A DNA stretch of 64,000 nt from Sphingobium phenoxybenzoativorans (GTDB lineage: Bacteria > Pseudomonadota > Alphaproteobacteria > Sphingomonadales > Sphingomonadaceae), in the NCBI RefSeq assembly GCF_001757355.1, contig NZ_MINO01000007.1:1-64000 (forward strand). Reading direction: 5' to 3'. Shown here piece by piece: positions 1-64,000 of this stretch (within the stretch, counting starts at the first letter, position 1; the number at the start of each line of letters is the position of its first letter). The notes under the pieces are model-generated. The model saw nothing but the letters and a program-made list of their open reading frames with translations, did not search any database and had not been told where the DNA came from. Position numbers and translations under genes: made by a program.

Positions 1-182
1 CCCGCCTGCGCGATCATGGAGGTTGCCCCGATGACGGAGCGCCGCGCCGCCGCCTTGCGGTCGATGGCCACTGCATCCTCCAGATCGATGATCACAGCGT
101 CGGCTCCGCGCGTCGCGACCTTGACCAGCCGCTGTTCGTCATCCGCTGGCACGAACAGCAGCGATCGCCAGAGCGGCCTCAT
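1..182 (-). CDS. CitE/HpcH-type aldolase-lyase, N-terminal part (runs off window edge)
   Basis: The reverse strand opens with an ATG at 180-182 and stays open for 60 codons to the window edge. The start (RSLLFVPADDEQRL) and the segment GADAVIIDLEDAV are the first strand and the acidic metal-binding motif of the HpcH/HpaI aldolase and citrate lyase beta family, which cleaves malyl-, citramalyl- or citryl-type CoA esters. The ATG overlaps the stop of the upstream hydratase (ATGA), so the two are translationally coupled. It is the last visible gene of the operon starting at 3299. Next to a CaiB CoA-transferase and a mesaconyl/itaconyl-type hydratase, a (citra)malyl-CoA lyase is the most likely role. 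The C-terminal part is not visible, so the substrate is open. Confidence 0.85.
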   Translation of the reverse strand, partial: MRPLWRSLLFVPADDEQRLVKVATRGADAVIIDLEDAVAIDRKAAARRSVIGATSMIAQA

Positions 183-1024
183 GCGGCGAAGTCCGCCTGC
201 GCCGTCATCGCCACACCAACCGGCCCGATCGCCCGCAATCTGGCCTGCCCGCTCTCACAGGCAAGGCCAAGGCGCATCTCCTCTCCGTCGAACATCGGCG
301 ACATGGCGCGAAAACTGTAGCGGGCAATTTTCCGCCCCGCCTTCTGCCGCAAAAGATGATCCATCAGCAGCGTCGCGATCAACGGCCCCTGCACCACGAG
401 GCCGGGATAGCCCTCCTCATCACGCGCATAGTCGCGATCATAATGGATGCGGTGGCTGTTGAATGTCAGAGCGGAATAGCGAAACAGCATGACCGGATCG
501 GGCGCAACGATCCGCACAACCTCATCGTCGCCCTCAACCGCTACCGCCGGCCGCGCCAGCGGCGCTCCGGGCGCGGCGGCCTCCCGGTATACGATGTCCT
601 GCTCCTCGACGATGGCCGCTTCTCCATCACGCTCGCCAATCTCATGCCTCACTGTGACGAACAGCATTTCGCCGGACCGCCCGCTCTTGGGCGTAGCGGC
701 AACAAGCGTCGAGATCCGGCGGATCGCTGCGCCCTTCACTATCTCGCGCCGGAACTCCACGCGGCTTCCCGCCCACATCCGGCGGGGAAGGTCGACATTT
801 GGCAACAGACCGGTGTCCGACCGCATCGGGTGCCCATCCGGTCCGACATTCGAATGCCGCGCATCGGGCTGAAAGCAGAGCCAGTGGCCAAGCGGCGGCA
901 CCATGCCCTCAAGCCAGGGCGGCTGATCATGATCCAGAGTCGCCGCCAGCCGGACGAAGCGTGCTGGGTCGGCAATATCCTCATCGACCTGACTGCGCCC
1001 GATGAAAGATTGCGGGTCCATCAC
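179..1024 (-). CDS. FAS1/HTD2-type hot-dog hydratase (mesaconyl-C4-CoA / itaconyl-CoA hydratase-like)
   Basis: 281 aa. The C-terminal half carries the MaoC-like hydratase signature NSHRIHYDRDYA followed by EGYPGLVVQGPL, which holds the His/Asp pair and the substrate-loop Gly-Pro of the HTD2/mesaconyl-CoA hydratase group. The N-terminal half is the second, degenerate hot dog typical of this roughly 280-aa family. Known members hydrate mesaconyl-C4-CoA or itaconyl-CoA to citramalyl-CoA. The start ATG at 1024 overlaps the stop of the CoA-transferase gene by 4 nt and its own stop overlaps the CitE start. The order CoA-transferase, hydratase, CitE supports hydration of a C5-type unsaturated dicarboxyl-CoA. 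A longer or alkylated substrate is equally possible. Confidence 0.85.
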   Translation of the reverse strand: MMDPQSFIGRSQVDEDIADPARFVRLAATLDHDQPPWLEGMVPPLGHWLCFQPDARHSNVGPDGHPMRSDTGLLPNVDLPRRMWAGSRVEFRREIVKGAAIRRISTLVAATPKSGRSGEMLFVTVRHEIGERDGEAAIVEEQDIVYREAAAPGAPLARPAVAVEGDDEVVRIVAPDPVMLFRYSALTFNSHRIHYDRDYARDEEGYPGLVVQGPLIATLLMDHLLRQKAGRKIARYSFRAMSPMFDGEEMRLGLACESGQARLRAIGPVGVAMTAQADFAA

Positions 1025-2136
1025 GCGAATTCCTTCCTGATATCTTGGCCATGGCTATCGAGAGCAGGCATGGCCATGGCCTCCCGCCCTTCATCCCGGA
1101 TGACCGGACTGGACGGCAGGCTGACCGGCCCGGCCGACCCTGATGCCAGTGTCCGCCGTAGTGCGGGATGGCGCGAAAGGCCGGCAATCTCGTTGACATC
1201 GGCCCAACCGACGCCCGCCGCCTCCAGACGATTGACGGCTTCTTCCCGGGCAATCCCGGAAAGGACAGCGCCAACCTTATCCTCCAGCGCCGTACGATTT
1301 TCCACGCGCTTCGCATTGGTGGTGAAGCGGGCATCGTCAGCCAGTTCCGGCTGCTCCATCACGGTGGCGCAGAACCGGCTCCATTCCCGCTCATTCTGCA
1401 CAGCGACAACAATCTGATGCCCATCCGAGCAAGCGAAGGCGCCATAGGGCGCGATGGAAGGATGATGAAGTCCCGTGCGGCGGGGCGCTTTTCCGCCATG
1501 TTCAAAATGCAGCAATGGCACAGTCATCCATTCCGCCAGCGCATCGAACAACGCGACGCTGATGCCCCGCCCCTTGCCCGTCCGCGTCCTTTCGAACAAG
1601 GCTTCCATGATTGCGGACGCCGCGTTCAGTCCCGCTGCAATATCGGCCACCGAGACGCCAGTGCGCGCCATGCTTTCTGCCGTACCCGTGGTCGCGGCCA
1701 GCCCGGCCTCGCATTGAATCAAAAGGTCATAGGCTTTCTTGTCCCGCCACGGGCTATCCGCGTCATACCCCATGATGTCGCAGGTAATGAGAGTGGGATG
1801 GCGCTCACGCATTTGCGCCGAGCCAAAACCCGCCCGCTCGGCCGCCCCCGGTGCCAGATTCTGCACGAATATGTCGGCCCGCGCCAACATCGCCTGCAAC
1901 AGGGCCGCATCCGCCGGCTGCCGGAAATCCAGCACGATCGACTCCTTGCCCCGGTTCAACCAGAGGAAATAGGCGCTGTCGCCGTCCACAATATGGTCAT
2001 AGGACCGGGCGAAATCTCCTTCCGCCCGCTCGATCTTTATCACGCGCGCCCCGGCGTCCCGCAACCGCTGCGTACATAATGGGGCAGCCACCGCCTGTTC
2101 GATGGCGACGACCAATATGCCGTCGAGCGCGCCCAT
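1021..2136 (-). CDS. CaiB/BaiF family III CoA-transferase
   Basis: 371 aa, normal for a single-domain family III CoA-transferase. The N-terminus (GILVVAIEQAVAAPLCTQRL, then GARVIKIERAEGDFAR) is the nucleotide-fold part that binds CoA. The expected catalytic Asp that forms the acyl anhydride is D165 in VSVADIAAG, at the position of Asp169 of formyl-CoA transferase. The enzyme moves CoA between carboxylic acids, either between two acids or within one diacid as in mesaconyl-CoA C1-C4 transferase. It lies directly after the acyl-CoA dehydrogenase, whose stop shares its first codon region (both at 2136), and overlaps the hydratase by 4 nt. Substrate not readable from the sequence. Confidence 0.9.
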   Translation of the reverse strand: MGALDGILVVAIEQAVAAPLCTQRLRDAGARVIKIERAEGDFARSYDHIVDGDSAYFLWLNRGKESIVLDFRQPADAALLQAMLARADIFVQNLAPGAAERAGFGSAQMRERHPTLITCDIMGYDADSPWRDKKAYDLLIQCEAGLAATTGTAESMARTGVSVADIAAGLNAASAIMEALFERTRTGKGRGISVALFDALAEWMTVPLLHFEHGGKAPRRTGLHHPSIAPYGAFACSDGHQIVVAVQNEREWSRFCATVMEQPELADDARFTTNAKRVENRTALEDKVGAVLSGIAREEAVNRLEAAGVGWADVNEIAGLSRHPALRRTLASGSAGPVSLPSSPVIRDEGREAMAMPALDSHGQDIRKEFA

Positions 2137-3299
2137 CAGAAGGACTTGGGCAGACCCAGCGCATGGGTTGCGACGTGACTCAATATCAGGTTCGTGCTGA
2201 TCGGCGCGACCTGATACAGCCGGGTCTCGCGGAATTTGCGTTCCACATCATATTCCTCGGCAAATCCGAAACCGCCATGCGTCTGAACGCACATGTCGGC
2301 CGCATACCAGCTTGCCTCAGACGCCAGCATCTTTGCCATATTGGCCTCCGTGCCGCACGGGATTCCCGCTTCGAACATGGCGGCCGCCTTGTTGACCATC
2401 TCGGCGGCGGCGGTCAGTTGCACATAGGCGCGGGCGATAGGAAACTGGATACCCTGATTTTGGCCGATCGGCCGGCCGAACACCGATCTCTCCGTCGCAT
2501 AGGCCGACGCGCGATCTATGAAGAAGCGGCCATCCCCGATACATTCGCTGGCGATCAGGATGCGCTCGGCATTCATTCCGTCCAGAATATATTTGAACCC
2601 TTTGCCCTCCTCGCCGATCAGATTGGCGGCGGGAACGCGAAGATCATCAAAGAACAATTCCGTTGTCGCATGATTGAGCATTGTGCGGATCGGCCTGATC
2701 GTCAGGCCATTGCCCAAGGCTTGCTGCATATCGACGAGCAGCACCGAAATGCCATCGGATGGTTTGGCGACTTCCTCACGTGGCGTTGTACGAACGAGCA
2801 GGACCATAAGGTCGCTATGTTCCGCCCGGCTGATCCATATCTTCTGTCCATTCACGACATAATCGTCGCCGTCACGCCGCGCGAAGGTGCGGATGCGGGT
2901 CGTGTCCGTTCCGCTGGTCGGTTCGGTCACGCCGAACGCCTGAAGGCGCAACTCCCCGGTCGCAATCTTGGGAAGATAGGCAGCCTTCTGTTCTGCCGAT
3001 CCATGTTTCAGCACCGTACCCATGGTATACATTTGCGCATGGCACGCGCCCCCGTTGCAGCCCGAACGATGGATTTCCTCAAGAATGGCGGTGGCCGCAC
3101 CAAGCCCCAAGCCCGAACCGCCAAACTCCTCCGGGATAAGGACCGACAAAAAACCCTCGCGGGTCAGGGTATCTACAAAGGCCGTCGGATAGGTCCGGTC
3201 CCTATCCAGCTCTTGCCAGTAGGTTCCGGGGAAATCGGCGCACAGCCTGCGGACGGACTCCCGGATTTCCGGAAAGCTCTGCTGTTCGTGCGCACTCAT
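2136..3299 (-). CDS. acyl-CoA dehydrogenase with IVD-type active-site glutamate
   Basis: 387 aa from the ATG at 3299, chosen because AAGGAG stands about 8 nt upstream; in-frame starts up to 3338 lack such a site. The order is the ACAD family's: alpha-helical N-terminus, the FAD-contact segment TEPTSGTDT, substrate-domain motif NGQKIWIS, and the C-terminal helix with QTHGGFGFAEEYDVER. The usual catalytic Glu near the C-terminus (YEGT in MCAD) is absent: the equivalent stretch is LYQVAPIST. A Glu occurs instead in MNAERI (E245), the place used by isovaleryl- and long-chain acyl-CoA dehydrogenases, which suggests a branched substrate. First gene of the operon running to position 1, divergent from LysR. 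Confidence 0.92.
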   Translation of the reverse strand: MSAHEQQSFPEIRESVRRLCADFPGTYWQELDRDRTYPTAFVDTLTREGFLSVLIPEEFGGSGLGLGAATAILEEIHRSGCNGGACHAQMYTMGTVLKHGSAEQKAAYLPKIATGELRLQAFGVTEPTSGTDTTRIRTFARRDGDDYVVNGQKIWISRAEHSDLMVLLVRTTPREEVAKPSDGISVLLVDMQQALGNGLTIRPIRTMLNHATTELFFDDLRVPAANLIGEEGKGFKYILDGMNAERILIASECIGDGRFFIDRASAYATERSVFGRPIGQNQGIQFPIARAYVQLTAAAEMVNKAAAMFEAGIPCGTEANMAKMLASEASWYAADMCVQTHGGFGFAEEYDVERKFRETRLYQVAPISTNLILSHVATHALGLPKSF

Positions 3300-3369
3300 C
3301 TCTGTCTCCTTTGTGCGCTGCATCCGCATATTGGCCACACCTGTCCAACACCCCCTCGCGCTTTCAGCT

Positions 3370-3384
3370 ATGCCGTTCAGGCAT
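3370..3384. promoter_or_regulatory. candidate LysR binding dyad (T-N11-A)
   Basis: In the 123-bp gap between the divergent acyl-CoA dehydrogenase and LysR genes the sequence ATGCC-GTTCA-GGCAT is a perfect 5-bp dyad with a 5-bp spacer. It contains a T-N11-A pair (3371 and 3383), the general form of LysR-type recognition sites, about 40 bp in front of the LysR start. Binding by the adjacent LysR protein is inference. Confidence 0.4.
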
Positions 3385-3422
3385 GTCTGGCGTTACGAGC
3401 CATGCATTGCTACATTTCGGCC

Positions 3423-4352
3423 ATGGATCTTCGTCAGCTTCGCCACTTCCGTCAGATCGCCCTCTCCGGCAGCATCTCCGCCGCCAGCGGCACATTGCGG
3501 ATCGCTCAACCGGCGCTTAGCCGCCAGATGCAAATGCTTGAGCAGGAATTGGGCGTCACGCTGTTTCACCGTACAGGTCGCGGCGTGCTACTTACTGCGG
3601 CGGGCGAAGCGTTGCTGACCGACTCCCTGACCCTGATCGACGAAGCCGAGGAACTGGGACGGCGCATTCGCGCTTTTGGCGGCATTCCTGCAGGGGAAGC
3701 GACGATCGGCCTGTCCCCCACGATTGGACGCCTGCTTACGCTTCCGCTGGCAACGCGCGTGCAGCGCGATTTTCCCAACCTGAAATTGCGGATTGCCGAA
3801 GGGTTCAGCGGGACATTGCTGGAATGGTTGCAAACCGGCCGCCTCGACGCGGCCATACTCTATCATTCACCGGCCAATTCGGCCTTGCGTTGCGAGAAGG
3901 TGGGACAGGAGCCGCTATCTGTCATTGGCAGCGTAGTGCGCCCCGCTTTCCCGCCGGGCGATCATGTGCCGATCTCTGCTTTGAAAGGGCATCCCCTGGT
4001 GCTGTCTACCCCGGCGCATGGCTTACGTCAGATGGTGGAGCGCCATGCCGCCACAGCGGACGTCAAGCTTGACCTGCTCTTCGAGTTTGACTCCCTCGAT
4101 GCGACGATCGCTCTGGTCAAGCAGGGCATGGCCCTCACGATCCTTCCAGAGTCAGCCGTGCGGGCTGAACTTGATGCAGGAACTCTGCTTGCATGGCCGG
4201 TCGGATCGCCCAGCCTGGTGCGTCCGTTGATCATAGCGACAGCGCCGCAACGCCCCGGCGCCATCAGCGCGCGCGAACTAAGCGCGTTACTGCGTGAAGC
4301 GATCATGTCCGCCGCGCCACCGGAGAATGGTAAATCTACGTCTGCTGGCTGA
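3423..4352 (+). CDS. LysR-family transcriptional regulator
   Basis: 309 aa, standard length. Residues 1-60 form the winged helix-turn-helix (MDLRQLRHFRQIALSGSISA, then LRIAQPALSRQMQMLEQELG and FHRTGRGVLLTAAG). The remainder is the periplasmic-binding-like effector domain. The open frame extends far upstream (to 1851), but the ATG at 3423 begins exactly where the family begins, and the upstream part overlaps genes on the other strand. It is divergent from the acyl-CoA dehydrogenase/CoA-transferase/hydratase/CitE operon and most likely controls it in response to a pathway acid or CoA ester. No TTGCATGCAA operator lies in this divergent gap, so this part may be regulated separately from the rest of the island. 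Confidence 0.93.
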   Translation: MDLRQLRHFRQIALSGSISAASGTLRIAQPALSRQMQMLEQELGVTLFHRTGRGVLLTAAGEALLTDSLTLIDEAEELGRRIRAFGGIPAGEATIGLSPTIGRLLTLPLATRVQRDFPNLKLRIAEGFSGTLLEWLQTGRLDAAILYHSPANSALRCEKVGQEPLSVIGSVVRPAFPPGDHVPISALKGHPLVLSTPAHGLRQMVERHAATADVKLDLLFEFDSLDATIALVKQGMALTILPESAVRAELDAGTLLAWPVGSPSLVRPLIIATAPQRPGAISARELSALLREAIMSAAPPENGKSTSAG

Positions 4353-4363
4353 AGGCGAAGATT

Positions 4364-4825
4364 TCAGCGCGCGCCCAGTTTGCGCGAATGCAATTCCAAC
4401 CTTTCACGAAACTCCGCCAGAACACGCGCGGCGCCATATAGCGTCTCTGGCGATATGCCCGCGCTCAGCGACGCCGCCCAATCCCGCGCCTCACGCGCCG
4501 CAAGTTCAAACAGGCGATGCCCCTGCTCTGTCGCAACCAGCAGCTTCGCACGCCGATCCTGCGGATTATCCACTAATGAAGCCAACCCCTGTTCGACCAG
4601 TTCGTTCGCCACACGCTGAACGCCCTGGCGGCTATGTCCCAGCCCTCTGGCTATATGCGCCACGGTAACATGGGTCTTGGCCCGGCAGATGGACGTAAGA
4701 ATCAGCCAGTCAGCGGGCCTGAGGCCAGCGCTTTTTGTTGTCATCTTGCGGGCAATAGCAAGCCGGCCTGAGAGCCGGACGACCTGATCCACCAGCGCGA
4801 TAAGCGCTATGTCCGATCGGCTCAT
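4364..4825 (-). CDS. MarR-family transcriptional regulator
   Basis: 153 aa from the ATG at 4825, preferred because GAAGGGGG stands just upstream; the alternative ATG at 4867 (167 aa) lies 10 bp from an operator palindrome and has no ribosome site. The winged helix-turn-helix is plain: THVTVAHIARGLGHSRQGVQ, then VANELVEQGLASL and the wing DNPQDRRAKLLVAT with the Asp/Arg pair typical of MarR. Flanking helices would form the dimer interface. Ligand unknown. The gene is divergent from an NTF2-like/SDR pair, and the 4878-4887 palindrome sits in the shared promoter region, so the gene itself is probably a member of the GntR-type regulon. Confidence 0.88.
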   Translation of the reverse strand: MSRSDIALIALVDQVVRLSGRLAIARKMTTKSAGLRPADWLILTSICRAKTHVTVAHIARGLGHSRQGVQRVANELVEQGLASLVDNPQDRRAKLLVATEQGHRLFELAAREARDWAASLSAGISPETLYGAARVLAEFRERLELHSRKLGAR

Positions 4826-4877
4826 GCCCCCTTCAACACCGACATCGCGGGGAGAAATAGACAACATAGTGCGTATT

Positions 4878-4887
4878 TTGCATGCAA
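4878..4887. promoter_or_regulatory. TTGCATGCAA operator (perfect), MarR / NTF2-like promoter region
   Basis: Perfect 10-bp palindrome in the divergent gap, 53 bp from the MarR start and 78 bp from the start at 4965. Same sequence as the other island operators; assignment to the GntR regulator encoded at 27595-28326 is inference. Confidence 0.75.
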
Positions 4888-4964
4888 TTACGAGCCTGTC
4901 AACGCAATCGGCCTTTCAATCGCGGGGGAATATGCCAATCTCCTCGCAGGAGAGGAGCACTATA

Positions 4965-5528
4965 ATGAGCATGCATCCCGGCACTACCAGCGCGCAGAGC
5001 AGCTTCGTCGAAGACCGGCTGGCAATCGTCAATCTATTCGCCGCCTATGCGCATTTCGCCAATGTGGGTGATATCGATGGCTGGGCCAATTGTTTCACTT
5101 CCGACGCGACTTACGCCGTTTCCGCGCCCAGAGCGCCGGGAATCCCGCTGCCAATAGCGCAAGTCGTAGCCGCTGAAACACCGCAATTCGCCGCGTATCG
5201 CCGGATGCTGGATGACCCCGATTCCGGGGAGCGGAAAATCTACTGTATCGTTAATCCTTATGTGGTCACGCAGGACGCTTCATCAGCCTCGATTGTATGC
5301 GAACTGGTGCAATTACGCGCGCAGCCCACAGGACCGGCGCCACGCATCCAACTGACCGGCACCTATAGCGGCGATCTCGTCAAACGGGATGGAGAGTGGC
5401 GTATCTTCCGCTGGGCCATTTCGACAACACGGCAACCGGAGTCCGTTTCGGAAGTGCCGGCCTTATGGTGGCTGAATGTCGCCGCCAGCAAGGATGGTGA
5501 CTGGCGCGCGCCAGCCGAACAGGCTTAA
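4965..5528 (+). CDS. NTF2/SnoaL-like protein (polyketide-cyclase / aromatic-dioxygenase beta-like fold)
   Basis: 187 aa from the ATG at 4965, which has AGGAGAGGAG 8 nt upstream; earlier in-frame ATGs back to 4809 lie across the promoter region. The segment VEDRLAIVNLFAAYAHFANVGDIDGWANCF followed by SDATYAV is the N-terminal helix pair and first strand of SnoaL-like proteins, split here as LAIVNLFAAYAHF and DGWANCF. The C-terminus GTYSGDLVKRDGEWRIFRW is the last strand pair. Such folds act as isomerases, dehydratases or hydrolases, or as non-catalytic partners. The closest relative in the window is the protein at 26135 (NPYV, TGTYTGTLVKR). It is followed after 5 nt by an SDR, probably one operon. 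Confidence 0.75.
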   Translation: MSMHPGTTSAQSSFVEDRLAIVNLFAAYAHFANVGDIDGWANCFTSDATYAVSAPRAPGIPLPIAQVVAAETPQFAAYRRMLDDPDSGERKIYCIVNPYVVTQDASSASIVCELVQLRAQPTGPAPRIQLTGTYSGDLVKRDGEWRIFRWAISTTRQPESVSEVPALWWLNVAASKDGDWRAPAEQA

Positions 5529-5533
5529 GGCCG

Positions 5534-6340
5534 ATGGATCTGGGATTGCGATCCCGCACTGCGCTAGTCTGTGGCGGGTCGAGAGGTATTGGCCTGGCAA
5601 TCGTAGAGGAACTGACGAACGCGGGCTGCCGTGTCGCAATACTCGCGCGCGATCAGGCAAGACTCGATGAGCTGGTCATTGATTTGCGGCATCGCGGCCA
5701 CGAGGCGGTCGGCATTGCCGGCGATCTGGCCGATCTGGAATTCTACAGGCACGCATCTGACATGGCGACAGCGACGCTCGGTCCGCCCACCATCGCCATA
5801 TTCAACGGTTTGTCACCCCGATCCGGCGATTTCGATGCGATGACCATTGCTGATTTCGCTGAAGCCCATCATCAAGTGGTTGGTTGCTTCGCCGCTATGG
5901 TGAAGGCGGTTCTGCCCGGAATGAAGGCGGAGGGATGGGGACGGATCGTCACCATCGGCTCGAACGTCGCAAAACAACCTTTCCGGGGAGATAGGGATGC
6001 CGCCTATGTGCTGGCAAATACGGAACGGGTCGCCGCCGTCGGCTTGAGCAAAACCCTGTCGGCGGAATTGGCCCCCTTCGGCATTACGGTCAACACTATC
6101 CTTACCGGCGCAATCGATACCGGCAGCGCACGGGCATGGTGTGCGCAGCAAGCGGCCGAAGCGGGCATAAGCACAACCCAATTTGTGGACCGCTTCGTCA
6201 ATGATCGTATCCCGATGCGGCGTATGGGGACCCCGGATGAGATGGCGGCGCTATGCGCTTTTCTGTGTTCGGCACGCGCGGGCTACACCACGGGTGAGAC
6301 AATACTTTGCGACGGTGGCGTATCGATGGCGATGATCTGA
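5534..6340 (+). CDS. divergent short-chain dehydrogenase-like protein (YxxxN)
   Basis: 268 aa. The NAD(P)-binding motif GGSRGIG (residues 14-20) is intact, and the C-terminal ETILCDGGVSMAMI matches classical SDRs. The active site is not classical: Ser143 (TIGSN) and Tyr158 can be placed, but the residue four after the Tyr is Asn162 (AYVLANTER) instead of the proton-relay Lys, and the NNAG motif is replaced by FNGLS. SDR subfamilies with such a loss exist and may use a different relay or act on CoA esters. The gene lies 5 nt behind the NTF2-like gene and converges with the PaaG-like gene. Oxidoreductase activity is therefore less certain than for its 15 paralogous SDR neighbours. Confidence 0.8.
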   Translation: MDLGLRSRTALVCGGSRGIGLAIVEELTNAGCRVAILARDQARLDELVIDLRHRGHEAVGIAGDLADLEFYRHASDMATATLGPPTIAIFNGLSPRSGDFDAMTIADFAEAHHQVVGCFAAMVKAVLPGMKAEGWGRIVTIGSNVAKQPFRGDRDAAYVLANTERVAAVGLSKTLSAELAPFGITVNTILTGAIDTGSARAWCAQQAAEAGISTTQFVDRFVNDRIPMRRMGTPDEMAALCAFLCSARAGYTTGETILCDGGVSMAMI

Positions 6341-6346
6341 CGGCCT

Positions 6347-7138
6347 TTACCGGCCTTTGAAGGCGGGAGGGCGCTTCTCCTTGAAAGCGCTCACGCCCTC
6401 TCGATAGTCACTGGTCAATCCCAGCCGCCGCTGGGCATCGCGTTCATGATCGAGTTGATCGTCAAAAGTCGACGTCCACGACCGCCGGATAGCGCGTTTG
6501 GTCTCCATCAACCCGGCGGTCGGCGCCGCCGCAAGCGTCACCAGCAGCTTTTCAACTTCCATGTCGAAAGCCTCATCATCAACGGCTTTCCAGATCATGC
6601 CCCAATCCGCGGCCTGACTGGCATCGACAGGCTCCCCGGTCAAAGCCATCGCCATAGCGCGCGGATTGCCAACAAGATGCGGGAGAGTCCAGGTCCCGCC
6701 GCTATCGGGCAGCAAGCCGATCTTGGCGAATGCCTGGATGAAGCGCGCACTGCGTTTTGCGATCACAATGTCAGCAAGCAGGGCAATATTTGCTCCTGCC
6801 CCCGCCGCCACGCCGTTTACGGCGCAGATCACGGGAAAGGGCAAAGCGACGATCCGGCGGACCAGAGGATTATAGTAGGTTTCGATATTATGGCCCAGGT
6901 CAAGCGGCGCATCACTCTCGACATTACGCTCTGCCAAATCCTGACCGGCGCTGAATGCGCGCCCCGCGCCCGTGAGCAATATCACCCGGACCGAACCGTC
7001 CGCTTCCAGAGCATCCAGCGCCCGCATCAGCGCCTCATGCATACCCACTGTAAATGCATTAAGCCGGTCCGGCCGGTTGAGCGTTACCCGCCCCACACCC
7101 CCGTCGATAGACAGTAGAACTGGCGGATCCTCGTTCAT
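6347..7138 (-). CDS. crotonase, PaaG-like (epoxyphenylacetyl-CoA isomerase type)
   Basis: 263 aa, full-length crotonase. Oxyanion-hole segments are AFSAGQDLAERN and NGVAAGAGANIAL. The following KIGLLPDSGGTWTLP places Asp145 where PaaG of phenylacetate catabolism has its catalytic Asp, and YYNPLVRRIVALPFPVICAV is also strongly PaaG-like. PaaG converts ring-1,2-epoxyphenylacetyl-CoA to the oxepin and also moves enoyl-CoA double bonds. No paaABCE epoxidase genes lie in this window, so here it may act as a delta3/delta2-enoyl-CoA isomerase or on a different epoxide. Its start overlaps the stop of the acyl-CoA ligase gene by 4 nt (ATGA); it is the last gene of the operon from 9516. Confidence 0.9.
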   Translation of the reverse strand: MNEDPPVLLSIDGGVGRVTLNRPDRLNAFTVGMHEALMRALDALEADGSVRVILLTGAGRAFSAGQDLAERNVESDAPLDLGHNIETYYNPLVRRIVALPFPVICAVNGVAAGAGANIALLADIVIAKRSARFIQAFAKIGLLPDSGGTWTLPHLVGNPRAMAMALTGEPVDASQAADWGMIWKAVDDEAFDMEVEKLLVTLAAAPTAGLMETKRAIRRSWTSTFDDQLDHERDAQRRLGLTSDYREGVSAFKEKRPPAFKGR

Positions 7139-8706
7139 GCCTGCACCTCGGAACGCGCTTCCCTGGCAAGCAAGTCAGCGCGCAGTTCGTTCTTCAATAT
7201 CTTGTTTGCGCCACTAAGCGGCAGAGGGGTAAATCGCACTTCGACTGATCGCGGACATTTGAACCCGGCGATCATTGACTTGCAATGGTCGATCACCTGC
7301 TGCGGCTCGATTGACACACCGGACACGGGTACGACGACCGCGTGAACGGCTTCGCCCCAGCGCGCATCCGGCCGGCCGAATACTGCACATTGTTGTATGG
7401 ATGGGTGCGCGGCGATGGCGTTTTCAACCTCCTGCGAATAGACATTCTCACCGCCGGAAATGATCACATCCTTCAGACGGTCGACGACATAGAGATAGCC
7501 GTCACCGTCCAGATAACCGATGTCGCCCGTATGCATCCATCCGCCGCGCAACGCCTCTGCCGTAGCATCAGCCTGCCGCCAATATCCCAGCATGACCATA
7601 GGCCCGCGTACGACAATCTCTCCCCGCTCCCCGGCCGGAACTGGAACACCAGATGGATCGACCACCGCAATGTCCGCAAGCAGCGCCGGACGGCCCGCGG
7701 ATCGCAACAATCCCTTCGCCGCCATCTCCGGCATATGTTCACGCCAGCCCAGCATCGTTGCGATTGGCGACGTCTCCGTCATCCCATAGGATTGGACGAA
7801 CCGGACATCCGGCAATCGCGTCATCACTTGCCGCAGCAACGCCTCCGGCATGGCCGCCGCGCCATAGGTGATGTAGCGCAGCGAGGACAGATCAGCGCTT
7901 GCTATCTCCGGCTCATCCAGCAAAGCGCGCAGCATCGTCGGCACAAAAGTCGCCAGCGTCACGCGATGCCGGGCGATCACGGACAGAACTTCGCCCGCGA
8001 CGAAGCGCGGCAGAACGACATGCGTGCCCGCAGCCTGCGTCACCGAAAACAGCCTGACGCCCGCCGCAACATGGAATAGCGGGCCGCAATGGAGGTGAAC
8101 CGTGCGCTCATCCATACCGATGTGCGATATAAAATTCGCCGAATTGGCGAGGATATTGGCATGGCTGAGCATCACGCCCTTGGGCGCTCCGGTCGTGCCT
8201 CCGGTGTAAAACAGACAGGCAAGGTCATCGCCTCCCCGCCCCGCGTCCGGTACGGCCTGCGCGACCGCCAACGCCGCCTCATAAGCGGTCATGCCATCTG
8301 GCGCCGGGCCATCCGCACAATGGATGATGGCGGACACCGTTCCACCCGATGCATGCTTCAGTTCGCCAGCAAATTGCGCAAAGTCGGGACCAAGAACGAT
8401 AATCTTCGGCCCAGCATCAGCAATCTGCGCTGCAATCTCCTGCACAGATAGCCGGTGATTGAGCGGCGTTATCACGCCTCCCGCATGCAGCGCAGCGAAA
8501 TAGCATTCCAGCGACCGGTGGCTGTTCAATGCAAGCAAGGCGACGCGATCCCCCGTCTCCAAACCGAGCGATTTGAACATGCCCGCAAGCCGCGCGGTCC
8601 GGTCCGCAAACTGCGCCCAACTGAACTGCGCGTCACCGTCGAGGATCGCCACGCCCTGCGGACGCATCAAAAGCGCGCGCCGCATTCCCTGCGTCAGTCC
8701 AATCAT
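7135..8706 (-). CDS. AMP-forming acyl-CoA ligase (class I adenylate-forming)
   Basis: 523 aa from the ATG at 8706, which has GGAG 10 nt upstream; a TTG at 8715 is less likely. The adenylation core motifs are in order: YTGGTTGAPKGVMLSH (P-loop), SYGMTETSP, GGWMHTGDIGYLDGDGYLYVVDR, then the hinge DRLKDVIISGGENVYSQEVE and the C-terminal Lys in PLSGANKILK. All residues needed for adenylate formation and thioesterification are present. Substrate not readable, but a carboxylate from side-chain oxidation fits. Middle gene of SDR-ligase-PaaG; the SDR lies 57 nt upstream and the PaaG-like gene overlaps its end. Confidence 0.92.
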   Translation of the reverse strand: MIGLTQGMRRALLMRPQGVAILDGDAQFSWAQFADRTARLAGMFKSLGLETGDRVALLALNSHRSLECYFAALHAGGVITPLNHRLSVQEIAAQIADAGPKIIVLGPDFAQFAGELKHASGGTVSAIIHCADGPAPDGMTAYEAALAVAQAVPDAGRGGDDLACLFYTGGTTGAPKGVMLSHANILANSANFISHIGMDERTVHLHCGPLFHVAAGVRLFSVTQAAGTHVVLPRFVAGEVLSVIARHRVTLATFVPTMLRALLDEPEIASADLSSLRYITYGAAAMPEALLRQVMTRLPDVRFVQSYGMTETSPIATMLGWREHMPEMAAKGLLRSAGRPALLADIAVVDPSGVPVPAGERGEIVVRGPMVMLGYWRQADATAEALRGGWMHTGDIGYLDGDGYLYVVDRLKDVIISGGENVYSQEVENAIAAHPSIQQCAVFGRPDARWGEAVHAVVVPVSGVSIEPQQVIDHCKSMIAGFKCPRSVEVRFTPLPLSGANKILKNELRADLLAREARSEVQA

Positions 8707-8763
8707 CACGCGCAACTCCGCTCAAAGCAGTTTTGGACGATCCGCTTCGTCACTATCTGCCTC

Positions 8764-9516
8764 TCAGACCTCAAGAGGAAAGCCTCCCGACACCCGCAAA
8801 GTTTCCCCGGTGATGAAACTCGCCTTGTCCGAACAAAGGAACATCGCCGCGTCTACGATATCGCCGGGCAGGCCCTGACGCTTGAGCAGTTGCAGATCAT
8901 TGATGAAATGGCTGATCATATCGGATGGAAGGTCGGCCATGACCGACTCTGTCGCCATCAGCCCCGGCGCCACGGCATTGACCCGGATATTGTCACGAGC
9001 AAACTCACGGGCAAGACTGACGGTCAGCCCGCGCACGGCGAGCTTCGACAAGCCATAGGGCCCAGGTATCGTATATCCTGCAATCGACGCCAGGTTGAGA
9101 ATGACGCCACCCCCGCGCCGGGCCATTGCAGACCTGACCGCCACCGAGCAATTGATGACGCCCATGACATTCACTTCCAACACAGCACGGACATCCGCTC
9201 TCGATATGATGGAAAAGTCTGTGCTGTACCGGTTGGCCAGAAGCCCCGCATTGTTGATCAGGATGTTCACACCACCCAGCGTTTCGACAATATGGGCGAC
9301 CGCCGAGTCGACCGCTTGTTCGTCGCTGACGTCACAGGAAACGGCACTGCACGATGCGCCATCGGCGGAAAGGGAGTTGGCTGCGCGTCGCGCCTCATCT
9401 CCGTCCCTATCCAGAATCACAACCGTTGCGCCAGCGGCGCATAATGCCTGTGCAAAGCCAAAACCGAATCCGCGCGCGCCTCCGGTGACGATAGCTATCT
9501 TATCTTTATGCTCCAT
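8764..9516 (-). CDS. short-chain dehydrogenase/reductase
   Basis: 250 aa from the ATG at 9516, preceded by GAGG; the longer frame to 9588 would run through an operator palindrome. Classical SDR: TGGARGFGFGF cofactor loop, NNAG, Ser in LASIAG, YGLSK. It closely resembles the SDR at 54143-54889: both have the IAGYTIPGPYG/VAGYEVDTGYG type region, the FIND/FINE-xQLxKRQG substrate lid and the ending FITGETLxVxGG. The two therefore probably act on similar substrates. First gene of the reverse operon with the ligase and PaaG-like isomerase; the operator at 9529-9538 stands 12 bp before the start. Confidence 0.9.
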   Translation of the reverse strand: MEHKDKIAIVTGGARGFGFGFAQALCAAGATVVILDRDGDEARRAANSLSADGASCSAVSCDVSDEQAVDSAVAHIVETLGGVNILINNAGLLANRYSTDFSIISRADVRAVLEVNVMGVINCSVAVRSAMARRGGGVILNLASIAGYTIPGPYGLSKLAVRGLTVSLAREFARDNIRVNAVAPGLMATESVMADLPSDMISHFINDLQLLKRQGLPGDIVDAAMFLCSDKASFITGETLRVSGGFPLEV

Positions 9517-9528
9517 CACCTCGACATA

Positions 9529-9538
9529 TTGCATGCAA
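9529..9538. promoter_or_regulatory. TTGCATGCAA operator (perfect), reverse SDR-ligase-isomerase operon
   Basis: Perfect palindrome 12 bp upstream of the SDR start at 9516, so close that it would overlap the leader or ribosome-binding region. It is one of a pair with 9633-9642 in the 154-bp divergent gap. Confidence 0.75.
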
Positions 9539-9632
9539 AATTGCTTGTCCATATTTTCCGAAAGCGGCTTGCCTGAGAGAACGGTCATTAAATTAACTGA
9601 ATACGCTTTTAATCAGGCTTTTCAGAAATGAG

Positions 9633-9642
9633 TTGCATGCAA
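9633..9642. promoter_or_regulatory. TTGCATGCAA operator (perfect), forward hydrolase-DUF35-lyase operon
   Basis: Perfect palindrome 28 bp upstream of the hydrolase start at 9671, about 104 bp from the copy serving the divergent operon. Each side of the divergent gap therefore has its own operator. Confidence 0.75.
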
Positions 9643-9670
9643 AAGACAGTAGAAGCTAGGCAGGAACCCT

Positions 9671-10564
9671 ATGATTGAGAAAACCCGTGTGAACGACTTT
9701 GACCAACGGCGCATCACATTTGCGGGCGCACATGGCCTGACCATCGCTGGGACAGCGGTCGGCCCTACCGATGGACTGCCGGTCATTCTTTCGCATGGCG
9801 GTGGACAAACCCGATATGCCTGGGGCCGTACGGCGCATTCTTTGGCGGAGTTGGGCTTCCTTGCAATCTCGCTGGATTTGCGTGGCCATGGGGAAAGCGG
9901 CTGGATGTCGTCCGGCCTTTACGTGATCGAAGATTATGCCGAGGATTTGCGGCTATTCTCTGCGACTCTGGCCCGCCCGCCTATACTGGTGGGCGCATCA
10001 CTGGGTGGCATAGCGTCGCTTCTGGCCGCCGGTGAGCCGGCCTATGCTCCGATTTCAGGCCTATGCCTGGTCGATGTCTCACCCCATCTCAAATCCGACG
10101 GCGTGGCCGGCATATTGGGCTTTATGAGAGAGACCAGCAAAGGCTTCGACACGCCTGAACAGGCGGCGGACGCCATTGCCGCCTATGTCCCCCATCGCCC
10201 ACGCCCCACAGACATTGAGGGCCTGAGAAAGAATTTGCGGGAGGGAGAAGACGGCCGATTTTACTGGCACTGGGACCCGCAGACAATTGCCAGGCCGCTT
10301 GAACCGGAACGCACAAGCAAGCGGCTGGAGCAGGCGGCGGCGCATATAGATGCGCCAGCGCTGCTGCTACGCGGCGAGTTGAGCGAACTGGTGACCGCAG
10401 ATGTCGCCAAAAACTTCATGGCGCTGTTCAACAGGGGTGCGACCGTCGACATCCCCGGCGCGCGACACATGGTTGCGGGGGACAGAAACGATTTGTTCGG
10501 CAGGGAACTGATCGCCTTCGCAGAAAATATACGAAACGAGAGGACAGGGGATGTTGGCCAATAA
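9671..10564 (+). CDS. alpha/beta-hydrolase
   Basis: 297 aa. The order is that of the alpha/beta-hydrolase fold: oxyanion loop SHGGGQTRYAWGR, strand with LDLRGHGESGW, nucleophile elbow GASLGG (Ser at about residue 112), a helical lid around residues 150-220, and the terminal His in PGARHMVAGD. It could cleave a lactone, ester or C-C bond of a ring-opened product. The ATG at 9671 has AGGAA about 6 nt upstream. It overlaps the start of the DUF35 gene by 14 nt and heads the operon hydrolase-DUF35-thiolase-fold lyase. The DUF35/lyase context suggests that it handles a CoA-linked or lactone intermediate. The substrate is not known. Confidence 0.9.
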   Translation: MIEKTRVNDFDQRRITFAGAHGLTIAGTAVGPTDGLPVILSHGGGQTRYAWGRTAHSLAELGFLAISLDLRGHGESGWMSSGLYVIEDYAEDLRLFSATLARPPILVGASLGGIASLLAAGEPAYAPISGLCLVDVSPHLKSDGVAGILGFMRETSKGFDTPEQAADAIAAYVPHRPRPTDIEGLRKNLREGEDGRFYWHWDPQTIARPLEPERTSKRLEQAAAHIDAPALLLRGELSELVTADVAKNFMALFNRGATVDIPGARHMVAGDRNDLFGRELIAFAENIRNERTGDVGQ

Positions 10565-10964
10565 TGCGCCGTTACCGGTTCTGACGCCGGAGACGGAGGC
10601 TTTCTGGACTGGAGGCTGCGAAGGGAAGCTGATGATTATGCGGTGCGCGCAATGCATGCGCCGACATCATCCGCCCAGCCCGGTATGCCCCCATTGCTAC
10701 AGCGAACGGGTAGCGCCTGAAGCCGTATCGGGCCGCGCGAAGATCGCCAGCTTCACCGTAAATCACCAGAAATGGCTACCCGACATGAAGGTGCCGTTCG
10801 TGATCGCCATCGTTGAATTGGATGAACAGCCGGACATCCGGATAACCACAAATATCGTCAACGCGCCGCCGGAGACGATACATATTGGCCAGTCCGTCCA
10901 AGTGTTATTCGAACAGCATGAGGATGTGTGGCTGCCCCTTTTCCAGCCGGAGAAAGGCGCATGA
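10551..10964 (+). CDS. DUF35 OB-fold/zinc-ribbon acyl-CoA partner protein
   Basis: 137 aa with the standard DUF35 plan: an N-terminal helix (LTPETEAFWTGG), a rubredoxin-like zinc ribbon with Cys32, Cys35, Cys46 and Cys49 (RCAQC and VCPHC), and an OB fold (IASFTVNHQKWL to VLFEQHEDVWLPLF). DUF35 proteins bind thiolase-fold partners and help place acyl-CoA, as in the Ltp2 aldolase of steroid side-chain breakdown and in HMG-CoA synthase complexes. The gene directly precedes a thiolase-fold gene, overlapping it by 4 nt (ATGA), which fits a stoichiometric complex. No catalytic role of its own is expected. Confidence 0.92.
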   Translation: MLANNAPLPVLTPETEAFWTGGCEGKLMIMRCAQCMRRHHPPSPVCPHCYSERVAPEAVSGRAKIASFTVNHQKWLPDMKVPFVIAIVELDEQPDIRITTNIVNAPPETIHIGQSVQVLFEQHEDVWLPLFQPEKGA

Positions 10965-12142
10965 CATTTGGCGAGAAACAGGTCGCCATCACCGGCATAG
11001 GCCAGTCGGAGATCGCCCGCCCCTCCTCCCGGTCGGCGCTCCTGCTGACCATCGATGCCATTCTGGCGGCCATTGAGGACGCCGGTCTTACGCCCGCCGA
11101 TATAGACGGGCTGACGACTTGGCCTGGCCGGATGGATAGCGACCCAGGTTTTGGCCCGGTCGGCACTACGGACATCAAGGAAGCGTTGGGCCTGAAGCTC
11201 AATTATTTTGCCGGCGGAAAGGAAGCGCCCGCTCAATTCGGTGCAGCGATCAATGCGATCGGCGCGATAGCGGCGGGATTGGCCCGCCATGTGGTCGTGT
11301 TCCGCACAGTTTACGAAGCCACCACCCGCAAGCAGACGGGCGCTGGCACTGCATTTGGCACCGCGCGCGTTCCGGACGCCCGTTTTCAGTGGCAATTGCC
11401 GATGGGCGCGATGTCCGCATCAAACTGGACCGCTCTCTACGCCCAGCGGCATTTTCATGATTACGGCACCACGCGCGAACAGATGGCGCAGATTCCGCTC
11501 AACTGCAGGCGGAACGCGGCCCTTAATCCCAAGGCGATATATCGCACGCCGCTGACTCTCGACGATTATATGGGCGCGCGGATGATTTCGACGCCGCTCT
11601 GCCTTTATGACTGCGACGTGCCGGTGGATGGGGCGACCGCGATTATCTTCTCACGCGCTGATGCCGCCGGCGACCTTCGCCATGCACCGATCAGGCTGGA
11701 AGCCGTTGGATCGGCGCTGCACGGCCGCGACAGTTGGGACCAGCGGGCGGACCTGACCAGCATGGCGGCGTTCGACGCCGCGAAGATGATGTGGTCCCGC
11801 ACCGATATGAAGCCGTCGGATATCGACACCGCGCAACTCTATGACGGTTTCACGATCCTGACGATGCTCTGGCTGGAAGCGCTGGGCTTTTGCGGAAAGG
11901 GCGAGAGCGGCGCCTTCATTGAAGAAGGCACCCGCATCGCGCTGGCAGGCGAATTGCCCCTGAATACATCCGGCGGACAATTGTCCGAGGGCCGCGTGCA
12001 CGGCTACGGCTATCTCCACGAAGCATGCCTGCAACTGCGCGGCACCGCTGGAGCGCGGCAGATTGCGAAGCCTGTAAATACTGCGGTTGTGGGAACAGGA
12101 GGCGGCCCATTGGCCTCCTGCATGCTGCTACGAAACGATTAG
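10961..12142 (+). CDS. thiolase-fold protein, SCP-x/Ltp2-like (probable retro-aldol lyase)
   Basis: 393 aa from the ATG at 10961 (ATGA overlap with DUF35); an upstream in-frame ATG at 10928 lies inside that gene. The fold is thiolase: VAITGIGQSEIARPSSRS at the start, QLYDGFTILTMLWLEALGF, NTSGGQLSEGRVHGYGYLHE near the end. The first-half nucleophilic Cys of true thiolases is missing: the stretch APAQFGAAINAIG stands where it should be. Together with the DUF35 partner this points to the Ltp2 type, which cleaves a beta-hydroxyacyl-CoA by retro-aldol reaction using Tyr residues. Tyr in QLYDG and HGYGY are candidates. A non-cleaving acyl-binding role is not excluded. Confidence 0.85.
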   Translation: MTFGEKQVAITGIGQSEIARPSSRSALLLTIDAILAAIEDAGLTPADIDGLTTWPGRMDSDPGFGPVGTTDIKEALGLKLNYFAGGKEAPAQFGAAINAIGAIAAGLARHVVVFRTVYEATTRKQTGAGTAFGTARVPDARFQWQLPMGAMSASNWTALYAQRHFHDYGTTREQMAQIPLNCRRNAALNPKAIYRTPLTLDDYMGARMISTPLCLYDCDVPVDGATAIIFSRADAAGDLRHAPIRLEAVGSALHGRDSWDQRADLTSMAAFDAAKMMWSRTDMKPSDIDTAQLYDGFTILTMLWLEALGFCGKGESGAFIEEGTRIALAGELPLNTSGGQLSEGRVHGYGYLHEACLQLRGTAGARQIAKPVNTAVVGTGGGPLASCMLLRND

Positions 12143-12160
12143 GTTCTTCGTGCGAGGCGG

Positions 12161-12191
12161 CGCGGGCGACTGTAACAGCCGCCCGCCCGCG
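12161..12191. terminator. GC-rich hairpin between convergent genes
   Basis: Between the convergent lyase (ends 12142) and thiolase (ends 12195) genes CGCGGGCG (12161-12168) pairs with CGCCCGCG (12184-12191); alternative pairings exist. No T-tract follows, so it is only a candidate bidirectional terminator. Confidence 0.4.
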
Positions 12192-12194
12192 TAA

Positions 12195-13367
12195 TCATAA
12201 TGCTTCGAAGATCGTCACATTGGCCAAACCGCCGCCTTCGCACATGGTCTGAAGGCCGTAACGCCCTTTGCGCTGGCGCAGCGCATGAATGAGCGTGGTC
12301 GCGAGTTTCGCGCCCGACGCGCCCATGGGATGCCCAAGCGCCATTGCACCGCCATGCACATTCAACCGCTCCAGATCAGCGCCGATAGCTTTCGCCCAAG
12401 CAAGCGGCACTGGGGCGAAAGCCTCATTCACTTCATAGAGGTCAATGTCCTGAATTGACATTCCGGCGGCCTTGAGCGCGCGCTCGGTTGCAGGAATAGG
12501 CGTTTCGAGCATGATCACCGGGTCGCCGCCCAGTACGGTCATCTGGTGGATGCGCGCCAGTGGAGCGACATTCAACGATTTCAGCATTGCCTCGCTGACA
12601 ATCAGGACGCCGGCCGAACCATCGCAAATCTGGCTGGAACTGGCGGCGGTGACCAGCCCATCGGGTAGCACCGTCTTCACCGCCCCAATCGATTCCGGCG
12701 TAGCGTCGAACCTTATGCCTTCATCGACATCGTGCGGAACTGCATTGCCTTCAGCATCGACACCCGAAACGGACAGGATTTCCTTCGCGAACAACCCGCT
12801 TTCGGTCGCGGCGATGGCGCGCTTGTGGCTGGACAAAGCCAACGCATCGCAATCGGCGCGGGAAAAGCCATATTTGGCCGCCATCATTTCCGCGCCCTTG
12901 AACTGATTGTACGCAAAGCCGGGGCGGCGCTCCAGCATCACGGGGCTCATCGGTCCGCCCCAGCCCTTTTCGTGGGCCAGCGTGTAAGCCGAACTCATTG
13001 GAACGCGCGTCATGCTCTCGACACCGGCGGCGATGACAGCCTGGGCGCTCCCGGCGATCACCGCCTGCGCAGCGAAATGGATCGCCTGCTGGGACGATCC
13101 GCATTGACGGTCGACCGTCACGCCGGGCACTGTTTCGGGCAGGTTCGACGACAATATGGCCTGACGGGCGACGTTGAACGCCTGCTCGCCGACCTGGGTG
13201 ACGCATCCCATGACAACATCATCTACCTGGGCGGGGTCGATTCCGGATTGTTCGACCAGCGCGTCGATCACGCGGCCGGACAAATCAGCCGGATGCCAGT
13301 TCCTCAGACGCCCACCCCGGCGGCCTCCGGCTGTGCGGGTAGCGGCGACAATATATGCTTCAGCCAT
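12195..13367 (-). CDS. acetyl-CoA C-acyltransferase (thiolase, FadA type)
   Basis: 390 aa with a complete thiolase active site: nucleophile Cys89 in VDRQCGSSQQA, NEAFAP, the His of GGAMALGHPMGASG, and the acid/base Cys in TMCEGGGLAN. It removes acetyl- or propionyl-CoA from a 3-ketoacyl-CoA. The QCGSSQQ form of the nucleophile loop is common in thiolases of steroid and other side-chain degradation, but this does not fix the substrate. It lies 38 nt downstream of an HSD10-like 3-hydroxyacyl-CoA dehydrogenase, so the pair performs the last two steps of a beta-oxidation round. Both would be expressed from the promoter with the 14220 operator. Confidence 0.93.
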   Translation of the reverse strand: MAEAYIVAATRTAGGRRGGRLRNWHPADLSGRVIDALVEQSGIDPAQVDDVVMGCVTQVGEQAFNVARQAILSSNLPETVPGVTVDRQCGSSQQAIHFAAQAVIAGSAQAVIAAGVESMTRVPMSSAYTLAHEKGWGGPMSPVMLERRPGFAYNQFKGAEMMAAKYGFSRADCDALALSSHKRAIAATESGLFAKEILSVSGVDAEGNAVPHDVDEGIRFDATPESIGAVKTVLPDGLVTAASSSQICDGSAGVLIVSEAMLKSLNVAPLARIHQMTVLGGDPVIMLETPIPATERALKAAGMSIQDIDLYEVNEAFAPVPLAWAKAIGADLERLNVHGGAMALGHPMGASGAKLATTLIHALRQRKGRYGLQTMCEGGGLANVTIFEAL

Positions 13368-13405
13368 GACGATCCTCGAAAAACAGGGAAAATATTTGCC
13401 CGCGA

Positions 13406-14185
13406 TCAGCGCGGCGGCATGCGGATTGCACCGTCAAGGCGGATGACCTCACCGTTGACATAACCGTTGCGGCAAAGCTCCAGCACCATCGACGCATACT
13501 CCTCCGGCGCGCCGAGACGGCTTGGGAATGGCACGGATTCGGCGAGACTCTTGCGCATCTCCTCCGGCGCAGCGAGCATCGGGGGAGTAGCGAAGATGCC
13601 CGGCATGATCGTGTTCACGCGGATGAATTCCGATGCAAGGTCGCGCGCGATAGGCAGAGTCATGCCCACGATCCCCGCCTTTGCCGCGGCATAGGCGACT
13701 TGTCCGATCTGGCCATCCTTGGCTGCGGCCGAGGCGGTATTGACGATGACCCCGCGTTCGCTGTCGATGGGATCCAGGGACGCCATGCCCGCGGCGGAAA
13801 CGGCGGCGCACTGAAATGCGCTCATCAGATTGAGGTGGACGATCTTGGTGAAGCGATCCAATGCCATAGGCTCTATCGCGCCTGTCTCGCGATTGCGGCG
13901 GATGATCTTCGCGGACGTGCCGCCACCCGCACAACTCACCAGGATGCGCTCCTGCCCATGCGCTGCGCGCGCAGCAGTGAAGCCCGCCGCCACCGATTCC
14001 GCGGACGTCACATCGACTGAACAGAATGCGCCGCCTAGCTCCTTTGCGACCGCCTCGCCCCGCTCCGCATTGAGATCGAAGATCGCGACTTTTACGCCTT
14101 GTGCCGCGAGCGCCCGCGCCGTCGCCTCGCCCAGGCCCGAAGCCCCGCCCGTGACCACAGCCGAAATCGATCCATCCAGACGCAC
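13406..14185 (-). CDS. SDR, 3-hydroxyacyl-CoA dehydrogenase type II (HSD10)-like
   Basis: 259 aa classical SDR: VVTGGASGLGEAT, Ser in NTASAAAKDGQIGQ, YAAAK. The stretch GIVGMTLPIARDLA, followed by RVNTIMPGIFATPPML, is characteristic of HSD10/type II 3-hydroxyacyl-CoA dehydrogenases, which oxidise (S)-3-hydroxyacyl-CoAs, often branched ones such as 2-methyl-3-hydroxybutyryl-CoA. The immediately following thiolase supports the beta-oxidation role. First gene of the operon; an operator copy with one mismatch lies 34 bp upstream. Substrate chain or ring system unknown. Confidence 0.9.
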   Translation of the reverse strand: MRLDGSISAVVTGGASGLGEATARALAAQGVKVAIFDLNAERGEAVAKELGGAFCSVDVTSAESVAAGFTAARAAHGQERILVSCAGGGTSAKIIRRNRETGAIEPMALDRFTKIVHLNLMSAFQCAAVSAAGMASLDPIDSERGVIVNTASAAAKDGQIGQVAYAAAKAGIVGMTLPIARDLASEFIRVNTIMPGIFATPPMLAAPEEMRKSLAESVPFPSRLGAPEEYASMVLELCRNGYVNGEVIRLDGAIRMPPR

Positions 14186-14219
14186 CCCGATTCTCCTATA
14201 TCACCAATTCATTCGCATA

Positions 14220-14229
14220 TTGCATGCAC
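14220..14229. promoter_or_regulatory. TTGCATGCAC operator (one mismatch), HSD10-thiolase operon
   Basis: Nine of ten bases match TTGCATGCAA. The site lies 34 bp upstream of the start at 14185, in the 242-bp divergent gap that also holds the perfect copy at 14395. Confidence 0.65.
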
Positions 14230-14368
14230 GATACCGCCGAACGGCGCAACCCGTAAGGCAGAATGAGCATCACACCGCCGTTGGAATTTGCCGAATTTCT
14301 GGCAATTTCTCTCATTGAAGGGAAATTTGCGGCTTTTTCGCCTCTCCTTTACCCATACACAAATTTGC

Positions 14369-14387
14369 GTGACATTCGCAGTGTCAC
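14369..14387. promoter_or_regulatory. GTGACA-N7-TGTCAC dyad beside an operator
   Basis: A perfect 6-bp inverted repeat with a 7-bp spacer lies 7 bp before the perfect operator at 14395 and about 40 bp before the SDR start at 14428. Its sequence is unrelated to TTGCATGCAA and could be the site of a second regulator. I saw no second copy elsewhere in the window. Confidence 0.35.
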
Positions 14388-14394
14388 AACTTAT

Positions 14395-14404
14395 TTGCAT
14401 GCAA
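14395..14404. promoter_or_regulatory. TTGCATGCAA operator (perfect), forward SDR gene
   Basis: Perfect palindrome 23 bp upstream of the SDR start at 14428. Confidence 0.75.
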
Positions 14405-14427
14405 TATAGAATGGCGGGAGACGATTG

Positions 14428-15165
14428 ATGTTTGAAGGCAAAACGGCCCTGATTACCGGCGCTGGCAGCGGCATGGGCGCCGCCGTTGCGCGTCACCTGG
14501 CATCCAAAGGCGCAAACGTGGCGCTTGTGGGAATTGATTCCGCGCCCGTGGAAAAAATTAGCGCAGAAATAGCTGCGGCCGGAGGTTCGGCCATCGGCAT
14601 CGCAGCCAATGTGGCGAAGCCCGACGAGATGGAGCGCGCCGTTTCGAAGACGGTCGAAAGATACGGCGCACTGCATTTCGGCGTCAACTGCGCGGGTGTA
14701 TCACAGACCCCCAAACCCATCGGCGAGCTTGCTCCATCCGAATGGAGCGAAACCATCTCCGTCAATCTGGACGGCATCTTCCACGCCATGCGCTACGAGA
14801 TCCCCGCCATCCTCGCAGCAGGCGGCGGCGCGATCGTCAACATTTCGTCCGTGTTCGCGCATAAGGGATTTGCCGATCGTTCAGCCTATTCGGCTTCGAA
14901 GCATGCCGTAATTGGCCTCACGCGCAGCGCCACGCTGGACTATGCCTCGAAAGGGCTTCGCGTGAACACCCTCTCCCCCGGCGTCATCGATACGCCAATG
15001 TTGGACGTTGATCGCGAATCCAGCAATCAGTTTGCGCAATATATCCCAGCGCGCAGGATTGGCCGCCCGGAAGAAATCGCAACCGCCGTCGCATTCCTGC
15101 TTTCGGATGATGCATCCTATGTCAACGGCGCGGAATTGATCGTCGACGGCGGCTTTCTTGCCTAA
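14428..15165 (+). CDS. short-chain dehydrogenase/reductase
   Basis: 245 aa. The ATG at 14428 has GGGAG 8 nt upstream; a TTG one codon earlier is possible. Classical SDR residues are all present: TGAGSGMGAAV cofactor loop, NCAG, Ser in ISSVFAHKGF, YSASK, and the ending GAELIVDGGFLA. Asp after the second strand is absent (VGIDSAP) but the acidic residue in this stretch still favours NAD. It is a single-gene forward unit, converging with the next SDR. Substrate not readable; a hydroxyl or keto group of a cyclic alcohol is typical for the family. Confidence 0.9.
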   Translation: MFEGKTALITGAGSGMGAAVARHLASKGANVALVGIDSAPVEKISAEIAAAGGSAIGIAANVAKPDEMERAVSKTVERYGALHFGVNCAGVSQTPKPIGELAPSEWSETISVNLDGIFHAMRYEIPAILAAGGGAIVNISSVFAHKGFADRSAYSASKHAVIGLTRSATLDYASKGLRVNTLSPGVIDTPMLDVDRESSNQFAQYIPARRIGRPEEIATAVAFLLSDDASYVNGAELIVDGGFLA

Positions 15166-15194
15166 CTGCATAAGCGGCTAGGAAGCACTGGTCG

Positions 15195-16052
15195 TTAGGA
15201 GGCACTGGGGCGCAGCAGGTCAATCATGCCCAAATCTGCATACCAGTCCTCCATCAGGGGCGCCAAATCTTTGGACCGGGCGAGAGGGATCAACAGTTCC
15301 GCGTCACGGCCGACAATCCACTGATAAGGCGGGTTGGCCGTTGTCGCCGCCTCCAGAACAACCCTTGCGACGTCATCAGCCGTCTGACCTGCCATCATGT
15401 CTTGGATGAACGGCCCCATGCCGTTGCGGAGGCGCATTTCGAATGGCCAGTATGGCGACTGCTCGTCAAAGCCGTCGGGATATACATAGTTGGCGGCAAA
15501 GCGCGTGGGGAACGCTCCAGGCGCAACGGAAATTACATCTATTCCAAATGGTCGCAACTCGATCCACAGAGATTTGGTCAGCCCCTCCAGCGCATGTTTC
15601 GATGCGCAGTAAGCGCCCCTGTGCGCAACCGACATATGCGCTACGACCGAGGAAATGTTGATGATCCGGCCTTGTCGACGCGCGCGCATGCTCGGCAATA
15701 TGCTGCGGATCAGGCGAAGAACGCCAAAGACGTTGGTATCGAACTGCGACAGCATTTGCGCGTCGCTCAAATGCTCGACGGGCGCGACAACCTCGTAGCC
15801 AGCGTTGTTGACAAGAATGTCGATCGGGTGGCGGGCGGAAGCATCCGCCAATGCCGCGTCCACATCCGCAGCACTCGTGACGTCGAGCTTTCCGATGACG
15901 ATAGGCAGACCGCCATCCCGCAATTCCTCAAGCGGCCCAGCGCTCGACAGATTTCGCACGGTTGCATACACGTCATGCCCCGCGCGCGCCGCCAGTTCCG
16001 CAGTCGCAAGACCGAAGCCGCTGCTACACCCTGTGATGAAAAACCTCGCCAT
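15195..16052 (-). CDS. SDR, 17beta-HSD1/retinol-dehydrogenase-like classical type
   Basis: 285 aa, longer than the other SDRs of the window. FITGCSSGFGLAT is the cofactor loop with the CSSGFG variant of the 17beta-HSD1/retinol dehydrogenase group; NNAGYEVVAPVEH, ISSVVAHMSV and YCASKHALEGLTKSLWIELRP follow (Ser, Tyr and Lys all present). The C-terminal 80 residues (PYWPFEMRLRNGM and onward) form the substrate lid typical of this group, which reduces or oxidises bulky hydrophobic alcohols. It is divergent from the ligase at 16168, with the shared operator 16139-16148. An oxidation step on a polycyclic or long alkyl alcohol is plausible but unproven. Confidence 0.88.
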   Translation of the reverse strand: MARFFITGCSSGFGLATAELAARAGHDVYATVRNLSSAGPLEELRDGGLPIVIGKLDVTSAADVDAALADASARHPIDILVNNAGYEVVAPVEHLSDAQMLSQFDTNVFGVLRLIRSILPSMRARRQGRIINISSVVAHMSVAHRGAYCASKHALEGLTKSLWIELRPFGIDVISVAPGAFPTRFAANYVYPDGFDEQSPYWPFEMRLRNGMGPFIQDMMAGQTADDVARVVLEAATTANPPYQWIVGRDAELLIPLARSKDLAPLMEDWYADLGMIDLLRPSAS

Positions 16053-16138
16053 TCCTGCAGCTCTCCATTTTTGTCAGCTTTACTTGTTGAACATAAGGCT
16101 GGATTCAGCAAGCGTGCCGACTTCATAAAGTCTCATAT

Positions 16139-16148
16139 TTGCATGCAA
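16139..16148. promoter_or_regulatory. TTGCATGCAA operator (perfect) between divergent SDR and ligase
   Basis: Perfect palindrome 19 bp upstream of the ligase ATG at 16168 and 86 bp upstream of the divergent SDR start at 16052. It may serve both promoters. Confidence 0.75.
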
Positions 16149-16167
16149 TGTTGTCAAAGGGCGGGGA

Positions 16168-17736
16168 ATGATTGAGCATTGGACCGAAGCTGGAAATGAC
16201 AGCGTTCTGCTCCGCCTGCTTCAACAGCGCGCGAAGGAAATACCGCAACGGATTTATGCGGAGTTCGAGGATGGTGAGAGCTGGACATATGCGCGCTGCT
16301 GGTCGCTTGCGCAGGAGACCGCGGCGATGCTGGCGTCATATGGCCTTGGCCGTGGCGAGGTGCTTCTACTATGGGTGCCCAACGGCCCCGATTTTCTCAG
16401 GCTGTGGATGGGAGCGAATCTGCTCGGCGCAATCGTGGCGGCCCCAAATCTGGCGTATCGGGGCAATATTCTGGAACATGTCATTAATCTGACAGGAGCC
16501 AGAATAGCTGCGATCGATCCCACTTTGATGAGCCGATTGGAGGACATCGATTCAAGGATCGTGGAAACCATCATCGTCACGGGAGACGGCCGACATATCT
16601 CGTCAGATTGCCGTGCAATCGCCTTGCCCGACCCTGATCATAAGCGTTTTCCGGCAGTCGCATTGCCGATTGTGGAGCCATGGGATCCGCAATTCATCAT
16701 GTTCACTTCCGGCACCACGGGTCCATCCAAGGGCGTTACAGTGCCTTACGCCCAAATGCATGCGATTGCGTCCACGCACTATGGGTCGCGCTTTGGCCCC
16801 GACGACCGTTATCTTCTCAATCTTCCGCTATTCCATGTTGGTGGACTGCTTCCGGCGGTCGGCGCGATGATCACCGGCGGAGCGGTGGTCGTTATGCCCG
16901 GCTTCAAGACCGATCGTTTTTGGGCAACCGTGCGGGATCGGAACATCACCGGCTGCACAATGATTGGGGCAGCGGCATCCTTCCTCGAAAATCTGCCGCC
17001 GACCGCCCAGGACAGCGACAATCCTCTGCGCTGGGTGTCCATGTTTCCTCTTGTCAGGGATACGCCCGCATTCGCGCGGCGCTTTGGCATAGGCATATTC
17101 ACAGGTTATGGCATGTCGGAACTGTCGATCCCGATAACTTCTGATGACCACGCCCTGCCGGCGGGCAGTTGCGGTTATCTCCGGGACGATTACGAGGCCC
17201 TGCTGGTCGACGAACATGACATGCCGGTTGCCGAGGGGGACGTAGGCGAACTTATCCTGCGCCCCCAAAAGCCGTGGATCATATTCAGCGGATATTGGCG
17301 CAACCCGGAGGCTACGGCGGAAGCCTGGCGCAACGGCTGGTTCCATACGGGCGACACTTTTCGCCGCTTGGCCGACGGGGCCTATATCTTTGTCGACAGA
17401 ACGAAGGACGCATTGCGTCGAAGGGGAGAAAATATCTCCTCCTATGAGGTGGAGGTAGAAATATTGGCCCATCCGTCAGTCGTCGAGGCCGCTGTCATTG
17501 GCGTCCCGTCCTTACATGGCGAACAGGATGTGATGGCGGTTGTTGTGCGCGGCGGAAGCGATGACATCACTCCCGCTGCGTTGATCGAATTTCTGAAACC
17601 CCGCCTGCCGGGCTTCATGCTACCGCGCTATATCCGCTTCACGGACACACTGCCGCGCACGCCCAGCCTTAGGGTTCAGAAACATGTGCTGCGCGAAGAT
17701 GGTGTGACGCCCGATAGCTGGGACCGGCTGGGATAG
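16168..17736 (+). CDS. AMP-forming acyl-CoA ligase, CaiC-like
   Basis: 522 aa with full adenylation motifs: MFTSGTTGPSKGVTVPY (P-loop), LFHVGGLLPAVGAM, YGMSEL, NGWFHTGDTF, and VDRTKDALRRRGENISSYEVE at the hinge. The C-terminal sub-domain reads RTPSLRVQKHVLR, where the usual GK is LR but a Lys follows three residues on, as in crotonobetaine/carnitine-CoA ligase relatives. The protein resembles the ligase at 47879-49570 (RRRGENISS-[FY]-E-[MV]-E) more than the one at 7135. It activates a carboxylate with ATP and CoA. Single-gene forward unit under the 16139 operator, converging with an SDR 6 nt downstream. Confidence 0.92.
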   Translation: MIEHWTEAGNDSVLLRLLQQRAKEIPQRIYAEFEDGESWTYARCWSLAQETAAMLASYGLGRGEVLLLWVPNGPDFLRLWMGANLLGAIVAAPNLAYRGNILEHVINLTGARIAAIDPTLMSRLEDIDSRIVETIIVTGDGRHISSDCRAIALPDPDHKRFPAVALPIVEPWDPQFIMFTSGTTGPSKGVTVPYAQMHAIASTHYGSRFGPDDRYLLNLPLFHVGGLLPAVGAMITGGAVVVMPGFKTDRFWATVRDRNITGCTMIGAAASFLENLPPTAQDSDNPLRWVSMFPLVRDTPAFARRFGIGIFTGYGMSELSIPITSDDHALPAGSCGYLRDDYEALLVDEHDMPVAEGDVGELILRPQKPWIIFSGYWRNPEATAEAWRNGWFHTGDTFRRLADGAYIFVDRTKDALRRRGENISSYEVEVEILAHPSVVEAAVIGVPSLHGEQDVMAVVVRGGSDDITPAALIEFLKPRLPGFMLPRYIRFTDTLPRTPSLRVQKHVLREDGVTPDSWDRLG

Positions 17737-17742
17737 ACCGCC

Positions 17743-18411
17743 TCAACCCGGCAGCGAAAGCACGATGGACGCGCCAGTAATGCATGCGGCATCGGCGGAA
17801 ATAAGCAAGGCAATGGCGCGCGCAGCGCCACTTGGCGTCACCCAGCCCGACCTGTCCGCATCGGGCATATCCCGCCGATTGGCTGGCGTATCGATGATGG
17901 TCGGCAATATCGCATTCACACGGACACCACGACCCCGCAATTCGTCCGCCAGGCTTTCGGTAAGCGCTTTGACTCCAGCCTTGGAAGCCGCATAGGGCGC
18001 CATCCCCATGCCGGCGGCGTTGGCGGCAGCCGCTCCGACATTTACGATGGACCCACCGCCGTTTGCCAGCAGATGCGGTATCGCCGCACGCGCTGATACC
18101 GCTGCGGTGCGTAGATTCATGCGATACATACGGTCCCAGCTATCGATGCTTCCGCCGTCGACCGGTTCCCATATGAAACCACCGGCAACATTGACGACCG
18201 CATCCAGTCCACCGAGATTTGCGGTGACCTCAGAATATGCCTTTGTGACCGAAGCCTCGTCGGCTAGGTCCACGCCCCCCTGGACGACAGATGCCGCTCC
18301 GGCCTCCGCGGGCGCCATATCGACAATCGCAACCTGCATGCCCCGCGCAGCGAGTTCCGCCGCAACGGCTTTTCCCAACGCGCCCAGACCGCCAGCGACC
18401 AATATTCTCAT
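17743..18411 (-). CDS. short SDR lacking the catalytic serine (dihydropteridine-reductase-like pattern)
   Basis: 222 aa, shorter than the other SDRs. The N-terminus AGGLGALGKAV is a variant Rossmann loop, and YAASK (Tyr140, Lys144) is present. The residue 13 positions before the Tyr, normally the catalytic Ser, is Ala127 in NVGAAAAN. The same loss occurs in dihydropteridine-reductase-type SDRs, so catalysis without the Ser is possible. The gene lies 8 nt behind the P450 at 18420 and is probably cotranscribed with it, which suggests that it acts on the P450 product. It converges with the ligase gene. Confidence 0.85.
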   Translation of the reverse strand: MRILVAGGLGALGKAVAAELAARGMQVAIVDMAPAEAGAASVVQGGVDLADEASVTKAYSEVTANLGGLDAVVNVAGGFIWEPVDGGSIDSWDRMYRMNLRTAAVSARAAIPHLLANGGGSIVNVGAAAANAAGMGMAPYAASKAGVKALTESLADELRGRGVRVNAILPTIIDTPANRRDMPDADRSGWVTPSGAARAIALLISADAACITGASIVLSLPG

Positions 18412-18419
18412 AGCGCGGC

Positions 18420-19637
18420 CTAATTCCTGCGCCAGCTCAGCGGGAGATACAGCATGGCGTTATTCTTCCCCGATTCAGCGATGACCTTCTCCCCCGCCTT
18501 GATCTGAAATTCGGGAATGCGGGCGAACCAATGCTCCAGGAATGTCCGAAGCTCCAGACGCGCGAGGTGCGAACCCAGGCAACGATGTGGCCCGCTTCCG
18601 AAAATCATGTGCGCCTTGTTCTCGCGATGAAAATCAATCGTCATGGGATCGGGGAACTGCCTGTCGTCAAGTCCGAACAAGGTCGTCGAAAGCAGGACTG
18701 GGTCACCCGCGCGCATCTCGATGCCCTTAAACTGCATATCGTTGCGGACCATCCTCGCAAGATTGGTGACACCGTGATAGCGCAGCAATTCTTCCACAGC
18801 TTCCGGGATCAGCGATGGGTCATCAGCCAGTTGCCGCTGATGCTCAGGATGGGTCGCCAGAAAGCGCATTGAGAAGCCGAGTTCGGCAACGACCGTATCA
18901 AGCCCGGCGAACATCAGATTAATGCACATGCTGAAAACTTCCTGCTCGGTGGCAGGACGTCCCTGTATCGTGCTGTCGATTACCTTCGTCGCCAGATCGT
19001 CCCGCGGCGTGCGGCGGCGGTCGTCCAACTTTTCACTCAGATAGGCGATCATCGCATCCATTGAGGATTGAACCTGCGCAGGATCAGGACTGCGTGTCTG
19101 GTCCTCGACCAGGGGCAGCAGCATCGCTGCATCCTCCATCGGGAAACCCATCATACCAAGGAACACGGCGATTGGGAGCCGTTGGGCCACGGCCTCCTGA
19201 AATTCGCATTCGCCGTCCGCAATGAAGCCTTCAATCAGATTGGCGGACAGATCACTGACGATCTGCTCGTAATTTCTGAGAGCCTTTGGAGAGAAGGCCG
19301 GCGCCAGGGCATTGCGATAGTCGCTAAGCTCGGGTGGATCATATTCCGCAGGCGCAAACCTGAAGCCGGTATTGACATAGGGTATGGAGACGATCTGACT
19401 GGAGAAAAGATCGTAGTTCCGATACGCTTCCTGAATATCCTCGGCACGGGTGAACACCCAATGGCCGCCATTGCGCGGCGTGTAGAAAATATCGGGGCCA
19501 TCATGAAACTGGTGCCACGTCTTGTGGATATCTCCGTCGATCGCATTCATATCGAATACGTCGAAATCACGCACCAGCCCGGCGGCAACATGGGGCGGCG
19601 GTGAGCTTGGCACGGTTAGCTTCGCGTGCGTGGTCAT
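18420..19637 (-). CDS. cytochrome P450, CYP101 (P450cam)-like
   Basis: 405 aa. Haem-binding loop FGSGPHRCLGSHLAR with Cys353 as thiolate ligand, I-helix AGLDTVV with the acid-alcohol pair Asp247/Thr248, and K-helix Glu283-x-x-Arg286. The N-terminus (PPHVAAGLVRDFDVFD, then FYTPRNGGHWVFTRAEDI) and the helix-C region follow P450cam, the class I enzyme that takes electrons from a [2Fe-2S] ferredoxin. Paralogue of the P450s at 38029 and 56093. It hydroxylates an unactivated carbon, probably of an alicyclic compound. An operator variant lies 61 bp upstream, and an SDR follows after 8 nt. The likely redox partner is the ferredoxin at 21413-21733. Confidence 0.95.
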   Translation of the reverse strand: MTTHAKLTVPSSPPPHVAAGLVRDFDVFDMNAIDGDIHKTWHQFHDGPDIFYTPRNGGHWVFTRAEDIQEAYRNYDLFSSQIVSIPYVNTGFRFAPAEYDPPELSDYRNALAPAFSPKALRNYEQIVSDLSANLIEGFIADGECEFQEAVAQRLPIAVFLGMMGFPMEDAAMLLPLVEDQTRSPDPAQVQSSMDAMIAYLSEKLDDRRRTPRDDLATKVIDSTIQGRPATEQEVFSMCINLMFAGLDTVVAELGFSMRFLATHPEHQRQLADDPSLIPEAVEELLRYHGVTNLARMVRNDMQFKGIEMRAGDPVLLSTTLFGLDDRQFPDPMTIDFHRENKAHMIFGSGPHRCLGSHLARLELRTFLEHWFARIPEFQIKAGEKVIAESGKNNAMLYLPLSWRRN

Positions 19638-19697
19638 TCCGGCCTCCTCATCTCATATCGCATTTCAGCTTATGTTGACGATATGCTATCAGCAAGA

Positions 19698-19707
19698 TTA
19701 CATGCAA
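19698..19707. promoter_or_regulatory. TTACATGCAA operator (one mismatch) between P450 and isochorismatase-fold gene
   Basis: Nine of ten bases match the consensus. The site lies 61 bp from the P450 start (19637) and 76 bp from the divergent start at 19783, so it may serve both. Confidence 0.6.
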
Positions 19708-19782
19708 TCAATCAAGAACAGTGCAAAATCCGGCCATAACTAGCCATTAACCCCCTATATTGCGTACATTTATGGAGAGGGC

Positions 19783-20433
19783 ATGAATTTAACCGAGCCG
19801 AAACGTCTCCGGGGTCTGGATCGTGGAGAGCGCTGCGCATTATTGATATCGGAATGCCAGACAGCGGTGATCGATCCAGAAGTCGCCATGTTCAAGGATT
19901 TGGCGAATGCAGCGCAAGCCCGCGCGCTCCCCACAAAGATATCCGCGTTTGCGCATCAATGCCGCAACGCGGACATTCCGGTGGTGCATTGCATCGTCCG
20001 GCTTTTGCCAGGCGGGAAAACAGCGACTGCCAACTCGCCAATCCATTCCATCATGCGCAAAAGCCCGTTCCTCCATCGCGATCATCCAGCGTCGAACATC
20101 CACCCCGGCATAGCAGTCGGTCCCAGCGACATTATTTCCGACCGCGCGCACGGCATCACCGCTTTCCATGACAGCGGCCTTGAAACCGCGCTCCGTGCGT
20201 TAAATGTGGAGACGCTGATCCTCACCGGCGTTTCCACCAACATCGCCCTGATCGGCGCAAGCATAGAGGCCGTTAATCGCGGCTTTTCGGTGGTTATCGC
20301 TGAGGATTGCACGGCCGGAGCGACACCCGAAACCCACGCACATTCCATTGAGCAGACCTTGCCTATCCTGGGCACGGTCTGCAGCACGGAAGCCATTATA
20401 CCCTATCTAAGAAATCGAACCGGCGTCAGTTGA
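19783..20433 (+). CDS. isochorismatase-fold protein without the Asp-Lys-Cys triad
   Basis: 216 aa with the isochorismatase-like alpha/beta fold: CALLISECQTAVID at the first strand, VVHCIVRLLPGG, a GVSTNIALIGASIEA helix, and FSVVIAEDCTAGATPE. In active cysteine hydrolases the first strand ends in Asp, a Lys precedes the xSAF motif, and a Cys sits in GVxTxxCV. Here these positions are Glu24, Ala122 (RAHGITAF) and Ala155 (STNIAL). Without the nucleophile the protein cannot work as a usual amidase or isochorismatase. It may bind a ligand, or have a different chemistry known to occur in the superfamily. Single-gene forward unit; function unknown. Confidence 0.85.
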   Translation: MNLTEPKRLRGLDRGERCALLISECQTAVIDPEVAMFKDLANAAQARALPTKISAFAHQCRNADIPVVHCIVRLLPGGKTATANSPIHSIMRKSPFLHRDHPASNIHPGIAVGPSDIISDRAHGITAFHDSGLETALRALNVETLILTGVSTNIALIGASIEAVNRGFSVVIAEDCTAGATPETHAHSIEQTLPILGTVCSTEAIIPYLRNRTGVS

Positions 20434-20471
20434 ACGCTGATCAGTTCTCAGTCCAAAATAGATGCAGCCGC

Positions 20472-21392
20472 CTAAACGGGGTCCCATGTAAAGACGTCGC
20501 TGGACACCTGTAGCGGAAACAGGCTGGGCCGCATGGCGGGCATGAACTCCTCTGCAATAGTTGCCGGCGTCCAGCCCTGCTCACGGTGAAGCGAACGAAC
20601 GGGTCGCGGAGGACTGAACAGGAAAATCTCATGCTTGCGCACGCAGAAAATCTGCCCTGAGACATCGGCCGCTGCATCCGAACAGAGATAGGCGACAAGC
20701 GGAGCAACCTTGTCCGGCGTCATCGTCTTCAATCGTTCTACCCGCTGCTTTTGCGCCTCTGTCTCCGCAGGAATGCTCTCCGTCATGCGGCTCCAGGCGA
20801 AAGGCGCAACACAATTTGAGCGCACGCCAAATCGGCGCATATCGAGTGCGATAGAATTGGACAGGCCGACAATCCCCATCTTGGCTGCGGAATAGTTGGA
20901 CTGGCCAACATTGCCGATCAGGCCAGAAGTCGACGTCATATGGACGAATGCGCCGCCGCCCTGATCCTTGAAATAGGGCGCAGCCGCGCGCGACAAATGA
21001 AAGCTGCCGCCAAGATGAACATCGACGACCGATTGCCAGTCCGTCGCGCTCATCTTGTGGAACATGCCGTCCCTGGAAATCCCGGCGTTGTTGACGATGG
21101 CGTCCACGCGCCCAAATGCCTTCACGGCATCGTTCACTATGGAGGCAGCGCCTTCCGGATCCGAGACGCTCGCCAGGTTGGCGACGGCCTTTCCACCTGC
21201 CGCGATAATTTCGGCCACGACTTCGGCGGCGGGGCCGCTGTCCGCTCCGTCACCGCTAAGCGATCCGCCAAAGTCATTGACGACGATCGAGGCGCCCTCT
21301 GCTGCGCATGCCAGGGCGAGCGCACGGCCAATCCCTCGGCCAGCCCCCGTAACCGCGACAACCTTGCCCGTGAGCAATTCCGTTCCAGACAT
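20472..21392 (-). CDS. SDR, MFE-2/HSD17B4 dehydrogenase-like (3-hydroxyacyl-CoA)
   Basis: 306 aa. The start KVVAVTGAGRGIGRALALAC and the following VVNDFGGSLSGDG, with its inserted loop after the second strand, are typical of the (3R)-hydroxyacyl-CoA dehydrogenase domain of multifunctional enzyme 2. NNAGISRDGMF, Ser in TSTSGLIGNVGQ and YSAAK complete the site. The last 50 residues (VRKHEIFLFSPPRPVR and onward) form the extended C-terminus of this subgroup. It pairs logically with the (R)-specific MaoC hydratase at 26695-27549. Last gene of the operon thiolase-CoA-transferase-ferredoxin-SDR, 20 nt behind the ferredoxin. Confidence 0.9.
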   Translation of the reverse strand: MSGTELLTGKVVAVTGAGRGIGRALALACAAEGASIVVNDFGGSLSGDGADSGPAAEVVAEIIAAGGKAVANLASVSDPEGAASIVNDAVKAFGRVDAIVNNAGISRDGMFHKMSATDWQSVVDVHLGGSFHLSRAAAPYFKDQGGGAFVHMTSTSGLIGNVGQSNYSAAKMGIVGLSNSIALDMRRFGVRSNCVAPFAWSRMTESIPAETEAQKQRVERLKTMTPDKVAPLVAYLCSDAAADVSGQIFCVRKHEIFLFSPPRPVRSLHREQGWTPATIAEEFMPAMRPSLFPLQVSSDVFTWDPV

Positions 21393-21412
21393 CTGCCTAC
21401 CGCCTCATTCAA

Positions 21413-21733
21413 TCACAATTGCGACGCGGGCAGATTGACCACCAGCCCATCGATATCGGCCGACAGCTTTATCTGACAGGACAGCCGGCTATTCTCATCA
21501 GGATCCACCGCCATTTCCAGCATCATTTCTTCTTCGGAATCGGGCGTACCGACCCTGTCCATCCAGTCCGGCGCGATGTGCACATGGCATGTCGCGCAGG
21601 CCAAACCACCGCCACAGTCCGCCAATATGCCGGGGACGCCATTGTTAAGCGCGACCTGCATCACGCTCTCACCCTCATTCCCGTTCACGGTGCGGCTTTC
21701 GCCGCGATGCGAAACGAATGTCACCTCAACCAT
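21413..21733 (-). CDS. [2Fe-2S] ferredoxin, putidaredoxin/adrenodoxin type
   Basis: 106 aa from the ATG at 21733; the open frame continues upstream to 21886, but that part overlaps the CoA-transferase gene and lies before the natural start MVEVTFVSHRGE. Cluster ligands are Cys40, Cys46, Cys49 and Cys86 (C-x5-C-x2-C and SCQI), the adrenodoxin/putidaredoxin spacing. Such ferredoxins deliver electrons from an NADH-dependent reductase to class I P450s. It is the only ferredoxin in the window for three CYP101-like P450s, and no ferredoxin reductase gene is present, so the reductase must be encoded elsewhere. Its gene lies between a CoA-transferase and an SDR rather than beside a P450. Confidence 0.94.
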   Translation of the reverse strand: MVEVTFVSHRGESRTVNGNEGESVMQVALNNGVPGILADCGGGLACATCHVHIAPDWMDRVGTPDSEEEMMLEMAVDPDENSRLSCQIKLSADIDGLVVNLPASQL

Positions 21734-21761
21734 CACCCAACTCCAGTCATGTCTTGTTCCG

Positions 21762-22997
21762 TCACAATGTCGCGCTGAGTCTTTGCCAGTCGGAGCGCAA
21801 CTCCTCTCTAAACCTTTCGTCGGCGATAGCGATGAGCGCTTCCGCGCGTTCCGCCATCGAGCACCCCCGTAACCTGGCAACGCCATGCTCCGTCACCACG
21901 ACATCCGCGTCGGCGCGGCCAAGGGAAATTGTCGGGCCGTCAAGCCGGGGCACGATGCGAGATATGGTTCCCCCCCGCGCTGTGCTCGGCATCAATATCA
22001 TTGCCTGTCCGCCGGGAGAGGCAAGGGCCGCCCGCACAAAGTCAGGCGCACCGCCAACGCCGCTGAACATCCGTCCGCCCTGCCACTCAAGATTGACCTG
22101 ACCAAAAAGATCAATCTCCAGCGCGGAATTAATCGCCGTGAAGCTTGGCAATCCCGCAAGCCTGGCCCCGTCATGCGTGGTCAGCGTATCGGCAAATTCG
22201 ATCAGGTCCGTTTCGGCTAGATAGTTGTAAAGCGCGGTTGTTCCGGCGGCGATGCCCGCGCAATGATCCCGCCCGTCCGCAAGCGCCCCCTTTTCCGCAA
22301 GCAATCGGACCCCCTCGGCCGCCATGCCGGAACGCAGCCGCAAATTGCGGTGGTTCGTCAGGGCGGACCACAAGGCGCCTGGCGCACCTCCAATGCCGAT
22401 CTGCACCGCCGCCCCATCCGGGACAAGCGGAGCCGCCAGTTGCGCGATCTTCTGAAGCTCGCCTGATGGCGGCGCTGACCCAACCTCGACCAAGGGGCTT
22501 TCGCAATCGACGATCAGATCGGCTTCGCCCATTTGGATGCGCGGCCCCCGCCGGATAGACGGCATGCGCGAGTTGACGATAGCTACCCGGCGACGCGCCC
22601 GCATCCAGGCGATCGGCGAGAAATCTGCCGCAATGCCAAAGGATGCGAAGCCTTGCGCATCCGGTGTCGAGACATGGGCCACGGCCAGGTCCAGAGGCGC
22701 TGCATCCCGCAAATAGCGCGCAATCCCGCTATATGATAACGGCATTATCGAGATACGACCGGCTTCATAAGATGCGCGCAAAAGCGGTTGCATCAGAAAT
22801 GTCGTGACCCTGGCGTCGGAAGCCATCGCCGAATAATCGAAACGGTTCATGCCGGGCAGCAGGCAACTCAACAGGTGAACGCCGCGCAAGCGTTCGGGGT
22901 CAGCCGACAATGCTTCGGCCAACGCAACCACCTCTCCCGTTGCTCCCGGAAGATAGATGGTTTCACCCGGCCGGAACATGTCGAGCAAAGCGCGCAT
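21762..22997 (-). CDS. acetyl-CoA hydrolase / 4-hydroxybutyrate CoA-transferase family protein (family I)
   Basis: 411 aa from the ATG at 22997, which shares one base with the thiolase stop (TGATG); an upstream start at 23045 would lie inside that gene. The segment INSALEIDLFGQVN contains the Glu that becomes acylated in the succinyl-CoA:acetate CoA-transferase relatives, and VGGAPDFVRAAL and ADVVVTEHGVARLRG are further family marks. It should move CoA between acyl groups, recycling CoA from a product such as acetyl-, propionyl- or succinyl-CoA. Coupling to a thiolase suggests the thiolase product as donor. Itaconate CoA-transferases also belong to this family, so a dicarboxylate acceptor is possible. 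Confidence 0.88.
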   Translation of the reverse strand: MRALLDMFRPGETIYLPGATGEVVALAEALSADPERLRGVHLLSCLLPGMNRFDYSAMASDARVTTFLMQPLLRASYEAGRISIMPLSYSGIARYLRDAAPLDLAVAHVSTPDAQGFASFGIAADFSPIAWMRARRRVAIVNSRMPSIRRGPRIQMGEADLIVDCESPLVEVGSAPPSGELQKIAQLAAPLVPDGAAVQIGIGGAPGALWSALTNHRNLRLRSGMAAEGVRLLAEKGALADGRDHCAGIAAGTTALYNYLAETDLIEFADTLTTHDGARLAGLPSFTAINSALEIDLFGQVNLEWQGGRMFSGVGGAPDFVRAALASPGGQAMILMPSTARGGTISRIVPRLDGPTISLGRADADVVVTEHGVARLRGCSMAERAEALIAIADERFREELRSDWQRLSATL

Positions 22998-24193
22998 CAG
23001 GGCCTTTCGAACAGGGCCGCGATGCCTTGGCCGCCGCCGATGCACATGGTTTCCAGACCATAGCGCCCGCCCCTGCGATCCAGCTCATGCAGGAGCGTTG
23101 TCATTATGCGGACACCGGTTGCACCGATGGGATGCCCAAGAGAGATGCCGGAACCATTGACGTTGATCCGGGAATGATCGTCAAAATCCCACCCCTTCAT
23201 GACGGCCAGGACCTGCGTCGCAAACGCCTCGTTTATTTCGATCAGGTCGATATCGTCCCAACTCTTGCCAGTGCGCGCGAACAGGCGCTCCACCGCAGGA
23301 ACCGGCCCAATCCCCATCCGTGCGGGATCGCAACCGGCGGCCGCCCATCCGGCCAGATAGGCCATCGGCTCCAGCCCCAGCTCGGCAAGCTTGTCCTCCG
23401 CGACTATCAGGCATGCGGCAGCGGCGTCATTTTGCTGGCTGCTATTGCCCGCCGTTACCGTGCCGCCCTTGATGAGCGGGCGCAGCGCCGCCAGCGTCTC
23501 TGCGGTTGTCTCCGCCCTCACGCCTTCATCGCGAGCGAACAGCGCCGGATCGCCCTTTTTTTGCGGAACGGGAACAGGCACGACCTCTGCGTCAAAATAT
23601 CCGCTGGCCGCCGCCGCCGCCGCCCTGCGCTGGCTCTCCGCGGCAAACGCATCGGCCGCCTCCCGGCTGATCGCATAATCGGTCGCCAGATTTTCGGCGG
23701 TCTCGATCATTCCCGATATGACACCAAAGCGCTCAACGGGCTGCGAACGCTCCCGCCCACGATCCAGCCTGTCATATAGTTGAACCGTGCCAGCCCGCGC
23801 CCCGCCGCGCATGGATGTGGTATAATATTCGATATTGCTCATGCTTTCGACGCCGCCCGCAAGCACCACATCGGCTGCGCCCGTCTGCACCATCATCGCA
23901 GCATTCACGATCGCCTGGAGGCCACCGCCACACCGGCGATCCACCTGGGAGCCAGGCACGGTGATCGGCAGGTCCGCCGCAAGCGCTGCCCAACGGCCAA
24001 TACAGGGCGCCTCGCTATTGGCGTAGCTCTGCGCGAAAACGACGTCATCGATCCGCTCTGGATCGACCCCCGTGCGGGCGACCGTCGAACGAATGATGTG
24101 CGCAGCCAGCCGCTCAGCCGGAAGCGGAGACAGGGTACCCAGAAATTTCCCGACCGGCGTTCGAACCGCCCCAACGATAGCCGCCCGTCTCAT
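22997..24193 (-). CDS. acetyl-CoA C-acyltransferase (thiolase)
   Basis: 398 aa from the ATG at 24193, which has GGGAG upstream; in-frame ATGs at 24208 and 24211 are possible but touch the operator. Complete thiolase site: Cys88 in VDRRCGGGLQA, NEAFATQVLA, His in GISLGHPIGATG, and Cys in TMCIGGGQG. The nucleophile loop CGGGLQA differs from the CGSSQQA of the thiolase at 12195, so the two probably act at different steps. First gene of a four-gene reverse operon with a CoA-transferase, ferredoxin and MFE-2-like SDR. An operator variant is 18 bp upstream. Confidence 0.93.
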   Translation of the reverse strand: MRRAAIVGAVRTPVGKFLGTLSPLPAERLAAHIIRSTVARTGVDPERIDDVVFAQSYANSEAPCIGRWAALAADLPITVPGSQVDRRCGGGLQAIVNAAMMVQTGAADVVLAGGVESMSNIEYYTTSMRGGARAGTVQLYDRLDRGRERSQPVERFGVISGMIETAENLATDYAISREAADAFAAESQRRAAAAAASGYFDAEVVPVPVPQKKGDPALFARDEGVRAETTAETLAALRPLIKGGTVTAGNSSQQNDAAAACLIVAEDKLAELGLEPMAYLAGWAAAGCDPARMGIGPVPAVERLFARTGKSWDDIDLIEINEAFATQVLAVMKGWDFDDHSRINVNGSGISLGHPIGATGVRIMTTLLHELDRRGGRYGLETMCIGGGQGIAALFERP

Positions 24194-24210
24194 ATCACTC
24201 CCGCGCATCA

Positions 24211-24220
24211 TTGCATGTAA
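24211..24220. promoter_or_regulatory. TTGCATGTAA operator (one mismatch), thiolase operon
   Basis: Nine of ten bases match. The site is 18 bp upstream of the thiolase start at 24193, and its centre is 63 bp from the perfect copy serving the divergent operon. Confidence 0.65.
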
Positions 24221-24273
24221 TCAACGCCAGGATGGCATTGAGCTCTGGACTGCACTATAGACTCATGCCAATA

Positions 24274-24283
24274 TTGCATGCAA
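24274..24283. promoter_or_regulatory. TTGCATGCAA operator (perfect), forward NTF2-SDR operon
   Basis: Perfect palindrome, extended to ATTGCATGCAAT, 24 bp upstream of the start at 24308. Confidence 0.75.
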
Positions 24284-24307
24284 TAAAAGTTTGGCACGGA
24301 GAGAGAT

Positions 24308-24811
24308 ATGGCGACCGATGCGTTGACGCTTTTCATGGACCATAAGGAAATCGAGGACAAGGTGGGGCTTTGGTGCCGCATCGTCGATACGCACGCCATG
24401 AACCGCATGGGCGAGGTGTTCGCGGACGACATATTCTGGGATTATGGCAAGGGCACCACTGAGCAGGGCCTGAAGAACATAACCCACCGGATCGAGGCGC
24501 ATCTGGTGGACACGCCGAACTGCAGCGCGACGCAGCACCGCTTGGCCAATATGCGCATCGACGTAAATGGCGATGAAGCCGAAAGCGAAGCCTATTTCGT
24601 GGGCGTACATGCGGGCGCCGGCGAATATGAGGGCAAGACCCTCCTGCAATGGGGCAATTACAACGATTTCTGGAAACGGACGCCGGATGGATGGCGGATC
24701 AGCCGGCGCATCTATCGCATCGATATCTCCGACGGCCCGATGGGCATCGTCTATGGCGGCGCAACGGCCGACATGTGGCAGGCCGGCGACGATCGCCGCG
24801 TGGGCCGCTGA
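24308..24811 (+). CDS. NTF2/SnoaL-like protein
   Basis: 167 aa. The N-terminal helices KEIEDKVGLWCRIVDTHAM and the strand VFADDIFWDYGKG, then NITHRIEAHL, and the final strand pair GWRISRRIYRIDIS match SnoaL-like/aromatic-ring-dioxygenase-beta-like folds. A His-rich stretch (TQHRLANMRIDV) lies at the position that often lines the pocket. Known relatives are cyclases, ketosteroid-type isomerases, dehydratases, or inactive partners; which applies here is unknown. First gene of the operon NTF2-SDR-NTF2-NTF2, so three of the nine family members are cotranscribed. Confidence 0.75.
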   Translation: MATDALTLFMDHKEIEDKVGLWCRIVDTHAMNRMGEVFADDIFWDYGKGTTEQGLKNITHRIEAHLVDTPNCSATQHRLANMRIDVNGDEAESEAYFVGVHAGAGEYEGKTLLQWGNYNDFWKRTPDGWRISRRIYRIDISDGPMGIVYGGATADMWQAGDDRRVGR

Positions 24812-24837
24812 ACAGAATATAGGAAAAGGGACAGGAT

Positions 24838-25596
24838 ATGGATTTTTCGGGCAAGGTGGCGCTGGTCACCGGTGGCAGTTCAGGCATCGGCGAGGCGACC
24901 GCCATACGCTTTGCGCAGGCGGGCGCGCGGGTCGTGATCACCGGGACGCGCGCCGATGTTGGCGAAGCGAAAGCCGCGGCTTTGCGCGACGCAGGACATG
25001 AAGTGCAATTCGTCGCAGGAGATGTGTCGCAAGAAGCCGACGTCAAAGGCTGGGTTGACGCAACGCTCGACCATTATGGGCGGCTCGATTTCGCGGTGAA
25101 CAGCGCGGGCGTATACCAATATGAAGCCGGTACGATCGTCGACATTGCGTCTGACTATTGGGACCGCCTGATCGCGATCAACCTGCGCGGCATCTATCTT
25201 TCAATGAAATATGAAATTTCGGCGATGCTCCGTTCCGGCGGTGGGTCCGTGGTCAATGTGGCGTCGGGCGCGGGACTCAGGGCAGTGCCGATGGCATCGG
25301 CCTATGTGGCGGCCAAGCATGGCGTGATCGGGCTCACAAAAACGGCGGCTGTCGATTTCGGATCGCAGAATGTGCGCGTTAACGTGATTTGCCCCGGCCT
25401 AGTCAAAACAGGGATGACCACATTCCTCGACCAGATAGAGCCAGAAGTCGCCTCCCAATATTACAAGGCAAACGCCATGGAGCGCATCGGCCTGCCGGAA
25501 GAAATCGCGGACGCAGCGGCGTGGCTCTGCTCGCCGGGCGCTTCCTTCACCACCGGCCTCATCATGCCAGTCGATGGTGGCTACAGCGTCAAATAA
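24838..25596 (+). CDS. short-chain dehydrogenase/reductase
   Basis: 252 aa classical SDR: VTGGSSGIGEAT, NSAGVYQYEAG, Ser in NVASGAGLRAVP, YVAAK, RVNVICPGLVKTGM, and the end GLIMPVDGGYSVK. The ATG at 24838 has AAGGGACAGG upstream. The NxAG motif reads NSAG. It stands between NTF2-like genes, 26 nt after the first and 14 nt before the second. An NAD-dependent alcohol oxidation or ketone reduction coupled to an isomerase or dehydratase step of the NTF2-like proteins is a reasonable guess. Substrate not known. Confidence 0.9.
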   Translation: MDFSGKVALVTGGSSGIGEATAIRFAQAGARVVITGTRADVGEAKAAALRDAGHEVQFVAGDVSQEADVKGWVDATLDHYGRLDFAVNSAGVYQYEAGTIVDIASDYWDRLIAINLRGIYLSMKYEISAMLRSGGGSVVNVASGAGLRAVPMASAYVAAKHGVIGLTKTAAVDFGSQNVRVNVICPGLVKTGMTTFLDQIEPEVASQYYKANAMERIGLPEEIADAAAWLCSPGASFTTGLIMPVDGGYSVK

Positions 25597-25610
25597 GCAA
25601 GGATCGCACC

Positions 25611-26138
25611 ATGGGCACTATCGATACGCAGACACTGATCGACCGCGCGATGATCTCCGATCAGGTCTATCGTTACATGAAGGGTCTGGACACGCGCGAC
25701 TTTGACCTCGTCATGTCCGTACTCTCGCGGCCTTTTCACATGCAGGCCAATCAGCTCGGCATAGATCGTGAGATGATGCCGGAGGAATATGTCACCAAGC
25801 TGGGACCGAAGAAGTTCCTGCCCGGTTTCGACGTCACCGTTCACATCAGCACCAACCATCTGATCACAGTCGATGGCGATACGGCGCATGTGGAGACCAA
25901 GCTCTACGCCTGTCATTATATCCAGGAGGAGGATAGCGGCGACCGCAGGAATATCGGCGGAAACCGCACGCCTGGCGTCAATATCCACTGCAACAAGCAG
26001 ATGCCATGGGAAGGGTGGCTCACGCGCCAGCCCGATGGCGGGTGGCTGTTCCACAAGGTCCGCATGGGTACCTTCGCCAGCGAGGGCGACACGACGGCCT
26101 TTGACATTTCGCTCCAGCGCTCAGGCCATCTGGTATGA
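25611..26138 (+). CDS. NTF2/SnoaL-like protein
   Basis: 175 aa from the ATG at 25611; the frame is open far upstream (to 25389) but overlaps the SDR gene there. Helix IDRAMISDQVYRYMKGLDTR followed by DFDLVMSVLSRPFHM is the N-terminal helix pair of the fold. A His-containing strand set (VTVHISTNHLITVDGD, THVETKLYACHYIQEE region) and the end GGWLFHKVRMGTFA fit SnoaL-like dehydratase/isomerase relatives. The exact reaction is open. Its stop overlaps the start of the next NTF2-like gene by 4 nt, which suggests that the two proteins may form a hetero-oligomer. Confidence 0.73.
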   Translation: MGTIDTQTLIDRAMISDQVYRYMKGLDTRDFDLVMSVLSRPFHMQANQLGIDREMMPEEYVTKLGPKKFLPGFDVTVHISTNHLITVDGDTAHVETKLYACHYIQEEDSGDRRNIGGNRTPGVNIHCNKQMPWEGWLTRQPDGGWLFHKVRMGTFASEGDTTAFDISLQRSGHLV

Positions 26139-26653
26139 ATGCCCATCCGGCAGAAGTGCCATCATCGGCGCAACTGCCGGACCGGCTCGCCATCCTCAAT
26201 CTGCTGGGCATTTACTCCGCCTATGCCAATGACGGCGATCTGGAAGGATGGGGAAGCCTGTTCGCGGATGACGCGATCTTCGAAATCCATTTGCCGGACG
26301 GAACCTACCCGGTCGATAAAGCCACGCTGCTGGCTGGGGAAAAGCATATTTTCCAGCTCTACCGGGACCGCAAGGCCAACCCTGCCAGCGGGGAACGGCG
26401 GCTTTTCCTCTTTTCAAACCCCTATGTCGCCCGCCAAAGTATCGGCGATGCCGATGTCGGCGTGACGATGACGCTTGTCCGCACCAGCCCGGATGGTCCC
26501 CATCCGCATATCGAAGCAACGGGAACCTATACGGGCACATTGGTAAAGCGCGAAAATATATGGCTTATCCATCGCTGGCGCGTCCAAACGGACCGGACGC
26601 CCGAACCGATGCAGGATGGCCCGGCCCATCCCGACGCAGCATGGGAGAATTGA
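26135..26653 (+). CDS. NTF2/SnoaL-like protein
   Basis: 172 aa, start at the ATGA overlap with the previous gene. LPDRLAILNLLGIYSAYAND, then GDLEGWGSLFADDAIFEI, is the typical N-terminus, and TGTYTGTLVKRENIWLIHRW is the C-terminal strand pair. It is clearly related to the protein at 4965-5528: the same RLAIxNL start, SGERR/SGERK, NPYV, and TGTYxGxLVKR. The shared SGER-NPYV signature defines a subgroup of two within the nine. Last gene of the operon starting at 24308; converges with the MaoC-type hydratase. Activity unknown. Confidence 0.75.
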   Translation: MNAHPAEVPSSAQLPDRLAILNLLGIYSAYANDGDLEGWGSLFADDAIFEIHLPDGTYPVDKATLLAGEKHIFQLYRDRKANPASGERRLFLFSNPYVARQSIGDADVGVTMTLVRTSPDGPHPHIEATGTYTGTLVKRENIWLIHRWRVQTDRTPEPMQDGPAHPDAAWEN

Positions 26654-26694
26654 CGCGGCCGCACAATCTATCGGCCTGACCACCCCCAACCGTT

Positions 26695-27549
26695 TTAGCG
26701 AACCTCCGCGCATCCATTCTGGATGACCGTTGCATTCCGCGCTTTGACCCGCGCCTGGAACGACACGAGGTCGCCGTCACGCCACAGATCGACGGTCACA
26801 ACATCCCCCGGATAGACAGGTGCGGAGAAACGCAGCTTGTGGCTCACCATCCGTTCCGGCTCGAATGCCGCATAATGCTGCAGGACAGCTCTGCAGCAGA
26901 TGCCGAAGGTGCAAAGCCCGTGTAATATGGGCCGGTCGAACCCCGCCCGGCGCGCAGCCTCTGGATCGGCATGCAGGGGATTACGATCCCCCGCCAGACG
27001 ATAGAGCAGCGCCTGATCGGCGCGCGTCACATAGTCCACGGATTTGTCGGGTGGCCGGTCCGGCACGATGTGAGGCGCAGCGCCTCCCGTTGCCGGGCCT
27101 CCAAAATGCCCGTCAGCGCGCGCGAACCATCCAACAGAAAGCGTGACATAAGGCGCGCCAGTCTCGGCATCCCGCAACGTGGTTTCGGCCATCAGTATGG
27201 CGCCCTTGTCGCCCTTATCGATGGCGGCGACGATGCCTCCATCCGCCTTCACGCGCGCAGACGCAGGTAGCGGCCTGTGCAGCCGGATTGCCTGCTCCGC
27301 ATGGACGACCCGGCTGTAATCGACACCGGTCTCCGCCAGTGGCGGGTTGGAGCCCCAGGCCGCAACCGTCGCAAAGGACGGAACGACCTTCAGATCCTTC
27401 TCATAGACAAAGGCCAATTCGTCCGTGTCCAACGGATCGCCCCCCATGCCTATGCCAAGGGCGTAGAGCATCGCGTCACGATCGCTCCAGACAAATTCGC
27501 GATCGGGGGATCGGACTTTCAACAGCGCTTCATAGGGAATCACGGGCAT
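26695..27549 (-). CDS. (R)-specific enoyl-CoA hydratase, MaoC / MFE-2 hydratase-2 type
   Basis: 284 aa, a double hot-dog protein. The C-terminal half holds the hydratase-2 motif YRLAGDRNPLHADP (catalytic Asp and His) followed by GFDRPILHGLCTFG. The N-terminal half (YALGIGMGGDPLD) is the substrate-binding degenerate repeat. This domain hydrates trans-2-enoyl-CoA to (3R)-hydroxyacyl-CoA, usually of branched or sterol-like side chains. Together with the MFE-2-like SDR at 20472 and a thiolase it would complete one beta-oxidation round. It has its own operator 27 bp upstream, between it and the GntR gene, so it is a separate transcription unit. Confidence 0.93.
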   Translation of the reverse strand: MPVIPYEALLKVRSPDREFVWSDRDAMLYALGIGMGGDPLDTDELAFVYEKDLKVVPSFATVAAWGSNPPLAETGVDYSRVVHAEQAIRLHRPLPASARVKADGGIVAAIDKGDKGAILMAETTLRDAETGAPYVTLSVGWFARADGHFGGPATGGAAPHIVPDRPPDKSVDYVTRADQALLYRLAGDRNPLHADPEAARRAGFDRPILHGLCTFGICCRAVLQHYAAFEPERMVSHKLRFSAPVYPGDVVTVDLWRDGDLVSFQARVKARNATVIQNGCAEVR

Positions 27550-27575
27550 CTCCTGACGCCCCGTTTATGCCCTCA

Positions 27576-27585
27576 TTGCATGCAA
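27576..27585. promoter_or_regulatory. TTGCATGCAA operator (perfect), MaoC hydratase gene
   Basis: Perfect palindrome, extended to ATTGCATGCAAT, 27 bp upstream of the hydratase start at 27549 and 10 bp downstream of the GntR stop. Confidence 0.75.
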
Positions 27586-27594
27586 TTCAATGCG

Positions 27595-28326
27595 TCAGGC
27601 CGCCTGATCTTCTTCTTCCGTCTGATTGGATACAGCCTCGAAAGCACCGCGGAGCAATTCGCGGTTGGCGTATACATGCTCGCGCATCAGGGCCTCCGCC
27701 CTCGCCCCCTCGCCGCGCATCATCGCTTCCACGATATGCACATGGTCGTGGTGCGACCGGAGGCGCTGTTCGCGGGTGTGCACCTTCTGGAAGAAATCCG
27801 AATCCGGGTTCAGGCGGCTGTCGAAAATGCGGGGAAAAAAGCGGATCTGCCGCATGATCGGATCCAGATGCCTGTTATGCGACGCCTCCAGCAAAGCATA
27901 GTGAAACTGGGAGTTCAGTGCCCGCCACGCGGCCTGCTGCGCAGGACCCCATTCAGGTGAGCGGAAGATTTCCTCACCCTGCTCGATAATCTCCAAAAAC
28001 GCCGCTTTACCGGCATCATCCATGCCTCGTTCGGCAATGACGCGGCAAGCCAGCCCTTCCAAAGTGCCGCGCACATCATAAGCGTCCAGCACATCGCTAA
28101 GCTCGACGCTCCGCACGATATAGCCGCGATTGGGGTAGTAAACGAGCAGGTCCTCATTCGCGAGAACGCGCAGCGCATCGCGAATCGGTGTCCTCGATAC
28201 GCCAAGATCGGAAGCCAGGGTCGCCTCGTGCAGGTGCGCGCCGGGACCATATTTCCCATCCAGAATCCGCTCGCGAATCTCTGAGATCACCTGCTCGGTA
28301 ACCGTTACCATTCCTGTCGTCCCCAT
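27595..28326 (-). CDS. GntR-family regulator, FadR/VanR (FCD) subfamily; probable master regulator of the island
   Basis: 243 aa. Winged helix-turn-helix at residues 10-75: EQVISEIRERILDGKYGPGA, then ATLASDLGVSRTPIRDALRVL and the wing YYPNRGYIV. From about residue 85 the all-helical FCD effector domain follows, with His residues at FHYALLEASHNRH and HDHVHIVEAM, possible metal or ligand contacts. VanR-like members of this subfamily bind ATTG-N4-CAAT palindromes and release them when an acid or acyl-CoA binds. The island's repeated TTGCATGCAA fits that form. One perfect copy lies 38 bp upstream of this gene in the divergent gap, which suggests autoregulation. The effector is unknown. An alternative start at 28311 is possible. 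Confidence 0.93.
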   Translation of the reverse strand: MGTTGMVTVTEQVISEIRERILDGKYGPGAHLHEATLASDLGVSRTPIRDALRVLANEDLLVYYPNRGYIVRSVELSDVLDAYDVRGTLEGLACRVIAERGMDDAGKAAFLEIIEQGEEIFRSPEWGPAQQAAWRALNSQFHYALLEASHNRHLDPIMRQIRFFPRIFDSRLNPDSDFFQKVHTREQRLRSHHDHVHIVEAMMRGEGARAEALMREHVYANRELLRGAFEAVSNQTEEEDQAA

Positions 28327-28364
28327 TTCTTACAAAGCATCACGAAATTTTCTCAAAACCAAGT

Positions 28365-28374
28365 TTGCATGCAA
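28365..28374. promoter_or_regulatory. TTGCATGCAA operator (perfect) between gntR-type gene and flavoprotein operon
   Basis: Perfect palindrome 38 bp from the regulator start (28326) and 108 bp from the flavoprotein start (28483). This is the expected place for an autoregulatory and divergent operator. Confidence 0.8.
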
Positions 28375-28482
28375 CCTTGGTTTTCGGTATCAACCTTAGC
28401 AGTGGTCGCCGGCAATTGCATCCAAAGAAGAATGCGCCGCGATAAGGCCGCAGTTACGGCGAGTATCAGGAGTGAAGTCGAA

Positions 28483-29958
28483 ATGGCTTGGGACGTAGTT
28501 GTAATCGGTTGCGGAGTCGCAGGTTTGTCTGCCGCAGTGACGGCGGCGGAAGGCGGAGCGAAGGTCGCGCTGCTGGAGCGTGCGCCCTATGACGAGCGGG
28601 GCGGCAATTCGCGCTACACCGAAGCCTGGATGCGCATGAAGACCGAGGACGAGGTTGCGGACGATTTGATCGACCTGTTCCTGGAACGCGGGCATGGCGC
28701 GATCGGGCCGGAATTTCTGAAGGAAGTTTCGAACGATTATGAGAATTGGCCGCAGAATGTGCGCGCCTATCCATTCAACGATCCCGAAATCGTCGGTTCG
28801 CTCGCCGAAAATGCGCCGGGTACGATGGCGTGGCTGAAGGAACATGGCGTCAAATTCACGTTCCACAGCCCGATGCTGCTGCAGAAAGGCCCGGAACGCA
28901 TGGGGCCGAGCGGCGGCGGCCTGGCCATTGTGGAAGCGCTGGCGACGTCCGCTGAAAAGCTGGGTGTCGAAATCATGTATCAGACGACCGGGCGGTCGCT
29001 GTTGCTGGATGACGCCGGGAATATCCGGGGCGTGCGCTGCTGGTCGAAAGAAAAGGGCAATTTCGCGATCGAAACGCCCAATGTTGTGATCGCGTCCGGC
29101 GGCTATCAGGGCAATCTGGAAATGATGACCCGTTATGTCGGGCATAATGCGCATCTGACCCGCCCTGTCTCCCCTGGCGGCGTGTTCAACAAGGGCGAAG
29201 GCATTGAGATGATGCTGGCCGTCGGCGCCGCTCCAGCCGGACAATATGACATGTTCCACGGTGAGCCGGTCGATCCGCGGTCGCCCAAGCATGAGGCGCT
29301 GATCGCGGTCGTGAACTATGGCATCCTCGTCAATGTGCATGGCAAGCGGTTCATGGACGAAGGGTCGAACCGCTATGAATTGATCTATGACGATGTGTCG
29401 TGGACGATCATGCGGCAGAAGCTGGGCATCGCGCATCTGCTGTTCGACTCCCGCATGTTCGACATCCCCAATATCCGCACCCGCATCAAGACGGATCAGG
29501 AACCGATCCGCGCCTCCTCCATCGCGGAGATGGCCAGCAAGATCGGCGTGCCGGAGCGCGTCCTTATCGAAACCGTGCGCAGCTATAATGCGGCTACGGT
29601 TGAAGGTGATTATGACACGACGCGGCTGGACGATCTCCATACGCAGGGTCTGGCCCTGCCGAAATCGAACTGGGCGCGCCCGATCGACGAGAGCGATCTC
29701 TACGCCTACCCCATCATGTGCGCGAACACCTTCACGTGCGGCGGCGTAAAGATCACCAAGGATGCGCAGGTCGTGAACCGCGATGGTGAACCCATCCCCG
29801 GCCTGTACGCGTCGGGAGAGACGGTCGGCCTCTATTATAATCTGTATGTCGGGGCGACGTCCGTGCTGCGCGGGCTGGTGTTCGGGCGTCAGGCGGGCCG
29901 CAAGATATGCGAAACGCTTGGAGCGAAGGGCAAGACTACACCGTCGATTGCGGCCTGA
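28483..29958 (+). CDS. FAD-dependent dehydrogenase, TcuA / fumarate-reductase flavoprotein family
   Basis: 491 aa from the ATG at 28483, with AGGAG upstream; the open frame starts earlier but crosses the operator. FAD-binding VVVIGCGVAGLSAAV (residues 5-19) and LLERAPYDERGGNSRYTEA follow tricarballylate dehydrogenase TcuA; the C-terminal FAD loop is GLYASGETVGLYY. The family also includes 3-ketosteroid-1-dehydrogenase and flavocytochrome fumarate reductases, which introduce or reduce a C=C bond next to a carbonyl or carboxylate. No partner Fe-S protein (TcuB-type) gene is visible. It heads the operon with an SDR, an MHS transporter and a PQQ dehydrogenase. The substrate could be a cyclic ketone or a carboxylate. 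Confidence 0.9.
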   Translation: MAWDVVVIGCGVAGLSAAVTAAEGGAKVALLERAPYDERGGNSRYTEAWMRMKTEDEVADDLIDLFLERGHGAIGPEFLKEVSNDYENWPQNVRAYPFNDPEIVGSLAENAPGTMAWLKEHGVKFTFHSPMLLQKGPERMGPSGGGLAIVEALATSAEKLGVEIMYQTTGRSLLLDDAGNIRGVRCWSKEKGNFAIETPNVVIASGGYQGNLEMMTRYVGHNAHLTRPVSPGGVFNKGEGIEMMLAVGAAPAGQYDMFHGEPVDPRSPKHEALIAVVNYGILVNVHGKRFMDEGSNRYELIYDDVSWTIMRQKLGIAHLLFDSRMFDIPNIRTRIKTDQEPIRASSIAEMASKIGVPERVLIETVRSYNAATVEGDYDTTRLDDLHTQGLALPKSNWARPIDESDLYAYPIMCANTFTCGGVKITKDAQVVNRDGEPIPGLYASGETVGLYYNLYVGATSVLRGLVFGRQAGRKICETLGAKGKTTPSIAA

Positions 29959-30026
29959 CGCCGGCGGCGGACGCGTTCGGTGAGATGAAATAACAGGCAT
30001 CCGCGCAACGGCGGAGGGAGAGACAT

Positions 30027-30761
30027 ATGCCGGTTCTGGAAGGGAAAGTCGCGATCATCACAGGTGCGGCGCGGGGTCAGGGCGCTGCGGAGGCGCGGTT
30101 GTTCCATGCCGAGGGCGCAAAGGTGGTGTTGACCGATGTGACGGAGGACGGCCGCGCGCTTGCGGACGAACTTGGCGACCGCGCGCTGTTCCTGCCCCTC
30201 GACGTCGCTGATGAGGCAGCATGGCAAAATGTTGCGCAGCAAAGCGCCGGGCATTTCGGCGGAATCGACATCCTGATCAACAATGCGGGCATCACCGGTT
30301 ATGAACCGGTCGATGCGATCAGCACGGCGCAGTTGCAGCGTTACATGAACATCCATGTGTTCGGGGCGCTCTACGGAATACAGGCCGTAACGCCCTTCAT
30401 GGAAAAGGCCGGAAGCGGCGCTATCGTCAATGTGGCGTCGACGGCGGCGCTGCGCGGATATCCCACCTATCTGGGCTATGGCGTCAGCAAATGGGCTTTG
30501 CGCGGCCTGACTCGTTATGCATCGCACGATCTGGTTGGACGGAAGATCAGGATCAACACGATCCTTCCTGGCGGCGTGGAAACGCCCATGCTCATGCGCG
30601 ACGACGCAGGCACGCTCATCGATGCGGCGCGCGCCGCGGTTCCCATGAAGCGCTTTGCGACGGCAGAGGAAATCGCCAAGGTCGCACTGTTCCTCGCCAG
30701 CGACGCCTCAAGCTATATGACGGGCGCCGACATGGTTGTGGACGGCGGGCTGAACGCGTGA
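30027..30761 (+). CDS. SDR, hydroxysteroid-dehydrogenase-like
   Basis: 244 aa. The cofactor loop ITGAARGQGAAEARLF, with Arg-Gly-Gln-Gly, and LTDV after the second strand (Asp, NAD preference) are usual in 3alpha/20beta-hydroxysteroid dehydrogenase relatives. NNAGITGYEPV, Ser in NVASTAALRGYPT, YGVSK, and GADMVVDGGLNA complete it. Relatives oxidise secondary alcohols on rings; the true substrate is not shown by the sequence. The gene lies 68 nt behind the flavoprotein and 10 nt before the transporter, so alcohol oxidation followed by flavoprotein desaturation next to the ketone is a sensible pair. Confidence 0.9.
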   Translation: MPVLEGKVAIITGAARGQGAAEARLFHAEGAKVVLTDVTEDGRALADELGDRALFLPLDVADEAAWQNVAQQSAGHFGGIDILINNAGITGYEPVDAISTAQLQRYMNIHVFGALYGIQAVTPFMEKAGSGAIVNVASTAALRGYPTYLGYGVSKWALRGLTRYASHDLVGRKIRINTILPGGVETPMLMRDDAGTLIDAARAAVPMKRFATAEEIAKVALFLASDASSYMTGADMVVDGGLNA

Positions 30762-30771
30762 AACAGCCGCG

Positions 30772-32082
30772 ATGACGGCCGAGGCTATCCTGCAGAGCGC
30801 CCATGCGCCTTTGTCGTCACGCCGCCGGCTCAAGGCTATTATTGGCGGGGCGGCGGGCAATTTCGTCGAATGGTTCGACTGGTTCATCTTCGTTTCCTTC
30901 GCGATTTATTACGCGCCGATATTCTTTCCGAAGGGCGACCTGACTGTTCAGCTCCTGCAGTCCGCAGCGGTGCTTGCCTTGGGCTTCGTAGTGCGGCCGC
31001 TCGGCGCATGGCTGTTCGGCCTCTATGCTGACAGGCGTGGGCGGCGGGCCGCGCTCAGCCTGTCGGTGGGATTGATGTGCACCGGATCCTGCCTGATCGC
31101 GCTGACGCCGGGGTATGCCATTATCGGCGCCTTCGCCCCCGCCATCCTGCTTACCGCACGTCTGTTGCAGGGCCTGAGCGTGGGCGGAGAATATGGCGCA
31201 AGCGCTACCTATATCAGTGAGATGGCGGGTAGCGGCAGGCGCGGCTTCTGGTCGAGCTTCCAATGCGTGACTTTGGTGCTTGGGCAATTGTCCGCGCTGT
31301 GCCTGCTGATGCTGCTCCAGTCGCTGCTCAGCCCGGAAGCGCTGGCCAGTTGGGGGTGGCGGCTTGCCTTCCTGCTGGGAGCCGCGCTGGCTGTCGTCGT
31401 ATTCTGGATCCGGCGGGGCCTGGACGAAAGCCATTCATTCCGCGCGGCAGAGTCGGACAAGGTGCAAAATCGCGCCGCGCGGCACCTGCTGACCGAACAT
31501 CGCAGGGCCACCATCCTGGTATTCGCGTTGACGGCCGCAGGCAGCACCGGCTTCTATGTCTTTATCGGCTATATGCAGAAATTCCTGGTGAACACGTCCG
31601 GGTTCACTGCGCCGCAGGCGACCGCCATCATGGCCGTCGCGTTGGTGATATTCCTGCTTGCACAACCGCTGTTCGGCCTGCTGTCCGACATCATAGGCAG
31701 GCGGCGTTCGCTCATCATGTCGTTCGGCGCGACGGCCCTGTGCACTGTCCCCGTGATGCAGGCGCTGAGCACGGCGCGCCATCCGGCGGAAGCATTCGCG
31801 CTCATCCTTGTGCCGCTCCTGCTTTTCTCCGGCTACACCGCGATCGGCGCGGTCGTGAAAGCCGAACTCTATCCAGCCCATATCCGTGCGCTGGGCGTTG
31901 GCCTTCCCTACGCGCTGGCCAATGCCGTGTTCGGCGGAACGGGCGAGTTTCTCGCTTTGTGGTTCAAGCGCGTCGGGCGTGAGGACATGTTCTTTTACTA
32001 TCTGGCCGCCGTGATGCTGGCGGGTCTCATCGTGGCGCTGCTCCTGCCGGAGACGCGCGACCACGGCCTTATCGAGGATTGA
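30772..32082 (+). CDS. MFS transporter, metabolite:H+ symporter (KgtP/MHS) family
   Basis: 436 aa with about 12 hydrophobic segments. NFVEWFDWFIFVSFAIYYAP and FVVRPLGAWLFGLYADRRGRR (loop 2-3 signature), then RLLQGLSVGGEYGASATYISEM, are hallmarks of the MHS family that imports dicarboxylates, tricarboxylates and aromatic acids by proton symport. TcuC, the partner of TcuA in Salmonella, is in the same family, as are KgtP and ShiA. It lies in the inner membrane, between an SDR and the PQQ dehydrogenase, 10 nt and about 10 nt from its neighbours. The likely cargo is the acid formed by periplasmic oxidation or an external carboxylate. Confidence 0.92.
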   Translation: MTAEAILQSAHAPLSSRRRLKAIIGGAAGNFVEWFDWFIFVSFAIYYAPIFFPKGDLTVQLLQSAAVLALGFVVRPLGAWLFGLYADRRGRRAALSLSVGLMCTGSCLIALTPGYAIIGAFAPAILLTARLLQGLSVGGEYGASATYISEMAGSGRRGFWSSFQCVTLVLGQLSALCLLMLLQSLLSPEALASWGWRLAFLLGAALAVVVFWIRRGLDESHSFRAAESDKVQNRAARHLLTEHRRATILVFALTAAGSTGFYVFIGYMQKFLVNTSGFTAPQATAIMAVALVIFLLAQPLFGLLSDIIGRRRSLIMSFGATALCTVPVMQALSTARHPAEAFALILVPLLLFSGYTAIGAVVKAELYPAHIRALGVGLPYALANAVFGGTGEFLALWFKRVGREDMFFYYLAAVMLAGLIVALLLPETRDHGLIED

Positions 32083-32092
32083 GGATATGCTG

Positions 32093-34198
32093 ATGAAAGC
32101 AGATCGGTTGGGGCGGTTCCTGCCCGGCGTGGCGGCGATGGCGATGGCCATTGCGGCTCTGGGCGGATGCAGCGGCAGCCCCGCAATCAATCCTGCCGAT
32201 GATGGCGGCATTGGCCTTTCGCCGAATGACTGGCCTTCCTATGGCCGGACGGCAGGCGAACAGCATTACAGCCCACTGGAACAGATCAACACAGGCACCG
32301 TGGACAAACTCGGTCTGGCCTGGTCATTCGACCTGCCCGCCGCGCACAGCCTGTCTCAGCCCATAGAGGCTGACGGCATTGTCTACACCGCGACCGGCCA
32401 CAGCTATCTCCGCGCCTTTGAGGCCACGACCGGCAAGCTGCTGTGGGAATATGACAGCAAGGCCGCAGAGAAGTCGGGCACGAAATTGCGCCAGGGTTAT
32501 GGCAGCCGCGGGATCGCCTATTGGGGCGGCATGGTCTATCTGCCGACCCATGACGGCCGCCTGATAGCGCTCAATGGCAAGACCGGCGCGGTCATGTGGA
32601 CGGCGATGACGACCGAACCCACCGACAACCGTTTCATCACGGGCGCGCCGCGCGTATTCGACGGCCGCGTCATCATCGGCCATGGGGGCGCGGATGGCGG
32701 CGGCGCGCGCGGTTATGTCACCTGCTACGACGCCAAGACGGGCAAACAGCTTTGGCGGTTCTTCCTGGTGCCCGGCAATCCGGCGGTGGATCACGACGAA
32801 ACCACCCAGATCGCGGCCCGCACCTGGAAGGGCGAATGGTGGAAGGAAGGCGGCGGCGGCACCGCATGGAATTCCATGATCTATGACCCGGAACTCAAGC
32901 GCTTCTATATCGGATCGGGCAACGGTTATCCCTATAATCATGCGCTGCGCAGTCCCGGTGGCGGCGACAATCTTTTCCTTGCCTCAATCGTCGCGGTGGA
33001 CGCGGCGACCGGCAAATATATCTGGCACTATCAGATCAATCCCGGCGAACAGTGGGATTACAAGACCACGCAGGACATCACGATGGCCACGCTGTCCATC
33101 GACGGAAAACCGCGCAAGGTGCTGATGCAGGCGCCGACCAACGGCTTCTTCTATGTTCTGGACCGGACCACCGGGAAACTGATCTCCGCCGAACCCTATA
33201 CCAAGGTCACCTGGGCGTCGCGCATCGACCTGAAATCAGGTCGTCCGGTGGAGAATCCCGGCGCACGCTATCATGAATATGGCAAGCTGTTCGAAATGTG
33301 GCCAAGCATCACCGGCGGCCATAGCTGGCTGCCCCAAAGCTACAGCCCCAAGACTGGCCTTGTCTATCTGCCCGTCCTGGAACGCGGGATGATCATCGGC
33401 GACCAGGGCGTCGATCTGACGAAAGAGAAGCGCTCTACCCAGCCGGAAAATATCAGCGCGGGCATGGGCATCACGGGCGATTTTCAGCCCAAGCTGAAGG
33501 AGGGCAAGAAAGCCTTCCTGAAAGCCTGGGACCCGGTAACGCAGAAAGCGCGCTGGACGGTGGCATTGCCCGGCGACTGGCCCGGCGGCACAATGGCGAC
33601 GGCTGGCGATCTGGTGTTCCAGGGGCGGATCGACAATCGTTTCGCGGCTTATGATGCTGCGAAGGGTACGCTGCTGTGGGCGTTCAATACCGAAAGTCCG
33701 GTTGTCGCTCCGCCCATCACCTATTCCGTCAATGGCAAACAATATGTCACGGTCATCACGGGGAGCGGCGGCGCGGGCGGCGGGTATTTCGGCGAGGGCA
33801 CAAAGCCGTTCAACATCGATTACCGTACGACGCCACGGCGGGTCCTTACCTTTGCCATCGGGGGCAAGGAGAAGCTGCCCGCCACGCCGCCGCCAACGCC
33901 GCCCATCGCGCCGAGCGACCCGGATTTCGTGCCGAATGCCGCCGTCGCGCTGCGCGGAAACATCATGTATCACGCCGCCTGCGGCATCTGCCACGGCGGC
34001 CGGGGCCTGGCTTCCGGCACGGCCCCGGACCTGCGCGCATCGTCGGTTCCCGCCCAGAAGGAAGCGTTTGACGCGATCCTGCGTGACGGGGCGCTGGTGC
34101 CGCAGGGCATGCCGCGTTTCGAGGATATGTCCGATGCGGATCGTGAGGCGGTGCGGCAATATCTCCGCACGATCGGTCAGGAATTGCCGAAGAAATAA
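32093..34198 (+). CDS. PQQ-dependent quinohemoprotein alcohol dehydrogenase, lipoprotein-type signal
   Basis: 701 aa from the ATG at 32093 (GAGG 8 nt upstream; an ATG at 32087 is too close to it). The N-terminus has a hydrophobic stretch ending LGGC, a possible lipobox. Then come the eight-bladed propeller repeats (AFEATTGKLLWEYDS, ALNGKTGAVMW, CYDAKTGKQLWRFF, AVDAATGKYIWHYQ) and the PQQ site segment NPGEQWDYKTTQD. The C-terminal cytochrome c domain carries CGICH (Cys630, Cys633, His634). It is a periplasmic type II alcohol dehydrogenase that passes electrons to the respiratory chain. The vicinal Cys pair of most methanol/ethanol types is not found; that region reads LRQGYGSRGIAY. Substrate could be a bulky alcohol. 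Last gene of the operon. Confidence 0.94.
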   Translation: MKADRLGRFLPGVAAMAMAIAALGGCSGSPAINPADDGGIGLSPNDWPSYGRTAGEQHYSPLEQINTGTVDKLGLAWSFDLPAAHSLSQPIEADGIVYTATGHSYLRAFEATTGKLLWEYDSKAAEKSGTKLRQGYGSRGIAYWGGMVYLPTHDGRLIALNGKTGAVMWTAMTTEPTDNRFITGAPRVFDGRVIIGHGGADGGGARGYVTCYDAKTGKQLWRFFLVPGNPAVDHDETTQIAARTWKGEWWKEGGGGTAWNSMIYDPELKRFYIGSGNGYPYNHALRSPGGGDNLFLASIVAVDAATGKYIWHYQINPGEQWDYKTTQDITMATLSIDGKPRKVLMQAPTNGFFYVLDRTTGKLISAEPYTKVTWASRIDLKSGRPVENPGARYHEYGKLFEMWPSITGGHSWLPQSYSPKTGLVYLPVLERGMIIGDQGVDLTKEKRSTQPENISAGMGITGDFQPKLKEGKKAFLKAWDPVTQKARWTVALPGDWPGGTMATAGDLVFQGRIDNRFAAYDAAKGTLLWAFNTESPVVAPPITYSVNGKQYVTVITGSGGAGGGYFGEGTKPFNIDYRTTPRRVLTFAIGGKEKLPATPPPTPPIAPSDPDFVPNAAVALRGNIMYHAACGICHGGRGLASGTAPDLRASSVPAQKEAFDAILRDGALVPQGMPRFEDMSDADREAVRQYLRTIGQELPKK

Positions 34199-34210
34199 GG
34201 CTTTAGCGAA

Positions 34211-34243
34211 CGGACCAGCCGGCAGGATGTGCTGGCTGGTCCG
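34211..34243. terminator. hairpin between convergent genes
   Basis: CGGACCAGCC (34211-34220) pairs with GGCTGGTCCG (34234-34243), a 10-bp perfect stem with a 13-nt loop. It lies between the stops of the PQQ dehydrogenase and the SDR at 34258. No clear T-tract; probable bidirectional terminator. Confidence 0.6.
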
Positions 34244-34257
34244 CCGCGAAGGCTAAA

Positions 34258-35064
34258 TCAGGGAAGGACATCCGGCCGGTCGTCCAGCCAGTCCGGTTCG
34301 CCCACGATGGTTGCGCCGCCGTCGACGGGCATGGATATGCCTGTAATCAGGGACGCAGCGTCAGACGCCAGGAAAGCCACGGCTTCGGCCGTTTCATCCG
34401 GCTGTCCGACACGCAATATCGGCATGCGCCGGGCGCAGATATCGACATAGGATTGCGGAACCTGCGCAAAGGCGGCAGTGATCGTCGGGCCGGGCAGCAC
34501 CGCGTTCACCCGGATATTCTCCCGCCCATAATCCATCGCCATCTGCCGGGTCAGGGCGCATACGCCGCCCTTTGCGGCCTGATAGGCGGCGAAACCCCGG
34601 AAGCCCGTTATCGCATGCATGGATGCGGTGTTGACGATCGCGCCGCCGCCCGACGCGCGGATATGCGGGATCGCATATTTGGAACCGAGATAAACGGATT
34701 TGAGCGTGACATTCTGCGTCCTGTCCCAATCTTCCTCGGCCAGTTGCTCGACCGAACCAAGCACCTGAAAGAAGGCGTTGTTGAACAGGATGTGCAGGCC
34801 GCCAAAATGATCGGCGGCCTTGTCCATCAGGGCCTGCAATTCGCTGGACTTGCCCACATCGACGGACAGGGCCAGGGCGCTGCCGCCATTGTCCCTAATC
34901 CGTTTCTCCACGGCCTGGGCCGCGGGAAGGTTGATGTCGGCGACAATGACATCGGCCCCGCGCGCCGCCATCAACACGGCGGATTCAGCACCGATGCCGT
35001 TGCCGCCGCCTGTAATGACGGCGACCTTACCGGTCAGCGAGAGGCGGTCAAAGCCGCCTGTCAC
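34258..35064 (-). CDS. short-chain dehydrogenase/reductase
   Basis: 268 aa. VITGGGNGIGAESA cofactor loop, Asp in VADIN (NAD type), NNAFFQ in place of NNAG, Ser in NTASMHAITGF, YQAAK, and SMPVDGGATIV before a 16-residue C-terminal extension. The changed NNAG still keeps both Asn. The gene starts in a 4-nt ATGA overlap with the NTF2-like gene upstream, and both follow an aldehyde dehydrogenase. An alcohol-to-aldehyde or ketone oxidation before the aldehyde dehydrogenase step would fit. The substrate is unknown. Confidence 0.9.
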   Translation of the reverse strand: MTGGFDRLSLTGKVAVITGGGNGIGAESAVLMAARGADVIVADINLPAAQAVEKRIRDNGGSALALSVDVGKSSELQALMDKAADHFGGLHILFNNAFFQVLGSVEQLAEEDWDRTQNVTLKSVYLGSKYAIPHIRASGGGAIVNTASMHAITGFRGFAAYQAAKGGVCALTRQMAMDYGRENIRVNAVLPGPTITAAFAQVPQSYVDICARRMPILRVGQPDETAEAVAFLASDAASLITGISMPVDGGATIVGEPDWLDDRPDVLP

Positions 35065-35522
35065 TGCGCCTCGGCCAGCGCGTTGAACTGGTCGCTGATG
35101 GTCATCTTGCGGAACACCTCATTGGTGTCGAGGTCCAGCTCCACCCGGCGGCGATGATAGCGCCAGCCCTCATCGGTGCGGCGCAGTTCGTCGATGTACC
35201 AGCCGGTCGCGACGAAATCATTCTTCGCCTTGTCAGGCGCGCGGTAGCAGGAGATGAAACGCACTTTCTGAAATGCGCTATCACCCTGAATATCGAGTTC
35301 CGTCTCGGTCGTCACATGCACCGTGACACTTGTCGCGGCGGCCGCAGACGCGATCTCCGCCCGCCCCCGATAAATGCGGTTGCCGACAATATTGAATTCG
35401 GCGTCCACGGTGTAGAGGCTGGAATAAGCCTGACCATCGCCAATGTCCGCATAGCGGTTATACAGGGCGTTGAGCTGCCGGATATCGACATAGTCCGACA
35501 GATACTGGATGTCATGCGCCAC
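35061..35522 (-). CDS. NTF2/SnoaL-like protein
   Basis: 153 aa. LSDYVDIRQLNALYNRYADIG, given here in two parts (LSDYVDIRQL, NALYNRYADIG), then SSLYTVDAEFNIVG, is the N-terminal helix and strand set of SnoaL-like proteins. The middle (VTVHVTTETELDIQGD) and end (GWRYHRRRVELD) give the remaining beta-sheet. The N-terminus RQLNALYxRYADIGDGQAY recalls the SnoaL_4 / ring-hydroxylating dioxygenase beta group. It sits between the aldehyde dehydrogenase (43 nt) and an SDR (overlap). Activity unknown; a dehydratase or isomerase on a carbonyl intermediate is the family's most usual role. Confidence 0.75.
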   Translation of the reverse strand: MAHDIQYLSDYVDIRQLNALYNRYADIGDGQAYSSLYTVDAEFNIVGNRIYRGRAEIASAAAATSVTVHVTTETELDIQGDSAFQKVRFISCYRAPDKAKNDFVATGWYIDELRRTDEGWRYHRRRVELDLDTNEVFRKMTISDQFNALAEAQ

Positions 35523-35565
35523 AATTTCTCTCCATATCGCTGTTCTTGATCGGCAGGGCGATTGA

Positions 35566-37056
35566 TCAGCCCGCGCGGAACACGATCGATTTCAGATCGG
35601 TATAGGCGTCCAGTCCCTCGGTTCCGCTCTCGCGGCCATAGCCGGACCGCTTGAAGCCGCCGAACGGCGCCGCCGGATGCTTGGCGCCAGGGCCTTCATT
35701 ATTGACGATGAAGCCCGCATCGAGCTGCAGCGCCATTTCAAAGGCCCGGCCGCGATCCGAGGAGATGACGCCGCCGCCAAGGCCAAATTCGGAGTCATTG
35801 GCGATCGCCAGCGCCTCCTCATCGGTATCGAAGCCCATGACGATACCGACCGGGCCAAATATCTCCTTCCGCGCGATCATTGCGCTATTGTCGACATTGG
35901 TCAGAAGGGTCGGTTCGTAGAAGAAGCCCTTGTCCAGATGCGCCGGACGCTTGCCGCCGAATACGACCTTCGCGCCATCGGCAACGGCCGCATCGACCAT
36001 GCCCGCGACACGATCGCGCTCCTTGGCGCGGATCAGTGGACCGACGGTGACGGCGGGATCGCTGGGATCGCCGACATTTGCGGTCGAGGCCATCGCCGTC
36101 ATCTTCTCAATGAAGGCGTCCTTGATCTTGTTATGGACGATATGCCGCGTGAACAGGCAGCAGCCCTGCCCCGTTTCACAGGTGATGTTCCAGAAGGCGG
36201 AACCCGCCGCAACATCGAGATCCGCGTCCTCCCGCACGATCAGCGCCGACTTGCCGCCCAGTTCGAGCAGCAGCCGCTTCAGCGTGGGGGCGGCCTGCGC
36301 CATGATGGCGGAGCCAACGGCATCCGACCCGGTGAAGCTCACCATGTCGACGCGGGGATCGGTCGTCAGCAACTGCGCAACATCGACCCCGCCCGTCACC
36401 ACGTTGAACACGCCCGGCGGGAAATCCAGCTCGCGGATGGTTTCGGCCAATATCCACGCCTGGAAGGGCGTGTAGGGGGACGGCTTCAGCACAACGCTGT
36501 TGCCAGTGATGAGCGCGGCGGAGCTTTTCACGACATTCAGGAAGAAGCCCGCATTGAAGGGCGTGATGGCGGCGACGACGCCGACAGGGACGCGCTGCTT
36601 GACGCCCGCGCCAAGCACCTTGTCCCCTCCCCAGCCCGGATTGACCATATAGGGCAAGGGCAGCACTTCCTCACGGCGATACGCCTCCTCTATGTCGGCG
36701 GCGAGTTGCTGCAGCGGAATGGCGAACAGCAGGCCGGCGGCCTCTGCGCGGGCGCATCCCGCCTCCGCGATGATCATGTCGATGATCTCATCGCTGCGCG
36801 CCATCAGCGCCGTGTGGAGCTGCTCCATCTTGCGCGCGCGATCGCGGAAGGACATGCGCCGCCAGGGACCGGTGTCGAACGCCTTGCGCGCCGCCGCGAT
36901 CGCCTTGTCGCAATCCTTGACGCTGCCGACCATGGCGACGCCGTAGACGGCCTCTGTCGCCGGGTTGATGATGTCCTCAAACTGCCCGTCAACGGGTTCG
37001 GCCCAGTCATTGCCGATGAACGAGCCGGTCATCCGGCGCAGCGTTGGCATATCCAT
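35566..37056 (-). CDS. aldehyde dehydrogenase (NAD(P)+-dependent)
   Basis: 496 aa from the ATG at 37056; an ATG at 37062 is directly behind its own AGG and is less likely. Classic ALDH motifs: PVGVVAAITPFNAG, VVLKPSPYTPF, SFTGSDAVG, catalytic Glu265 in LELGGKSA, nucleophile Cys299 in GQGCC, and EIFGPVG. It oxidises an aldehyde to the acid with NAD(P)+. A substrate released by the PQQ dehydrogenase, the P450s or a retro-aldol step is plausible. First gene of the operon ALDH-NTF2-SDR; an operator variant lies 70 bp upstream. Confidence 0.95.
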   Translation of the reverse strand: MDMPTLRRMTGSFIGNDWAEPVDGQFEDIINPATEAVYGVAMVGSVKDCDKAIAAARKAFDTGPWRRMSFRDRARKMEQLHTALMARSDEIIDMIIAEAGCARAEAAGLLFAIPLQQLAADIEEAYRREEVLPLPYMVNPGWGGDKVLGAGVKQRVPVGVVAAITPFNAGFFLNVVKSSAALITGNSVVLKPSPYTPFQAWILAETIRELDFPPGVFNVVTGGVDVAQLLTTDPRVDMVSFTGSDAVGSAIMAQAAPTLKRLLLELGGKSALIVREDADLDVAAGSAFWNITCETGQGCCLFTRHIVHNKIKDAFIEKMTAMASTANVGDPSDPAVTVGPLIRAKERDRVAGMVDAAVADGAKVVFGGKRPAHLDKGFFYEPTLLTNVDNSAMIARKEIFGPVGIVMGFDTDEEALAIANDSEFGLGGGVISSDRGRAFEMALQLDAGFIVNNEGPGAKHPAAPFGGFKRSGYGRESGTEGLDAYTDLKSIVFRAG

Positions 37057-37125
37057 AATCATCCTATCCCAGATTGCGGGGCAGACAGCGGCCTGCCTTC
37101 TCGAAGCTCTTTCGAATCCACCATA

Positions 37126-37135
37126 TTACATGCAA
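37126..37135. promoter_or_regulatory. TTACATGCAA operator (one mismatch), aldehyde dehydrogenase operon
   Basis: Nine of ten bases match. The site lies 70 bp upstream of the ALDH start and 64 bp (centre to centre) from the perfect copy on the other side of the divergent gap. The same G-to-A change occurs at 19698. Confidence 0.6.
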
Positions 37136-37189
37136 TAATATGCGTCTAGAGCGAGTTACTCTTGAGGAACCGGATAAAGCAAGCTAGTT

Positions 37190-37199
37190 TTGCATGCAA
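37190..37199. promoter_or_regulatory. TTGCATGCAA operator (perfect), forward NTF2-like gene
   Basis: Perfect palindrome (TTTTGCATGCAAAA when extended) 34 bp upstream of the start at 37233. Confidence 0.75.
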
Positions 37200-37232
37200 A
37201 ATAGGATCGAAACGCCAGAGAGAGGAAATATC

Positions 37233-37628
37233 ATGAGCCATCCCAGCCCCCGTGACGTCGCAACGGGCTTTTTCGAGGATGTCAGCGCGGGCCGCGTCGC
37301 CGAGGCATGGGACCGGCTGGCGCCCGATGTCATATATGATGTCATCGCTCCCGCTCCGGTCGGCCGCCGGGTGGACCGCGACGGTCTGGGCGCCATGTAT
37401 GCCGACGGCGTGATGGCGGCGCTCGCCGAACCGCTGCGGCTGGAGATCAAAGGCGTCACCGCCGAGGGCGAACGGGTCGCAGTGGAAGTGGAATCCCATT
37501 CCGTCAACAAGCGCGGCATGATCTACAATAACCGCTATCATTTCCTGTTCGTGATCCGCGAGGGCAAGATCGTCGAGGGCCGCGAATATCTCGATTCAGC
37601 GCATCTGATCGACATTCTGGACGTATAG
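37233..37628 (+). CDS. NTF2/SnoaL-like protein (ketosteroid-isomerase-like)
   Basis: 131 aa from the ATG at 37233 (GAGAGGAAA upstream); the frame opens at 37194 inside the operator. PRDVATGFFEDVSAGRVAEAWDRLA is split here as DVATGFFEDVSAG and RVAEAWDRLA; then MIYNNRYHFLFVIREGKIVEGREYLDS is the conserved SnoaL end. It forms a subgroup with the proteins at 47422 and 55671, which share the FFEDxS/YFxDxS start, the VEVESHS/VFVEAESHG/VEFESRG strand and YN(N)xYxFxF. The size equals ketosteroid isomerase, but I do not see its catalytic Tyr/Asp pair with certainty. It is a single-gene unit with its own operator. Confidence 0.75.
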   Translation: MSHPSPRDVATGFFEDVSAGRVAEAWDRLAPDVIYDVIAPAPVGRRVDRDGLGAMYADGVMAALAEPLRLEIKGVTAEGERVAVEVESHSVNKRGMIYNNRYHFLFVIREGKIVEGREYLDSAHLIDILDV

Positions 37629-37634
37629 TCCAAC

Positions 37635-37654
37635 GGGCCAGCGCAGGCTGGCCC
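37635..37654 (+). terminator. hairpin after NTF2-like gene
   Basis: GGGCCAGC (37635-37642) pairs with GCTGGCCC (37647-37654), loop GCAG, 7 bp after the stop at 37628. It is followed by TCCTCC rather than a T-run; probable terminator. Confidence 0.55.
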
Positions 37655-37898
37655 TCCTCCAAAACCCCACCGAAAATCCAACGAAGTTGCGGAAGTTGCG
37701 GGTTGCCATTGCATCCCGCAACTTTGCGTTTGAGAGGGTTTGCGGCCGTTGAATCCGGGCGTCCGACATCAGCCGTCATGGCGTGACGGGGATATGCGAT
37801 TTTGTTGAACTGCAGCATTGTCGATGTCCCCGCGCATCTGTGTATCGAGCGGAGACTAGCGGCCGCGCAGGGGTGTAGGACAGGCCGCGCCAGAATCT

Positions 37899-37990
37899 CG
37901 TCACCCCGGCCCTGAGCCGGGGTCCCGCTGCCTTTTTTACTGTCTAGCCGGAAGGGGAAAGCGGGACCCCGGATCAAGTCCGGGGTGACG
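37899..37990. repeat. REP-like long palindrome with nested stems
   Basis: A 30-bp arm at 37899-37928 is nearly the reverse complement of 37961-37990. The outer parts (CGTCACCCCGG and CCGGGGTGACG) and inner parts (GGGGTCCCGC and GCGGGACCCC) match exactly, and the differences sit in the short tips (CCCTGAG and ATCAAGT). Each arm is itself a small hairpin (CCGG...CCGG). This form is common as an interspersed extragenic palindrome in sphingomonad genomes. Only one copy is present here. Confidence 0.65.
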
Positions 37991-38028
37991 AAAATCAGAA
38001 GTCCGTTTCCCCCCAATACCGGCCGCCC

Positions 38029-39216
38029 CTACCAGGCTAGCGGCAGATGCGTGACAGCGTTGGCGCGGCCGGACTGGACTATCGTGTCCTTGCCCGGCGC
38101 AATGCCGAAATCAGGGATGCGCGCGAGCCATTCCTGCAGCAGCACCTTGATCTGCACCCGCGCGAAATTCGATCCCAGGCAGCGGTGAATACCCGCCGCG
38201 AAGGTCAGGTGGTTCTTGTCCGGCCGACGGAAATCGACGGACAGGGAATCCGGGAAACGGCGCTCGTCCAGATTGTAGAGCGCGGTCGGGATCATCACCA
38301 GGTCGCGCTCCCGGAACACCACATCGCCGAACGCCATCTCTTTCTTCACCAGCCGGGCGGTGTTGAAGATGCCGTGGCGGCGGAGCAATTCCTCCATCGC
38401 CTCGTCGATCAGTTCAGGATCGTCGACCAGTTGCTGCCGGTGGCCGGGATTGCGGGCGAGGAAGTTCATGAAGAAGCCCATCGACGCCGTGACCGTATCG
38501 AGACCGCCCAACAGCACATTGAGGGAGCAGACGCGCGCCTCATGCGGGGTGATTTTCCGGTCGCCAATATCGGCGTCGACCAGACGGCCCAGGAAATCGT
38601 CGACCGGCGTCTGCCGCCGCTCCTCCAGCCGCGCATCGAGATAAGCCTGGACAGCGCCCAGCGCCTTCGAGAAGGCTTCGAAGTCGCCGCTACGCCCGAT
38701 GATCTCCACGTCCGGCAGCAGGACTTCGCTGTCCTCCTTCGGCAGGCCGAGGAAAACCAGAAAATTATAGATCGGCATGCGGTGGCCGATGGTGCTTTGA
38801 AATTCGCATTCCCGGCCGTCGACCAGACCGTCGATCAGTTCGCGGGTCAATTCCCGCGCCTGTTCTTCGAACGCCCGGATGCGGCGCGGTGAAAGCTCCG
38901 GGTTCAGATGCTTGCGGAAATCGCTATGCATCGGGGGATCAAGCTCTCCCGGGATGAAGCGCGCCTCGCCCGGCTCACGGAACAGCGCGATGCCGCTGTT
39001 CGAGAAATTCTCATAGTCGCGGAATATCTCGTAGATATGGTCCGCGCGCGTGACGACCCAATGCCCGCCGTTGCGCGGCGTGTAGAATATCTCCGGCCCG
39101 TCGAAATAGCGTTTCCACCCGGCGTGCAGGTCGCCATCAACCGGTTTCACATCGAAGAAATCGAAATCCACGATCCGGTCGGCCGATACATCCGGTAACG
39201 GCCATGCTTCTGTCAT
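38029..39216 (-). CDS. cytochrome P450, CYP101 (P450cam)-like
   Basis: 395 aa. Haem loop FAAGIHRCLGSNFAR with Cys346, acid-alcohol pair Asp240/Thr241 in GGLDTV, and Glu276-x-x-Arg279. IVDFDFFDVKPVDGDLHAGW and FYTPRNGGHWVVTRADHI are shared almost word for word with the P450 at 18420, so the two are close paralogues. The class I mechanism needs a [2Fe-2S] ferredoxin. It lies 70 bp behind the first TonB receptor gene with a hairpin in between, and it has no operator of its own. It is thus expressed by readthrough or from an unrecognised promoter. Regioselectivity presumably differs from the paralogue. Confidence 0.95.
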   Translation of the reverse strand: MTEAWPLPDVSADRIVDFDFFDVKPVDGDLHAGWKRYFDGPEIFYTPRNGGHWVVTRADHIYEIFRDYENFSNSGIALFREPGEARFIPGELDPPMHSDFRKHLNPELSPRRIRAFEEQARELTRELIDGLVDGRECEFQSTIGHRMPIYNFLVFLGLPKEDSEVLLPDVEIIGRSGDFEAFSKALGAVQAYLDARLEERRQTPVDDFLGRLVDADIGDRKITPHEARVCSLNVLLGGLDTVTASMGFFMNFLARNPGHRQQLVDDPELIDEAMEELLRRHGIFNTARLVKKEMAFGDVVFRERDLVMIPTALYNLDERRFPDSLSVDFRRPDKNHLTFAAGIHRCLGSNFARVQIKVLLQEWLARIPDFGIAPGKDTIVQSGRANAVTHLPLAW

Positions 39217-39247
39217 TGTGTGCGTTCCCTTCCCCGCCGCAAATTGG

Positions 39248-39280
39248 GTGGCCGCGCCGGAGATGATCCGGCGCGGCCAC
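39248..39280 (-). terminator. hairpin after TonB receptor gene
   Basis: GTGGCCGCGCCGG (39248-39260) and CCGGCGCGGCCAC (39268-39280) form a perfect 13-bp stem with a 7-nt loop, 7 bp after the receptor stop. On the reverse strand CCAATTT follows, a weak U-tract. It may reduce but not abolish readthrough into the P450 gene. Confidence 0.65.
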
Positions 39281-39286
39281 GATATT

Positions 39287-41665
39287 TTACATCTTGTAGG
39301 TCAGACGCAGGCCACCGTAACGGCGATAGTCGCGTCCGAAGTTACCAAACTGCTGGCCGATGAAGAAATCGGCCGTGTTGAGGTTCGAATAGTAGAATTT
39401 ATCGGTCAGGTTCTTGCCGAACAGGGTGAGCGACCAACGGTCGTTCAGATCGCCTACGCCGATCGACGCATCCAATATGCCATAGGACGGATGACGGGTC
39501 AGCGGGTCCTGCTGCAACTGATACTGGATGCTGCTGCGCCAGTTATAGGCGACGCGCAGCGACACCTTCAGGCTTTCGTTGACCGGTACGTCATAGGCCG
39601 CGGACGACACGACTTTCCACTTGGGCGACCCGATGGCCTGCTTGCCATTAAGGTTCTGAACACCCGCAGCGCCATTCGGACATTCCGCCGTTATCGTCGG
39701 TCCACAGGTGAAGAAGATGTTGTCGCCGCTATAATAGGCGTCGTTGTAGACGATGCCGGCGTTCAGGCTCAGCCCGTCGACCGGACGCAGGGTCAGGTTA
39801 CTCTCGAAGCCCTTGATCTTCAGCGCACCCGCATTGATCAGGTCAACCGTCACGCCGCCCGTGATCGAGCTTTGCTGGATATTCTTGATCTTCTGCTTGT
39901 AGAGCGCGATGTCGAAGGTCAGCAGGCCATCGAAAAGACGCTGTTTCGCGCCGATTTCGAACGCATCGGCGATTTCCGGATCAAGCAGGGCCGTCGCCGC
40001 ATTATTGGCGGCGCGACCCTGATTGGCGGCTGGCCCCTTATAGCCGCGGTTATAGGATGCATAATAGTTGAGGCCCGGCGCCGGCTTCCACTGGACGCCG
40101 ATGCGGCCCGACAGATTATTGTCGGTGCGCTTTGACCGGAAGGTGATGTTGCTGATCGGCGGCGCGCTGTTCGTCACCGTGATCGGATCGAAGAAGCCGG
40201 CCGCCGGATTGAAGAATGCGTCGTGATAATAGTCGAGCTGCAACTTTTCATTGGTGTAACGCAAGCCGCCAAAGACATTGATTGTCGGCGTGATCGCATA
40301 GGTCACGTCGCCAAAAACGGCGATGGTGTCATCCGACAGCGCCGAATGCAGCGTGTCGCTGACATAGAAAGGCACCCCGGCCAATGTGGGGTCCTGAAGA
40401 ACGAACGCCCCGTCGAAGATGAAAGGCAGCAGCAACTGCCGCGTTTCATTGTAATTCTGGTAATAGGCGCCCGCGACAATATCCAGGCCGTTGCCGCTAT
40501 ATGCCAGGCGGACTTCCTGCGAGAAATATTTGTAGATCTCGACCTGATGCTCATCCTCGGTGGCTACATATTGAATGGGGTAGCCCAATGGATTGGGTGA
40601 GAAGCCGCGTCCGGGATTGATGCCGACCGGACCAGTATCGACGTCGATTTCGACGCGGTTGTTGGAATTGCGATAACCGGTGATCGACACAAGATGCAGC
40701 TCATCGGTCAGATCGGCATTGAGTTCGCCAACCAAGCTATAGAGCTTGTTCTTGGAATAGGACACCGTGTCCTGGTTCGCCACGTCCACGCCCCAGCCGA
40801 TCGGCCCGAAAACAGCACGCTGGAAGTCAGAGAGCGGCGGGGAGTTCGGGGTAATGACGAAGTTGTTGCCGAAGGTGCTGTAGCTCTTGTTGTAGCTTCC
40901 CGACAGCAGCAGGTTGACCGTGTCGGAAAAGTCCAGAAGCAGCTTCGCCTGACCGCCATAGGACCGCTGCCCATGCAGGTCGGGACCGGCGAGATTCTGC
41001 ACCATCGGGTCCAGATAATGATAATATCCGGTAACGCGCAGGGCGGCCATGTCGGAGACAGGCGCGTTGATCGTGCCTTTCGCGATCACTTCCTCGTCGG
41101 ACGTGCCGGTCAACTCAACATTCACGCCAAATTCGTGCTTGGGCCGCGCGGAGATGATGTTGACGACGCCCGCCGTCGAGTTCTTGCCGAACAAGGTGCC
41201 TTGCGGACCGGACAGGACCTCGATGCGATCAATGTCGGCCAAGTCAGCGATGAATTCGCCCTGGCGCGCCACCGGCACACCGTCAATGACCACGCCGACG
41301 CTCGGCTGAATACCGCCCTCATTGGCGAGCGAGGCCGCACCGCGGATGACGAGCGATGTCGTCGTCGGGGAATAGCCGGCGGTGAAGTTCAGCGCAGGGG
41401 ACACCTGCTCCAGGGCGCGGGAGTCCGTGATGCCCGCCTTGGTCAGCGCTTCTCCGGTCTGCGCCTGCACGGAAAGCGGCACGTCGCCCAGGCGCTGTTC
41501 GCGACGCTGGGCCGTAACAATGATGTCGCCGGACGTTACGTCATCCGCAGCAGCCTGCTGCGGCGCTGCGTCCTGCGCGAAAGCCGCGCCCCCCAGGGCC
41601 GTCGATGTCATGAGAGCGGCAAAGATGATATTGCCGCATTTCCACAGATTGCGATTGCTTTGCAT
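39287..41665 (-). CDS. TonB-dependent outer-membrane receptor
   Basis: 792 aa. A signal peptide (hydrophobic MTSTALGGAAFAQDAAP) precedes the TonB box/plug start SGDIIVTAQRREQRLGDVPL. The plug carries PQGTLFGKNSTAGVVNI and DIDRIEVLSG. A 22-strand barrel follows, ending in RRYGGLRLTYKM. It takes up a bulky or poorly soluble ligand across the outer membrane using TonB energy. The neighbouring receptor at 41823 is a paralogue with the same plug and barrel anchors, so the two arose by duplication. Two operator copies with centres 16 bp apart stand 58 bp upstream. The last residue is Met, not the usual aromatic one. Confidence 0.96.
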   Translation of the reverse strand: MQSNRNLWKCGNIIFAALMTSTALGGAAFAQDAAPQQAAADDVTSGDIIVTAQRREQRLGDVPLSVQAQTGEALTKAGITDSRALEQVSPALNFTAGYSPTTTSLVIRGAASLANEGGIQPSVGVVIDGVPVARQGEFIADLADIDRIEVLSGPQGTLFGKNSTAGVVNIISARPKHEFGVNVELTGTSDEEVIAKGTINAPVSDMAALRVTGYYHYLDPMVQNLAGPDLHGQRSYGGQAKLLLDFSDTVNLLLSGSYNKSYSTFGNNFVITPNSPPLSDFQRAVFGPIGWGVDVANQDTVSYSKNKLYSLVGELNADLTDELHLVSITGYRNSNNRVEIDVDTGPVGINPGRGFSPNPLGYPIQYVATEDEHQVEIYKYFSQEVRLAYSGNGLDIVAGAYYQNYNETRQLLLPFIFDGAFVLQDPTLAGVPFYVSDTLHSALSDDTIAVFGDVTYAITPTINVFGGLRYTNEKLQLDYYHDAFFNPAAGFFDPITVTNSAPPISNITFRSKRTDNNLSGRIGVQWKPAPGLNYYASYNRGYKGPAANQGRAANNAATALLDPEIADAFEIGAKQRLFDGLLTFDIALYKQKIKNIQQSSITGGVTVDLINAGALKIKGFESNLTLRPVDGLSLNAGIVYNDAYYSGDNIFFTCGPTITAECPNGAAGVQNLNGKQAIGSPKWKVVSSAAYDVPVNESLKVSLRVAYNWRSSIQYQLQQDPLTRHPSYGILDASIGVGDLNDRWSLTLFGKNLTDKFYYSNLNTADFFIGQQFGNFGRDYRRYGGLRLTYKM

Positions 41666-41722
41666 TCAATCCTCCCCTTTAAATTCTTATTTCCGGGTAT
41701 GTCTCTATATCGCGGCTAATTT

Positions 41723-41732
41723 TTGCATGCAA
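41723..41732. promoter_or_regulatory. TTGCATGCAA operator (perfect), first TonB receptor, proximal copy
   Basis: Perfect palindrome 58 bp upstream of the receptor start at 41665; it pairs with the copy at 41739, centres 16 bp apart. Confidence 0.78.
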
Positions 41733-41738
41733 TATGAA

Positions 41739-41748
41739 TTGCGTGCAA
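41739..41748. promoter_or_regulatory. TTGCGTGCAA operator (one mismatch), first TonB receptor, distal copy
   Basis: Nine of ten bases match. The second copy in the same arrangement as the receptor at 44234, where both copies are perfect. Confidence 0.68.
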
Positions 41749-41777
41749 AATGCATCTGTTTTCGCCCTAATAGGCGA

Positions 41778-41812
41778 ATGCTGCGCCATCGCGTGTGACG
41801 ATGGCGCAGCAT
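41778..41812 (-). terminator. hairpin after second TonB receptor gene
   Basis: ATGCTGCGCCATC (41778-41790) and GATGGCGCAGCAT (41800-41812) form a perfect 13-bp stem with a 9-nt loop, 11 bp past the receptor stop at 41823. No T-run follows. It separates the two receptor genes. Confidence 0.65.
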
Positions 41813-41822
41813 TTCAACCGGA

Positions 41823-44234
41823 TTACATCTTGTAGGTCAGGCGCAGGCCGCCATAGCGCTTATAGTCGCGCGTCAGGCCGCCAAACTGCCGGCCGATGAA
41901 GAAATCGGCCGTGTTCAGATAGGCATAATAGAATTTGTTGGTCAGATTCTTGCCGAAAATCGTGAGCGACCAACGGTCATCATCGTCGCCCAGCCCGATC
42001 GACGCATCCAGGATGCCATAGGCCGGCTCTTTGGTGAGCGGATCCTGATAAAGCTGGAACTGGTTCGAACTGCGCCAATTATACGCTGCATAAGTGCGAA
42101 TCTTCAGCGGCCCTTCCAGGTCGATGTCATAGGTCGCGGACGTCACTACCTTGACCCGCGGCGAGGAGATGGCGCGGCGGCCGTTCAGGTTGATCAGGCC
42201 ATTTGCGCCGCACTGGCCGACACCCGGCGTCGCCGAAGGTCCGCACGGGAAGAAATTGTCGCCCGAATATTGCGAGTCGTTATAGACCAGCGCCGCATTC
42301 AGAGTCAGGCCGTCTACAGGCCGCAAAGAGCTGTTCAGCTCGAAACCCTTGATCTTCAGATCACCTGCATTGACGAGTTGCGTCGTGACCGTCCCCGGAA
42401 GCACAGCCGTCTGCTGGATATTCTTGATCTTCTGGGAATAGAGCGCGATGTCGATCGACAGCGCGCCGTCGAAGAAGCGCTGCTTCGCGCCGATTTCGAA
42501 CGCCTCTGCGATTTCCGGCGCGATCAGCGCGTCGGCGGCATTGCTGAGGCCAGTACCCTGATAGGCGGCCGCCCCCTTATAACTGCGATTGAAGGACGCA
42601 TAATAGTTCAGGTTGCGCTGCGGCTGCCACTGGATGCCGACGCGGCCCGAAATATTATTGTCGCTGCGGGTCGCATTGTCGACGTTGAAGGTGCCGACCG
42701 GCGGCGCGCTGTTGATCTGCGTCACCGGATCGAAGAACCCGGCGACGGGGTTGAAATAGGTCTGCTTCGCATAGTCGAAATTCAGCTTTTCGTGCGTGTA
42801 ACGGATACCCGCAAACACCTTCACGGTCGGCACGATTTCATAGGTGACATCCGCGAAGGCGGCGATCGTCTTATCCTTCAGCCGCGACTGGGTGCGCGTG
42901 TCGTTATAGAAAAGAACCCCGGCCAGCGACGGATCGGCAAGCGCGAACGCCCCGTCGAAAACGAACGGCAGGATCAGGTTCCGCTTTTCCTCGAAATCCT
43001 GGAAATAGCCGCCGACAACGGCGTCGATGCCATTGCCCGTGTAGTTCAAGCGGACTTCCTGCGAGAAATATTTATACTGTTCCGGCAGATGGTCGTCATC
43101 AAAGGCCACGTAGGAAATGGGGTAGCCCAGCGGATTGGGCGAGAAACCGCGACCCGGATTGACGCCGGTCGGCCCGTTATCGACCTCAATCTCCGTCCTG
43201 CTGGAGAAATTGCGATAGCCGGAGATGGCGACAAGCGACAGGGAGTCGCTCAGTTCCGAATTCAGCTCCCCGATAAAGGCATAGCTACGCGACTTGTTAT
43301 AAGTTTGCGTATCCTGATTAACGACATCGACGCCGCGACCGACCAGGCCCAGCAAGGTCTGGGTCTGCAAGGTGCCGATCGGTTCGGAAATCGGCGTGAT
43401 GACGAACTGGACGCCGGCCGAGCTGCGCGACTTGTTGTAATTGGCGGTCAGCAGCAGGTTGGTGGTGTCGCTGATGTCGAACAGCAGCTTGCCCTGCATG
43501 CCATAGGACCGCTGGCCCCAGAGGTCGCCGCCGGTGCCGAGATTCTCGATCAGCGGGCTGAGATAATGGTAATAGCCGTTGACGCGGGCCGAGACGCGCT
43601 CACCCACCGGCACGTTCAGCATGCCCTTGGCGATCACTTCCTCATCAGTCGTCCCGGTCGCTTCGAACGATGCGCCAAAGTCCCTCTTGGGACGGTTGGT
43701 GATGATGTTGACGACGCCGGCGGTGGAGTTCTTGCCGAACAAGGTTCCCTGCGGACCGGACAACACTTCGACCCGGTCGATGTCCGCCAGATCGACGATA
43801 AATTCCGCCTGACGGCCGACCGGCACGTTATCGATGACGACGCCGACGCTGGGCTGGATGCCGCCTTCCTGGGCGAGCGACGCCGCGCCGCGAATGACTA
43901 CGGAGGTTGCGGTCGGCGTGTATCCGGCGTTGAAGTTCACGGCCGGTGAAATCTGTTCAAGGGCGCGGGAATCCGTGACGCCCGCCTGCGTCAGGGTTTC
44001 GCCGGTCTTGGCCTGCACGGAGAGAGGCACATCGTTCAAACGCTGTTCGCGACGCTGCGCGGTGACGATGATGTCTCCGGCGGCGGAACCCTGCGCGTCA
44101 TCGGCCTGAGGCGCCTGCTGCGTGGCGGCCGGGCTTTCATCCTGCGCCTGCGCCATACCGCAAAAGGCGGTCGTCAGCATCAGCGCAATACCGCCACTGA
44201 GGCGCTTACGGCCGATATATGACCTAGGTTGCAT
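41823..44234 (-). CDS. TonB-dependent outer-membrane receptor (paralogue)
   Basis: 803 aa. Signal peptide MLTTAFCGMAQAQDE near the N-terminus, TonB box/plug start GDIIVTAQRREQRLNDVPLS, and PQGTLFGKNSTAGVVNIITN. The barrel ends in RDYKRYGGLRLTYKM, as in its neighbour at 39287. Both receptors share most of the plug and the strand order; differences concentrate in barrel loops such as the Cys-containing segment PCGPSATPGVGQCGAN near residue 670. That suggests ligand specialisation after duplication. Two perfect operators with centres 16 bp apart lie 60 bp upstream, so expression would be strongly controlled. Likely importer of the island's substrate or a related form. Confidence 0.96.
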   Translation of the reverse strand: MQPRSYIGRKRLSGGIALMLTTAFCGMAQAQDESPAATQQAPQADDAQGSAAGDIIVTAQRREQRLNDVPLSVQAKTGETLTQAGVTDSRALEQISPAVNFNAGYTPTATSVVIRGAASLAQEGGIQPSVGVVIDNVPVGRQAEFIVDLADIDRVEVLSGPQGTLFGKNSTAGVVNIITNRPKRDFGASFEATGTTDEEVIAKGMLNVPVGERVSARVNGYYHYLSPLIENLGTGGDLWGQRSYGMQGKLLFDISDTTNLLLTANYNKSRSSAGVQFVITPISEPIGTLQTQTLLGLVGRGVDVVNQDTQTYNKSRSYAFIGELNSELSDSLSLVAISGYRNFSSRTEIEVDNGPTGVNPGRGFSPNPLGYPISYVAFDDDHLPEQYKYFSQEVRLNYTGNGIDAVVGGYFQDFEEKRNLILPFVFDGAFALADPSLAGVLFYNDTRTQSRLKDKTIAAFADVTYEIVPTVKVFAGIRYTHEKLNFDYAKQTYFNPVAGFFDPVTQINSAPPVGTFNVDNATRSDNNISGRVGIQWQPQRNLNYYASFNRSYKGAAAYQGTGLSNAADALIAPEIAEAFEIGAKQRFFDGALSIDIALYSQKIKNIQQTAVLPGTVTTQLVNAGDLKIKGFELNSSLRPVDGLTLNAALVYNDSQYSGDNFFPCGPSATPGVGQCGANGLINLNGRRAISSPRVKVVTSATYDIDLEGPLKIRTYAAYNWRSSNQFQLYQDPLTKEPAYGILDASIGLGDDDDRWSLTIFGKNLTNKFYYAYLNTADFFIGRQFGGLTRDYKRYGGLRLTYKM

Positions 44235-44293
44235 TCAATAACCTCCCCATATTCTTCTGAATTGACAATTTATGTCATATTCCACCCCAGTTT

Positions 44294-44303
44294 TGCATGC
44301 AAT
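44294..44303. promoter_or_regulatory. TTGCATGCAA operator (perfect), second TonB receptor, proximal copy
   Basis: Perfect palindrome 60 bp upstream of the receptor start at 44234; tandem with 44310-44319. Confidence 0.8.
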
Positions 44304-44309
44304 AGCTAT

Positions 44310-44319
44310 TGCATGCAAA
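44310..44319. promoter_or_regulatory. TTGCATGCAA operator (perfect), second TonB receptor, distal copy
   Basis: Perfect palindrome; centre-to-centre distance to the proximal copy is 16 bp, the same as in the pair at 41723/41739. Confidence 0.8.
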
Positions 44320-44358
44320 ATGCGTCATCTCGTCCCATTCCCGGAATGGCGGCCCAAT

Positions 44359-44387
44359 AAAAAACGGGGCGGCATATACCGCCCCGT
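44359..44387 (-). terminator. strong intrinsic terminator of the 52.4-44.4 kb operon
   Basis: ACGGGGCGG (44364-44372) pairs with CCGCCCCGT (44379-44387), loop CATATA, 22 bp past the stop of the last SDR at 44409. On the reverse strand the stem is followed by six Ts (44364-44359), a textbook Rho-independent terminator. The other flank (CCCCCTTTTA) could also serve the forward strand. Confidence 0.85.
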
Positions 44388-44408
44388 CCCCCTTTTATCT
44401 TCAGCCGC

Positions 44409-45179
44409 TCAGGCGAGCGTGCGCGGATGGCCCAACAGGGAATTGCCGCCGCTGTAATTCCAGATCTGGCCGGTTTCGAAAAACTCGTCCCGCACCATCA
44501 TATAGACCATGCCGGCAATATCTTCCGGCCGGGACAGACGGCCGAGCGGTGTCAGGTCGATGAACGGCTTGGTGAAGGTATCGAAATCATAGCCATATTC
44601 ATCCAGCCCCTTGCGGAGCATGTTGGTGTCGTTGGTCGACGGGATGATCGCATTGATGCGCAGGCGCTTTTCCCGATATTCGACGGCGGCCGCCTGCACG
44701 AAACGGTCGGCGGCGCGCTTGGCCGCGGCATAGGCGGTGATGCCCGACAGCGTGTCCCACGCGGACAGCGACGAGGTGGTGACGATCGCGCCGTAATCGA
44801 CGATCCGTTCGGCCACCTGCTTGATGAACCACACCGTGCCGAAATAGTTGATCTTCGTCATCTTCAGCAGATGCTCCTCGGTGAAATCCCGGATGGAGCA
44901 GCGGTCCGAAAGACCGGCGTGATTGACCGCGATATGTAGGCCGCCATAGGTGTCGGCCGCAAAGTCGACCAGCGCCTTCACCTCCGCTTCCTTGGTGATG
45001 TCGGCCTCGAAAGCGGCGCCGCCGATTTCCTTGGCCAGCGCCTCCAGATTATCCTTGCCCAGACCCGACACGACGACAGTCGCGCCTTCCTTGGCCAGCC
45101 GCTTTGCGGTGGCCTCGCCCATGCCGCCCTTGGTCGATGCGCCCATGACGATGGCGATCTTGCCACTGAACTCACCCAT
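44409..45179 (-). CDS. SDR, tandem duplicate A
   Basis: 256 aa. The start KIAIVMGASTKGGMGEATAK has an enlarged Rossmann loop (GASTxGGMG), NHAG stands for NNAG, Ser lies in TTSSLSAWDTLSG and the Tyr-Lys pair in YAAAK. The stretch INAIIPSTNDTNMLRKG and the end SGGNSLLGHPRTLA are shared with the next gene, and the two 256-aa proteins align without gaps with roughly three of four residues identical by eye. They are a recent tandem duplication. Last gene of the long reverse operon, closed by the terminator at 44359-44387. Both probably act on one substrate class; which one is unknown. Confidence 0.92.
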   Translation of the reverse strand: MGEFSGKIAIVMGASTKGGMGEATAKRLAKEGATVVVSGLGKDNLEALAKEIGGAAFEADITKEAEVKALVDFAADTYGGLHIAVNHAGLSDRCSIRDFTEEHLLKMTKINYFGTVWFIKQVAERIVDYGAIVTTSSLSAWDTLSGITAYAAAKRAADRFVQAAAVEYREKRLRINAIIPSTNDTNMLRKGLDEYGYDFDTFTKPFIDLTPLGRLSRPEDIAGMVYMMVRDEFFETGQIWNYSGGNSLLGHPRTLA

Positions 45180-45211
45180 GTCCTTCTCCTTTCGCGATTG
45201 GATTGATTATG

Positions 45212-45982
45212 TCAGGCGTAGATGCGCGGTTGCCCAAGCAGCGCATTGCCGCCCGAACAGTTGACGGTCTGGCCGGTTTCGAAAAATTCGTCGCGCAACA
45301 TCATATAGGCCATCGCAGCAATATCCGTGGGTTGCGAGATACGGCCAAGCGGCGTCAGGTCGACGAAGGGCTTGATGAACTCCTCGAACTTTCCGCCAAA
45401 TTCCTCAATGCCCTTGCGCAGCATATTGGTGTCGTTGGTGGATGGAATGATCGCGTTTATGCGCAGGCGCTTGTCGCGATATTCCACGGCCGCCGCCTGG
45501 ACGAAGCGGTCGGCTCCACGCTTGGCAGACGCATAGGCGGTGATCCCGGAAATCGGGTCATGCGCCGACAGCGAGGAAATGGTGACGATCGCGCCATAAT
45601 CCTCGATCTGCTCGGCGACCTGCTTCACGAACCAGACCGTGCCGAAATAGTTGATCTTCGTCATCTTCAGCAGATGCTCCTCGGTGATGTCCCGGATGGA
45701 GCAACGATCGCAAAGTCCCGCAAGATTGGCGGCGATATGCAGGCCGCCATAAGTGTCGACCGTGTAATCGACCAGCGCCTTTACGGCCGCTTCGGACGTG
45801 ATGTCCGCCTCAAAAGCCGATCCGCCGATATCCTTGGCCAGCGCCTCCAGATGCGCCTTGCCCAGACCTGAAACGACGACCTTCGCGCCTTCCTTCGCCA
45901 GGCGGCGCGCGGTCGCGTCGCCCATGCCGCCAGCGGTCGATGCGCCCATGACAATGGCGACTTTACCCGTGAACTCTCCCAT
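45212..45982 (-). CDS. SDR, tandem duplicate B
   Basis: 256 aa, duplicate of the gene at 44409-45179, with KVAIVMGASTAGGMGDATAR, NLAG in place of NHAG, Ser in TISSLSAHDPISG and the Tyr-Lys pair in YASAK. Differences lie mainly around residues 45-50, 105-115 and 205-215 (EFGGKFEEFIKPFVD), near the substrate pocket, so the copies may differ in substrate or stereochemistry. The two are separated by 32 bp. The gene follows the thioesterase at a 42-bp distance in the same direction without a terminator between, so it is probably part of the operon from 52426. Confidence 0.92.
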   Translation of the reverse strand: MGEFTGKVAIVMGASTAGGMGDATARRLAKEGAKVVVSGLGKAHLEALAKDIGGSAFEADITSEAAVKALVDYTVDTYGGLHIAANLAGLCDRCSIRDITEEHLLKMTKINYFGTVWFVKQVAEQIEDYGAIVTISSLSAHDPISGITAYASAKRGADRFVQAAAVEYRDKRLRINAIIPSTNDTNMLRKGIEEFGGKFEEFIKPFVDLTPLGRISQPTDIAAMAYMMLRDEFFETGQTVNCSGGNALLGQPRIYA

Positions 45983-46024
45983 GCGTCATCTCCCGCTTGC
46001 CGCCCTTTGGCGGATATCCAAATA

Positions 46025-46513
46025 TTATGTCTTGAAGATCAGGCAGCTTGCCGAACCATGCGCGTAGAGCCGGCCTTCCTCATCCTTGATCGTGCCGGTG
46101 GCGACGCCCGTCTGGCGGCCGCCATGCACAACCCGGCCCTCGATACGCAGCCGGGGCGCATCGGCCCGGATGCCGCGCACCGGGCTGATGTTAAGCTGGA
46201 TGGTGGTGCAGCCCTGCCCCTTTTCCAGCGTCGTCATCACCGCGCCGGACATGGCGCTGTCCAACAGCGTCGCCATCACGCCGCCATGCACCAGCCCTGC
46301 GGCATGGAGCAGATAGTCCTTCGGTTCGAACAGCAGGCTGAGATAGCCCTTTTCCACCACATCGATATCCCAGCCGACCGTCTGGGTGATCGGCTGCTCC
46401 GGTATCGAACCGTCCTTCAGCCCCTTGAAAAACTCCACGCCGCTGCGATCGGCGAGCGGCGGGCGCGACATGTCGACCACCGAATACTCATAGCTGCGCG
46501 ACCGGCTCGTCAC
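46025..46513 (-). CDS. PaaI-type hot-dog thioesterase
   Basis: 162 aa, single hot-dog domain. The active-site helix is LVHGGVMATLLDSAMSGAV, which gives the HGG-x(6)-D pattern of PaaI/phenylacetyl-CoA thioesterases and their relatives, followed by TTIQLNISPVRGI and RLRIEGRVVHGGRQTG. It hydrolyses acyl-CoA to free CoA and acid, often to rescue CoA from dead-end thioesters. The start codon overlaps the stop of the PrpB-like lyase by 4 nt. In this operon it could release a dicarboxylate from CoA before the LeuCD-like/lyase steps. Confidence 0.9.
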   Translation of the reverse strand: MTSRSRSYEYSVVDMSRPPLADRSGVEFFKGLKDGSIPEQPITQTVGWDIDVVEKGYLSLLFEPKDYLLHAAGLVHGGVMATLLDSAMSGAVMTTLEKGQGCTTIQLNISPVRGIRADAPRLRIEGRVVHGGRQTGVATGTIKDEEGRLYAHGSASCLIFKT

Positions 46514-47403
46514 GGATGACCGGCCTTGCCCGTCAGGCGGGACATGTAGCGGGATTCCAGCGCGAATATCTCATCCAGGCCCAGAAGGCGCTGCGCCACG
46601 CCGAAACCGCACAGCAATTCCTCATACCCCTCGATGCTGCCCGCTTCCTTCACCCGCGCGAATACAGTCCGCAGCGATTGAACCGCCGCCTGCATCGCCG
46701 TGGAGGGGAGGCTGACACGAGCGACCCCCAATTCCTGCAGCATTGCGAAGGTCAGGGATTTGGGCGTCTTGCCGCCCTCGACAAGGTTGATCGCGACCGG
46801 TCCGTCAATCTCCGCCACAGCCTTTCGGATCGCATCGACGGAATCCGCGCCTTCCAGGAAAACCATTGTCGCGCCAGCCTTCAGGAAGGCGTTACCGCGG
46901 CGGATGGCTTCCTCAATGCCGAACACGCCCAGCGCGTCCGTGCGGGCGTTGATGACAAAATCCTTGTCCTGGCGCGCGTCGCAGGCGGCCTCCACTTTGG
47001 CGACGGCTTCGTCGAAATCGAGCAGCACCTTGCCCTCAAGATGGCCGCACCGCTTGGGCACGACCTGATCCTCGATATTGATCCCGGCGGCGCCGGCGCG
47101 CTCGAACTGCTCGACGGTCAGATAGGCGTTGACTGCATTACCGAACCCTGTGTCGCCGTCGCCCATGACCGGGACATCCACGGCCCGCGCGATCCGGCCG
47201 GTATGCTCCGCCATTTCCCGCGCCGACACCAGGCTGTAATCCGGCACGCCGAAATGACATGCGACGATGTTCGCGCCGGACGCCTGGATCGCCTTGAATC
47301 CAGACTCCTCGACAATCCGCGCGCTCAGCGCATCATAGGCCCCCGGCATCACGAGCAATTCGCGATCCTCTATCAGGCGCCGAAGCTCCGTGGTCTTACG
47401 CAC
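46510..47403 (-). CDS. isocitrate-lyase/PEP-mutase family C-C lyase (PrpB / dimethylmalate-lyase-like)
   Basis: 297 aa, full length for methylisocitrate, 2,3-dimethylmalate and related lyases. Metal and substrate residues are visible: MGDGDTGFGN (Asp82, Asp84), INIEDQVVPKRCGHLEGK with Glu111/Asp112 and catalytic Cys119, and INARTDALG. The Cys shows that it is a lyase and not a PEP mutase or oxaloacetate decarboxylase lacking it. The likely reaction is retro-aldol cleavage of a 2-hydroxy-3-alkyl dicarboxylate to pyruvate (or glyoxylate) and an alkanoate. The LeuCD-like hydro-lyase in the same operon would make such a substrate. Methylisocitrate is an alternative, but no methylcitrate synthase is present. 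Confidence 0.9.
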   Translation of the reverse strand: MRKTTELRRLIEDRELLVMPGAYDALSARIVEESGFKAIQASGANIVACHFGVPDYSLVSAREMAEHTGRIARAVDVPVMGDGDTGFGNAVNAYLTVEQFERAGAAGINIEDQVVPKRCGHLEGKVLLDFDEAVAKVEAACDARQDKDFVINARTDALGVFGIEEAIRRGNAFLKAGATMVFLEGADSVDAIRKAVAEIDGPVAINLVEGGKTPKSLTFAMLQELGVARVSLPSTAMQAAVQSLRTVFARVKEAGSIEGYEELLCGFGVAQRLLGLDEIFALESRYMSRLTGKAGHP

Positions 47404-47421
47404 GCTTTTTCTCCCCCGCCG

Positions 47422-47877
47422 TCATTTTGGCTCCGCTTGGCTGATGGCGTCGTCCATCGGCCCGCAGAGCAGATCATTGGCATGAAACATGTCGCAATAT
47501 TCGCGCCGGTGACGGATCAGCCCGTCGCGAACCGTGAAGATGAAAATATAGCTGTTATTATAGGGGCGGCCGTCCCGGCGGGTGCCGTGCGATTCCGCCT
47601 CGACAAAGACGCGATCGCCCTCCGCCACCGCCCCGTGAACGGTAAGCTTCAATCCGGCGGGAAAGCGGTCGCGCACCATATCGGTCAACGCGCGCATGCT
47701 GTCCTTGTCATAGGTGCCGCCGATGGGCCAGCGCCCCTCGCCCACGACCCACCATGTCGCGTCCTCGGCGATACGCGCGCGCGCGGCATCGTAGCGCGCG
47801 GCGGAGATATCCTCGAAATAGCCAAGGACTATCGCCTTGGCGTCATCGAGCGAGGCAGAGGGCGCGCTGGCCGACAT
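47422..47877 (-). CDS. NTF2/SnoaL-like protein
   Basis: 151 aa. DAKAIVLGYFEDISAARYDA, then ARIAEDATWWVVGEG, and the strand set VFVEAESHGTRRDG, YNNSYIFIFTVRDGLI, RREYCDMFHAND. It groups with the proteins at 37233 and 55671. TWWVVGEGRWPIGGTYDKD corresponds to LWTVPGHSPLAGTYTKD in 55671, so pocket-lining residues are conserved between the two. SnoaL-like proteins of this size (about 130-150 aa) act as hydrolases or isomerases, or bind ligands. It lies between the ligase (1 nt) and the lyase (18 nt) in the long reverse operon. Confidence 0.75.
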   Translation of the reverse strand: MSASAPSASLDDAKAIVLGYFEDISAARYDAARARIAEDATWWVVGEGRWPIGGTYDKDSMRALTDMVRDRFPAGLKLTVHGAVAEGDRVFVEAESHGTRRDGRPYNNSYIFIFTVRDGLIRHRREYCDMFHANDLLCGPMDDAISQAEPK

Positions 47878-47878
47878 C

Positions 47879-49570
47879 TTACCGGCGCTCCACCTTGATG
47901 CCCGCCTTTTCCATGTCCCAGGTGGCGGGCGTGCAGCCCTGATCGCGCAGCTCGAACTTCAGCACGCGGCCAACGGGGTTGCGCGGCAGTTCGGCCCGGA
48001 ACTCGATATAACGCGGGATCGCGAAATAGGGGACCTTGTCGAGGCTCCAGCGGCACAGCTCCTCCTCGCCCAGGCTTGCGCCGGGGTGCAGCACGGCTGT
48101 CACCTTGATGTCGTCCTCAGACGCATCGGACAGCACGGCGTGCACCGCGACCTCGGCAATGGCCGGGTGCTGGCCGAACACGGTTTCCATCTCGAAGCTG
48201 GAGATATTCTCGCCCCGGCGGCGCAGATAATCCTTCTTCCGGTCGAGGAAGTAGAACCAGCCATCCTCGTCAAACTTGCCGATGTCGCCCATGTGCATCC
48301 ACAGGTTCTTCAGCACCTTCATCGTGTCCTCAGGCCGCTTCCAATAGCCCTCGAACATCACATGCGGCTTGCGGGGGCGGCAGATGATCTCGCCAGGAGT
48401 GCCGGGCGGCACTTCATTGTCATCATCATCGACGATCAGCACCTCAAAATCGTCGTTGCGGCGGCCTGAGCTTCCCGCGGGAACCTCGACCGATGCGGAA
48501 ACGCTGGTGACAAGGCATGCTTCGGTGATGCCATAGAGACGGGCGGCGATCTGCGACTTGATGCCGAAGCGGCTGCGCCAGGTTTCGGCGACTTCCGTCG
48601 GCCAGGGCGCGCCCTGCACGGCCCGCAACTGACCGAAGCACGCCTTGGACGCGGGATTGTCGTCCGCCTTGGAAATGAACACCGCCATGCTGCCGAGCAC
48701 GCTCGCGATGGTGGCGCCGGACCGCTGGATTTCCGGCCAGAAATTCGTGACCGAGAATTTGGGGACGATCGCGACGCGCGCGCCGACCAGCATGGCCGAC
48801 ATCAGCGTCACGGAAATGGCGTTGAAGTGGAACAGCGGCAGGCATGTCCACAGCACATCCTTCGATGTGTTGTCATATATGCCGTTATTCTGGCGGGCCA
48901 GGTTGCAGGCGTAATTATGGCTGATCATGCAGCCCTTCGCCATGCCGGTGGTGCCCGACGTGTAGATGAGGCAGGCCAGGTCCGACGGCTTGACCGGCAC
49001 GCCGGTCGGCGTTTCGTCACTGCCGCGATATTCGTCCAGCGGCGCGATGGGGATGTCGCAGCCGCCCATGTCGGGCTTTGCGCCGCGATAGAGGATCAGC
49101 TTCACGTCCGGGATGGCGTCGGCAATCTGGGCCAGCCGCTCAGCATAGTCGGTTTCGGCGATGACAATGGCCGCGCCGGCGTCCGTGACGAGGTGGCGCA
49201 GGAAAGCGCCGCGATAGGCGGTGTTGATCGGCACGGTGATCGCCCCGGCCTTGTTGATGCCGAACCAGCAGGTCAGCGCATCGATGCTGTTGTCCAGGAA
49301 GCTGACGACCGTATCGCCGGGCTTCACGCCCAGTCCGATCAGCGAGTTGGCGAAGCGGGTCGATACCGTATCGAATCCGCCGAAGGTGACGACATCGCCC
49401 AGAAAATCGATGAAGGGTTTTTCCGGCCAGGCGGCCACGGCGCGCTCCAGCGCGGCCACCATCGTATCCTGTTCGTCGGAAGTCCATTGCGTGTGGGCTG
49501 TCATCGTCACCATTCCATTGGGTTCCGGCCGCGACGCGGCCATTGATGGCTTTGGCCCGTGCGCATTCAT
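47879..49570 (-). CDS. AMP-forming acyl-CoA ligase, CaiC-like
   Basis: 563 aa from the ATG at 49570, which forms an ATGA overlap with the crotonase stop; an ATG at 49501 is a shorter alternative. Motifs: IYTSGTTGMAKGCMISH, CLPLFHFNAIS, RLYGITEACL, LWMHMGDIGKFDEDGW, FLDRKKDYLRRRGENISSFE, and the terminal PVGRVLKFELR, where the usual GK is GR. The core is complete. It resembles the ligase at 16168, with the same RRRGENISS hinge. It activates a carboxylic acid for the crotonase encoded just upstream. Substrate unknown; relatives act on carnitine-, bile-acid- or cyclic-type acids. Confidence 0.92.
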   Translation of the reverse strand: MNAHGPKPSMAASRPEPNGMVTMTAHTQWTSDEQDTMVAALERAVAAWPEKPFIDFLGDVVTFGGFDTVSTRFANSLIGLGVKPGDTVVSFLDNSIDALTCWFGINKAGAITVPINTAYRGAFLRHLVTDAGAAIVIAETDYAERLAQIADAIPDVKLILYRGAKPDMGGCDIPIAPLDEYRGSDETPTGVPVKPSDLACLIYTSGTTGMAKGCMISHNYACNLARQNNGIYDNTSKDVLWTCLPLFHFNAISVTLMSAMLVGARVAIVPKFSVTNFWPEIQRSGATIASVLGSMAVFISKADDNPASKACFGQLRAVQGAPWPTEVAETWRSRFGIKSQIAARLYGITEACLVTSVSASVEVPAGSSGRRNDDFEVLIVDDDDNEVPPGTPGEIICRPRKPHVMFEGYWKRPEDTMKVLKNLWMHMGDIGKFDEDGWFYFLDRKKDYLRRRGENISSFEMETVFGQHPAIAEVAVHAVLSDASEDDIKVTAVLHPGASLGEEELCRWSLDKVPYFAIPRYIEFRAELPRNPVGRVLKFELRDQGCTPATWDMEKAGIKVERR

Positions 49571-50352
49571 CGCGCGGTCCATTTGATCTTGGGCATGTTG
49601 GCGCGGTCGATCTGCGCTTCGCCCAGGGGATTGCCGACCTGCCAGTAGCGGACGGCATGCTTGAGCGCCGGGGTCAGGCCCATGTCGAGCGACTCCCAGA
49701 TGGCCCGCACCGTGCCCTGCGTCGCGGCGCTGGGCTGGCTGGCCACTATGCGCGCCAGTTCGTCGGCGCGCGCATGCAATGCGTCATTCGCGGTCACTTC
49801 GCTTACCAGGCCGATGCGCAATGCGGTCTGCGCGCTCACCCGCTCATGCGATCCGAGCAGGGCCATGCGCAGCACGTCGCCCAGCAATATCCGGCGCGAA
49901 AGACCGATAGGCTCCAGCGCCGCGACCATGCCGAAGGTGACATGCGGATCGAAGAATTGCGCATCTTCCGAACAGATGGTGATGTCGGCCTCGTTGAACC
50001 AATAGAAGGCTCCTGCCGCGACCAGCCCGTGCAGCGCGCAGATGACCGGCTTCCACACCTCATTATGCTTGGGTCCCAGCTTCTCGCCCGGATCGCCCTG
50101 CCGCCAGATATTCTTGTGGCGCAGCATTTCCATGCCTTCGCTCACGTCAATGCCGGTGCTGAAGGCGCGGCTTTCAGGCGCGCCGCGCAGGACGACGGCG
50201 TGAATATCGTCATCCTCCCGCACCCGCCGCCACACATCCACAAACTCATCCGCCATGATGTCGGTGAATGTGTTCAGCCGGTCCGGCCGGTCGATCGTGA
50301 TTGTCGCGACATGGTGGTCGTCCACCGCGAACCGTAGCTGCGTATAGCTCAT
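49567..50352 (-). CDS. enoyl-CoA hydratase/isomerase (crotonase)
   Basis: 261 aa. RPDRLNTFTDIMADEF, oxyanion segments SRAFSTGIDVSEG and LHGLVAAGAFYWFNEAD, and FFDPHVTFGMVAALEPIGLSRRI, where an Glu-Pro in LEPIG takes the place of the usual catalytic Glu region. The hydratase Glu pair is not both evident, so isomerase, hydrolase or C-C cleaving roles are as likely as hydration. The start overlaps the small LeuD-like subunit gene by 4 nt, and the stop overlaps the ligase start. Third gene of the operon from 52426. Confidence 0.9.
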   Translation of the reverse strand: MSYTQLRFAVDDHHVATITIDRPDRLNTFTDIMADEFVDVWRRVREDDDIHAVVLRGAPESRAFSTGIDVSEGMEMLRHKNIWRQGDPGEKLGPKHNEVWKPVICALHGLVAAGAFYWFNEADITICSEDAQFFDPHVTFGMVAALEPIGLSRRILLGDVLRMALLGSHERVSAQTALRIGLVSEVTANDALHARADELARIVASQPSAATQGTVRAIWESLDMGLTPALKHAVRYWQVGNPLGEAQIDRANMPKIKWTAR

Positions 50353-51005
50353 CTTACCTTCTCCATCGTGCGGGCGAGTTCAGGCATATCCTGATACACC
50401 CATGGCCGTCGCGCACGGTCTTGCTGACGGAAGGCTTCGATGAGATGTCTTTTTTGCAGGGTGAGGTCGATTTCGTCCGCGCCGTTGAGCAGCATCTCCC
50501 GCTCCAGCGCGCCGATCTGAAAAGGATATTCCGCGCCGTCCGGCCCGTGGATGGTCTGGGCGTCCAGATCGACCGAAATGATCGGGTCCTGCGCCTGATC
50601 CTGCAACTGGTCGAGCAGCAGTTCGACCGTCGCCAGCGGCATGATGATCGGCAGGAGGCCGTTCCGCACGCAATTGTTGCGAAAGATCGTGCCGAAGCTT
50701 TCGGCGATGACGCAGCGAATGCCGAATTGCGAAAGCGCCCAGACCGCGGCTTCCCGCGACGATCCGCACCCGAAATTCCGCGCGGCGACCAATATGCAGG
50801 CGCTGTCGAACGGCGCCTGGTTGAGCACGAAATCGGCGTTGCGATCGCGCGTACCGGGCGCATAGCGCCAGTTTGCGAACAGCTTCTCCCCATACCCCGT
50901 CCGGGCGACGGACTGGGTTTCGCGCGAGGGGATGATGGCGTCCGTATCGACATTGTCGATCGGAAGCGGCGCCGCGACGCCCTTGATGCGGACAAACGGC
51001 TCCAT
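50349..51005 (-). CDS. leuD: LeuD-like hydro-lyase small subunit
   Basis: 218 aa from the ATG at 51005, which shares one base with the large-subunit stop (TGATG). The open frame extends to 51209, but that part lies inside the large-subunit gene. LPIDNVDTDAIIPSRE and ILVAARNFGCGSSREAAVWALSQFG are the swivelling-domain motifs of the small subunit of isopropylmalate isomerase and its relatives; the GCGSSRE loop binds the substrate carboxylate. Partner of the large subunit directly upstream. The symbol gives the family only. The gene stands in a catabolic operon with a C-C lyase, so the substrate is probably an alkyl-substituted malate/maleate and not isopropylmalate. Confidence 0.88.
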   Translation of the reverse strand: MEPFVRIKGVAAPLPIDNVDTDAIIPSRETQSVARTGYGEKLFANWRYAPGTRDRNADFVLNQAPFDSACILVAARNFGCGSSREAAVWALSQFGIRCVIAESFGTIFRNNCVRNGLLPIIMPLATVELLLDQLQDQAQDPIISVDLDAQTIHGPDGAEYPFQIGALEREMLLNGADEIDLTLQKRHLIEAFRQQDRARRPWVYQDMPELARTMEKVR

Positions 51006-52426
51006 CACTGCACCGGATAATCGCGCGGGTCGGCAATATGCCCGGCGATAGCGGATGCAGCCACCGTCAGCGGACTGGCGAGGTGGGACCGCACGCCGAC
51101 TCCCTGCCGGTTTTCGAAGTTCCTGTTGGTCGAGCTGATGACCCGCCGCGCATCCCCGAAACTGTCGCCTCCGGCATAGAAGCACAGGGAGCATCCCGCC
51201 TCCCGCCATTCGAAGCCTGACTCCACAAAGATGCGGTCCAGCCCCTCCGCTTCCGCCTGCCGCTTGACCGGAGTCGAGCCAGGCACGCAGATCGCCTTGA
51301 CGCCCTTCGCGATGTGCCGCCCGCGCAATATGCCGGCGGCGGCGCGCAGATCCTCGATCCGGCTGTTGGTGCAGCTTCCAATGAACGCCGCCTCGATCGG
51401 CAGACCGGCGATCGGCTCTCCGGGGACAACGCCGGTGTAGCGCAGCGCCTTTTCCGCCGACGCCTTGGCGACCGGATCGATGATGCCGCCGGGGTCGGGT
51501 ATTGTTCCGCCGATGCCCATCGACTGTTCGGAACTGGTGCCCCAGGTCACTTGCGGCGCGATGGCCGACGCATCGATCCTGATGTCATGATCGAACACCG
51601 CGCCTTCATCGCTGTGCAGCGTCAGCCACCAGGCTTCGGCCGCCTGATTATAGTCCTGCTGCGGCGAGAAGGGGCGGTCGCGCATGAATGCAATCGTCTT
51701 TTCGTCGGGCGCGACGACGCCGGTCCACGCCCCGAACTCCACCGCCATGTTGCACAGGGTCATCCGCGCTTCGCAGGACAGGTCGCGAATGGCGCTGCCG
51801 CAAAATTCGATCGCCGCGCCCTCGCCGCCCCGCGCGCCATATTGGCTGATGAGGTACAGGATCATGTCCTTGGCGGTGACGCCGGGCAGCAACGTGCCTT
51901 CGAATGCGACGCGCATCAGGCGCGGCTTCTTGACCGCCAGGCATTGAGTGCTGAGCACATGTTCGCCCTGCGTGATGCCGATGCCCCAGGCGAGCGCGCC
52001 GATCCCGCCCATCGTACAGGTATGGCTGTCGCCGCAGACCAGCGTCATGCCCGGCTGGGCAATGCCCAGTTCCGGCGCGATGACATGGACGATCCCCTGA
52101 TAGGGGTGATCAATGTCGAACACGCCCACCCCGGCCGCCGCAGCGCCGTCGCGAAACTGTTTGATGAACTCCGGGCCGCCGGGAAATTTCGTGCGGTCCG
52201 TGCGCCCCGGATCAGTGTCGATGATATGGTCGACCGTCCCGATCACCATTGACGGATCGTAGACCGGCCGACCGCTGGAGGCGACGCCTTGCAGCATCCG
52301 CCCGCCGGAACGCTCATGGAGAAACAGGCGGTCGATGTGGAGCAGCGCCGTATCGTCGCCAAGGTCAGCGACCTTATGCGCATTCCATAATTTTTCGACC
52401 AGACTGATCGGCCCGCTCTGCACCAT
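51005..52426 (-). CDS. leuC: LeuC-like hydro-lyase large subunit (4Fe-4S, aconitase superfamily)
   Basis: 473 aa, normal for LeuC. CGDSHTCTMGGIGALAWGIG is the conserved substrate/cluster region, and the [4Fe-4S] ligands are Cys352 (GSCTNSR), Cys412 and Cys415 (GCSLC). In leucine-biosynthesis LeuC the last motif normally continues as CAMCLAMNPD; here it is CSLCFYAGGD, so the cluster pocket differs. Dimethylmaleate hydratase and citraconase-type enzymes share this fold. First gene of an operon with LeuD-like subunit, crotonase, ligase, PrpB-like lyase and thioesterase. It moves water across the double bond of a dicarboxylate. The operator is 77 bp upstream. True leucine synthesis is unlikely. 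Confidence 0.88.
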   Translation of the reverse strand: MVQSGPISLVEKLWNAHKVADLGDDTALLHIDRLFLHERSGGRMLQGVASSGRPVYDPSMVIGTVDHIIDTDPGRTDRTKFPGGPEFIKQFRDGAAAAGVGVFDIDHPYQGIVHVIAPELGIAQPGMTLVCGDSHTCTMGGIGALAWGIGITQGEHVLSTQCLAVKKPRLMRVAFEGTLLPGVTAKDMILYLISQYGARGGEGAAIEFCGSAIRDLSCEARMTLCNMAVEFGAWTGVVAPDEKTIAFMRDRPFSPQQDYNQAAEAWWLTLHSDEGAVFDHDIRIDASAIAPQVTWGTSSEQSMGIGGTIPDPGGIIDPVAKASAEKALRYTGVVPGEPIAGLPIEAAFIGSCTNSRIEDLRAAAGILRGRHIAKGVKAICVPGSTPVKRQAEAEGLDRIFVESGFEWREAGCSLCFYAGGDSFGDARRVISSTNRNFENRQGVGVRSHLASPLTVAASAIAGHIADPRDYPVQ

Positions 52427-52502
52427 CTTCCTACCAACACTTATCGACGAGCCGACTCCCGGAGGGCGTCAAAACGTCTCTCGAACACTTGTTGAACTCA
52501 TA

Positions 52503-52512
52503 TTGCATGCAA
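52503..52512. promoter_or_regulatory. TTGCATGCAA operator (perfect), LeuCD-lyase operon
   Basis: Perfect palindrome (ATTGCATGCAAT extended) 77 bp upstream of the LeuC-like start at 52426. Confidence 0.75.
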
Positions 52513-52582
52513 TATCATTGTTAGCAAGCCGACTTGGTTGGAAATGGTGAAGTTATTGATAGAAATGCATGGAATCCCAAAA

Positions 52583-52592
52583 TTGTGTGCAA
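52583..52592. promoter_or_regulatory. TTGTGTGCAA weak operator-like site
   Basis: Eight of ten bases match the consensus. Its position in the same regulatory gap makes a weak or auxiliary site possible; it may be chance. Confidence 0.35.
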
Positions 52593-52761
52593 AATTCGGG
52601 GCTAATGCCGCCTGCGTGCCGGCCTGTGTCCGCCTATTGACGGGCCATCGTCCCGGAATTTGACCGAAATCGGGAAAAGCGCCTCGCCAATCCGTGGATT
52701 CCATGCATATTGCTGTAATGAATGCAGTTTCATGCCGAGTTTTAGCTAGACTCGCGCATTT

Positions 52762-52771
52762 TTGCATGCAA
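52762..52771. promoter_or_regulatory. TTGCATGCAA operator (perfect), transporter-SDR-P450 operon
   Basis: Perfect palindrome 41 bp upstream of the transporter start at 52812. Confidence 0.75.
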
Positions 52772-52811
52772 TTTAATCCGGTCGGTCGCTAGAGGCCGAT
52801 TTGGAGAGACT

Positions 52812-54146
52812 ATGGCCTTTCTGGCTTCAGCCATTGACGACGATGGCGGATCGCCCGTGCCCGAACCGGCGGCGTCGCGCACGCGTTGGCTCATCACGTC
52901 CCTGTTCTTCACCTTCGGCATGGTCATCAGCATGAACGACGTGCTGATCCCTAAGCTCAAGAGCCTTTTCGACCTCGGCTATGGCGAGGCGATGCTGATC
53001 CAATTCTGCTTTTTCATCGGCAATCTGATCGTGGCGCTCCCGGCGATTGCGCTCATATCCCGGATCGGCGCGATGCGGATGCTGCTGGCCGGGGGACTTA
53101 CGGTGGCAGCCGGCTGCCTGATGTTCGTCCCGGCGGCATGGGCGGCGAGCTATCCCATGTTTCTGGCGGCGCTGCTGATCCTGTCTGCGGGGCAGGTCCT
53201 TTTCATCATCGCCGCAGCGCCCCTGATGATCCGGTGCGGACCGCCGGAAACCGCGCATAGCCGCCTGTCCTTCGGTCAGGGCTTCAACTCGCTGGGCATG
53301 ACGATCGCGCCCTATATCGGGGCGGTCGTCATATTGGGTTCGATGAGCGAGGCCGATACCGGTGGCATGAGCGCCAGCGCCCTGGCCGCGTTCCGCTCCA
53401 GCGAATCCGCCGTGGTTGCGAAAACCTATATCTCCATCGCCCTGCTGCTGGGGCTGATCGCCATCCCGATCTGGCTGAACCGGAACCTGCTGGGTGCGGT
53501 GCGGCCCATGTCCGTCAATCCGCTCCGGTCGCTCGACCTGCTGCGCGGCCGGCGCTTCGCGGGCGGGATGCTGGCGATGTTCTGCTATGTCGGCGCGCAG
53601 GTGACCGTCGGCAGCATCATGGTCAATTATCTGATGCAACCGGGCGTGCTGGCGCTGGATCACCAGACCGCGGGCAAATGCGTGGCGCTGTATTGGGCGG
53701 GGGAGATGGTGGGCCGCTTCGTGGGGGCGGGCATCCTCCGCCATGTCCGGGCGGGGCAGGCGTTGCTCGTTGCCGCCAGTGGCGGAATGGCCCTGATCTT
53801 CCTGTCGGGAACCAATGGCGGGATGCTTGCGGCGGTCACGCTGATGGCGCTCGGCCTGTGCCATTCCATCATGTACCCGACCATATTCGCGCTGGCGACG
53901 GAGGGGCTGGGCACCCGCACCAACGAAGGCTCCGGCGTGATCTGCCTGGCGATCACAGGCGGCGCGGTCGTTCCCCTGGCTGCGGGCTACCTCGCCGACA
54001 TGACCAGCCTGTCCTTCGCGCTGCTGATCCCCGCCCTTTGCTATGCGGGCATCGCCGGCTTCGCCTGGTTTTCGCGTCAGACGTCACCGGCGGGGCGACC
54101 CGCGCAAAGAGAGGGCGTCGGCGCTTTGCACATGGAGACGACATGA
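52812..54146 (+). CDS. MFS transporter, FucP/GluP-like
   Basis: 444 aa with about 12 membrane segments. LFFTFGMVISMNDVLIPKLK and IQFCFFIGNLIVALPA are typical of the fucose/glucose-galactose:H+ symporter branch, and the second half repeats it with MFCYVGAQVTVGSIMVNYL, then KCVALYWAGEMVGRFVGA. Known members import hexoses by proton symport, and some catabolic clusters use the family for other polyols or glycosides. Its presence as first gene of an SDR/NTF2/P450 operon suggests the cargo may be a hydroxylated cyclic compound or a sugar conjugate of the substrate. Four-nt ATGA overlap with the following SDR. Operator 41 bp upstream. Confidence 0.9.
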   Translation: MAFLASAIDDDGGSPVPEPAASRTRWLITSLFFTFGMVISMNDVLIPKLKSLFDLGYGEAMLIQFCFFIGNLIVALPAIALISRIGAMRMLLAGGLTVAAGCLMFVPAAWAASYPMFLAALLILSAGQVLFIIAAAPLMIRCGPPETAHSRLSFGQGFNSLGMTIAPYIGAVVILGSMSEADTGGMSASALAAFRSSESAVVAKTYISIALLLGLIAIPIWLNRNLLGAVRPMSVNPLRSLDLLRGRRFAGGMLAMFCYVGAQVTVGSIMVNYLMQPGVLALDHQTAGKCVALYWAGEMVGRFVGAGILRHVRAGQALLVAASGGMALIFLSGTNGGMLAAVTLMALGLCHSIMYPTIFALATEGLGTRTNEGSGVICLAITGGAVVPLAAGYLADMTSLSFALLIPALCYAGIAGFAWFSRQTSPAGRPAQREGVGALHMETT

Positions 54147-54889
54147 AAAGACTGGACGGGAAAACCGCCTTCATCACTGGCGGCGCGCGCGGCATAGGCG
54201 CGGCGCTGGCAACCGGATTCGCGGCGGAAGGCGCGCGGGTCGTCATCGCCGACATTGATCTGACCAAGGCGCAGGAGACCGCCGCCAGCCTGGGCGAATC
54301 GGCGCTGGCCGTCCGGTGCGACGTCCGGGATCGCGCATCGATCGGCGCGGCGCTGGCGGAAACCGCCAGGGCGTTTGGCGGCACCGACATATTGGTGAAC
54401 AACGCCGCCCGGCATCAGGTGGAGTTCAACAAGCCGCCCACCCGCCTGTCGGAAGATCAGTGGCGCACGATCCTAGACACCAACATCATGGGCGTGGTGA
54501 ACTGCTCCACCCTCGCCGCGGAGGAAATGCGCAAGCGCGGCGGCGGCGTGATCCTGAACATCACATCGGTTGCGGGCTATGAGGTCGACACCGGATATGG
54601 CGTGACCAAGACGGCGGTGCGCGGCCTCACCCTCTCGCTGGCGCAGGATCTGGCGGAGGACGGCATTCGCGTCGTCAGCATCGCGCCGGGCCTGATCGAT
54701 TCGGAAACCGTGATGGCGGAGCTGCCGCGAGAGGTCACGGACATGTTCATCAACGAACGGCAACTGATCAAACGGCAGGGGCGGACGGCCGATATTGTCG
54801 GCCCCGCCCTGATGCTCTGTTCGGACGAAGGCGCATTCATCACGGGCGAAACACTGCTCGTGGGCGGCGGCTATGGCAAGCGCGTGTGA
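54143..54889 (+). CDS. short-chain dehydrogenase/reductase
   Basis: 248 aa from the ATG at 54143 (ATGA overlap with the transporter stop); the open frame from 53678 is an artefact of the GC-rich strand. Classical SDR: ITGGARGIGAALA, VIADIDL (NAD-type Asp), NNAARHQ, Ser in NITSVAGYEVD, YGVTK, and FITGETLLVGGG. It is the counterpart of the SDR at 8764-9516, with the same substrate lid (FINERQLIKRQGR versus FINDLQLLKRQGL). The two probably act on closely related substrates in different operons. Second gene of the transporter-SDR-SDR-NTF2-P450 operon. Confidence 0.9.
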   Translation: MKRLDGKTAFITGGARGIGAALATGFAAEGARVVIADIDLTKAQETAASLGESALAVRCDVRDRASIGAALAETARAFGGTDILVNNAARHQVEFNKPPTRLSEDQWRTILDTNIMGVVNCSTLAAEEMRKRGGGVILNITSVAGYEVDTGYGVTKTAVRGLTLSLAQDLAEDGIRVVSIAPGLIDSETVMAELPREVTDMFINERQLIKRQGRTADIVGPALMLCSDEGAFITGETLLVGGGYGKRV

Positions 54890-54900
54890 AGGGGAGAGAG

Positions 54901-55653
54901 ATGCAGTTCAAAAATAAGGTCGCGGTGGTCACGGGCGCAGGCGGCGGCATCGGCGAAGGTTACGCCATGCGCCTCGCCAGCGAGGGCGCGGCGGTCGCCA
55001 TCGCCGACATTGACGAGGAAGGCGGCGAGCGCGTCGCGAAGGCGATCAACGCCGCGGGTGGCAACGCGATCTTCTATCATTGCGACGTATCCTCCCCCTC
55101 CGATGCAACGGCATTGGCGCAGGCGGTCGAGGCCCATCTGGGTGGGGCCGACTTCCTGGTGAACAACGCCTCTATCTTCGGCAAGATCGAATATATCCCG
55201 CTGATGGATGTCGACCTGGACTATTATCTGAAGGTCCAGTCCGTGAACATGAACGGCGCGCTGATCATGACGCGGGCCATTGCTCCGCTGATCGAGCGGC
55301 GCGGCGGCGGCGCCATCGTCAATCAGACGTCGACTGCCGCATGGGTCAAGAATGGCGGATATTATGGCGTGTTCAAACTCGCCATGAACGGCCTGACCAC
55401 GAATCTGGCGATGGAGCTGGGACCGCGCAACATCCGCGTCAACGCCATCGCTCCCGGCCCGGTGGGTACGCCCGCCATGCTGGCGACGGTCGATCCGGAC
55501 ATGATAGAAGGGATCATACAAGGCGGCGCGGTGAAGCGCATCGGCAGGGTGGAGGATATGGCGGACGCCTGCGTCTTTTTGCTCTCCGATCAGTCGAGCT
55601 GGATCAGCGGCCAGATATTGGCCGTCGATGGCGGCTTCATCATGCGCGCGTGA
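54901..55653 (+). CDS. short-chain dehydrogenase/reductase
   Basis: 250 aa from the ATG at 54901, with AAGGGGAGAG directly upstream; a GTG at 54886 is the only longer option. VTGAGGGIGEGYAMRL, IADID, NNASIFGKIEY, Ser in NQTSTAAWVKNGG, YGVFK and ILAVDGGFIMRA. It is a close paralogue of the partial SDR at the right edge (63454-64000), which has NQSSSAAWLPRAGYYGIAK and ILCVDGGFIMRP. The WxxxGGYYG/WLPRAGYYG segment is a subgroup mark. The gene follows the previous SDR by 11 nt and precedes an NTF2-like gene. Substrate unknown. Confidence 0.9.
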   Translation: MQFKNKVAVVTGAGGGIGEGYAMRLASEGAAVAIADIDEEGGERVAKAINAAGGNAIFYHCDVSSPSDATALAQAVEAHLGGADFLVNNASIFGKIEYIPLMDVDLDYYLKVQSVNMNGALIMTRAIAPLIERRGGGAIVNQTSTAAWVKNGGYYGVFKLAMNGLTTNLAMELGPRNIRVNAIAPGPVGTPAMLATVDPDMIEGIIQGGAVKRIGRVEDMADACVFLLSDQSSWISGQILAVDGGFIMRA

Positions 55654-55670
55654 AGGAGAGAGGAGAGATC

Positions 55671-56066
55671 ATGAGTGCAGAAGACAACAAGGCATTGCTC
55701 CGCGCCTATTTTCAGGATGTGTCGGACGGCAGAACCGCCGACGCCTGGGACAAGCTGGCCGAGGATGCGCTGTGGACCGTGCCGGGCCATTCGCCCCTCG
55801 CGGGCACCTACACCAAGGACGAGCTGGCCGCGCTGACCGAGCGCACCATCCTTGCCCGGCTGAAGGACGGCATGACCATCACCGTCAAGGGCATGGTGGC
55901 CGAGGGCGACAAGGTTGCCGTCGAATTTGAAAGCCGTGGCGAGCGCGAGGACGGCAAGGTCTACGCCATGCCCTATCACTTCCTGTTCACCGTGAAGGAC
56001 GGGAAGCTGTGGCGCTGCGTCGAGTATCTCGACACCCATCACTATGTCGACGTCATCCTGAACTGA
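55671..56066 (+). CDS. NTF2/SnoaL-like protein
   Basis: 131 aa from the ATG at 55671, which has AGGAGAG upstream; the frame is open from 55080, but inside the SDR gene. DNKALLRAYFQDVSDGRTAD, then AWDKLAEDALWTVPG, is the N-terminal part, and the strands VAVEFESRGEREDG, YAMPYHFLFTVKDGKL and CVEYLDTHHYVD finish the fold. It is nearest to the proteins at 37233 and 47422. EYLDTHHYVDVILN and EYLDSAHLIDILDV (37233) align to the last residue. The gene is 17 nt behind an SDR and 26 nt before a P450. Activity unknown. Confidence 0.76.
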   Translation: MSAEDNKALLRAYFQDVSDGRTADAWDKLAEDALWTVPGHSPLAGTYTKDELAALTERTILARLKDGMTITVKGMVAEGDKVAVEFESRGEREDGKVYAMPYHFLFTVKDGKLWRCVEYLDTHHYVDVILN

Positions 56067-56092
56067 CGCGGCGGAACTGCAAGGAAACCGCA

Positions 56093-57325
56093 ATGACCGA
56101 TACCGCACTGGCTATGGAAATCCCCGGCGACGTCCCGGCGCATGTACCGCCGGAGCTCGTCATCCCCTTCGATTTCTACAGCGACCCGAAGTTCAAGACC
56201 GATCCGTTCGGCGCGATCCGCTGGCAACAGACGGAGGCGCCCCGCATCTTCTACTCGCCGACGCATTATATGATGCCGGGGTGCTGGGTGATCACCAAGG
56301 TCGACGACATCCGCCATGTGCAGCAGCGGGCGGACCTGTTCTCCAGCCGCGGGCAGCTCAGCTTCGCGGCTCTGATCGGGGAGAGCTGGGACCTGATCCC
56401 GGTCGAACTCGATCCCCCGGAGCATGGCGCATACCGGGCTATCCTCAACCCGCTATTTTCGCCCAAGGAGGTCGCGAAGATGGAGGCCGGCGTGCTGGAC
56501 GCCGCATCCTCGCTGCTGAACAATCTGGATGGCAAGACAGGCTGCGAGTTCATCGAGGGGTTTGCCCAGCCCTTCCCTGTTTCCGTTTTCCTCCAGCTTC
56601 TCGGCCTGCCGGTCGAGGAAATGCCGATGTTCCTTTCCTGGGAACATGGCCTGCTAAAAAGTTTCAGCCTGGACAAGCGCAAGGAGTCCGCGCGCAACAT
56701 CGTCGGTTATCTGCGCAACGCCATCAAGGAACGGCGCGCCAATCGGGGCACGGACCTGATCAGCTATGCGACCCATGCGGAAGTCGATGGCCGCAAGATG
56801 ACCGATGATGAGATTATCGGCATCTGCTTCCTGCTGTTCATCGCCGGGCTGGATACTGTCGCTTCCTCGCTCGGTTTCCATTTCAACCATCTGGCGACCG
56901 ATCAGGAACTGCAGGCGAAGCTGCGCGCAGACCGCAGCCTGATCCCCAACGCCATTGAGGAGTTTCTCCGCCTCTATTCCGTCATCATCAGCCATCGCCG
57001 CGTCGCGCAGGATACCGAGATTGGCGGCGTGCTGATGAAAGCGGGCGACTGGGTCAGCGTGCCGACCGGCAACGGCAGCCGCGACGCGAGCGAATTTGCC
57101 GATCCCGACACGTTCGACCTCAACCGCAATGCGAACCGCCATGTCGCCTTTTCCTATGGCATGCATCGCTGCATCGGATCGCATCTCGCCCGGCGCGAAT
57201 TCGTCGTCGCGATGAACGCCTGGTTCGACCGGGTGCCGCAGTTCCGCAAGGATGAGGATGCGCCCTACCGCACCAATGGCGGCGCGGTGTTCGGCGTCGA
57301 GGAACTGCATCTGCGCTGGGATTGA
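56093..57325 (+). CDS. cytochrome P450, CYP101-like
   Basis: 410 aa from the ATG at 56093, which begins the natural N-terminus MTDTALAMEIPGDVPAHVPP. Haem loop FSYGMHRCIGSHLAR with Cys360, Asp254/Thr255 in AGLDTVASS, and Glu290-x-x-Arg293. VELDPPEHGAYRAILNPLFSP is the usual helix-C segment. It is more distant from the P450s at 18420 and 38029 than they are from each other: NGGHWV is replaced by MPGCWV. A different substrate or a different carbon is therefore likely. Last gene of its operon, closed by the hairpin at 57340. It needs a [2Fe-2S] ferredoxin. Confidence 0.95.
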   Translation: MTDTALAMEIPGDVPAHVPPELVIPFDFYSDPKFKTDPFGAIRWQQTEAPRIFYSPTHYMMPGCWVITKVDDIRHVQQRADLFSSRGQLSFAALIGESWDLIPVELDPPEHGAYRAILNPLFSPKEVAKMEAGVLDAASSLLNNLDGKTGCEFIEGFAQPFPVSVFLQLLGLPVEEMPMFLSWEHGLLKSFSLDKRKESARNIVGYLRNAIKERRANRGTDLISYATHAEVDGRKMTDDEIIGICFLLFIAGLDTVASSLGFHFNHLATDQELQAKLRADRSLIPNAIEEFLRLYSVIISHRRVAQDTEIGGVLMKAGDWVSVPTGNGSRDASEFADPDTFDLNRNANRHVAFSYGMHRCIGSHLARREFVVAMNAWFDRVPQFRKDEDAPYRTNGGAVFGVEELHLRWD

Positions 57326-57339
57326 GCCGACTATAAAAG

Positions 57340-57370
57340 AGGCAGGCGGCGCCAATGACGCCGCCTGCCT
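57340..57370. terminator. hairpin between convergent P450 and NTF2-like genes
   Basis: AGGCAGGCGGCG (57340-57351) pairs with CGCCGCCTGCCT (57359-57370), a perfect 12-bp stem with a 7-nt loop. Four As precede it, which gives UUUU for reverse transcripts. It reaches the last codon of the reverse gene ending at 57369. Probable bidirectional terminator. Confidence 0.7.
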
Positions 57371-57839
57371 ACCGGCCGGGGAAGTCCGTCCCCGCACTTT
57401 CAATCTCGGCGATACGCAGGCTGAATCGCCAGATGCCGTCCGCACACCGCTCCAGCCGGTCGAGATAGCGCCCGAAAGCGAATATCCGCCTGTCCGCATC
57501 ATCCGCCAGCAGCAGTTCGAAATAGCTGCTTGCATCGGCCCTGTCGCCTGACAGGTCGATCAGCGGAACGGCGATCACATGCTTGTGTTTCGTTTTCGGC
57601 GCGCGCGGGTGCTGCGCAATGAAGGATGCGAGTTCGCCACACCCGCTATACCGGGCGCTTTCCATCCCCTGCCCGGCCGCATATCGCGTGTCGAAAACAC
57701 CTTCCGAAGTGAAGCAATCGACCCATTCGCTCTCAAGACCATAATCAATCGCATGGCAGTAGCGGTACAGCGTTCTCAGGACGGCGCGTTCATCCTCCAA
57801 CCTGCCCAGCCGCGCCAGCACATCGTCCCGATCCGTCAT
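57369..57839 (-). CDS. NTF2/SnoaL-like protein
   Basis: 156 aa from the ATG at 57839 (GGAGG 8 nt upstream); an ATG at 57854 is less well supported. LEDERAVLRTLYRYCHAIDYG, then SEWVDCFTSEGVFDTR, is the helix pair and first strand of SnoaL_4-type proteins, and RYLDRLERCADGIWRFSLRIAEI the last strands. The segment KHKHVIAVPLIDLSGD holds the basic residues of the pocket region. It is the last gene of the reverse operon from the right edge, 22 nt behind an SDR. This subgroup includes aromatic-ring-dioxygenase-beta-like and dehydratase-like members; the function here is unknown. Confidence 0.76.
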   Translation of the reverse strand: MTDRDDVLARLGRLEDERAVLRTLYRYCHAIDYGLESEWVDCFTSEGVFDTRYAAGQGMESARYSGCGELASFIAQHPRAPKTKHKHVIAVPLIDLSGDRADASSYFELLLADDADRRIFAFGRYLDRLERCADGIWRFSLRIAEIESAGTDFPGR

Positions 57840-57861
57840 GGAAGCCGCCTCCACAAGGGCT

Positions 57862-58635
57862 TCAGGACAGCATCATCAGCCCGCCATCGATCTTGATCGT
57901 CTGCCCGGTGATGAAGCGCGCGCCATCCCCCGCCAGGAAAATCATGTAGGGCAGGAAATCGCGGTCCGGGTCGCCCAGCTTGCCGCCCAAGGGGATGATC
58001 CGCGCCATTTCCGCATCATGCTGCGCCAGCCGTTCGGGCGTCATGTTGGCGCGCGTCTTTTCATACATCGGCGTCCAGATGCCGGGTGCGATCGCGTTGA
58101 CGGTGATGCCATATTCGCCCCACTCCATCGCGATGCTGCGGGTCCAGGCCAGCACCGCGCCCTTAGACGCGGAATAATGCGCCTTGCGCGCCTGACCGTT
58201 GACGCCCGCCGCCGATGCGAAATTGATGATCGCCCCGCCCGCATCGCGCAGCAGGGGGAAGGCCGCCTGATTGCTGAGGAAGGTGCCGCGCGCATTGATG
58301 GCGAACACATCGTCCCAGTCCTGAACCGTGATTTCATGGGATGGCGCACCGGGGGCGATACCCGCCGCATTCACCATCACGTCGAGTCCGCCCAGCCAGG
58401 CGGCGGCCTCGGCAAAGGCTTGGTCGACCTCCGCCTTTTGCGACACGTCGCACCGGAAGAATTGCACCAGCGGCGCGGCCTCCGCGCTCAGCGCCTGCAA
58501 CACCCGCTCTCCGGTTTCATTGCGGTGGAAGGCGGCAACCTTAGCGCCCTCCTCCGCAAATCCGCGAACCATGGCCGCGCCCATCCCGCTTGCGCCGCCG
58601 GTCACGATGATCCGCTTGCCCGTCAGACTTCCCAT
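57862..58635 (-). CDS. short-chain dehydrogenase/reductase
   Basis: 257 aa. IVTGGASGMGAAMV, HRNE after the second strand (Arg, suggesting NADP), NAAGIAPGAPSHE, Ser in NFASAAGVNGQARK, YSASK, GITVNAIAPGIWTPMY, and FITGQTIKIDGGLMML. The long lid (residues 195-235, with YEKTRANMTPERLAQHDAEM) suggests a bulky substrate. It follows the kinase gene at 26 nt in the operon CoA-transferase-dehydrogenase-kinase-SDR-NTF2. Oxidation of a hydroxyacyl-CoA or cyclic alcohol is plausible; the substrate cannot be told. Confidence 0.9.
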   Translation of the reverse strand: MGSLTGKRIIVTGGASGMGAAMVRGFAEEGAKVAAFHRNETGERVLQALSAEAAPLVQFFRCDVSQKAEVDQAFAEAAAWLGGLDVMVNAAGIAPGAPSHEITVQDWDDVFAINARGTFLSNQAAFPLLRDAGGAIINFASAAGVNGQARKAHYSASKGAVLAWTRSIAMEWGEYGITVNAIAPGIWTPMYEKTRANMTPERLAQHDAEMARIIPLGGKLGDPDRDFLPYMIFLAGDGARFITGQTIKIDGGLMMLS

Positions 58636-58661
58636 CCTATCTCTCCTGCCAGCCAGACGGC

Positions 58662-59741
58662 CTATTTTTCAGATCGCGCGATACGGTCATGGGCGTCCGC
58701 GATCAGGTTCACGACCATGGGCGCAAACCGGTCGCCGGCCGCCTTGGGCAGCGCGCCGGTCATGGACGCCGCCACCTTATATTCCAGGATGCACGCAAGC
58801 CGGAACTGCGCCAGCGTCAGATAATAGTCCGCGCGCGATACGTCCCGGCCGCTCTTGCGCCCATAATAATCGATCACCTCGCCGCGCGTCGGATAATGGG
58901 TGGAATCGAAATAGGCCGCGCGCGGGATGACATCCGGCCGGGCATCGTCCCGCAAATTGATGGCCAGCAACGCGACGTCCATCATCGGATCGCCGATGGT
59001 CGCCAGTTCCCAGTCGATAAGGGCGGCGACGCGCACCGGTGGATCATTGGCGAAAAGCACATTGGGCGGACCAAAATCGCCATGCACGATGCCCGGCGCG
59101 CCCATTGCGGGGATGTCCTGCCCCAGCCAGGCGGCGACGGCATCGAATCCCGGAATGTCCCGCCGCCTGTAACCGGGATAGCGCGCCTCATACCCCTCAA
59201 ACTGTTTCCGCCAGCGCGAAACCTGCCGGTCCAGAAAGCCGTCGGGATGACCGAAATCGCCCAGCCCCGCCGCGCGATAATCCACCGCCTGCAACGCGAC
59301 CAGCGCGTCGATCAGGGCAAAGGCCAGAGGGCGCTTTTGATCCGCCCGGTCAAAGGGCGGCGGATAGAGACAATCGCCCTCCCCCAGTTCGGCGGCCCAG
59401 CCATCCACATGCTCCATGATGTAGAATGGCGCGCCGATGATCGACGGGTCCTCACTAAACCCGAACAGTTCGGGATGCGGCACGCCTGTCCCGCCAAGCG
59501 CCTTGAGCGCCTGCGCCTCCCGCATCATCGCCTTCTCGCTGTTGGGCGGGGGATTGAGCGGCGGGCGGCGCAGCACCGCGCGGCGGCCGTTCCGTTCCAG
59601 CGCGATGATGGTGTTGCTTGTGCCGCCGTGCAGAAAGCGCGCCTGCAATGGCCCCGTTCCCAATGCGGGCGCATTGCTGTCGAGCCAGGGGACCAGCCGA
59701 TCGGGCCGGAGCAATTCTTCTACTGCCGGATCAAAGGGCAT
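58662..59741 (-). CDS. APH-type phosphotransferase (ACAD10/11 kinase-domain-like)
   Basis: 359 aa, protein-kinase-like fold. HGGTSNTIIALER (P-loop), Lys/Glu region VLRRPP to EAQALKAL, catalytic loop VHGDFGPPN (Asp222, Asn227), and metal site LIDWELATIGDP (Asp243). This is the kinase domain found fused to an acyl-CoA dehydrogenase in ACAD10 and ACAD11, which phosphorylates 4-hydroxyacyl-CoA so that the phosphate can be eliminated. Its start overlaps the stop of an ACAD10/11-like dehydrogenase by 11 nt, so the two genes look like the split form of that protein. Antibiotic resistance, as the superfamily name may suggest, is not supported. Confidence 0.88.
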   Translation of the reverse strand: MPFDPAVEELLRPDRLVPWLDSNAPALGTGPLQARFLHGGTSNTIIALERNGRRAVLRRPPLNPPPNSEKAMMREAQALKALGGTGVPHPELFGFSEDPSIIGAPFYIMEHVDGWAAELGEGDCLYPPPFDRADQKRPLAFALIDALVALQAVDYRAAGLGDFGHPDGFLDRQVSRWRKQFEGYEARYPGYRRRDIPGFDAVAAWLGQDIPAMGAPGIVHGDFGPPNVLFANDPPVRVAALIDWELATIGDPMMDVALLAINLRDDARPDVIPRAAYFDSTHYPTRGEVIDYYGRKSGRDVSRADYYLTLAQFRLACILEYKVAASMTGALPKAAGDRFAPMVVNLIADAHDRIARSEK

Positions 59742-61089
59742 TGGCGTGCCCTTCCGCGCGGAGTTGCTTCACATAGTCGATCCACGGACTCTTGTCGCCC
59801 GGCAGCGCGAGTTCGGCGGCATAGCGGTCCATCGCCGCGCCCACGCCCTTCACCAGATGCTCGGTCGGGAACAGGTCGTTGGACGGCTGATATTTCCGCA
59901 ATATCTGCTTGGCGATCACCACCTTGTGCACGGCGTCCGGCCCATCGGCGGTGCCCATCACGAAGCCGCGGAACAGCATGTCCCCGAACGGCATCTCGTT
60001 GGAAATGCCGAGCGCGCCGTGGATCTTCATCGCCTTCGTCACGGTGTTGACGACAACGCGCGAGGCCAGCGTCTTGGCGGCAGAGATATCCTCCTTCACC
60101 CTTTTATAGTCGTTATATTTGTCGATCTTCCACGCGGTGCGCAGCACGAACAGCCGGAACTGCTCGATCTCCATCCAGGCGTCGGCGATCATCTCCTGCA
60201 CCATCTGCTTTTCGGAGAGCTGGCTTCCCTGGGTGAAGCGGCTGAGCGCCCGCTCGCACATCATGTCGAACGCCTTGCCCGCCTGCGCGACGCTGCGCAT
60301 GGCGTGATGCACGCGGCCGCCGCCCAGCCGGAATTGGGCTATGCGAAACGCCTCGCCCTCCTTGCCCAGCAGATCGGCATCGGTCAGCGGAACGCCGTCA
60401 AATTCGATATAGCCCTCGCTGCCGGTGCCGGGCAGGTCGAAGGTCGTGCCAACATTGCGCAGGATGCGTACCCCGGCGCGTTCCGCCGGGATCACGAACA
60501 AAGATGCGCCCTGATAGACCGGCACATCGGGATCGGTGATTGCGAATACGATCAGGAATTTCGCCCATCGCGCATTGGATGCATACCATTTGCGGCCGGT
60601 CAGGCGCCAGCTTCCGTCCGGCTGGCGAACGGCGCGGGTGGTGAACTGCTTGGGGTCGCCGCCGCCCTGCGGCTCCGTCATGGCGTAGCAGGACACGATG
60701 TCGCCATCGAGCAGCGGCTGTAGATACTCCCGTTTCTGCGCCTCGGTGCCGAAATGCGCCAGAATTTCGGAATTGCCCGTATCGGGCGCGGCGGTGCCGA
60801 AGATGGTCGGCGCGAACCAGGACCGGCCCAATATCTCATTCAGCAGGGCCAGCGGCACCTGGCCATAGCCGCTGCCGCCAAGCGCCTTCGGCAAATGGCA
60901 TGCCCACAGCCCCTGCTCGCGAACCTCCGCCATCAACGGCTTCATGATCGCCCGCAGGCTTTGATTGTCGACCACATAGGTCTGGTCCTGATGAAACAGG
61001 CAATCGATCGGCTCGATCTTCTCGCGCACGAACGCGCGCACCCAGTCCAGCTTCTGCTGATACTCCGGCTCCGTTTCAAAAGACCACAT
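59731..61089 (-). CDS. acyl-CoA dehydrogenase, ACAD10/11-like
   Basis: 452 aa, longer than the usual 380-400 aa. The FAD contacts are TEPQGGGDPKQFTT and RKWYASNARWAKF; GTADGPDAVHKVVIAKQIL near residue 380 is the ACAD10/11-type active-site loop, where Asp382 lies in the ADGPD motif and the ordinary YEGT Glu is absent. In ACAD11 the dehydrogenase domain works with the kinase to remove a phosphorylated 4-hydroxy group. The overlapping kinase gene downstream and a two-domain CoA-transferase upstream complete the unit. The reaction would turn a 4-hydroxyacyl-CoA into an enoyl-CoA for further beta-oxidation. Chain or ring of the substrate is unknown. Confidence 0.9.
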   Translation of the reverse strand: MWSFETEPEYQQKLDWVRAFVREKIEPIDCLFHQDQTYVVDNQSLRAIMKPLMAEVREQGLWACHLPKALGGSGYGQVPLALLNEILGRSWFAPTIFGTAAPDTGNSEILAHFGTEAQKREYLQPLLDGDIVSCYAMTEPQGGGDPKQFTTRAVRQPDGSWRLTGRKWYASNARWAKFLIVFAITDPDVPVYQGASLFVIPAERAGVRILRNVGTTFDLPGTGSEGYIEFDGVPLTDADLLGKEGEAFRIAQFRLGGGRVHHAMRSVAQAGKAFDMMCERALSRFTQGSQLSEKQMVQEMIADAWMEIEQFRLFVLRTAWKIDKYNDYKRVKEDISAAKTLASRVVVNTVTKAMKIHGALGISNEMPFGDMLFRGFVMGTADGPDAVHKVVIAKQILRKYQPSNDLFPTEHLVKGVGAAMDRYAAELALPGDKSPWIDYVKQLRAEGHANAL

Positions 61090-61156
61090 GACGCCACTCC
61101 CGAAAGTTATGGAGCTTATTTGTCAAAATGACAACAATACGTCAATATGGAATAAA

Positions 61157-63328
61157 TCAGGCAACCACTCCCGCATCCCGCAGATTACCGATTTCAGAGG
61201 GCGAAAAGTCGAGCATCGCCAGAATCTCGTCCGAATGCTGGCCCAGCACGGGCGGCGCGCGATCCATCACGCTGGGTTGATCCCCGAAATGCCAGAAGGA
61301 ACCGGCCTGCTCCAGCAGGCCGAAGCGAGGATGCTCATAGGCGGCGACGAGCCCGCATGCGCGATTCGCCGGATCGTCGAAGAAACCGGCCGCGCCCCGC
61401 TCCCGCACGATGTCCGCCAGGCAGCCATTGTGGCGCAGGAAGGCGATGGCCTCCGGGGCGGAAAGGCGGCCCAGCGCCGCCTCCAGAGGTTGGCCGTCGA
61501 GCGCGGCGGTCATCCGGTCCCACGCCGCGTCATCCTCGGCCATGACCGCAACCCAGCCATCGGCGCAGGCGTAGAGCCGGTCCCGTTCCGATATGCCGGT
61601 CTGCGCACCGTTCAGCCGGGCGAAGGGGGTAAGGCCGCCATCCGCGAGCGCGATTGTCTCCGCGGTGAAGGCGGCCGCGCCCAGCAGGGATGCGCTGACA
61701 AAGGCTCCCTCGCCGGTCCTGTCGCGATTCCGCAGGGCGTTGAGCGTCGCCTGCAGGGACGACATGGCGCAGAGATGATCCATCATGCCGAACCGCAGCC
61801 AACTGGGGCGATTGCCCGCACCGCCGCTTTCGACCTCCCATCCCGACATGGCCTGGAATAGCTGGTCATAGCCCGGCCAGTCCTTGCGCGGCCCCGTCGC
61901 GCCGTAGGAATTGACATGGCAGTAAATGAGCGCCGGGTTGATCGCCCGCAATGCATCATAGGACAGGCCAAGCTTGGTCGCGGCCGGCATGCGCAGATTG
62001 TGGTGCGCGACGTCGGCCCAGGCGATGAGCCGCTCCATCACCGGCTTCGCGCGCGGGTCCTTCAATTGCAGCGCCAGCGCGCGCTTGCCCCGCTGACAGG
62101 CGTTGAAGCCCCAGTCGATCCAGCGCATCTGGTCGCCGGTCGTCGCCTCCACCTTTATGACATCCGCGCCAAGGTCCGCAGCCAGCAGCATGGCGAAGGG
62201 ACCGGCCAGGAAATTACCGAGATCGATGATCTTCACGCCCTCCAGCGGCCGGTTGCCGCCCGCTCCGCGCGGGGGAAGTGCGGGCGGAAGCTCCGCCCTA
62301 GCCGAAGTCCGCACGATAAAGGGGGCCGCCGGTTGCCGGGTCGTCCCAAGAACGGGATCGTCCTTGTCGACAATCATACCCTGCTCCAGCAATTGCGGAT
62401 CGCTGTAGAGCGCACCCATTGGCAGAACCGGCTGCGCCGCAATGTCCGCCGCCCAGAAGGCATCGAGCCATTCCTGCGCGGGGCGGGTCATGAACGCCTT
62501 GCGGTTCGCGGGCAGCAACGGGAACAGCCGCCGGATCGTGGTCGTTGGCGGCACCGGCTGCCGCTCCGCTTCGGGCAGCGCATCCAGCGCCGCCTTCATC
62601 AGCGGCACATGGTCGGCATTGGTCAGGATGTGAATCCACCGGCCATCGCCACATTCGAACAGCGACGCCTCGCTGGTCTTGGGCAAACCATCGATCAGCG
62701 ATTGCGACGGCGTTTCCGCGCGATACCAATACATGGCCAGCGACGTCAGCGCGCCCTGCACTAGACTTGTCGAAATGGCATGCGCGCCAGCGCCCCGGTC
62801 CCGCGCCAGCAGGCGCGCCGATGCGCCGACAGCGGCCAGATAGGCCGCGGCCCAGCTCCCAAGCGGGAAGCGCAGATAGATGGGACCATCCCGGCCAATC
62901 GGGGCCTGTTCATACAAGACCCCGGCGTCGCCCAGGGCGAGGGAATCGCGAACGGCCATTTCCGCCTTCGCATGCGGCGCGGGATAGGCGCCGATCGCCA
63001 CCGCGATCAGTTGCGGAAAGCGCGCCTCCAGCGTGGCGGCATCGATTCCGATCGCGCGGGCCTGCTCCGGCGTATAATCATGGATCAGGATGTCGGCGCG
63101 CGCCAAAAGGCTGGCCACCTTGTCGCGCCCCTCCGGCGTGGCCGGATCGGCGGCAAGGATATGCTTCCCGCGATTGCGCAGCGCCAGCAGGGGTTCAGCG
63201 TCGGCGGTGCACGGCACCGCTTCGACACGGGTGACGTCCGCCCCGGCCTCACCCAGCAGCAGCGCGGCGATCATGGCCGCCGTGCCGCCCGCCAGTTCGA
63301 CCACCCGGACGTCGGAGAGCATGGTCAC
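61157..63328 (-). CDS. two-domain (fused) CaiB/BaiF CoA-transferase
   Basis: 723 aa, two complete family III CoA-transferase domains in one chain: residues 1-350 (MLSDVRVVELAGGTAAMIAA) and 362-720 (LEGVKIIDLGNFLAGPFAML). In the C-terminal copy the catalytic Asp is D517 (RFGMMDHLCAM). At the same place in the N-terminal copy there is no Asp (RFPLGSWAAAY, residues 153-162). Family III enzymes are interlocked dimers, so a fusion with one active and one inactive half is structurally sensible. GTG at 63328 with AAAGG 8 nt upstream is the likely start; an ATG is at 63322. It loads CoA onto an acid for the dehydrogenase/kinase pair downstream. Confidence 0.9.
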   Translation of the reverse strand: MTMLSDVRVVELAGGTAAMIAALLLGEAGADVTRVEAVPCTADAEPLLALRNRGKHILAADPATPEGRDKVASLLARADILIHDYTPEQARAIGIDAATLEARFPQLIAVAIGAYPAPHAKAEMAVRDSLALGDAGVLYEQAPIGRDGPIYLRFPLGSWAAAYLAAVGASARLLARDRGAGAHAISTSLVQGALTSLAMYWYRAETPSQSLIDGLPKTSEASLFECGDGRWIHILTNADHVPLMKAALDALPEAERQPVPPTTTIRRLFPLLPANRKAFMTRPAQEWLDAFWAADIAAQPVLPMGALYSDPQLLEQGMIVDKDDPVLGTTRQPAAPFIVRTSARAELPPALPPRGAGGNRPLEGVKIIDLGNFLAGPFAMLLAADLGADVIKVEATTGDQMRWIDWGFNACQRGKRALALQLKDPRAKPVMERLIAWADVAHHNLRMPAATKLGLSYDALRAINPALIYCHVNSYGATGPRKDWPGYDQLFQAMSGWEVESGGAGNRPSWLRFGMMDHLCAMSSLQATLNALRNRDRTGEGAFVSASLLGAAAFTAETIALADGGLTPFARLNGAQTGISERDRLYACADGWVAVMAEDDAAWDRMTAALDGQPLEAALGRLSAPEAIAFLRHNGCLADIVRERGAAGFFDDPANRACGLVAAYEHPRFGLLEQAGSFWHFGDQPSVMDRAPPVLGQHSDEILAMLDFSPSEIGNLRDAGVVA

Positions 63329-63453
63329 GCCCGCCGCCTTTCTCCTATGGGAAAGGGGGGCGGCGCATTCTACCGGCGCCGCCTGCCCCGGACAGGGCGC
63401 AGCACCATGCCGCGCCCCAATAGCTTCAGGCCAATGACTTCAGGCCAACGACC

Positions 63454-64000
63454 TTAGGGGCGCATGATGAAGCCGCCATCGACGCAGAGAATCTGCCCCG
63501 TGATCCAGCTTGCTTCATCGGACAGCAGGAAATTGCAGGCGTCGGCCATGTCCTTGACTTCGCCCATGCGCGCCAGCGCCAGCGAAGCGACGATGCTGTC
63601 CACCAGCCCCTCGCTCGTCGATGTCCGCGTCGCTTCGGTATCGGTCGGTCCCGGAGCGATGCCGTTGACCCGGATCTTCTTGGGGCCAAGCTCCATCGCC
63701 AGATTCTGCGTGATGCCGTTCAGGGCCAGCTTTGCGATGCCATAATAGCCCGCGCGCGGCAGCCAGGCGGCGCTGGACGACTGGTTGACGATGGAGCCGC
63801 CGCCGCGCTTTTCCATATGCGGCGCAACCGCCCTGGTCACCAGCAGGCAGCCGTCCATGTTGACCGACATGAATTTCTGCCAATAGGCATAGGGCACGTC
63901 CATCAGCGAATGCATTTCCATGCCGCCATAAATGGCCGCGTTGTTCACCAGGAAATCGATGCCGCCAAATTCCGCGACGACGGCATCGGCCATCGCCTTG
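63454..64000 (-). CDS. short-chain dehydrogenase/reductase, N-terminus beyond window
   Basis: Partial: 182 codons visible and the frame is open through the right edge, so the Rossmann loop is missing. NNAAIYGGMEMHS, Ser in NQSSSAAWLPRAG, YGIAK, RVNGIAPGPTDTEA and ILCVDGGFIMRP. It is a close paralogue of the SDR at 54901-55653. An ATG at 63993 is internal, because the family start lies some 75 residues earlier. It precedes the two-domain CoA-transferase by 125 bp in the same direction and is probably the previous gene of the same operon. Confidence 0.9.
   Translation of the reverse strand, partial: KAMADAVVAEFGGIDFLVNNAAIYGGMEMHSLMDVPYAYWQKFMSVNMDGCLLVTRAVAPHMEKRGGGSIVNQSSSAAWLPRAGYYGIAKLALNGITQNLAMELGPKKIRVNGIAPGPTDTEATRTSTSEGLVDSIVASLALARMGEVKDMADACNFLLSDEASWITGQILCVDGGFIMRP

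Follow-up and report, generated by a model that had tools for sequence, protein, structure and literature searches.

Overlapping hydrolase, DUF35 and thiolase-fold genes

The window, by which we mean the whole 64,000-nucleotide stretch of DNA that was analysed, carries three overlapping genes at 9671-12142 on the plus strand, which open reading frame analysis delineated as an alpha/beta-hydrolase, a stand-alone DUF35 protein and a thiolase-fold protein. These genes and their neighbours, with Pfam domain matches accepted up to E 0.001, are as follows.

6347-7138, minus strand: PaaG-like crotonase, NCBIfam TIGR02280 at 377.9 bits (PaaG cut-off 345.15); overlaps the ligase gene; putative pathway partner
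7135-8715, minus strand: acyl-CoA ligase, Pfam AMP-binding (E 3e-87); divergent neighbour; putative pathway partner
8764-9588, minus strand: SDR dehydrogenase, Pfam adh_short_C2 (E 5e-56); first gene of the divergent gene group
9671-10564, plus strand: alpha/beta-hydrolase, 297 aa, first of the three overlapping genes; Pfam Abhydrolase_6 (E 9e-16); serine in GASLGG, histidine in GARHM
10551-10964, plus strand: stand-alone DUF35 protein, 137 aa; zinc ribbon C-x2-C-x10-C-x2-C and OB fold; presumed partner subunit
10961-12142, plus strand: predicted thiolase-fold acyl-CoA lyase, 393 aa; without a nucleophilic Cys; YDGF + Arg345 type
12195-13367, minus strand: ordinary thiolase with its Cys (VDRQCGSS), Pfam Thiolase_N (E 9e-60), NCBIfam NF005077 above cut-off; convergent neighbour

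The DUF35 gene starts 14 bases inside the hydrolase gene, and the ATGA at 10961-10964 is common to the DUF35 stop codon and the thiolase-fold ATG, which bears out the overlap of these two genes described in an earlier sequence-only reading. The ORF list gives a longer form from a GTG at 10928, but this start is unneeded, since alignments with mycobacterial homologs already begin at the first residue of the ATG form. The DUF35 protein matched Pfam zf-ChsH2 (E 1e-10) and OB_ChsH2_C (E 6e-17), with both domains above their curated cut-offs (61.9 against 27.1 and 41.5 against 23.2 bits). The thiolase-fold protein matched Thiolase_C_1 (E 4e-37), and no match to Thiolase_N was obtained at E 0.001.

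The ligase, SDR and PaaG-like genes that the same reading had placed next to the operon are indeed present, all on the minus strand. The adjoining ordinary thiolase suggests that thiolysis is supplied separately. No MaoC gene adjoining the operon was found among the genes scanned, and the nearest MaoC candidates found lie at 182-1024 and 26698-27549. A related block in Sphingomonas formosensis (L008) has a 70% identical hydrolase at the same place, together with a 70% identical ligase and a 79% identical thiolase.

The thiolase-fold protein is related to Ltp2 and has a different set of catalytic columns

The best solved sequence relatives of the two subunits are the two chains of one complex: 6ok1_A (Ltp2; E 1e-60) for the thiolase-fold protein and 6ok1_B (the ChsH2 DUF35 domain; E 6e-20) for the DUF35 protein. 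An AlphaFold2 model of the thiolase-fold protein (pLDDT 75.6, pTM 0.84) also had 6ok1 as its best fold match (Foldseek E 5.9e-33; VIA Z 42.3); four of the five models reached only 43-58 pLDDT, and confidence was low at the active-site loop 336-346. Among the solved chains matched, the proven aldolases of this kind are Ltp2 and Sal.

In the alignment, Ala89 stands where the archaeal thiolase 6esq has its nucleophilic Cys, and the stretch APAQFGAAINAIG, to which the sequence-only reading had drawn attention, is present at residues 89-101. Cys is absent from columns 86-93 in all 82 sequences of the clade described below, the window included; at the nucleophile position itself, Gly, Ala, Thr and Ser make up most of the residues. 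The earlier statement that the protein has no nucleophilic Cys is thereby upheld. The residues of interest are the following.

11222-11227, plus strand: Glu88-Ala89; column 88 is Glu in 71/82 and Asp in 7/82 clade sequences
11615-11617, plus strand: Asp219; 82/82 in the clade; Cys in TcLtp2, Val in CtSal, Ser in 6esq
11840-11851, plus strand: Tyr294-Asp-Gly296-Phe; Tyr294 corresponds to the base Tyr294 of TcLtp2 and Tyr302 of CtSal; Gly296 stands in place of Ltp2 His296 and Sal Cys304
11870-11872, plus strand: Trp304; 82/82 in the clade; Gln in TcLtp2
11993-12001, plus strand: Arg345-Val-His347; Arg345 occupies the column of TcLtp2 Tyr344 (acid), CtSal Gln352 and the thiolase GH His; His347 kept in 81/82

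The canonical thiolase catalytic set is lost at three points, with Ala89 for Cys, Arg345 for the GHP His, and YDGF in the HDCF column, where the second Cys becomes Gly. The Asp219 column in thiolases is presumably the Ser of the CoA-binding loop. The candidate tyrosines that the sequence-only reading had singled out for checking fared differently: the base Tyr294 is kept, whereas the second, Tyr344 of Ltp2, is Arg345. The catalytic roles assigned to the Ltp2 and Sal residues are taken from excerpts of PMC12329534.

YDGF + Arg proteins form one clade

A search for homologous frames (E 1e-6, at least 180 residues aligned) yielded 131, reduced to 100 after removal of those identical over residues 30-300; L007, a weak paralog from the window's own genome, fell below the homolog limit and was left out. 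Clade members were selected by Tyr, Gly and Arg (YDGF + Arg), so that Asp219 and Trp304 lay outside the selection. One tree was built with 40 of the 82 clade sequences, those left after thinning at 82% identity, and a second with 22 clade sequences, 5 of them plasmid sequences added later and 14 drawn at random. With the catalytic columns removed, the YDGF + Arg proteins formed one clade in both trees (support 100/97 and 99/97). The best tree grouped this clade with Ltp2 and IpfD, away from the thiolases (97/87, with IpfD on a long branch), and a tree without IpfD likewise placed it with Ltp2. Placement with acetoacetyl-type thiolases, which the sequence-only reading had named as a refutation of its proposal, is not seen in the best tree, but an AU test did not reject a tree with the clade beside the thiolases (p 0.268).

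The clade spans sphingomonads, mycobacteria, acidimicrobia and others. The invariance of Asp219, Trp304 and Arg345, the kept Tyr294 and the loss of Cys in 82/82 sequences speak against a decayed enzyme. A literature search, which reached few subscription journals, found no measured activity or characterised member of the clade. The gene-order search (four candidates per genome) and the named-genome scan (six short peptide patterns) give lower bounds.

The DUF35 gene accompanies the predicted lyase and the hydrolase rarely does

Of 81 clade loci, many with flanks of only about 1.5 kb, 73 have DUF35 either encoded in one frame with the lyase or no more than 200 bases from it on the same strand; DUF35-lyase fusions account for 10 proteins. 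From this adjacency and fusion, we presume that the DUF35 protein is the partner subunit of the lyase. Five of the eight exceptions (L037, L074, L105, L116 and L117) have no DUF35 match in the available stretch. In the others, the nearest DUF35 is on the opposite strand (first copy of L070), lies 277 bases away (L079) or is separated from the lyase by two acyl-CoA dehydrogenase genes (L073).

The hydrolase, which the sequence-only reading had included with the pair, is a real gene with an Abhydrolase_6 domain but is not a general part of the system. Homologs of it (phmmer E 1e-8) adjoin the DUF35-lyase pair in 2 of 43 places, the window and L008, which ruled it out as a fixed third component; a third homolog, in L021, is on the opposite strand 3.1 kb from the pair. 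The hydrolases in the gene rows of Sphingomonas paeninsulae and Mycobacterium branderi gave no BLAST match to the window hydrolase at E 1e-3.

Aldehyde dehydrogenase is annotated in 5 of the 14 plasmid stretches examined, two of the 5 being homologous Rhodococcus loci, and was not seen in the other 9. These 14 came from the 17 best matches, from which we left out H8 and H10, apparent copies of H7 and H9, and H13, which was without annotation. In Mycobacterium branderi, one gene row holds an aldehyde dehydrogenase, DUF35, a hydrolase, a CoA transferase and the lyase. Such aldehyde dehydrogenase neighbours are as expected if the lyase releases an aldehyde.

Separately, in 14 of 43 places, several of them near copies of one another, a relative of the window P450 is encoded no more than 3 kb from the lyase, which is not so in the window itself. 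We treat this raw count, uncorrected for chance, as a lead only.

Comparison with known DUF35-partnered enzymes

Ltp2-ChsH2(DUF35) from Thermomonospora curvata (PDB 6ok1) is a steroid C3 side-chain aldolase that shares with the window pair the thiolase fold, the missing nucleophilic Cys and a DUF35 partner with a four-Cys zinc site, as well as the base Tyr in YDxF, the GGQL motif and the HG loop. The two lyases differ, at 35% identity, in that His296 of Ltp2 is replaced by Gly, the acid Tyr344 by Arg345, a Cys by Asp219 and a Gln by Trp304. Moreover, DUF35 in the window is encoded separately and has no MaoC domain, while the Ltp2 and Sal systems have a MaoC hydratase. The label "Ltp2-type" given by the sequence-only reading is therefore supported in part: Ltp2-ChsH2(DUF35) heads the sequence matches of the two subunits and the fold matches of the catalytic subunit, and the absence of the Cys, the base Tyr, the DUF35 partner and the best tree all agree. 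In the strict sense it is unsupported because Arg345 and Gly296 replace the acid Tyr and the oxyanion His, and MaoC is neither fused nor adjoining.

Sal-Shy(DUF35) from Comamonas testosteroni (PDB 9myr), a bile-acid C5 side-chain aldolase, is likewise DUF35-partnered, lacks the thiolase nucleophile and uses the same base Tyr. It has YDCY where the window protein has YDGF, so that the essential Cys304 of Sal corresponds to Gly296 and its Gln352 to Arg345. PMC12329534 describes a MaoC domain and a zinc site of the C3H1 type in Shy.

A third comparison is with IpfD and IpfE of Rhizorhabdus wittichii plasmid pIBU218, which remove the acyl-CoA group in ibuprofen breakdown; retro-aldolase is the term used in the introduction of PMC9195938, and thiolase the one used further on. 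We assigned this pair from gene order, as the record does not name ipfD, and took as IpfD the product annotated "hypothetical protein" whose gene is flanked by those of the dioxygenase subunits on one side and of the OB-fold protein and ligase on the other. Both systems are sphingomonad two-gene lyase/OB-fold pairs acting after a CoA ligase, with no Cys in the aligned nucleophile column. IpfD is 33% identical to the window lyase and has YDAF + Tyr, whereas the window protein has Gly and Arg and is missing the second Tyr of IpfD; IpfE is without the four zinc Cys, and its gene row has a ring dioxygenase. Orthology to IpfD, that is, a drug or aryl-propionate lyase, was ruled out: the pair is of the same kind, but IpfD falls outside the YDGF + Arg clade.

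The thiolase fold with DUF35 also occurs in the archaeal acetoacetyl-CoA thiolase-DUF35-HMG-CoA synthase complex (6esq), which has the Cys, HDCF and GH motifs in aligned columns where the window protein has none, and in the benzoylsuccinyl-CoA thiolase BbsAB (7pxp). Sphaerobacter 4u4e, a structural genomics entry titled putative thiolase, resembles the window protein in its YDxF and the absence of Cys from the aligned column (31% identity, Z 40.3); unlike the window protein, it keeps His in the Arg345 column.

Proposed function and competing explanations

On these comparisons, the pair is probably a DUF35-partnered retro-aldolase for beta-hydroxyacyl-CoAs with a different proton-transfer set, namely Tyr294 with Arg345/Asp219 and perhaps Glu88. 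We consider it most likely that this two-part enzyme would break C-C bonds in tough ring or branched compounds, through an active site undescribed for its relatives. Cleavage would proceed without a covalent Cys intermediate and without free CoA. Tyr294 would remove the beta-hydroxyl proton, as proposed for the same Tyr, with mutants tested, in Ltp2 and Sal. The enolate would then be stabilised and protonated by a set unused in the characterised relatives, in which Arg345 replaces the acid Tyr344 of Ltp2 and is probably paired with the invariant Asp219; position and conservation also point to Glu88 or His347 as possible proton donors. The Arg345-Asp219 pair remains a positional assignment because loop 336-346 was modelled with low confidence. 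By analogy with what is reported of the Sal complex, DUF35 may give the substrate cleft its shape.

An enzyme of this kind would be of use for releasing an aldehyde, or for cleavage at a beta carbon that is unable to become a ketone, as in tertiary and ring alcohols. The CoA ligase, crotonase and SDRs nearby could provide its substrate, and a terpenoid, steroid fragment or aryl-alkanoate would fit the neighbourhood. The weakest part of the scheme is the alpha/beta-hydrolase, which might open an ester or lactone upstream. Several points count against a retro-aldolase: Ltp2, Sal and (by alignment) IpfD have a second catalytic residue that is missing here, at neutral pH Arg makes a poor general acid, no MaoC adjoins, the AU test leaves a thiolase-side tree unrejected, and 9 of the 14 plasmid stretches show no aldehyde dehydrogenase.

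The foremost competing explanation, which we regard as unlikely, is that the DUF35-partnered enzyme, as a lyase or hydrolase, opens a ring hydrolytically or decarboxylates its substrate, which would be a beta-keto or cyclic ketone acyl-CoA. Arg345 would then bind a substrate carboxylate and mark the substrate, not the mechanism. This would suit the invariance of Arg345 in the clade tree rows, a residue that was itself part of the selection, and the FAH-type hydrolases and amidohydrolases found in some clade neighbourhoods; it sits poorly with the kept Tyr294 and with the nearest characterised relatives, Ltp2, Sal and IpfD, all of which act on beta-hydroxyacyl-CoAs.

We give slightly less credence still to an acyl-transfer or condensing enzyme with a relocated nucleophile (Claisen or Friedel-Crafts, as in PhlABC or the HMG-CoA-synthase-coupled DUF35 thiolases), or to a thiolase using another Cys. 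DUF35 does partner true thiolases and acylases, as stated in excerpts of PMC12329534, and 6esq, 7pxp and PhlC are among the matches. The AU test leaves a thiolase-side branch unrejected, and Cys218 is invariant in the 40 clade tree rows; this Cys is not specific, however, because the column is also Cys in 18 of 24 outside rows, Ltp2 included. Against such an enzyme, the nucleophile column is never Cys, the GH His column holds Arg, the HDCF Cys column holds Gly, and an ordinary Cys thiolase adjoins. A strict Ltp2 orthologue removing the steroid C3 side chain (to propionyl-CoA and a 17-ketosteroid) is highly improbable even with Ltp2 as the best match, being ruled out by the residues (Tyr344 and His296 absent, at the low identity given above), by the separate clade and missing MaoC-DUF35 fusion, and by true Ltp2-like YDHF + Tyr sequences that stand apart, 3.3 kb from a clade member in L016 and also on pIBU218.

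Beyond the retro-aldolase assignment itself, we tentatively propose that the YDGF + Arg clade may constitute a separate catalytic class of DUF35-partnered acyl-CoA C-C lyases. Its members would use Arg345/Asp219 with Tyr294, perhaps with the Glu by the lost nucleophile, as opposed to Tyr-Tyr (Ltp2; IpfD by alignment) or Tyr-Cys (Sal); they would be widespread in sphingomonads and actinobacteria and act mostly on non-steroid ring or branched substrates such as terpenoids. Possible origins of the differing Ltp2 and Sal catalytic residues are discussed in a section of PMC12329534. A further strictly conserved set in a large clade would show how many times lyases have arisen from the thiolase fold. 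Its marker (YDGF, GRxHG, DCD) would allow re-annotation of genes that currently carry the name "thiolase family protein", and the clade would supply further C-C cleavage candidates for terpenoid, steroid and drug breakdown.

In the bile-acid-degrading Sphingobium strain Chol11 and related Sphingomonadaceae, the relevant passage of a 2021 review (PMC8399759) reports no homologs of Sal1, FadA5, Sad or Sal2/Ltp2 and calls the side-chain route unknown, and Caenibius tardaugens has several possible Sal genes, none cholate-induced, according to excerpts of a 2026 study (PMC12882949). If it exists, the separate class could supply C-C cleavage where sphingomonad Sal/Ltp2 genes are reported missing or uninduced.

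A thiolase-fold protein without the nucleophilic cysteine lies in an overlapping gene trio

The sequence-only reading had described a hydrolase, a DUF35 protein and a Cys-less thiolase-fold protein, and we recovered these as three overlapping plus-strand genes, with Ala89 of the thiolase-fold protein aligned to the thiolase nucleophile column. The features of the locus are as follows.

9671-10564, plus strand: alpha/beta-hydrolase, overlapping the DUF35 gene
10551-10964, plus strand: DUF35 protein (Pfam zf-ChsH2 and OB_ChsH2_C), overlapping both flanking genes of the trio
10961-12142, plus strand: thiolase-fold protein, ATG at 10961, sole Pfam match Thiolase_C_1 (the putative lyase)
17743-18411: SDR adjoining the P450
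18423-19637: P450, nearest to CYP101 camphor-type enzymes (E 1.6e-85 to 3lxh)

The expected (acyl-CoA) ligase, SDR and PaaG-like neighbors were also all present on the adjoining minus strand, the last of them a crotonase scoring above the NCBIfam PaaG cut-off; downstream of the trio lies an ordinary thiolase retaining its Cys. Taken as a whole, the window is catabolic in character: it encodes three P450s, several SDRs, CoA ligases and CoA transferases, as well as a TonB-dependent receptor, and its CYP101-like P450 and its adjoining SDR SDR hint at terpenoid substrates.

Other parts of the window carry further modules. A FAS1-type dehydratase, a family III CoA transferase and an acyl-CoA dehydrogenase (3-3338, minus strand), with a frame at 3-182 (minus strand) resembling by eye a CitE-type lyase, look like what we take to be a small dicarboxylate or itaconate-type module. 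At 58662-61089, a phosphotransferase (APH) adjoins an acyl-CoA dehydrogenase, presumably the arrangement of 4-hydroxy acid catabolism, and 44409-45982 holds a tandem of two SDR-like genes, very similar by eye in their first residues.

The predicted active site carries an arginine in place of the second tyrosine

According to PMC12329534, the steroid aldolase TcLtp2 uses Tyr294 of YDHF as base, His296 in the oxyanion hole and Tyr344 as acid, and the catalytic residues of the bile-acid aldolase CtSal are Tyr302 and Cys304 of YDCY, with Gln352 occupying the place of Tyr344. The window protein has Tyr294, Gly296 and Arg345 in these aligned columns; the earlier Ltp2-type assignment is supported at the base, Tyr294, and not supported at Tyr344 and His296, replaced by Arg345 and Gly296.

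Across 106 aligned sequences (the window protein, five solved chains and 100 distinct homologs), YDGF with Arg occurred in 82, hereafter the clade, whose members were picked by these very motifs. The rest comprised YDHF/Tyr (4), YDSF/His (3), YDDY/Gln (3), YDCY/Gln (2), YDCF/Tyr (2), YDAF/His (2) and eight further single types, YDGF/Tyr being one. Within the clade, Asp219 and Trp304 were invariant (82/82), His347 was retained in 81/82, column 88 was Glu in 71/82 and Asp in 7/82, and columns 86-93 contained no Cys in any of the 82 sequences. Among the 24 non-clade sequences, column 219 was most commonly Cys (14), Val (5), Ser (2) or Ala (2), and column 345 was Tyr (9), His (9), Gln (5) or Glu (1). 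Asp, Gly, Trp and Arg also occupy the corresponding columns in fourteen clade members on annotated plasmids, of which one has Asn in place of His347. As far as the sequences go, the invariant set of Arg345, Asp219 and Trp304 is new.

PMC9195938 and PMC6063337 describe IpfD as acting with the OB-fold protein IpfE in the breakdown of ibuprofen. IpfD reads YDAF with Tyr, whereas the clade reads YDGF with Arg. A functioning lyase can therefore apparently tolerate different third residues in YDxF; the second Tyr is retained in IpfD, and the Arg is the clade's real departure. The ibuprofen plasmid pIBU218 also holds a second, Ltp2-like lyase pair at 938-6123 of stretch L144 (YDHF with Tyr, 59% to TcLtp2), with genes for DUF35, crotonase, CaiB and an alpha/beta-hydrolase.

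The putative lyase belongs to a widespread clade, probably a sister of Ltp2

With catalytic columns taken out, a tree of 64 sequences placed all 40 clade members in one group (support 100/97); a quick tree with every column kept gave the clade an SH-aLRT of 99. After addition of IpfD and plasmid relatives (48 sequences), clade support was 99/97, and the clade grouped with Ltp2-like proteins, IpfD and the sequences L135 and L136 (97/87), apart from Sal and from the thiolase side. This branch order, away from the thiolases, is favored but not proved: joining the clade to the thiolase side lowered the log-likelihood by 7.3 (AU test, p 0.268). We rejected the reading of the enzyme as an Ltp2 and place it instead in a widespread clade, probably a sister group, whose active-site signature is its own. 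A literature search, with most subscription journals beyond its reach, found no characterized clade member.

The lyase had 6ok1_A (Ltp2, E 1e-60) as its best solved match by sequence, and the DUF35 protein had 6ok1_B (ChsH2 DUF35, E 6e-20). An AlphaFold2 lyase model built from 14 sequences (mean pLDDT 75.6, pTM 0.84, low confidence at 129-152 and 336-346; remaining four models 43-58) retrieved 6ok1 first in Foldseek (E 5.9e-33), followed by 9myr (Sal) and the Sphaerobacter protein 4u4e. VIA-align gave Z 42.3 over 365 residues to 6ok1, 40.3 to 4u4e, 39.5 to Sal, 39.0 to the archaeal thiolase and 28-30 to classical thiolases.

DUF35 and the putative lyase probably form a functional pair

Excluding the window, tblastn located a same-strand DUF35 no more than 200 bases away, or one sharing the lyase frame, at 73 of 81 clade loci. 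Ten proteins, from seven of those loci and three plasmids (Rhodococcus BH4, R. oxybenzonivorans, Streptomyces NBC_00080), join both in one open frame.

DUF35-lyase fusions (single frame, YDGF and Arg): L021, L118, L119, L124, L125, L131, L132, L151, L152, L153

This adjacency and the natural fusions argue well for the two working as a pair, and the analogy with Ltp2 and Sal makes a complex probable; the fusions offer a ready one-chain construct for structural work.

The sequences combine the absence of a nucleophile from its known column, a kept base Tyr, the invariant Arg345/Asp219/Trp304 and a DUF35 neighbor, and the retro-aldol C-C cleavage proposed earlier is the likely chemistry of the putative lyase. 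Carried over from its relatives, Tyr would take the proton from the hydroxyl and the C-C bond would then break to a thioester enolate, which Arg345 and Asp219 would stabilize; the proton may be returned by Glu88, His347 or Arg345 itself.

Distribution and gene neighborhoods

Across the order, at least 17 of the 396 genomes (3/84 genera) had a match at E ≤ 1e-90, as did 27 of 94 within the genus; both counts include the window's own genome. Matches in two genomes of the genus have the same start coordinates as matches in the Sphingobium plasmid records RAC03 and V4, which makes a Sphingobium the probable source of the window. A named-genome scan gave at least 18 loci, of which 15 are 51-80% identical. 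The loci lie in Sphingomonas, mycobacteria, acidimicrobia, other actinobacterial MAGs, a deltaproteobacterium and a Pseudomonas; plasmid records added Massilia, Caulobacter, Streptomyces and Rhodococcus.

Sphingomonas formosensis (L008) has the same block, with ligase and hydrolase 70%, lyase 80% and thiolase 79% identical; its DUF35 (L107) is 70% identical. Outside L008, clade neighbors differ from place to place. A P450 lies within 3 kb of the lyase in 14 of 43 places (raw count), and immediately upstream of DUF35 in Sphingobium RAC03. Raw counts over 14 annotated plasmid stretches of 17-31 kb (L138-L142, L145-L153), not all independent as the Rhodococcus stretches L141, L147 and L150 are alike, gave an aldehyde dehydrogenase anywhere in five and a CoA transferase in eight. 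In Mycobacterium branderi, three genes separate DUF35 from the lyase in one row (DUF35, hydrolase, aldehyde dehydrogenase, CoA transferase, lyase), which looks like the Sal route, where, according to PMC11321319, the aldehyde is oxidized and then rebound to CoA.

Six sphingomonad genomes (G150, G200, G217, G231, G319, G385) carry two copies with starts 3-10 kb apart. The sphingomonad stretches L065-L070, with two DUF35-lyase copies 3-10 kb apart, have gene clusters for P450, aldehyde dehydrogenase and amidohydrolase in common, judged by cluster membership with cluster representatives scanned. On a Sphingopyxis macrogoltabida plasmid (L146, 6314-11049), annotated 2-hydroxyacyl-CoA dehydratase subunits and activase, usually anaerobic radical enzymes, adjoin a DUF35-lyase pair.
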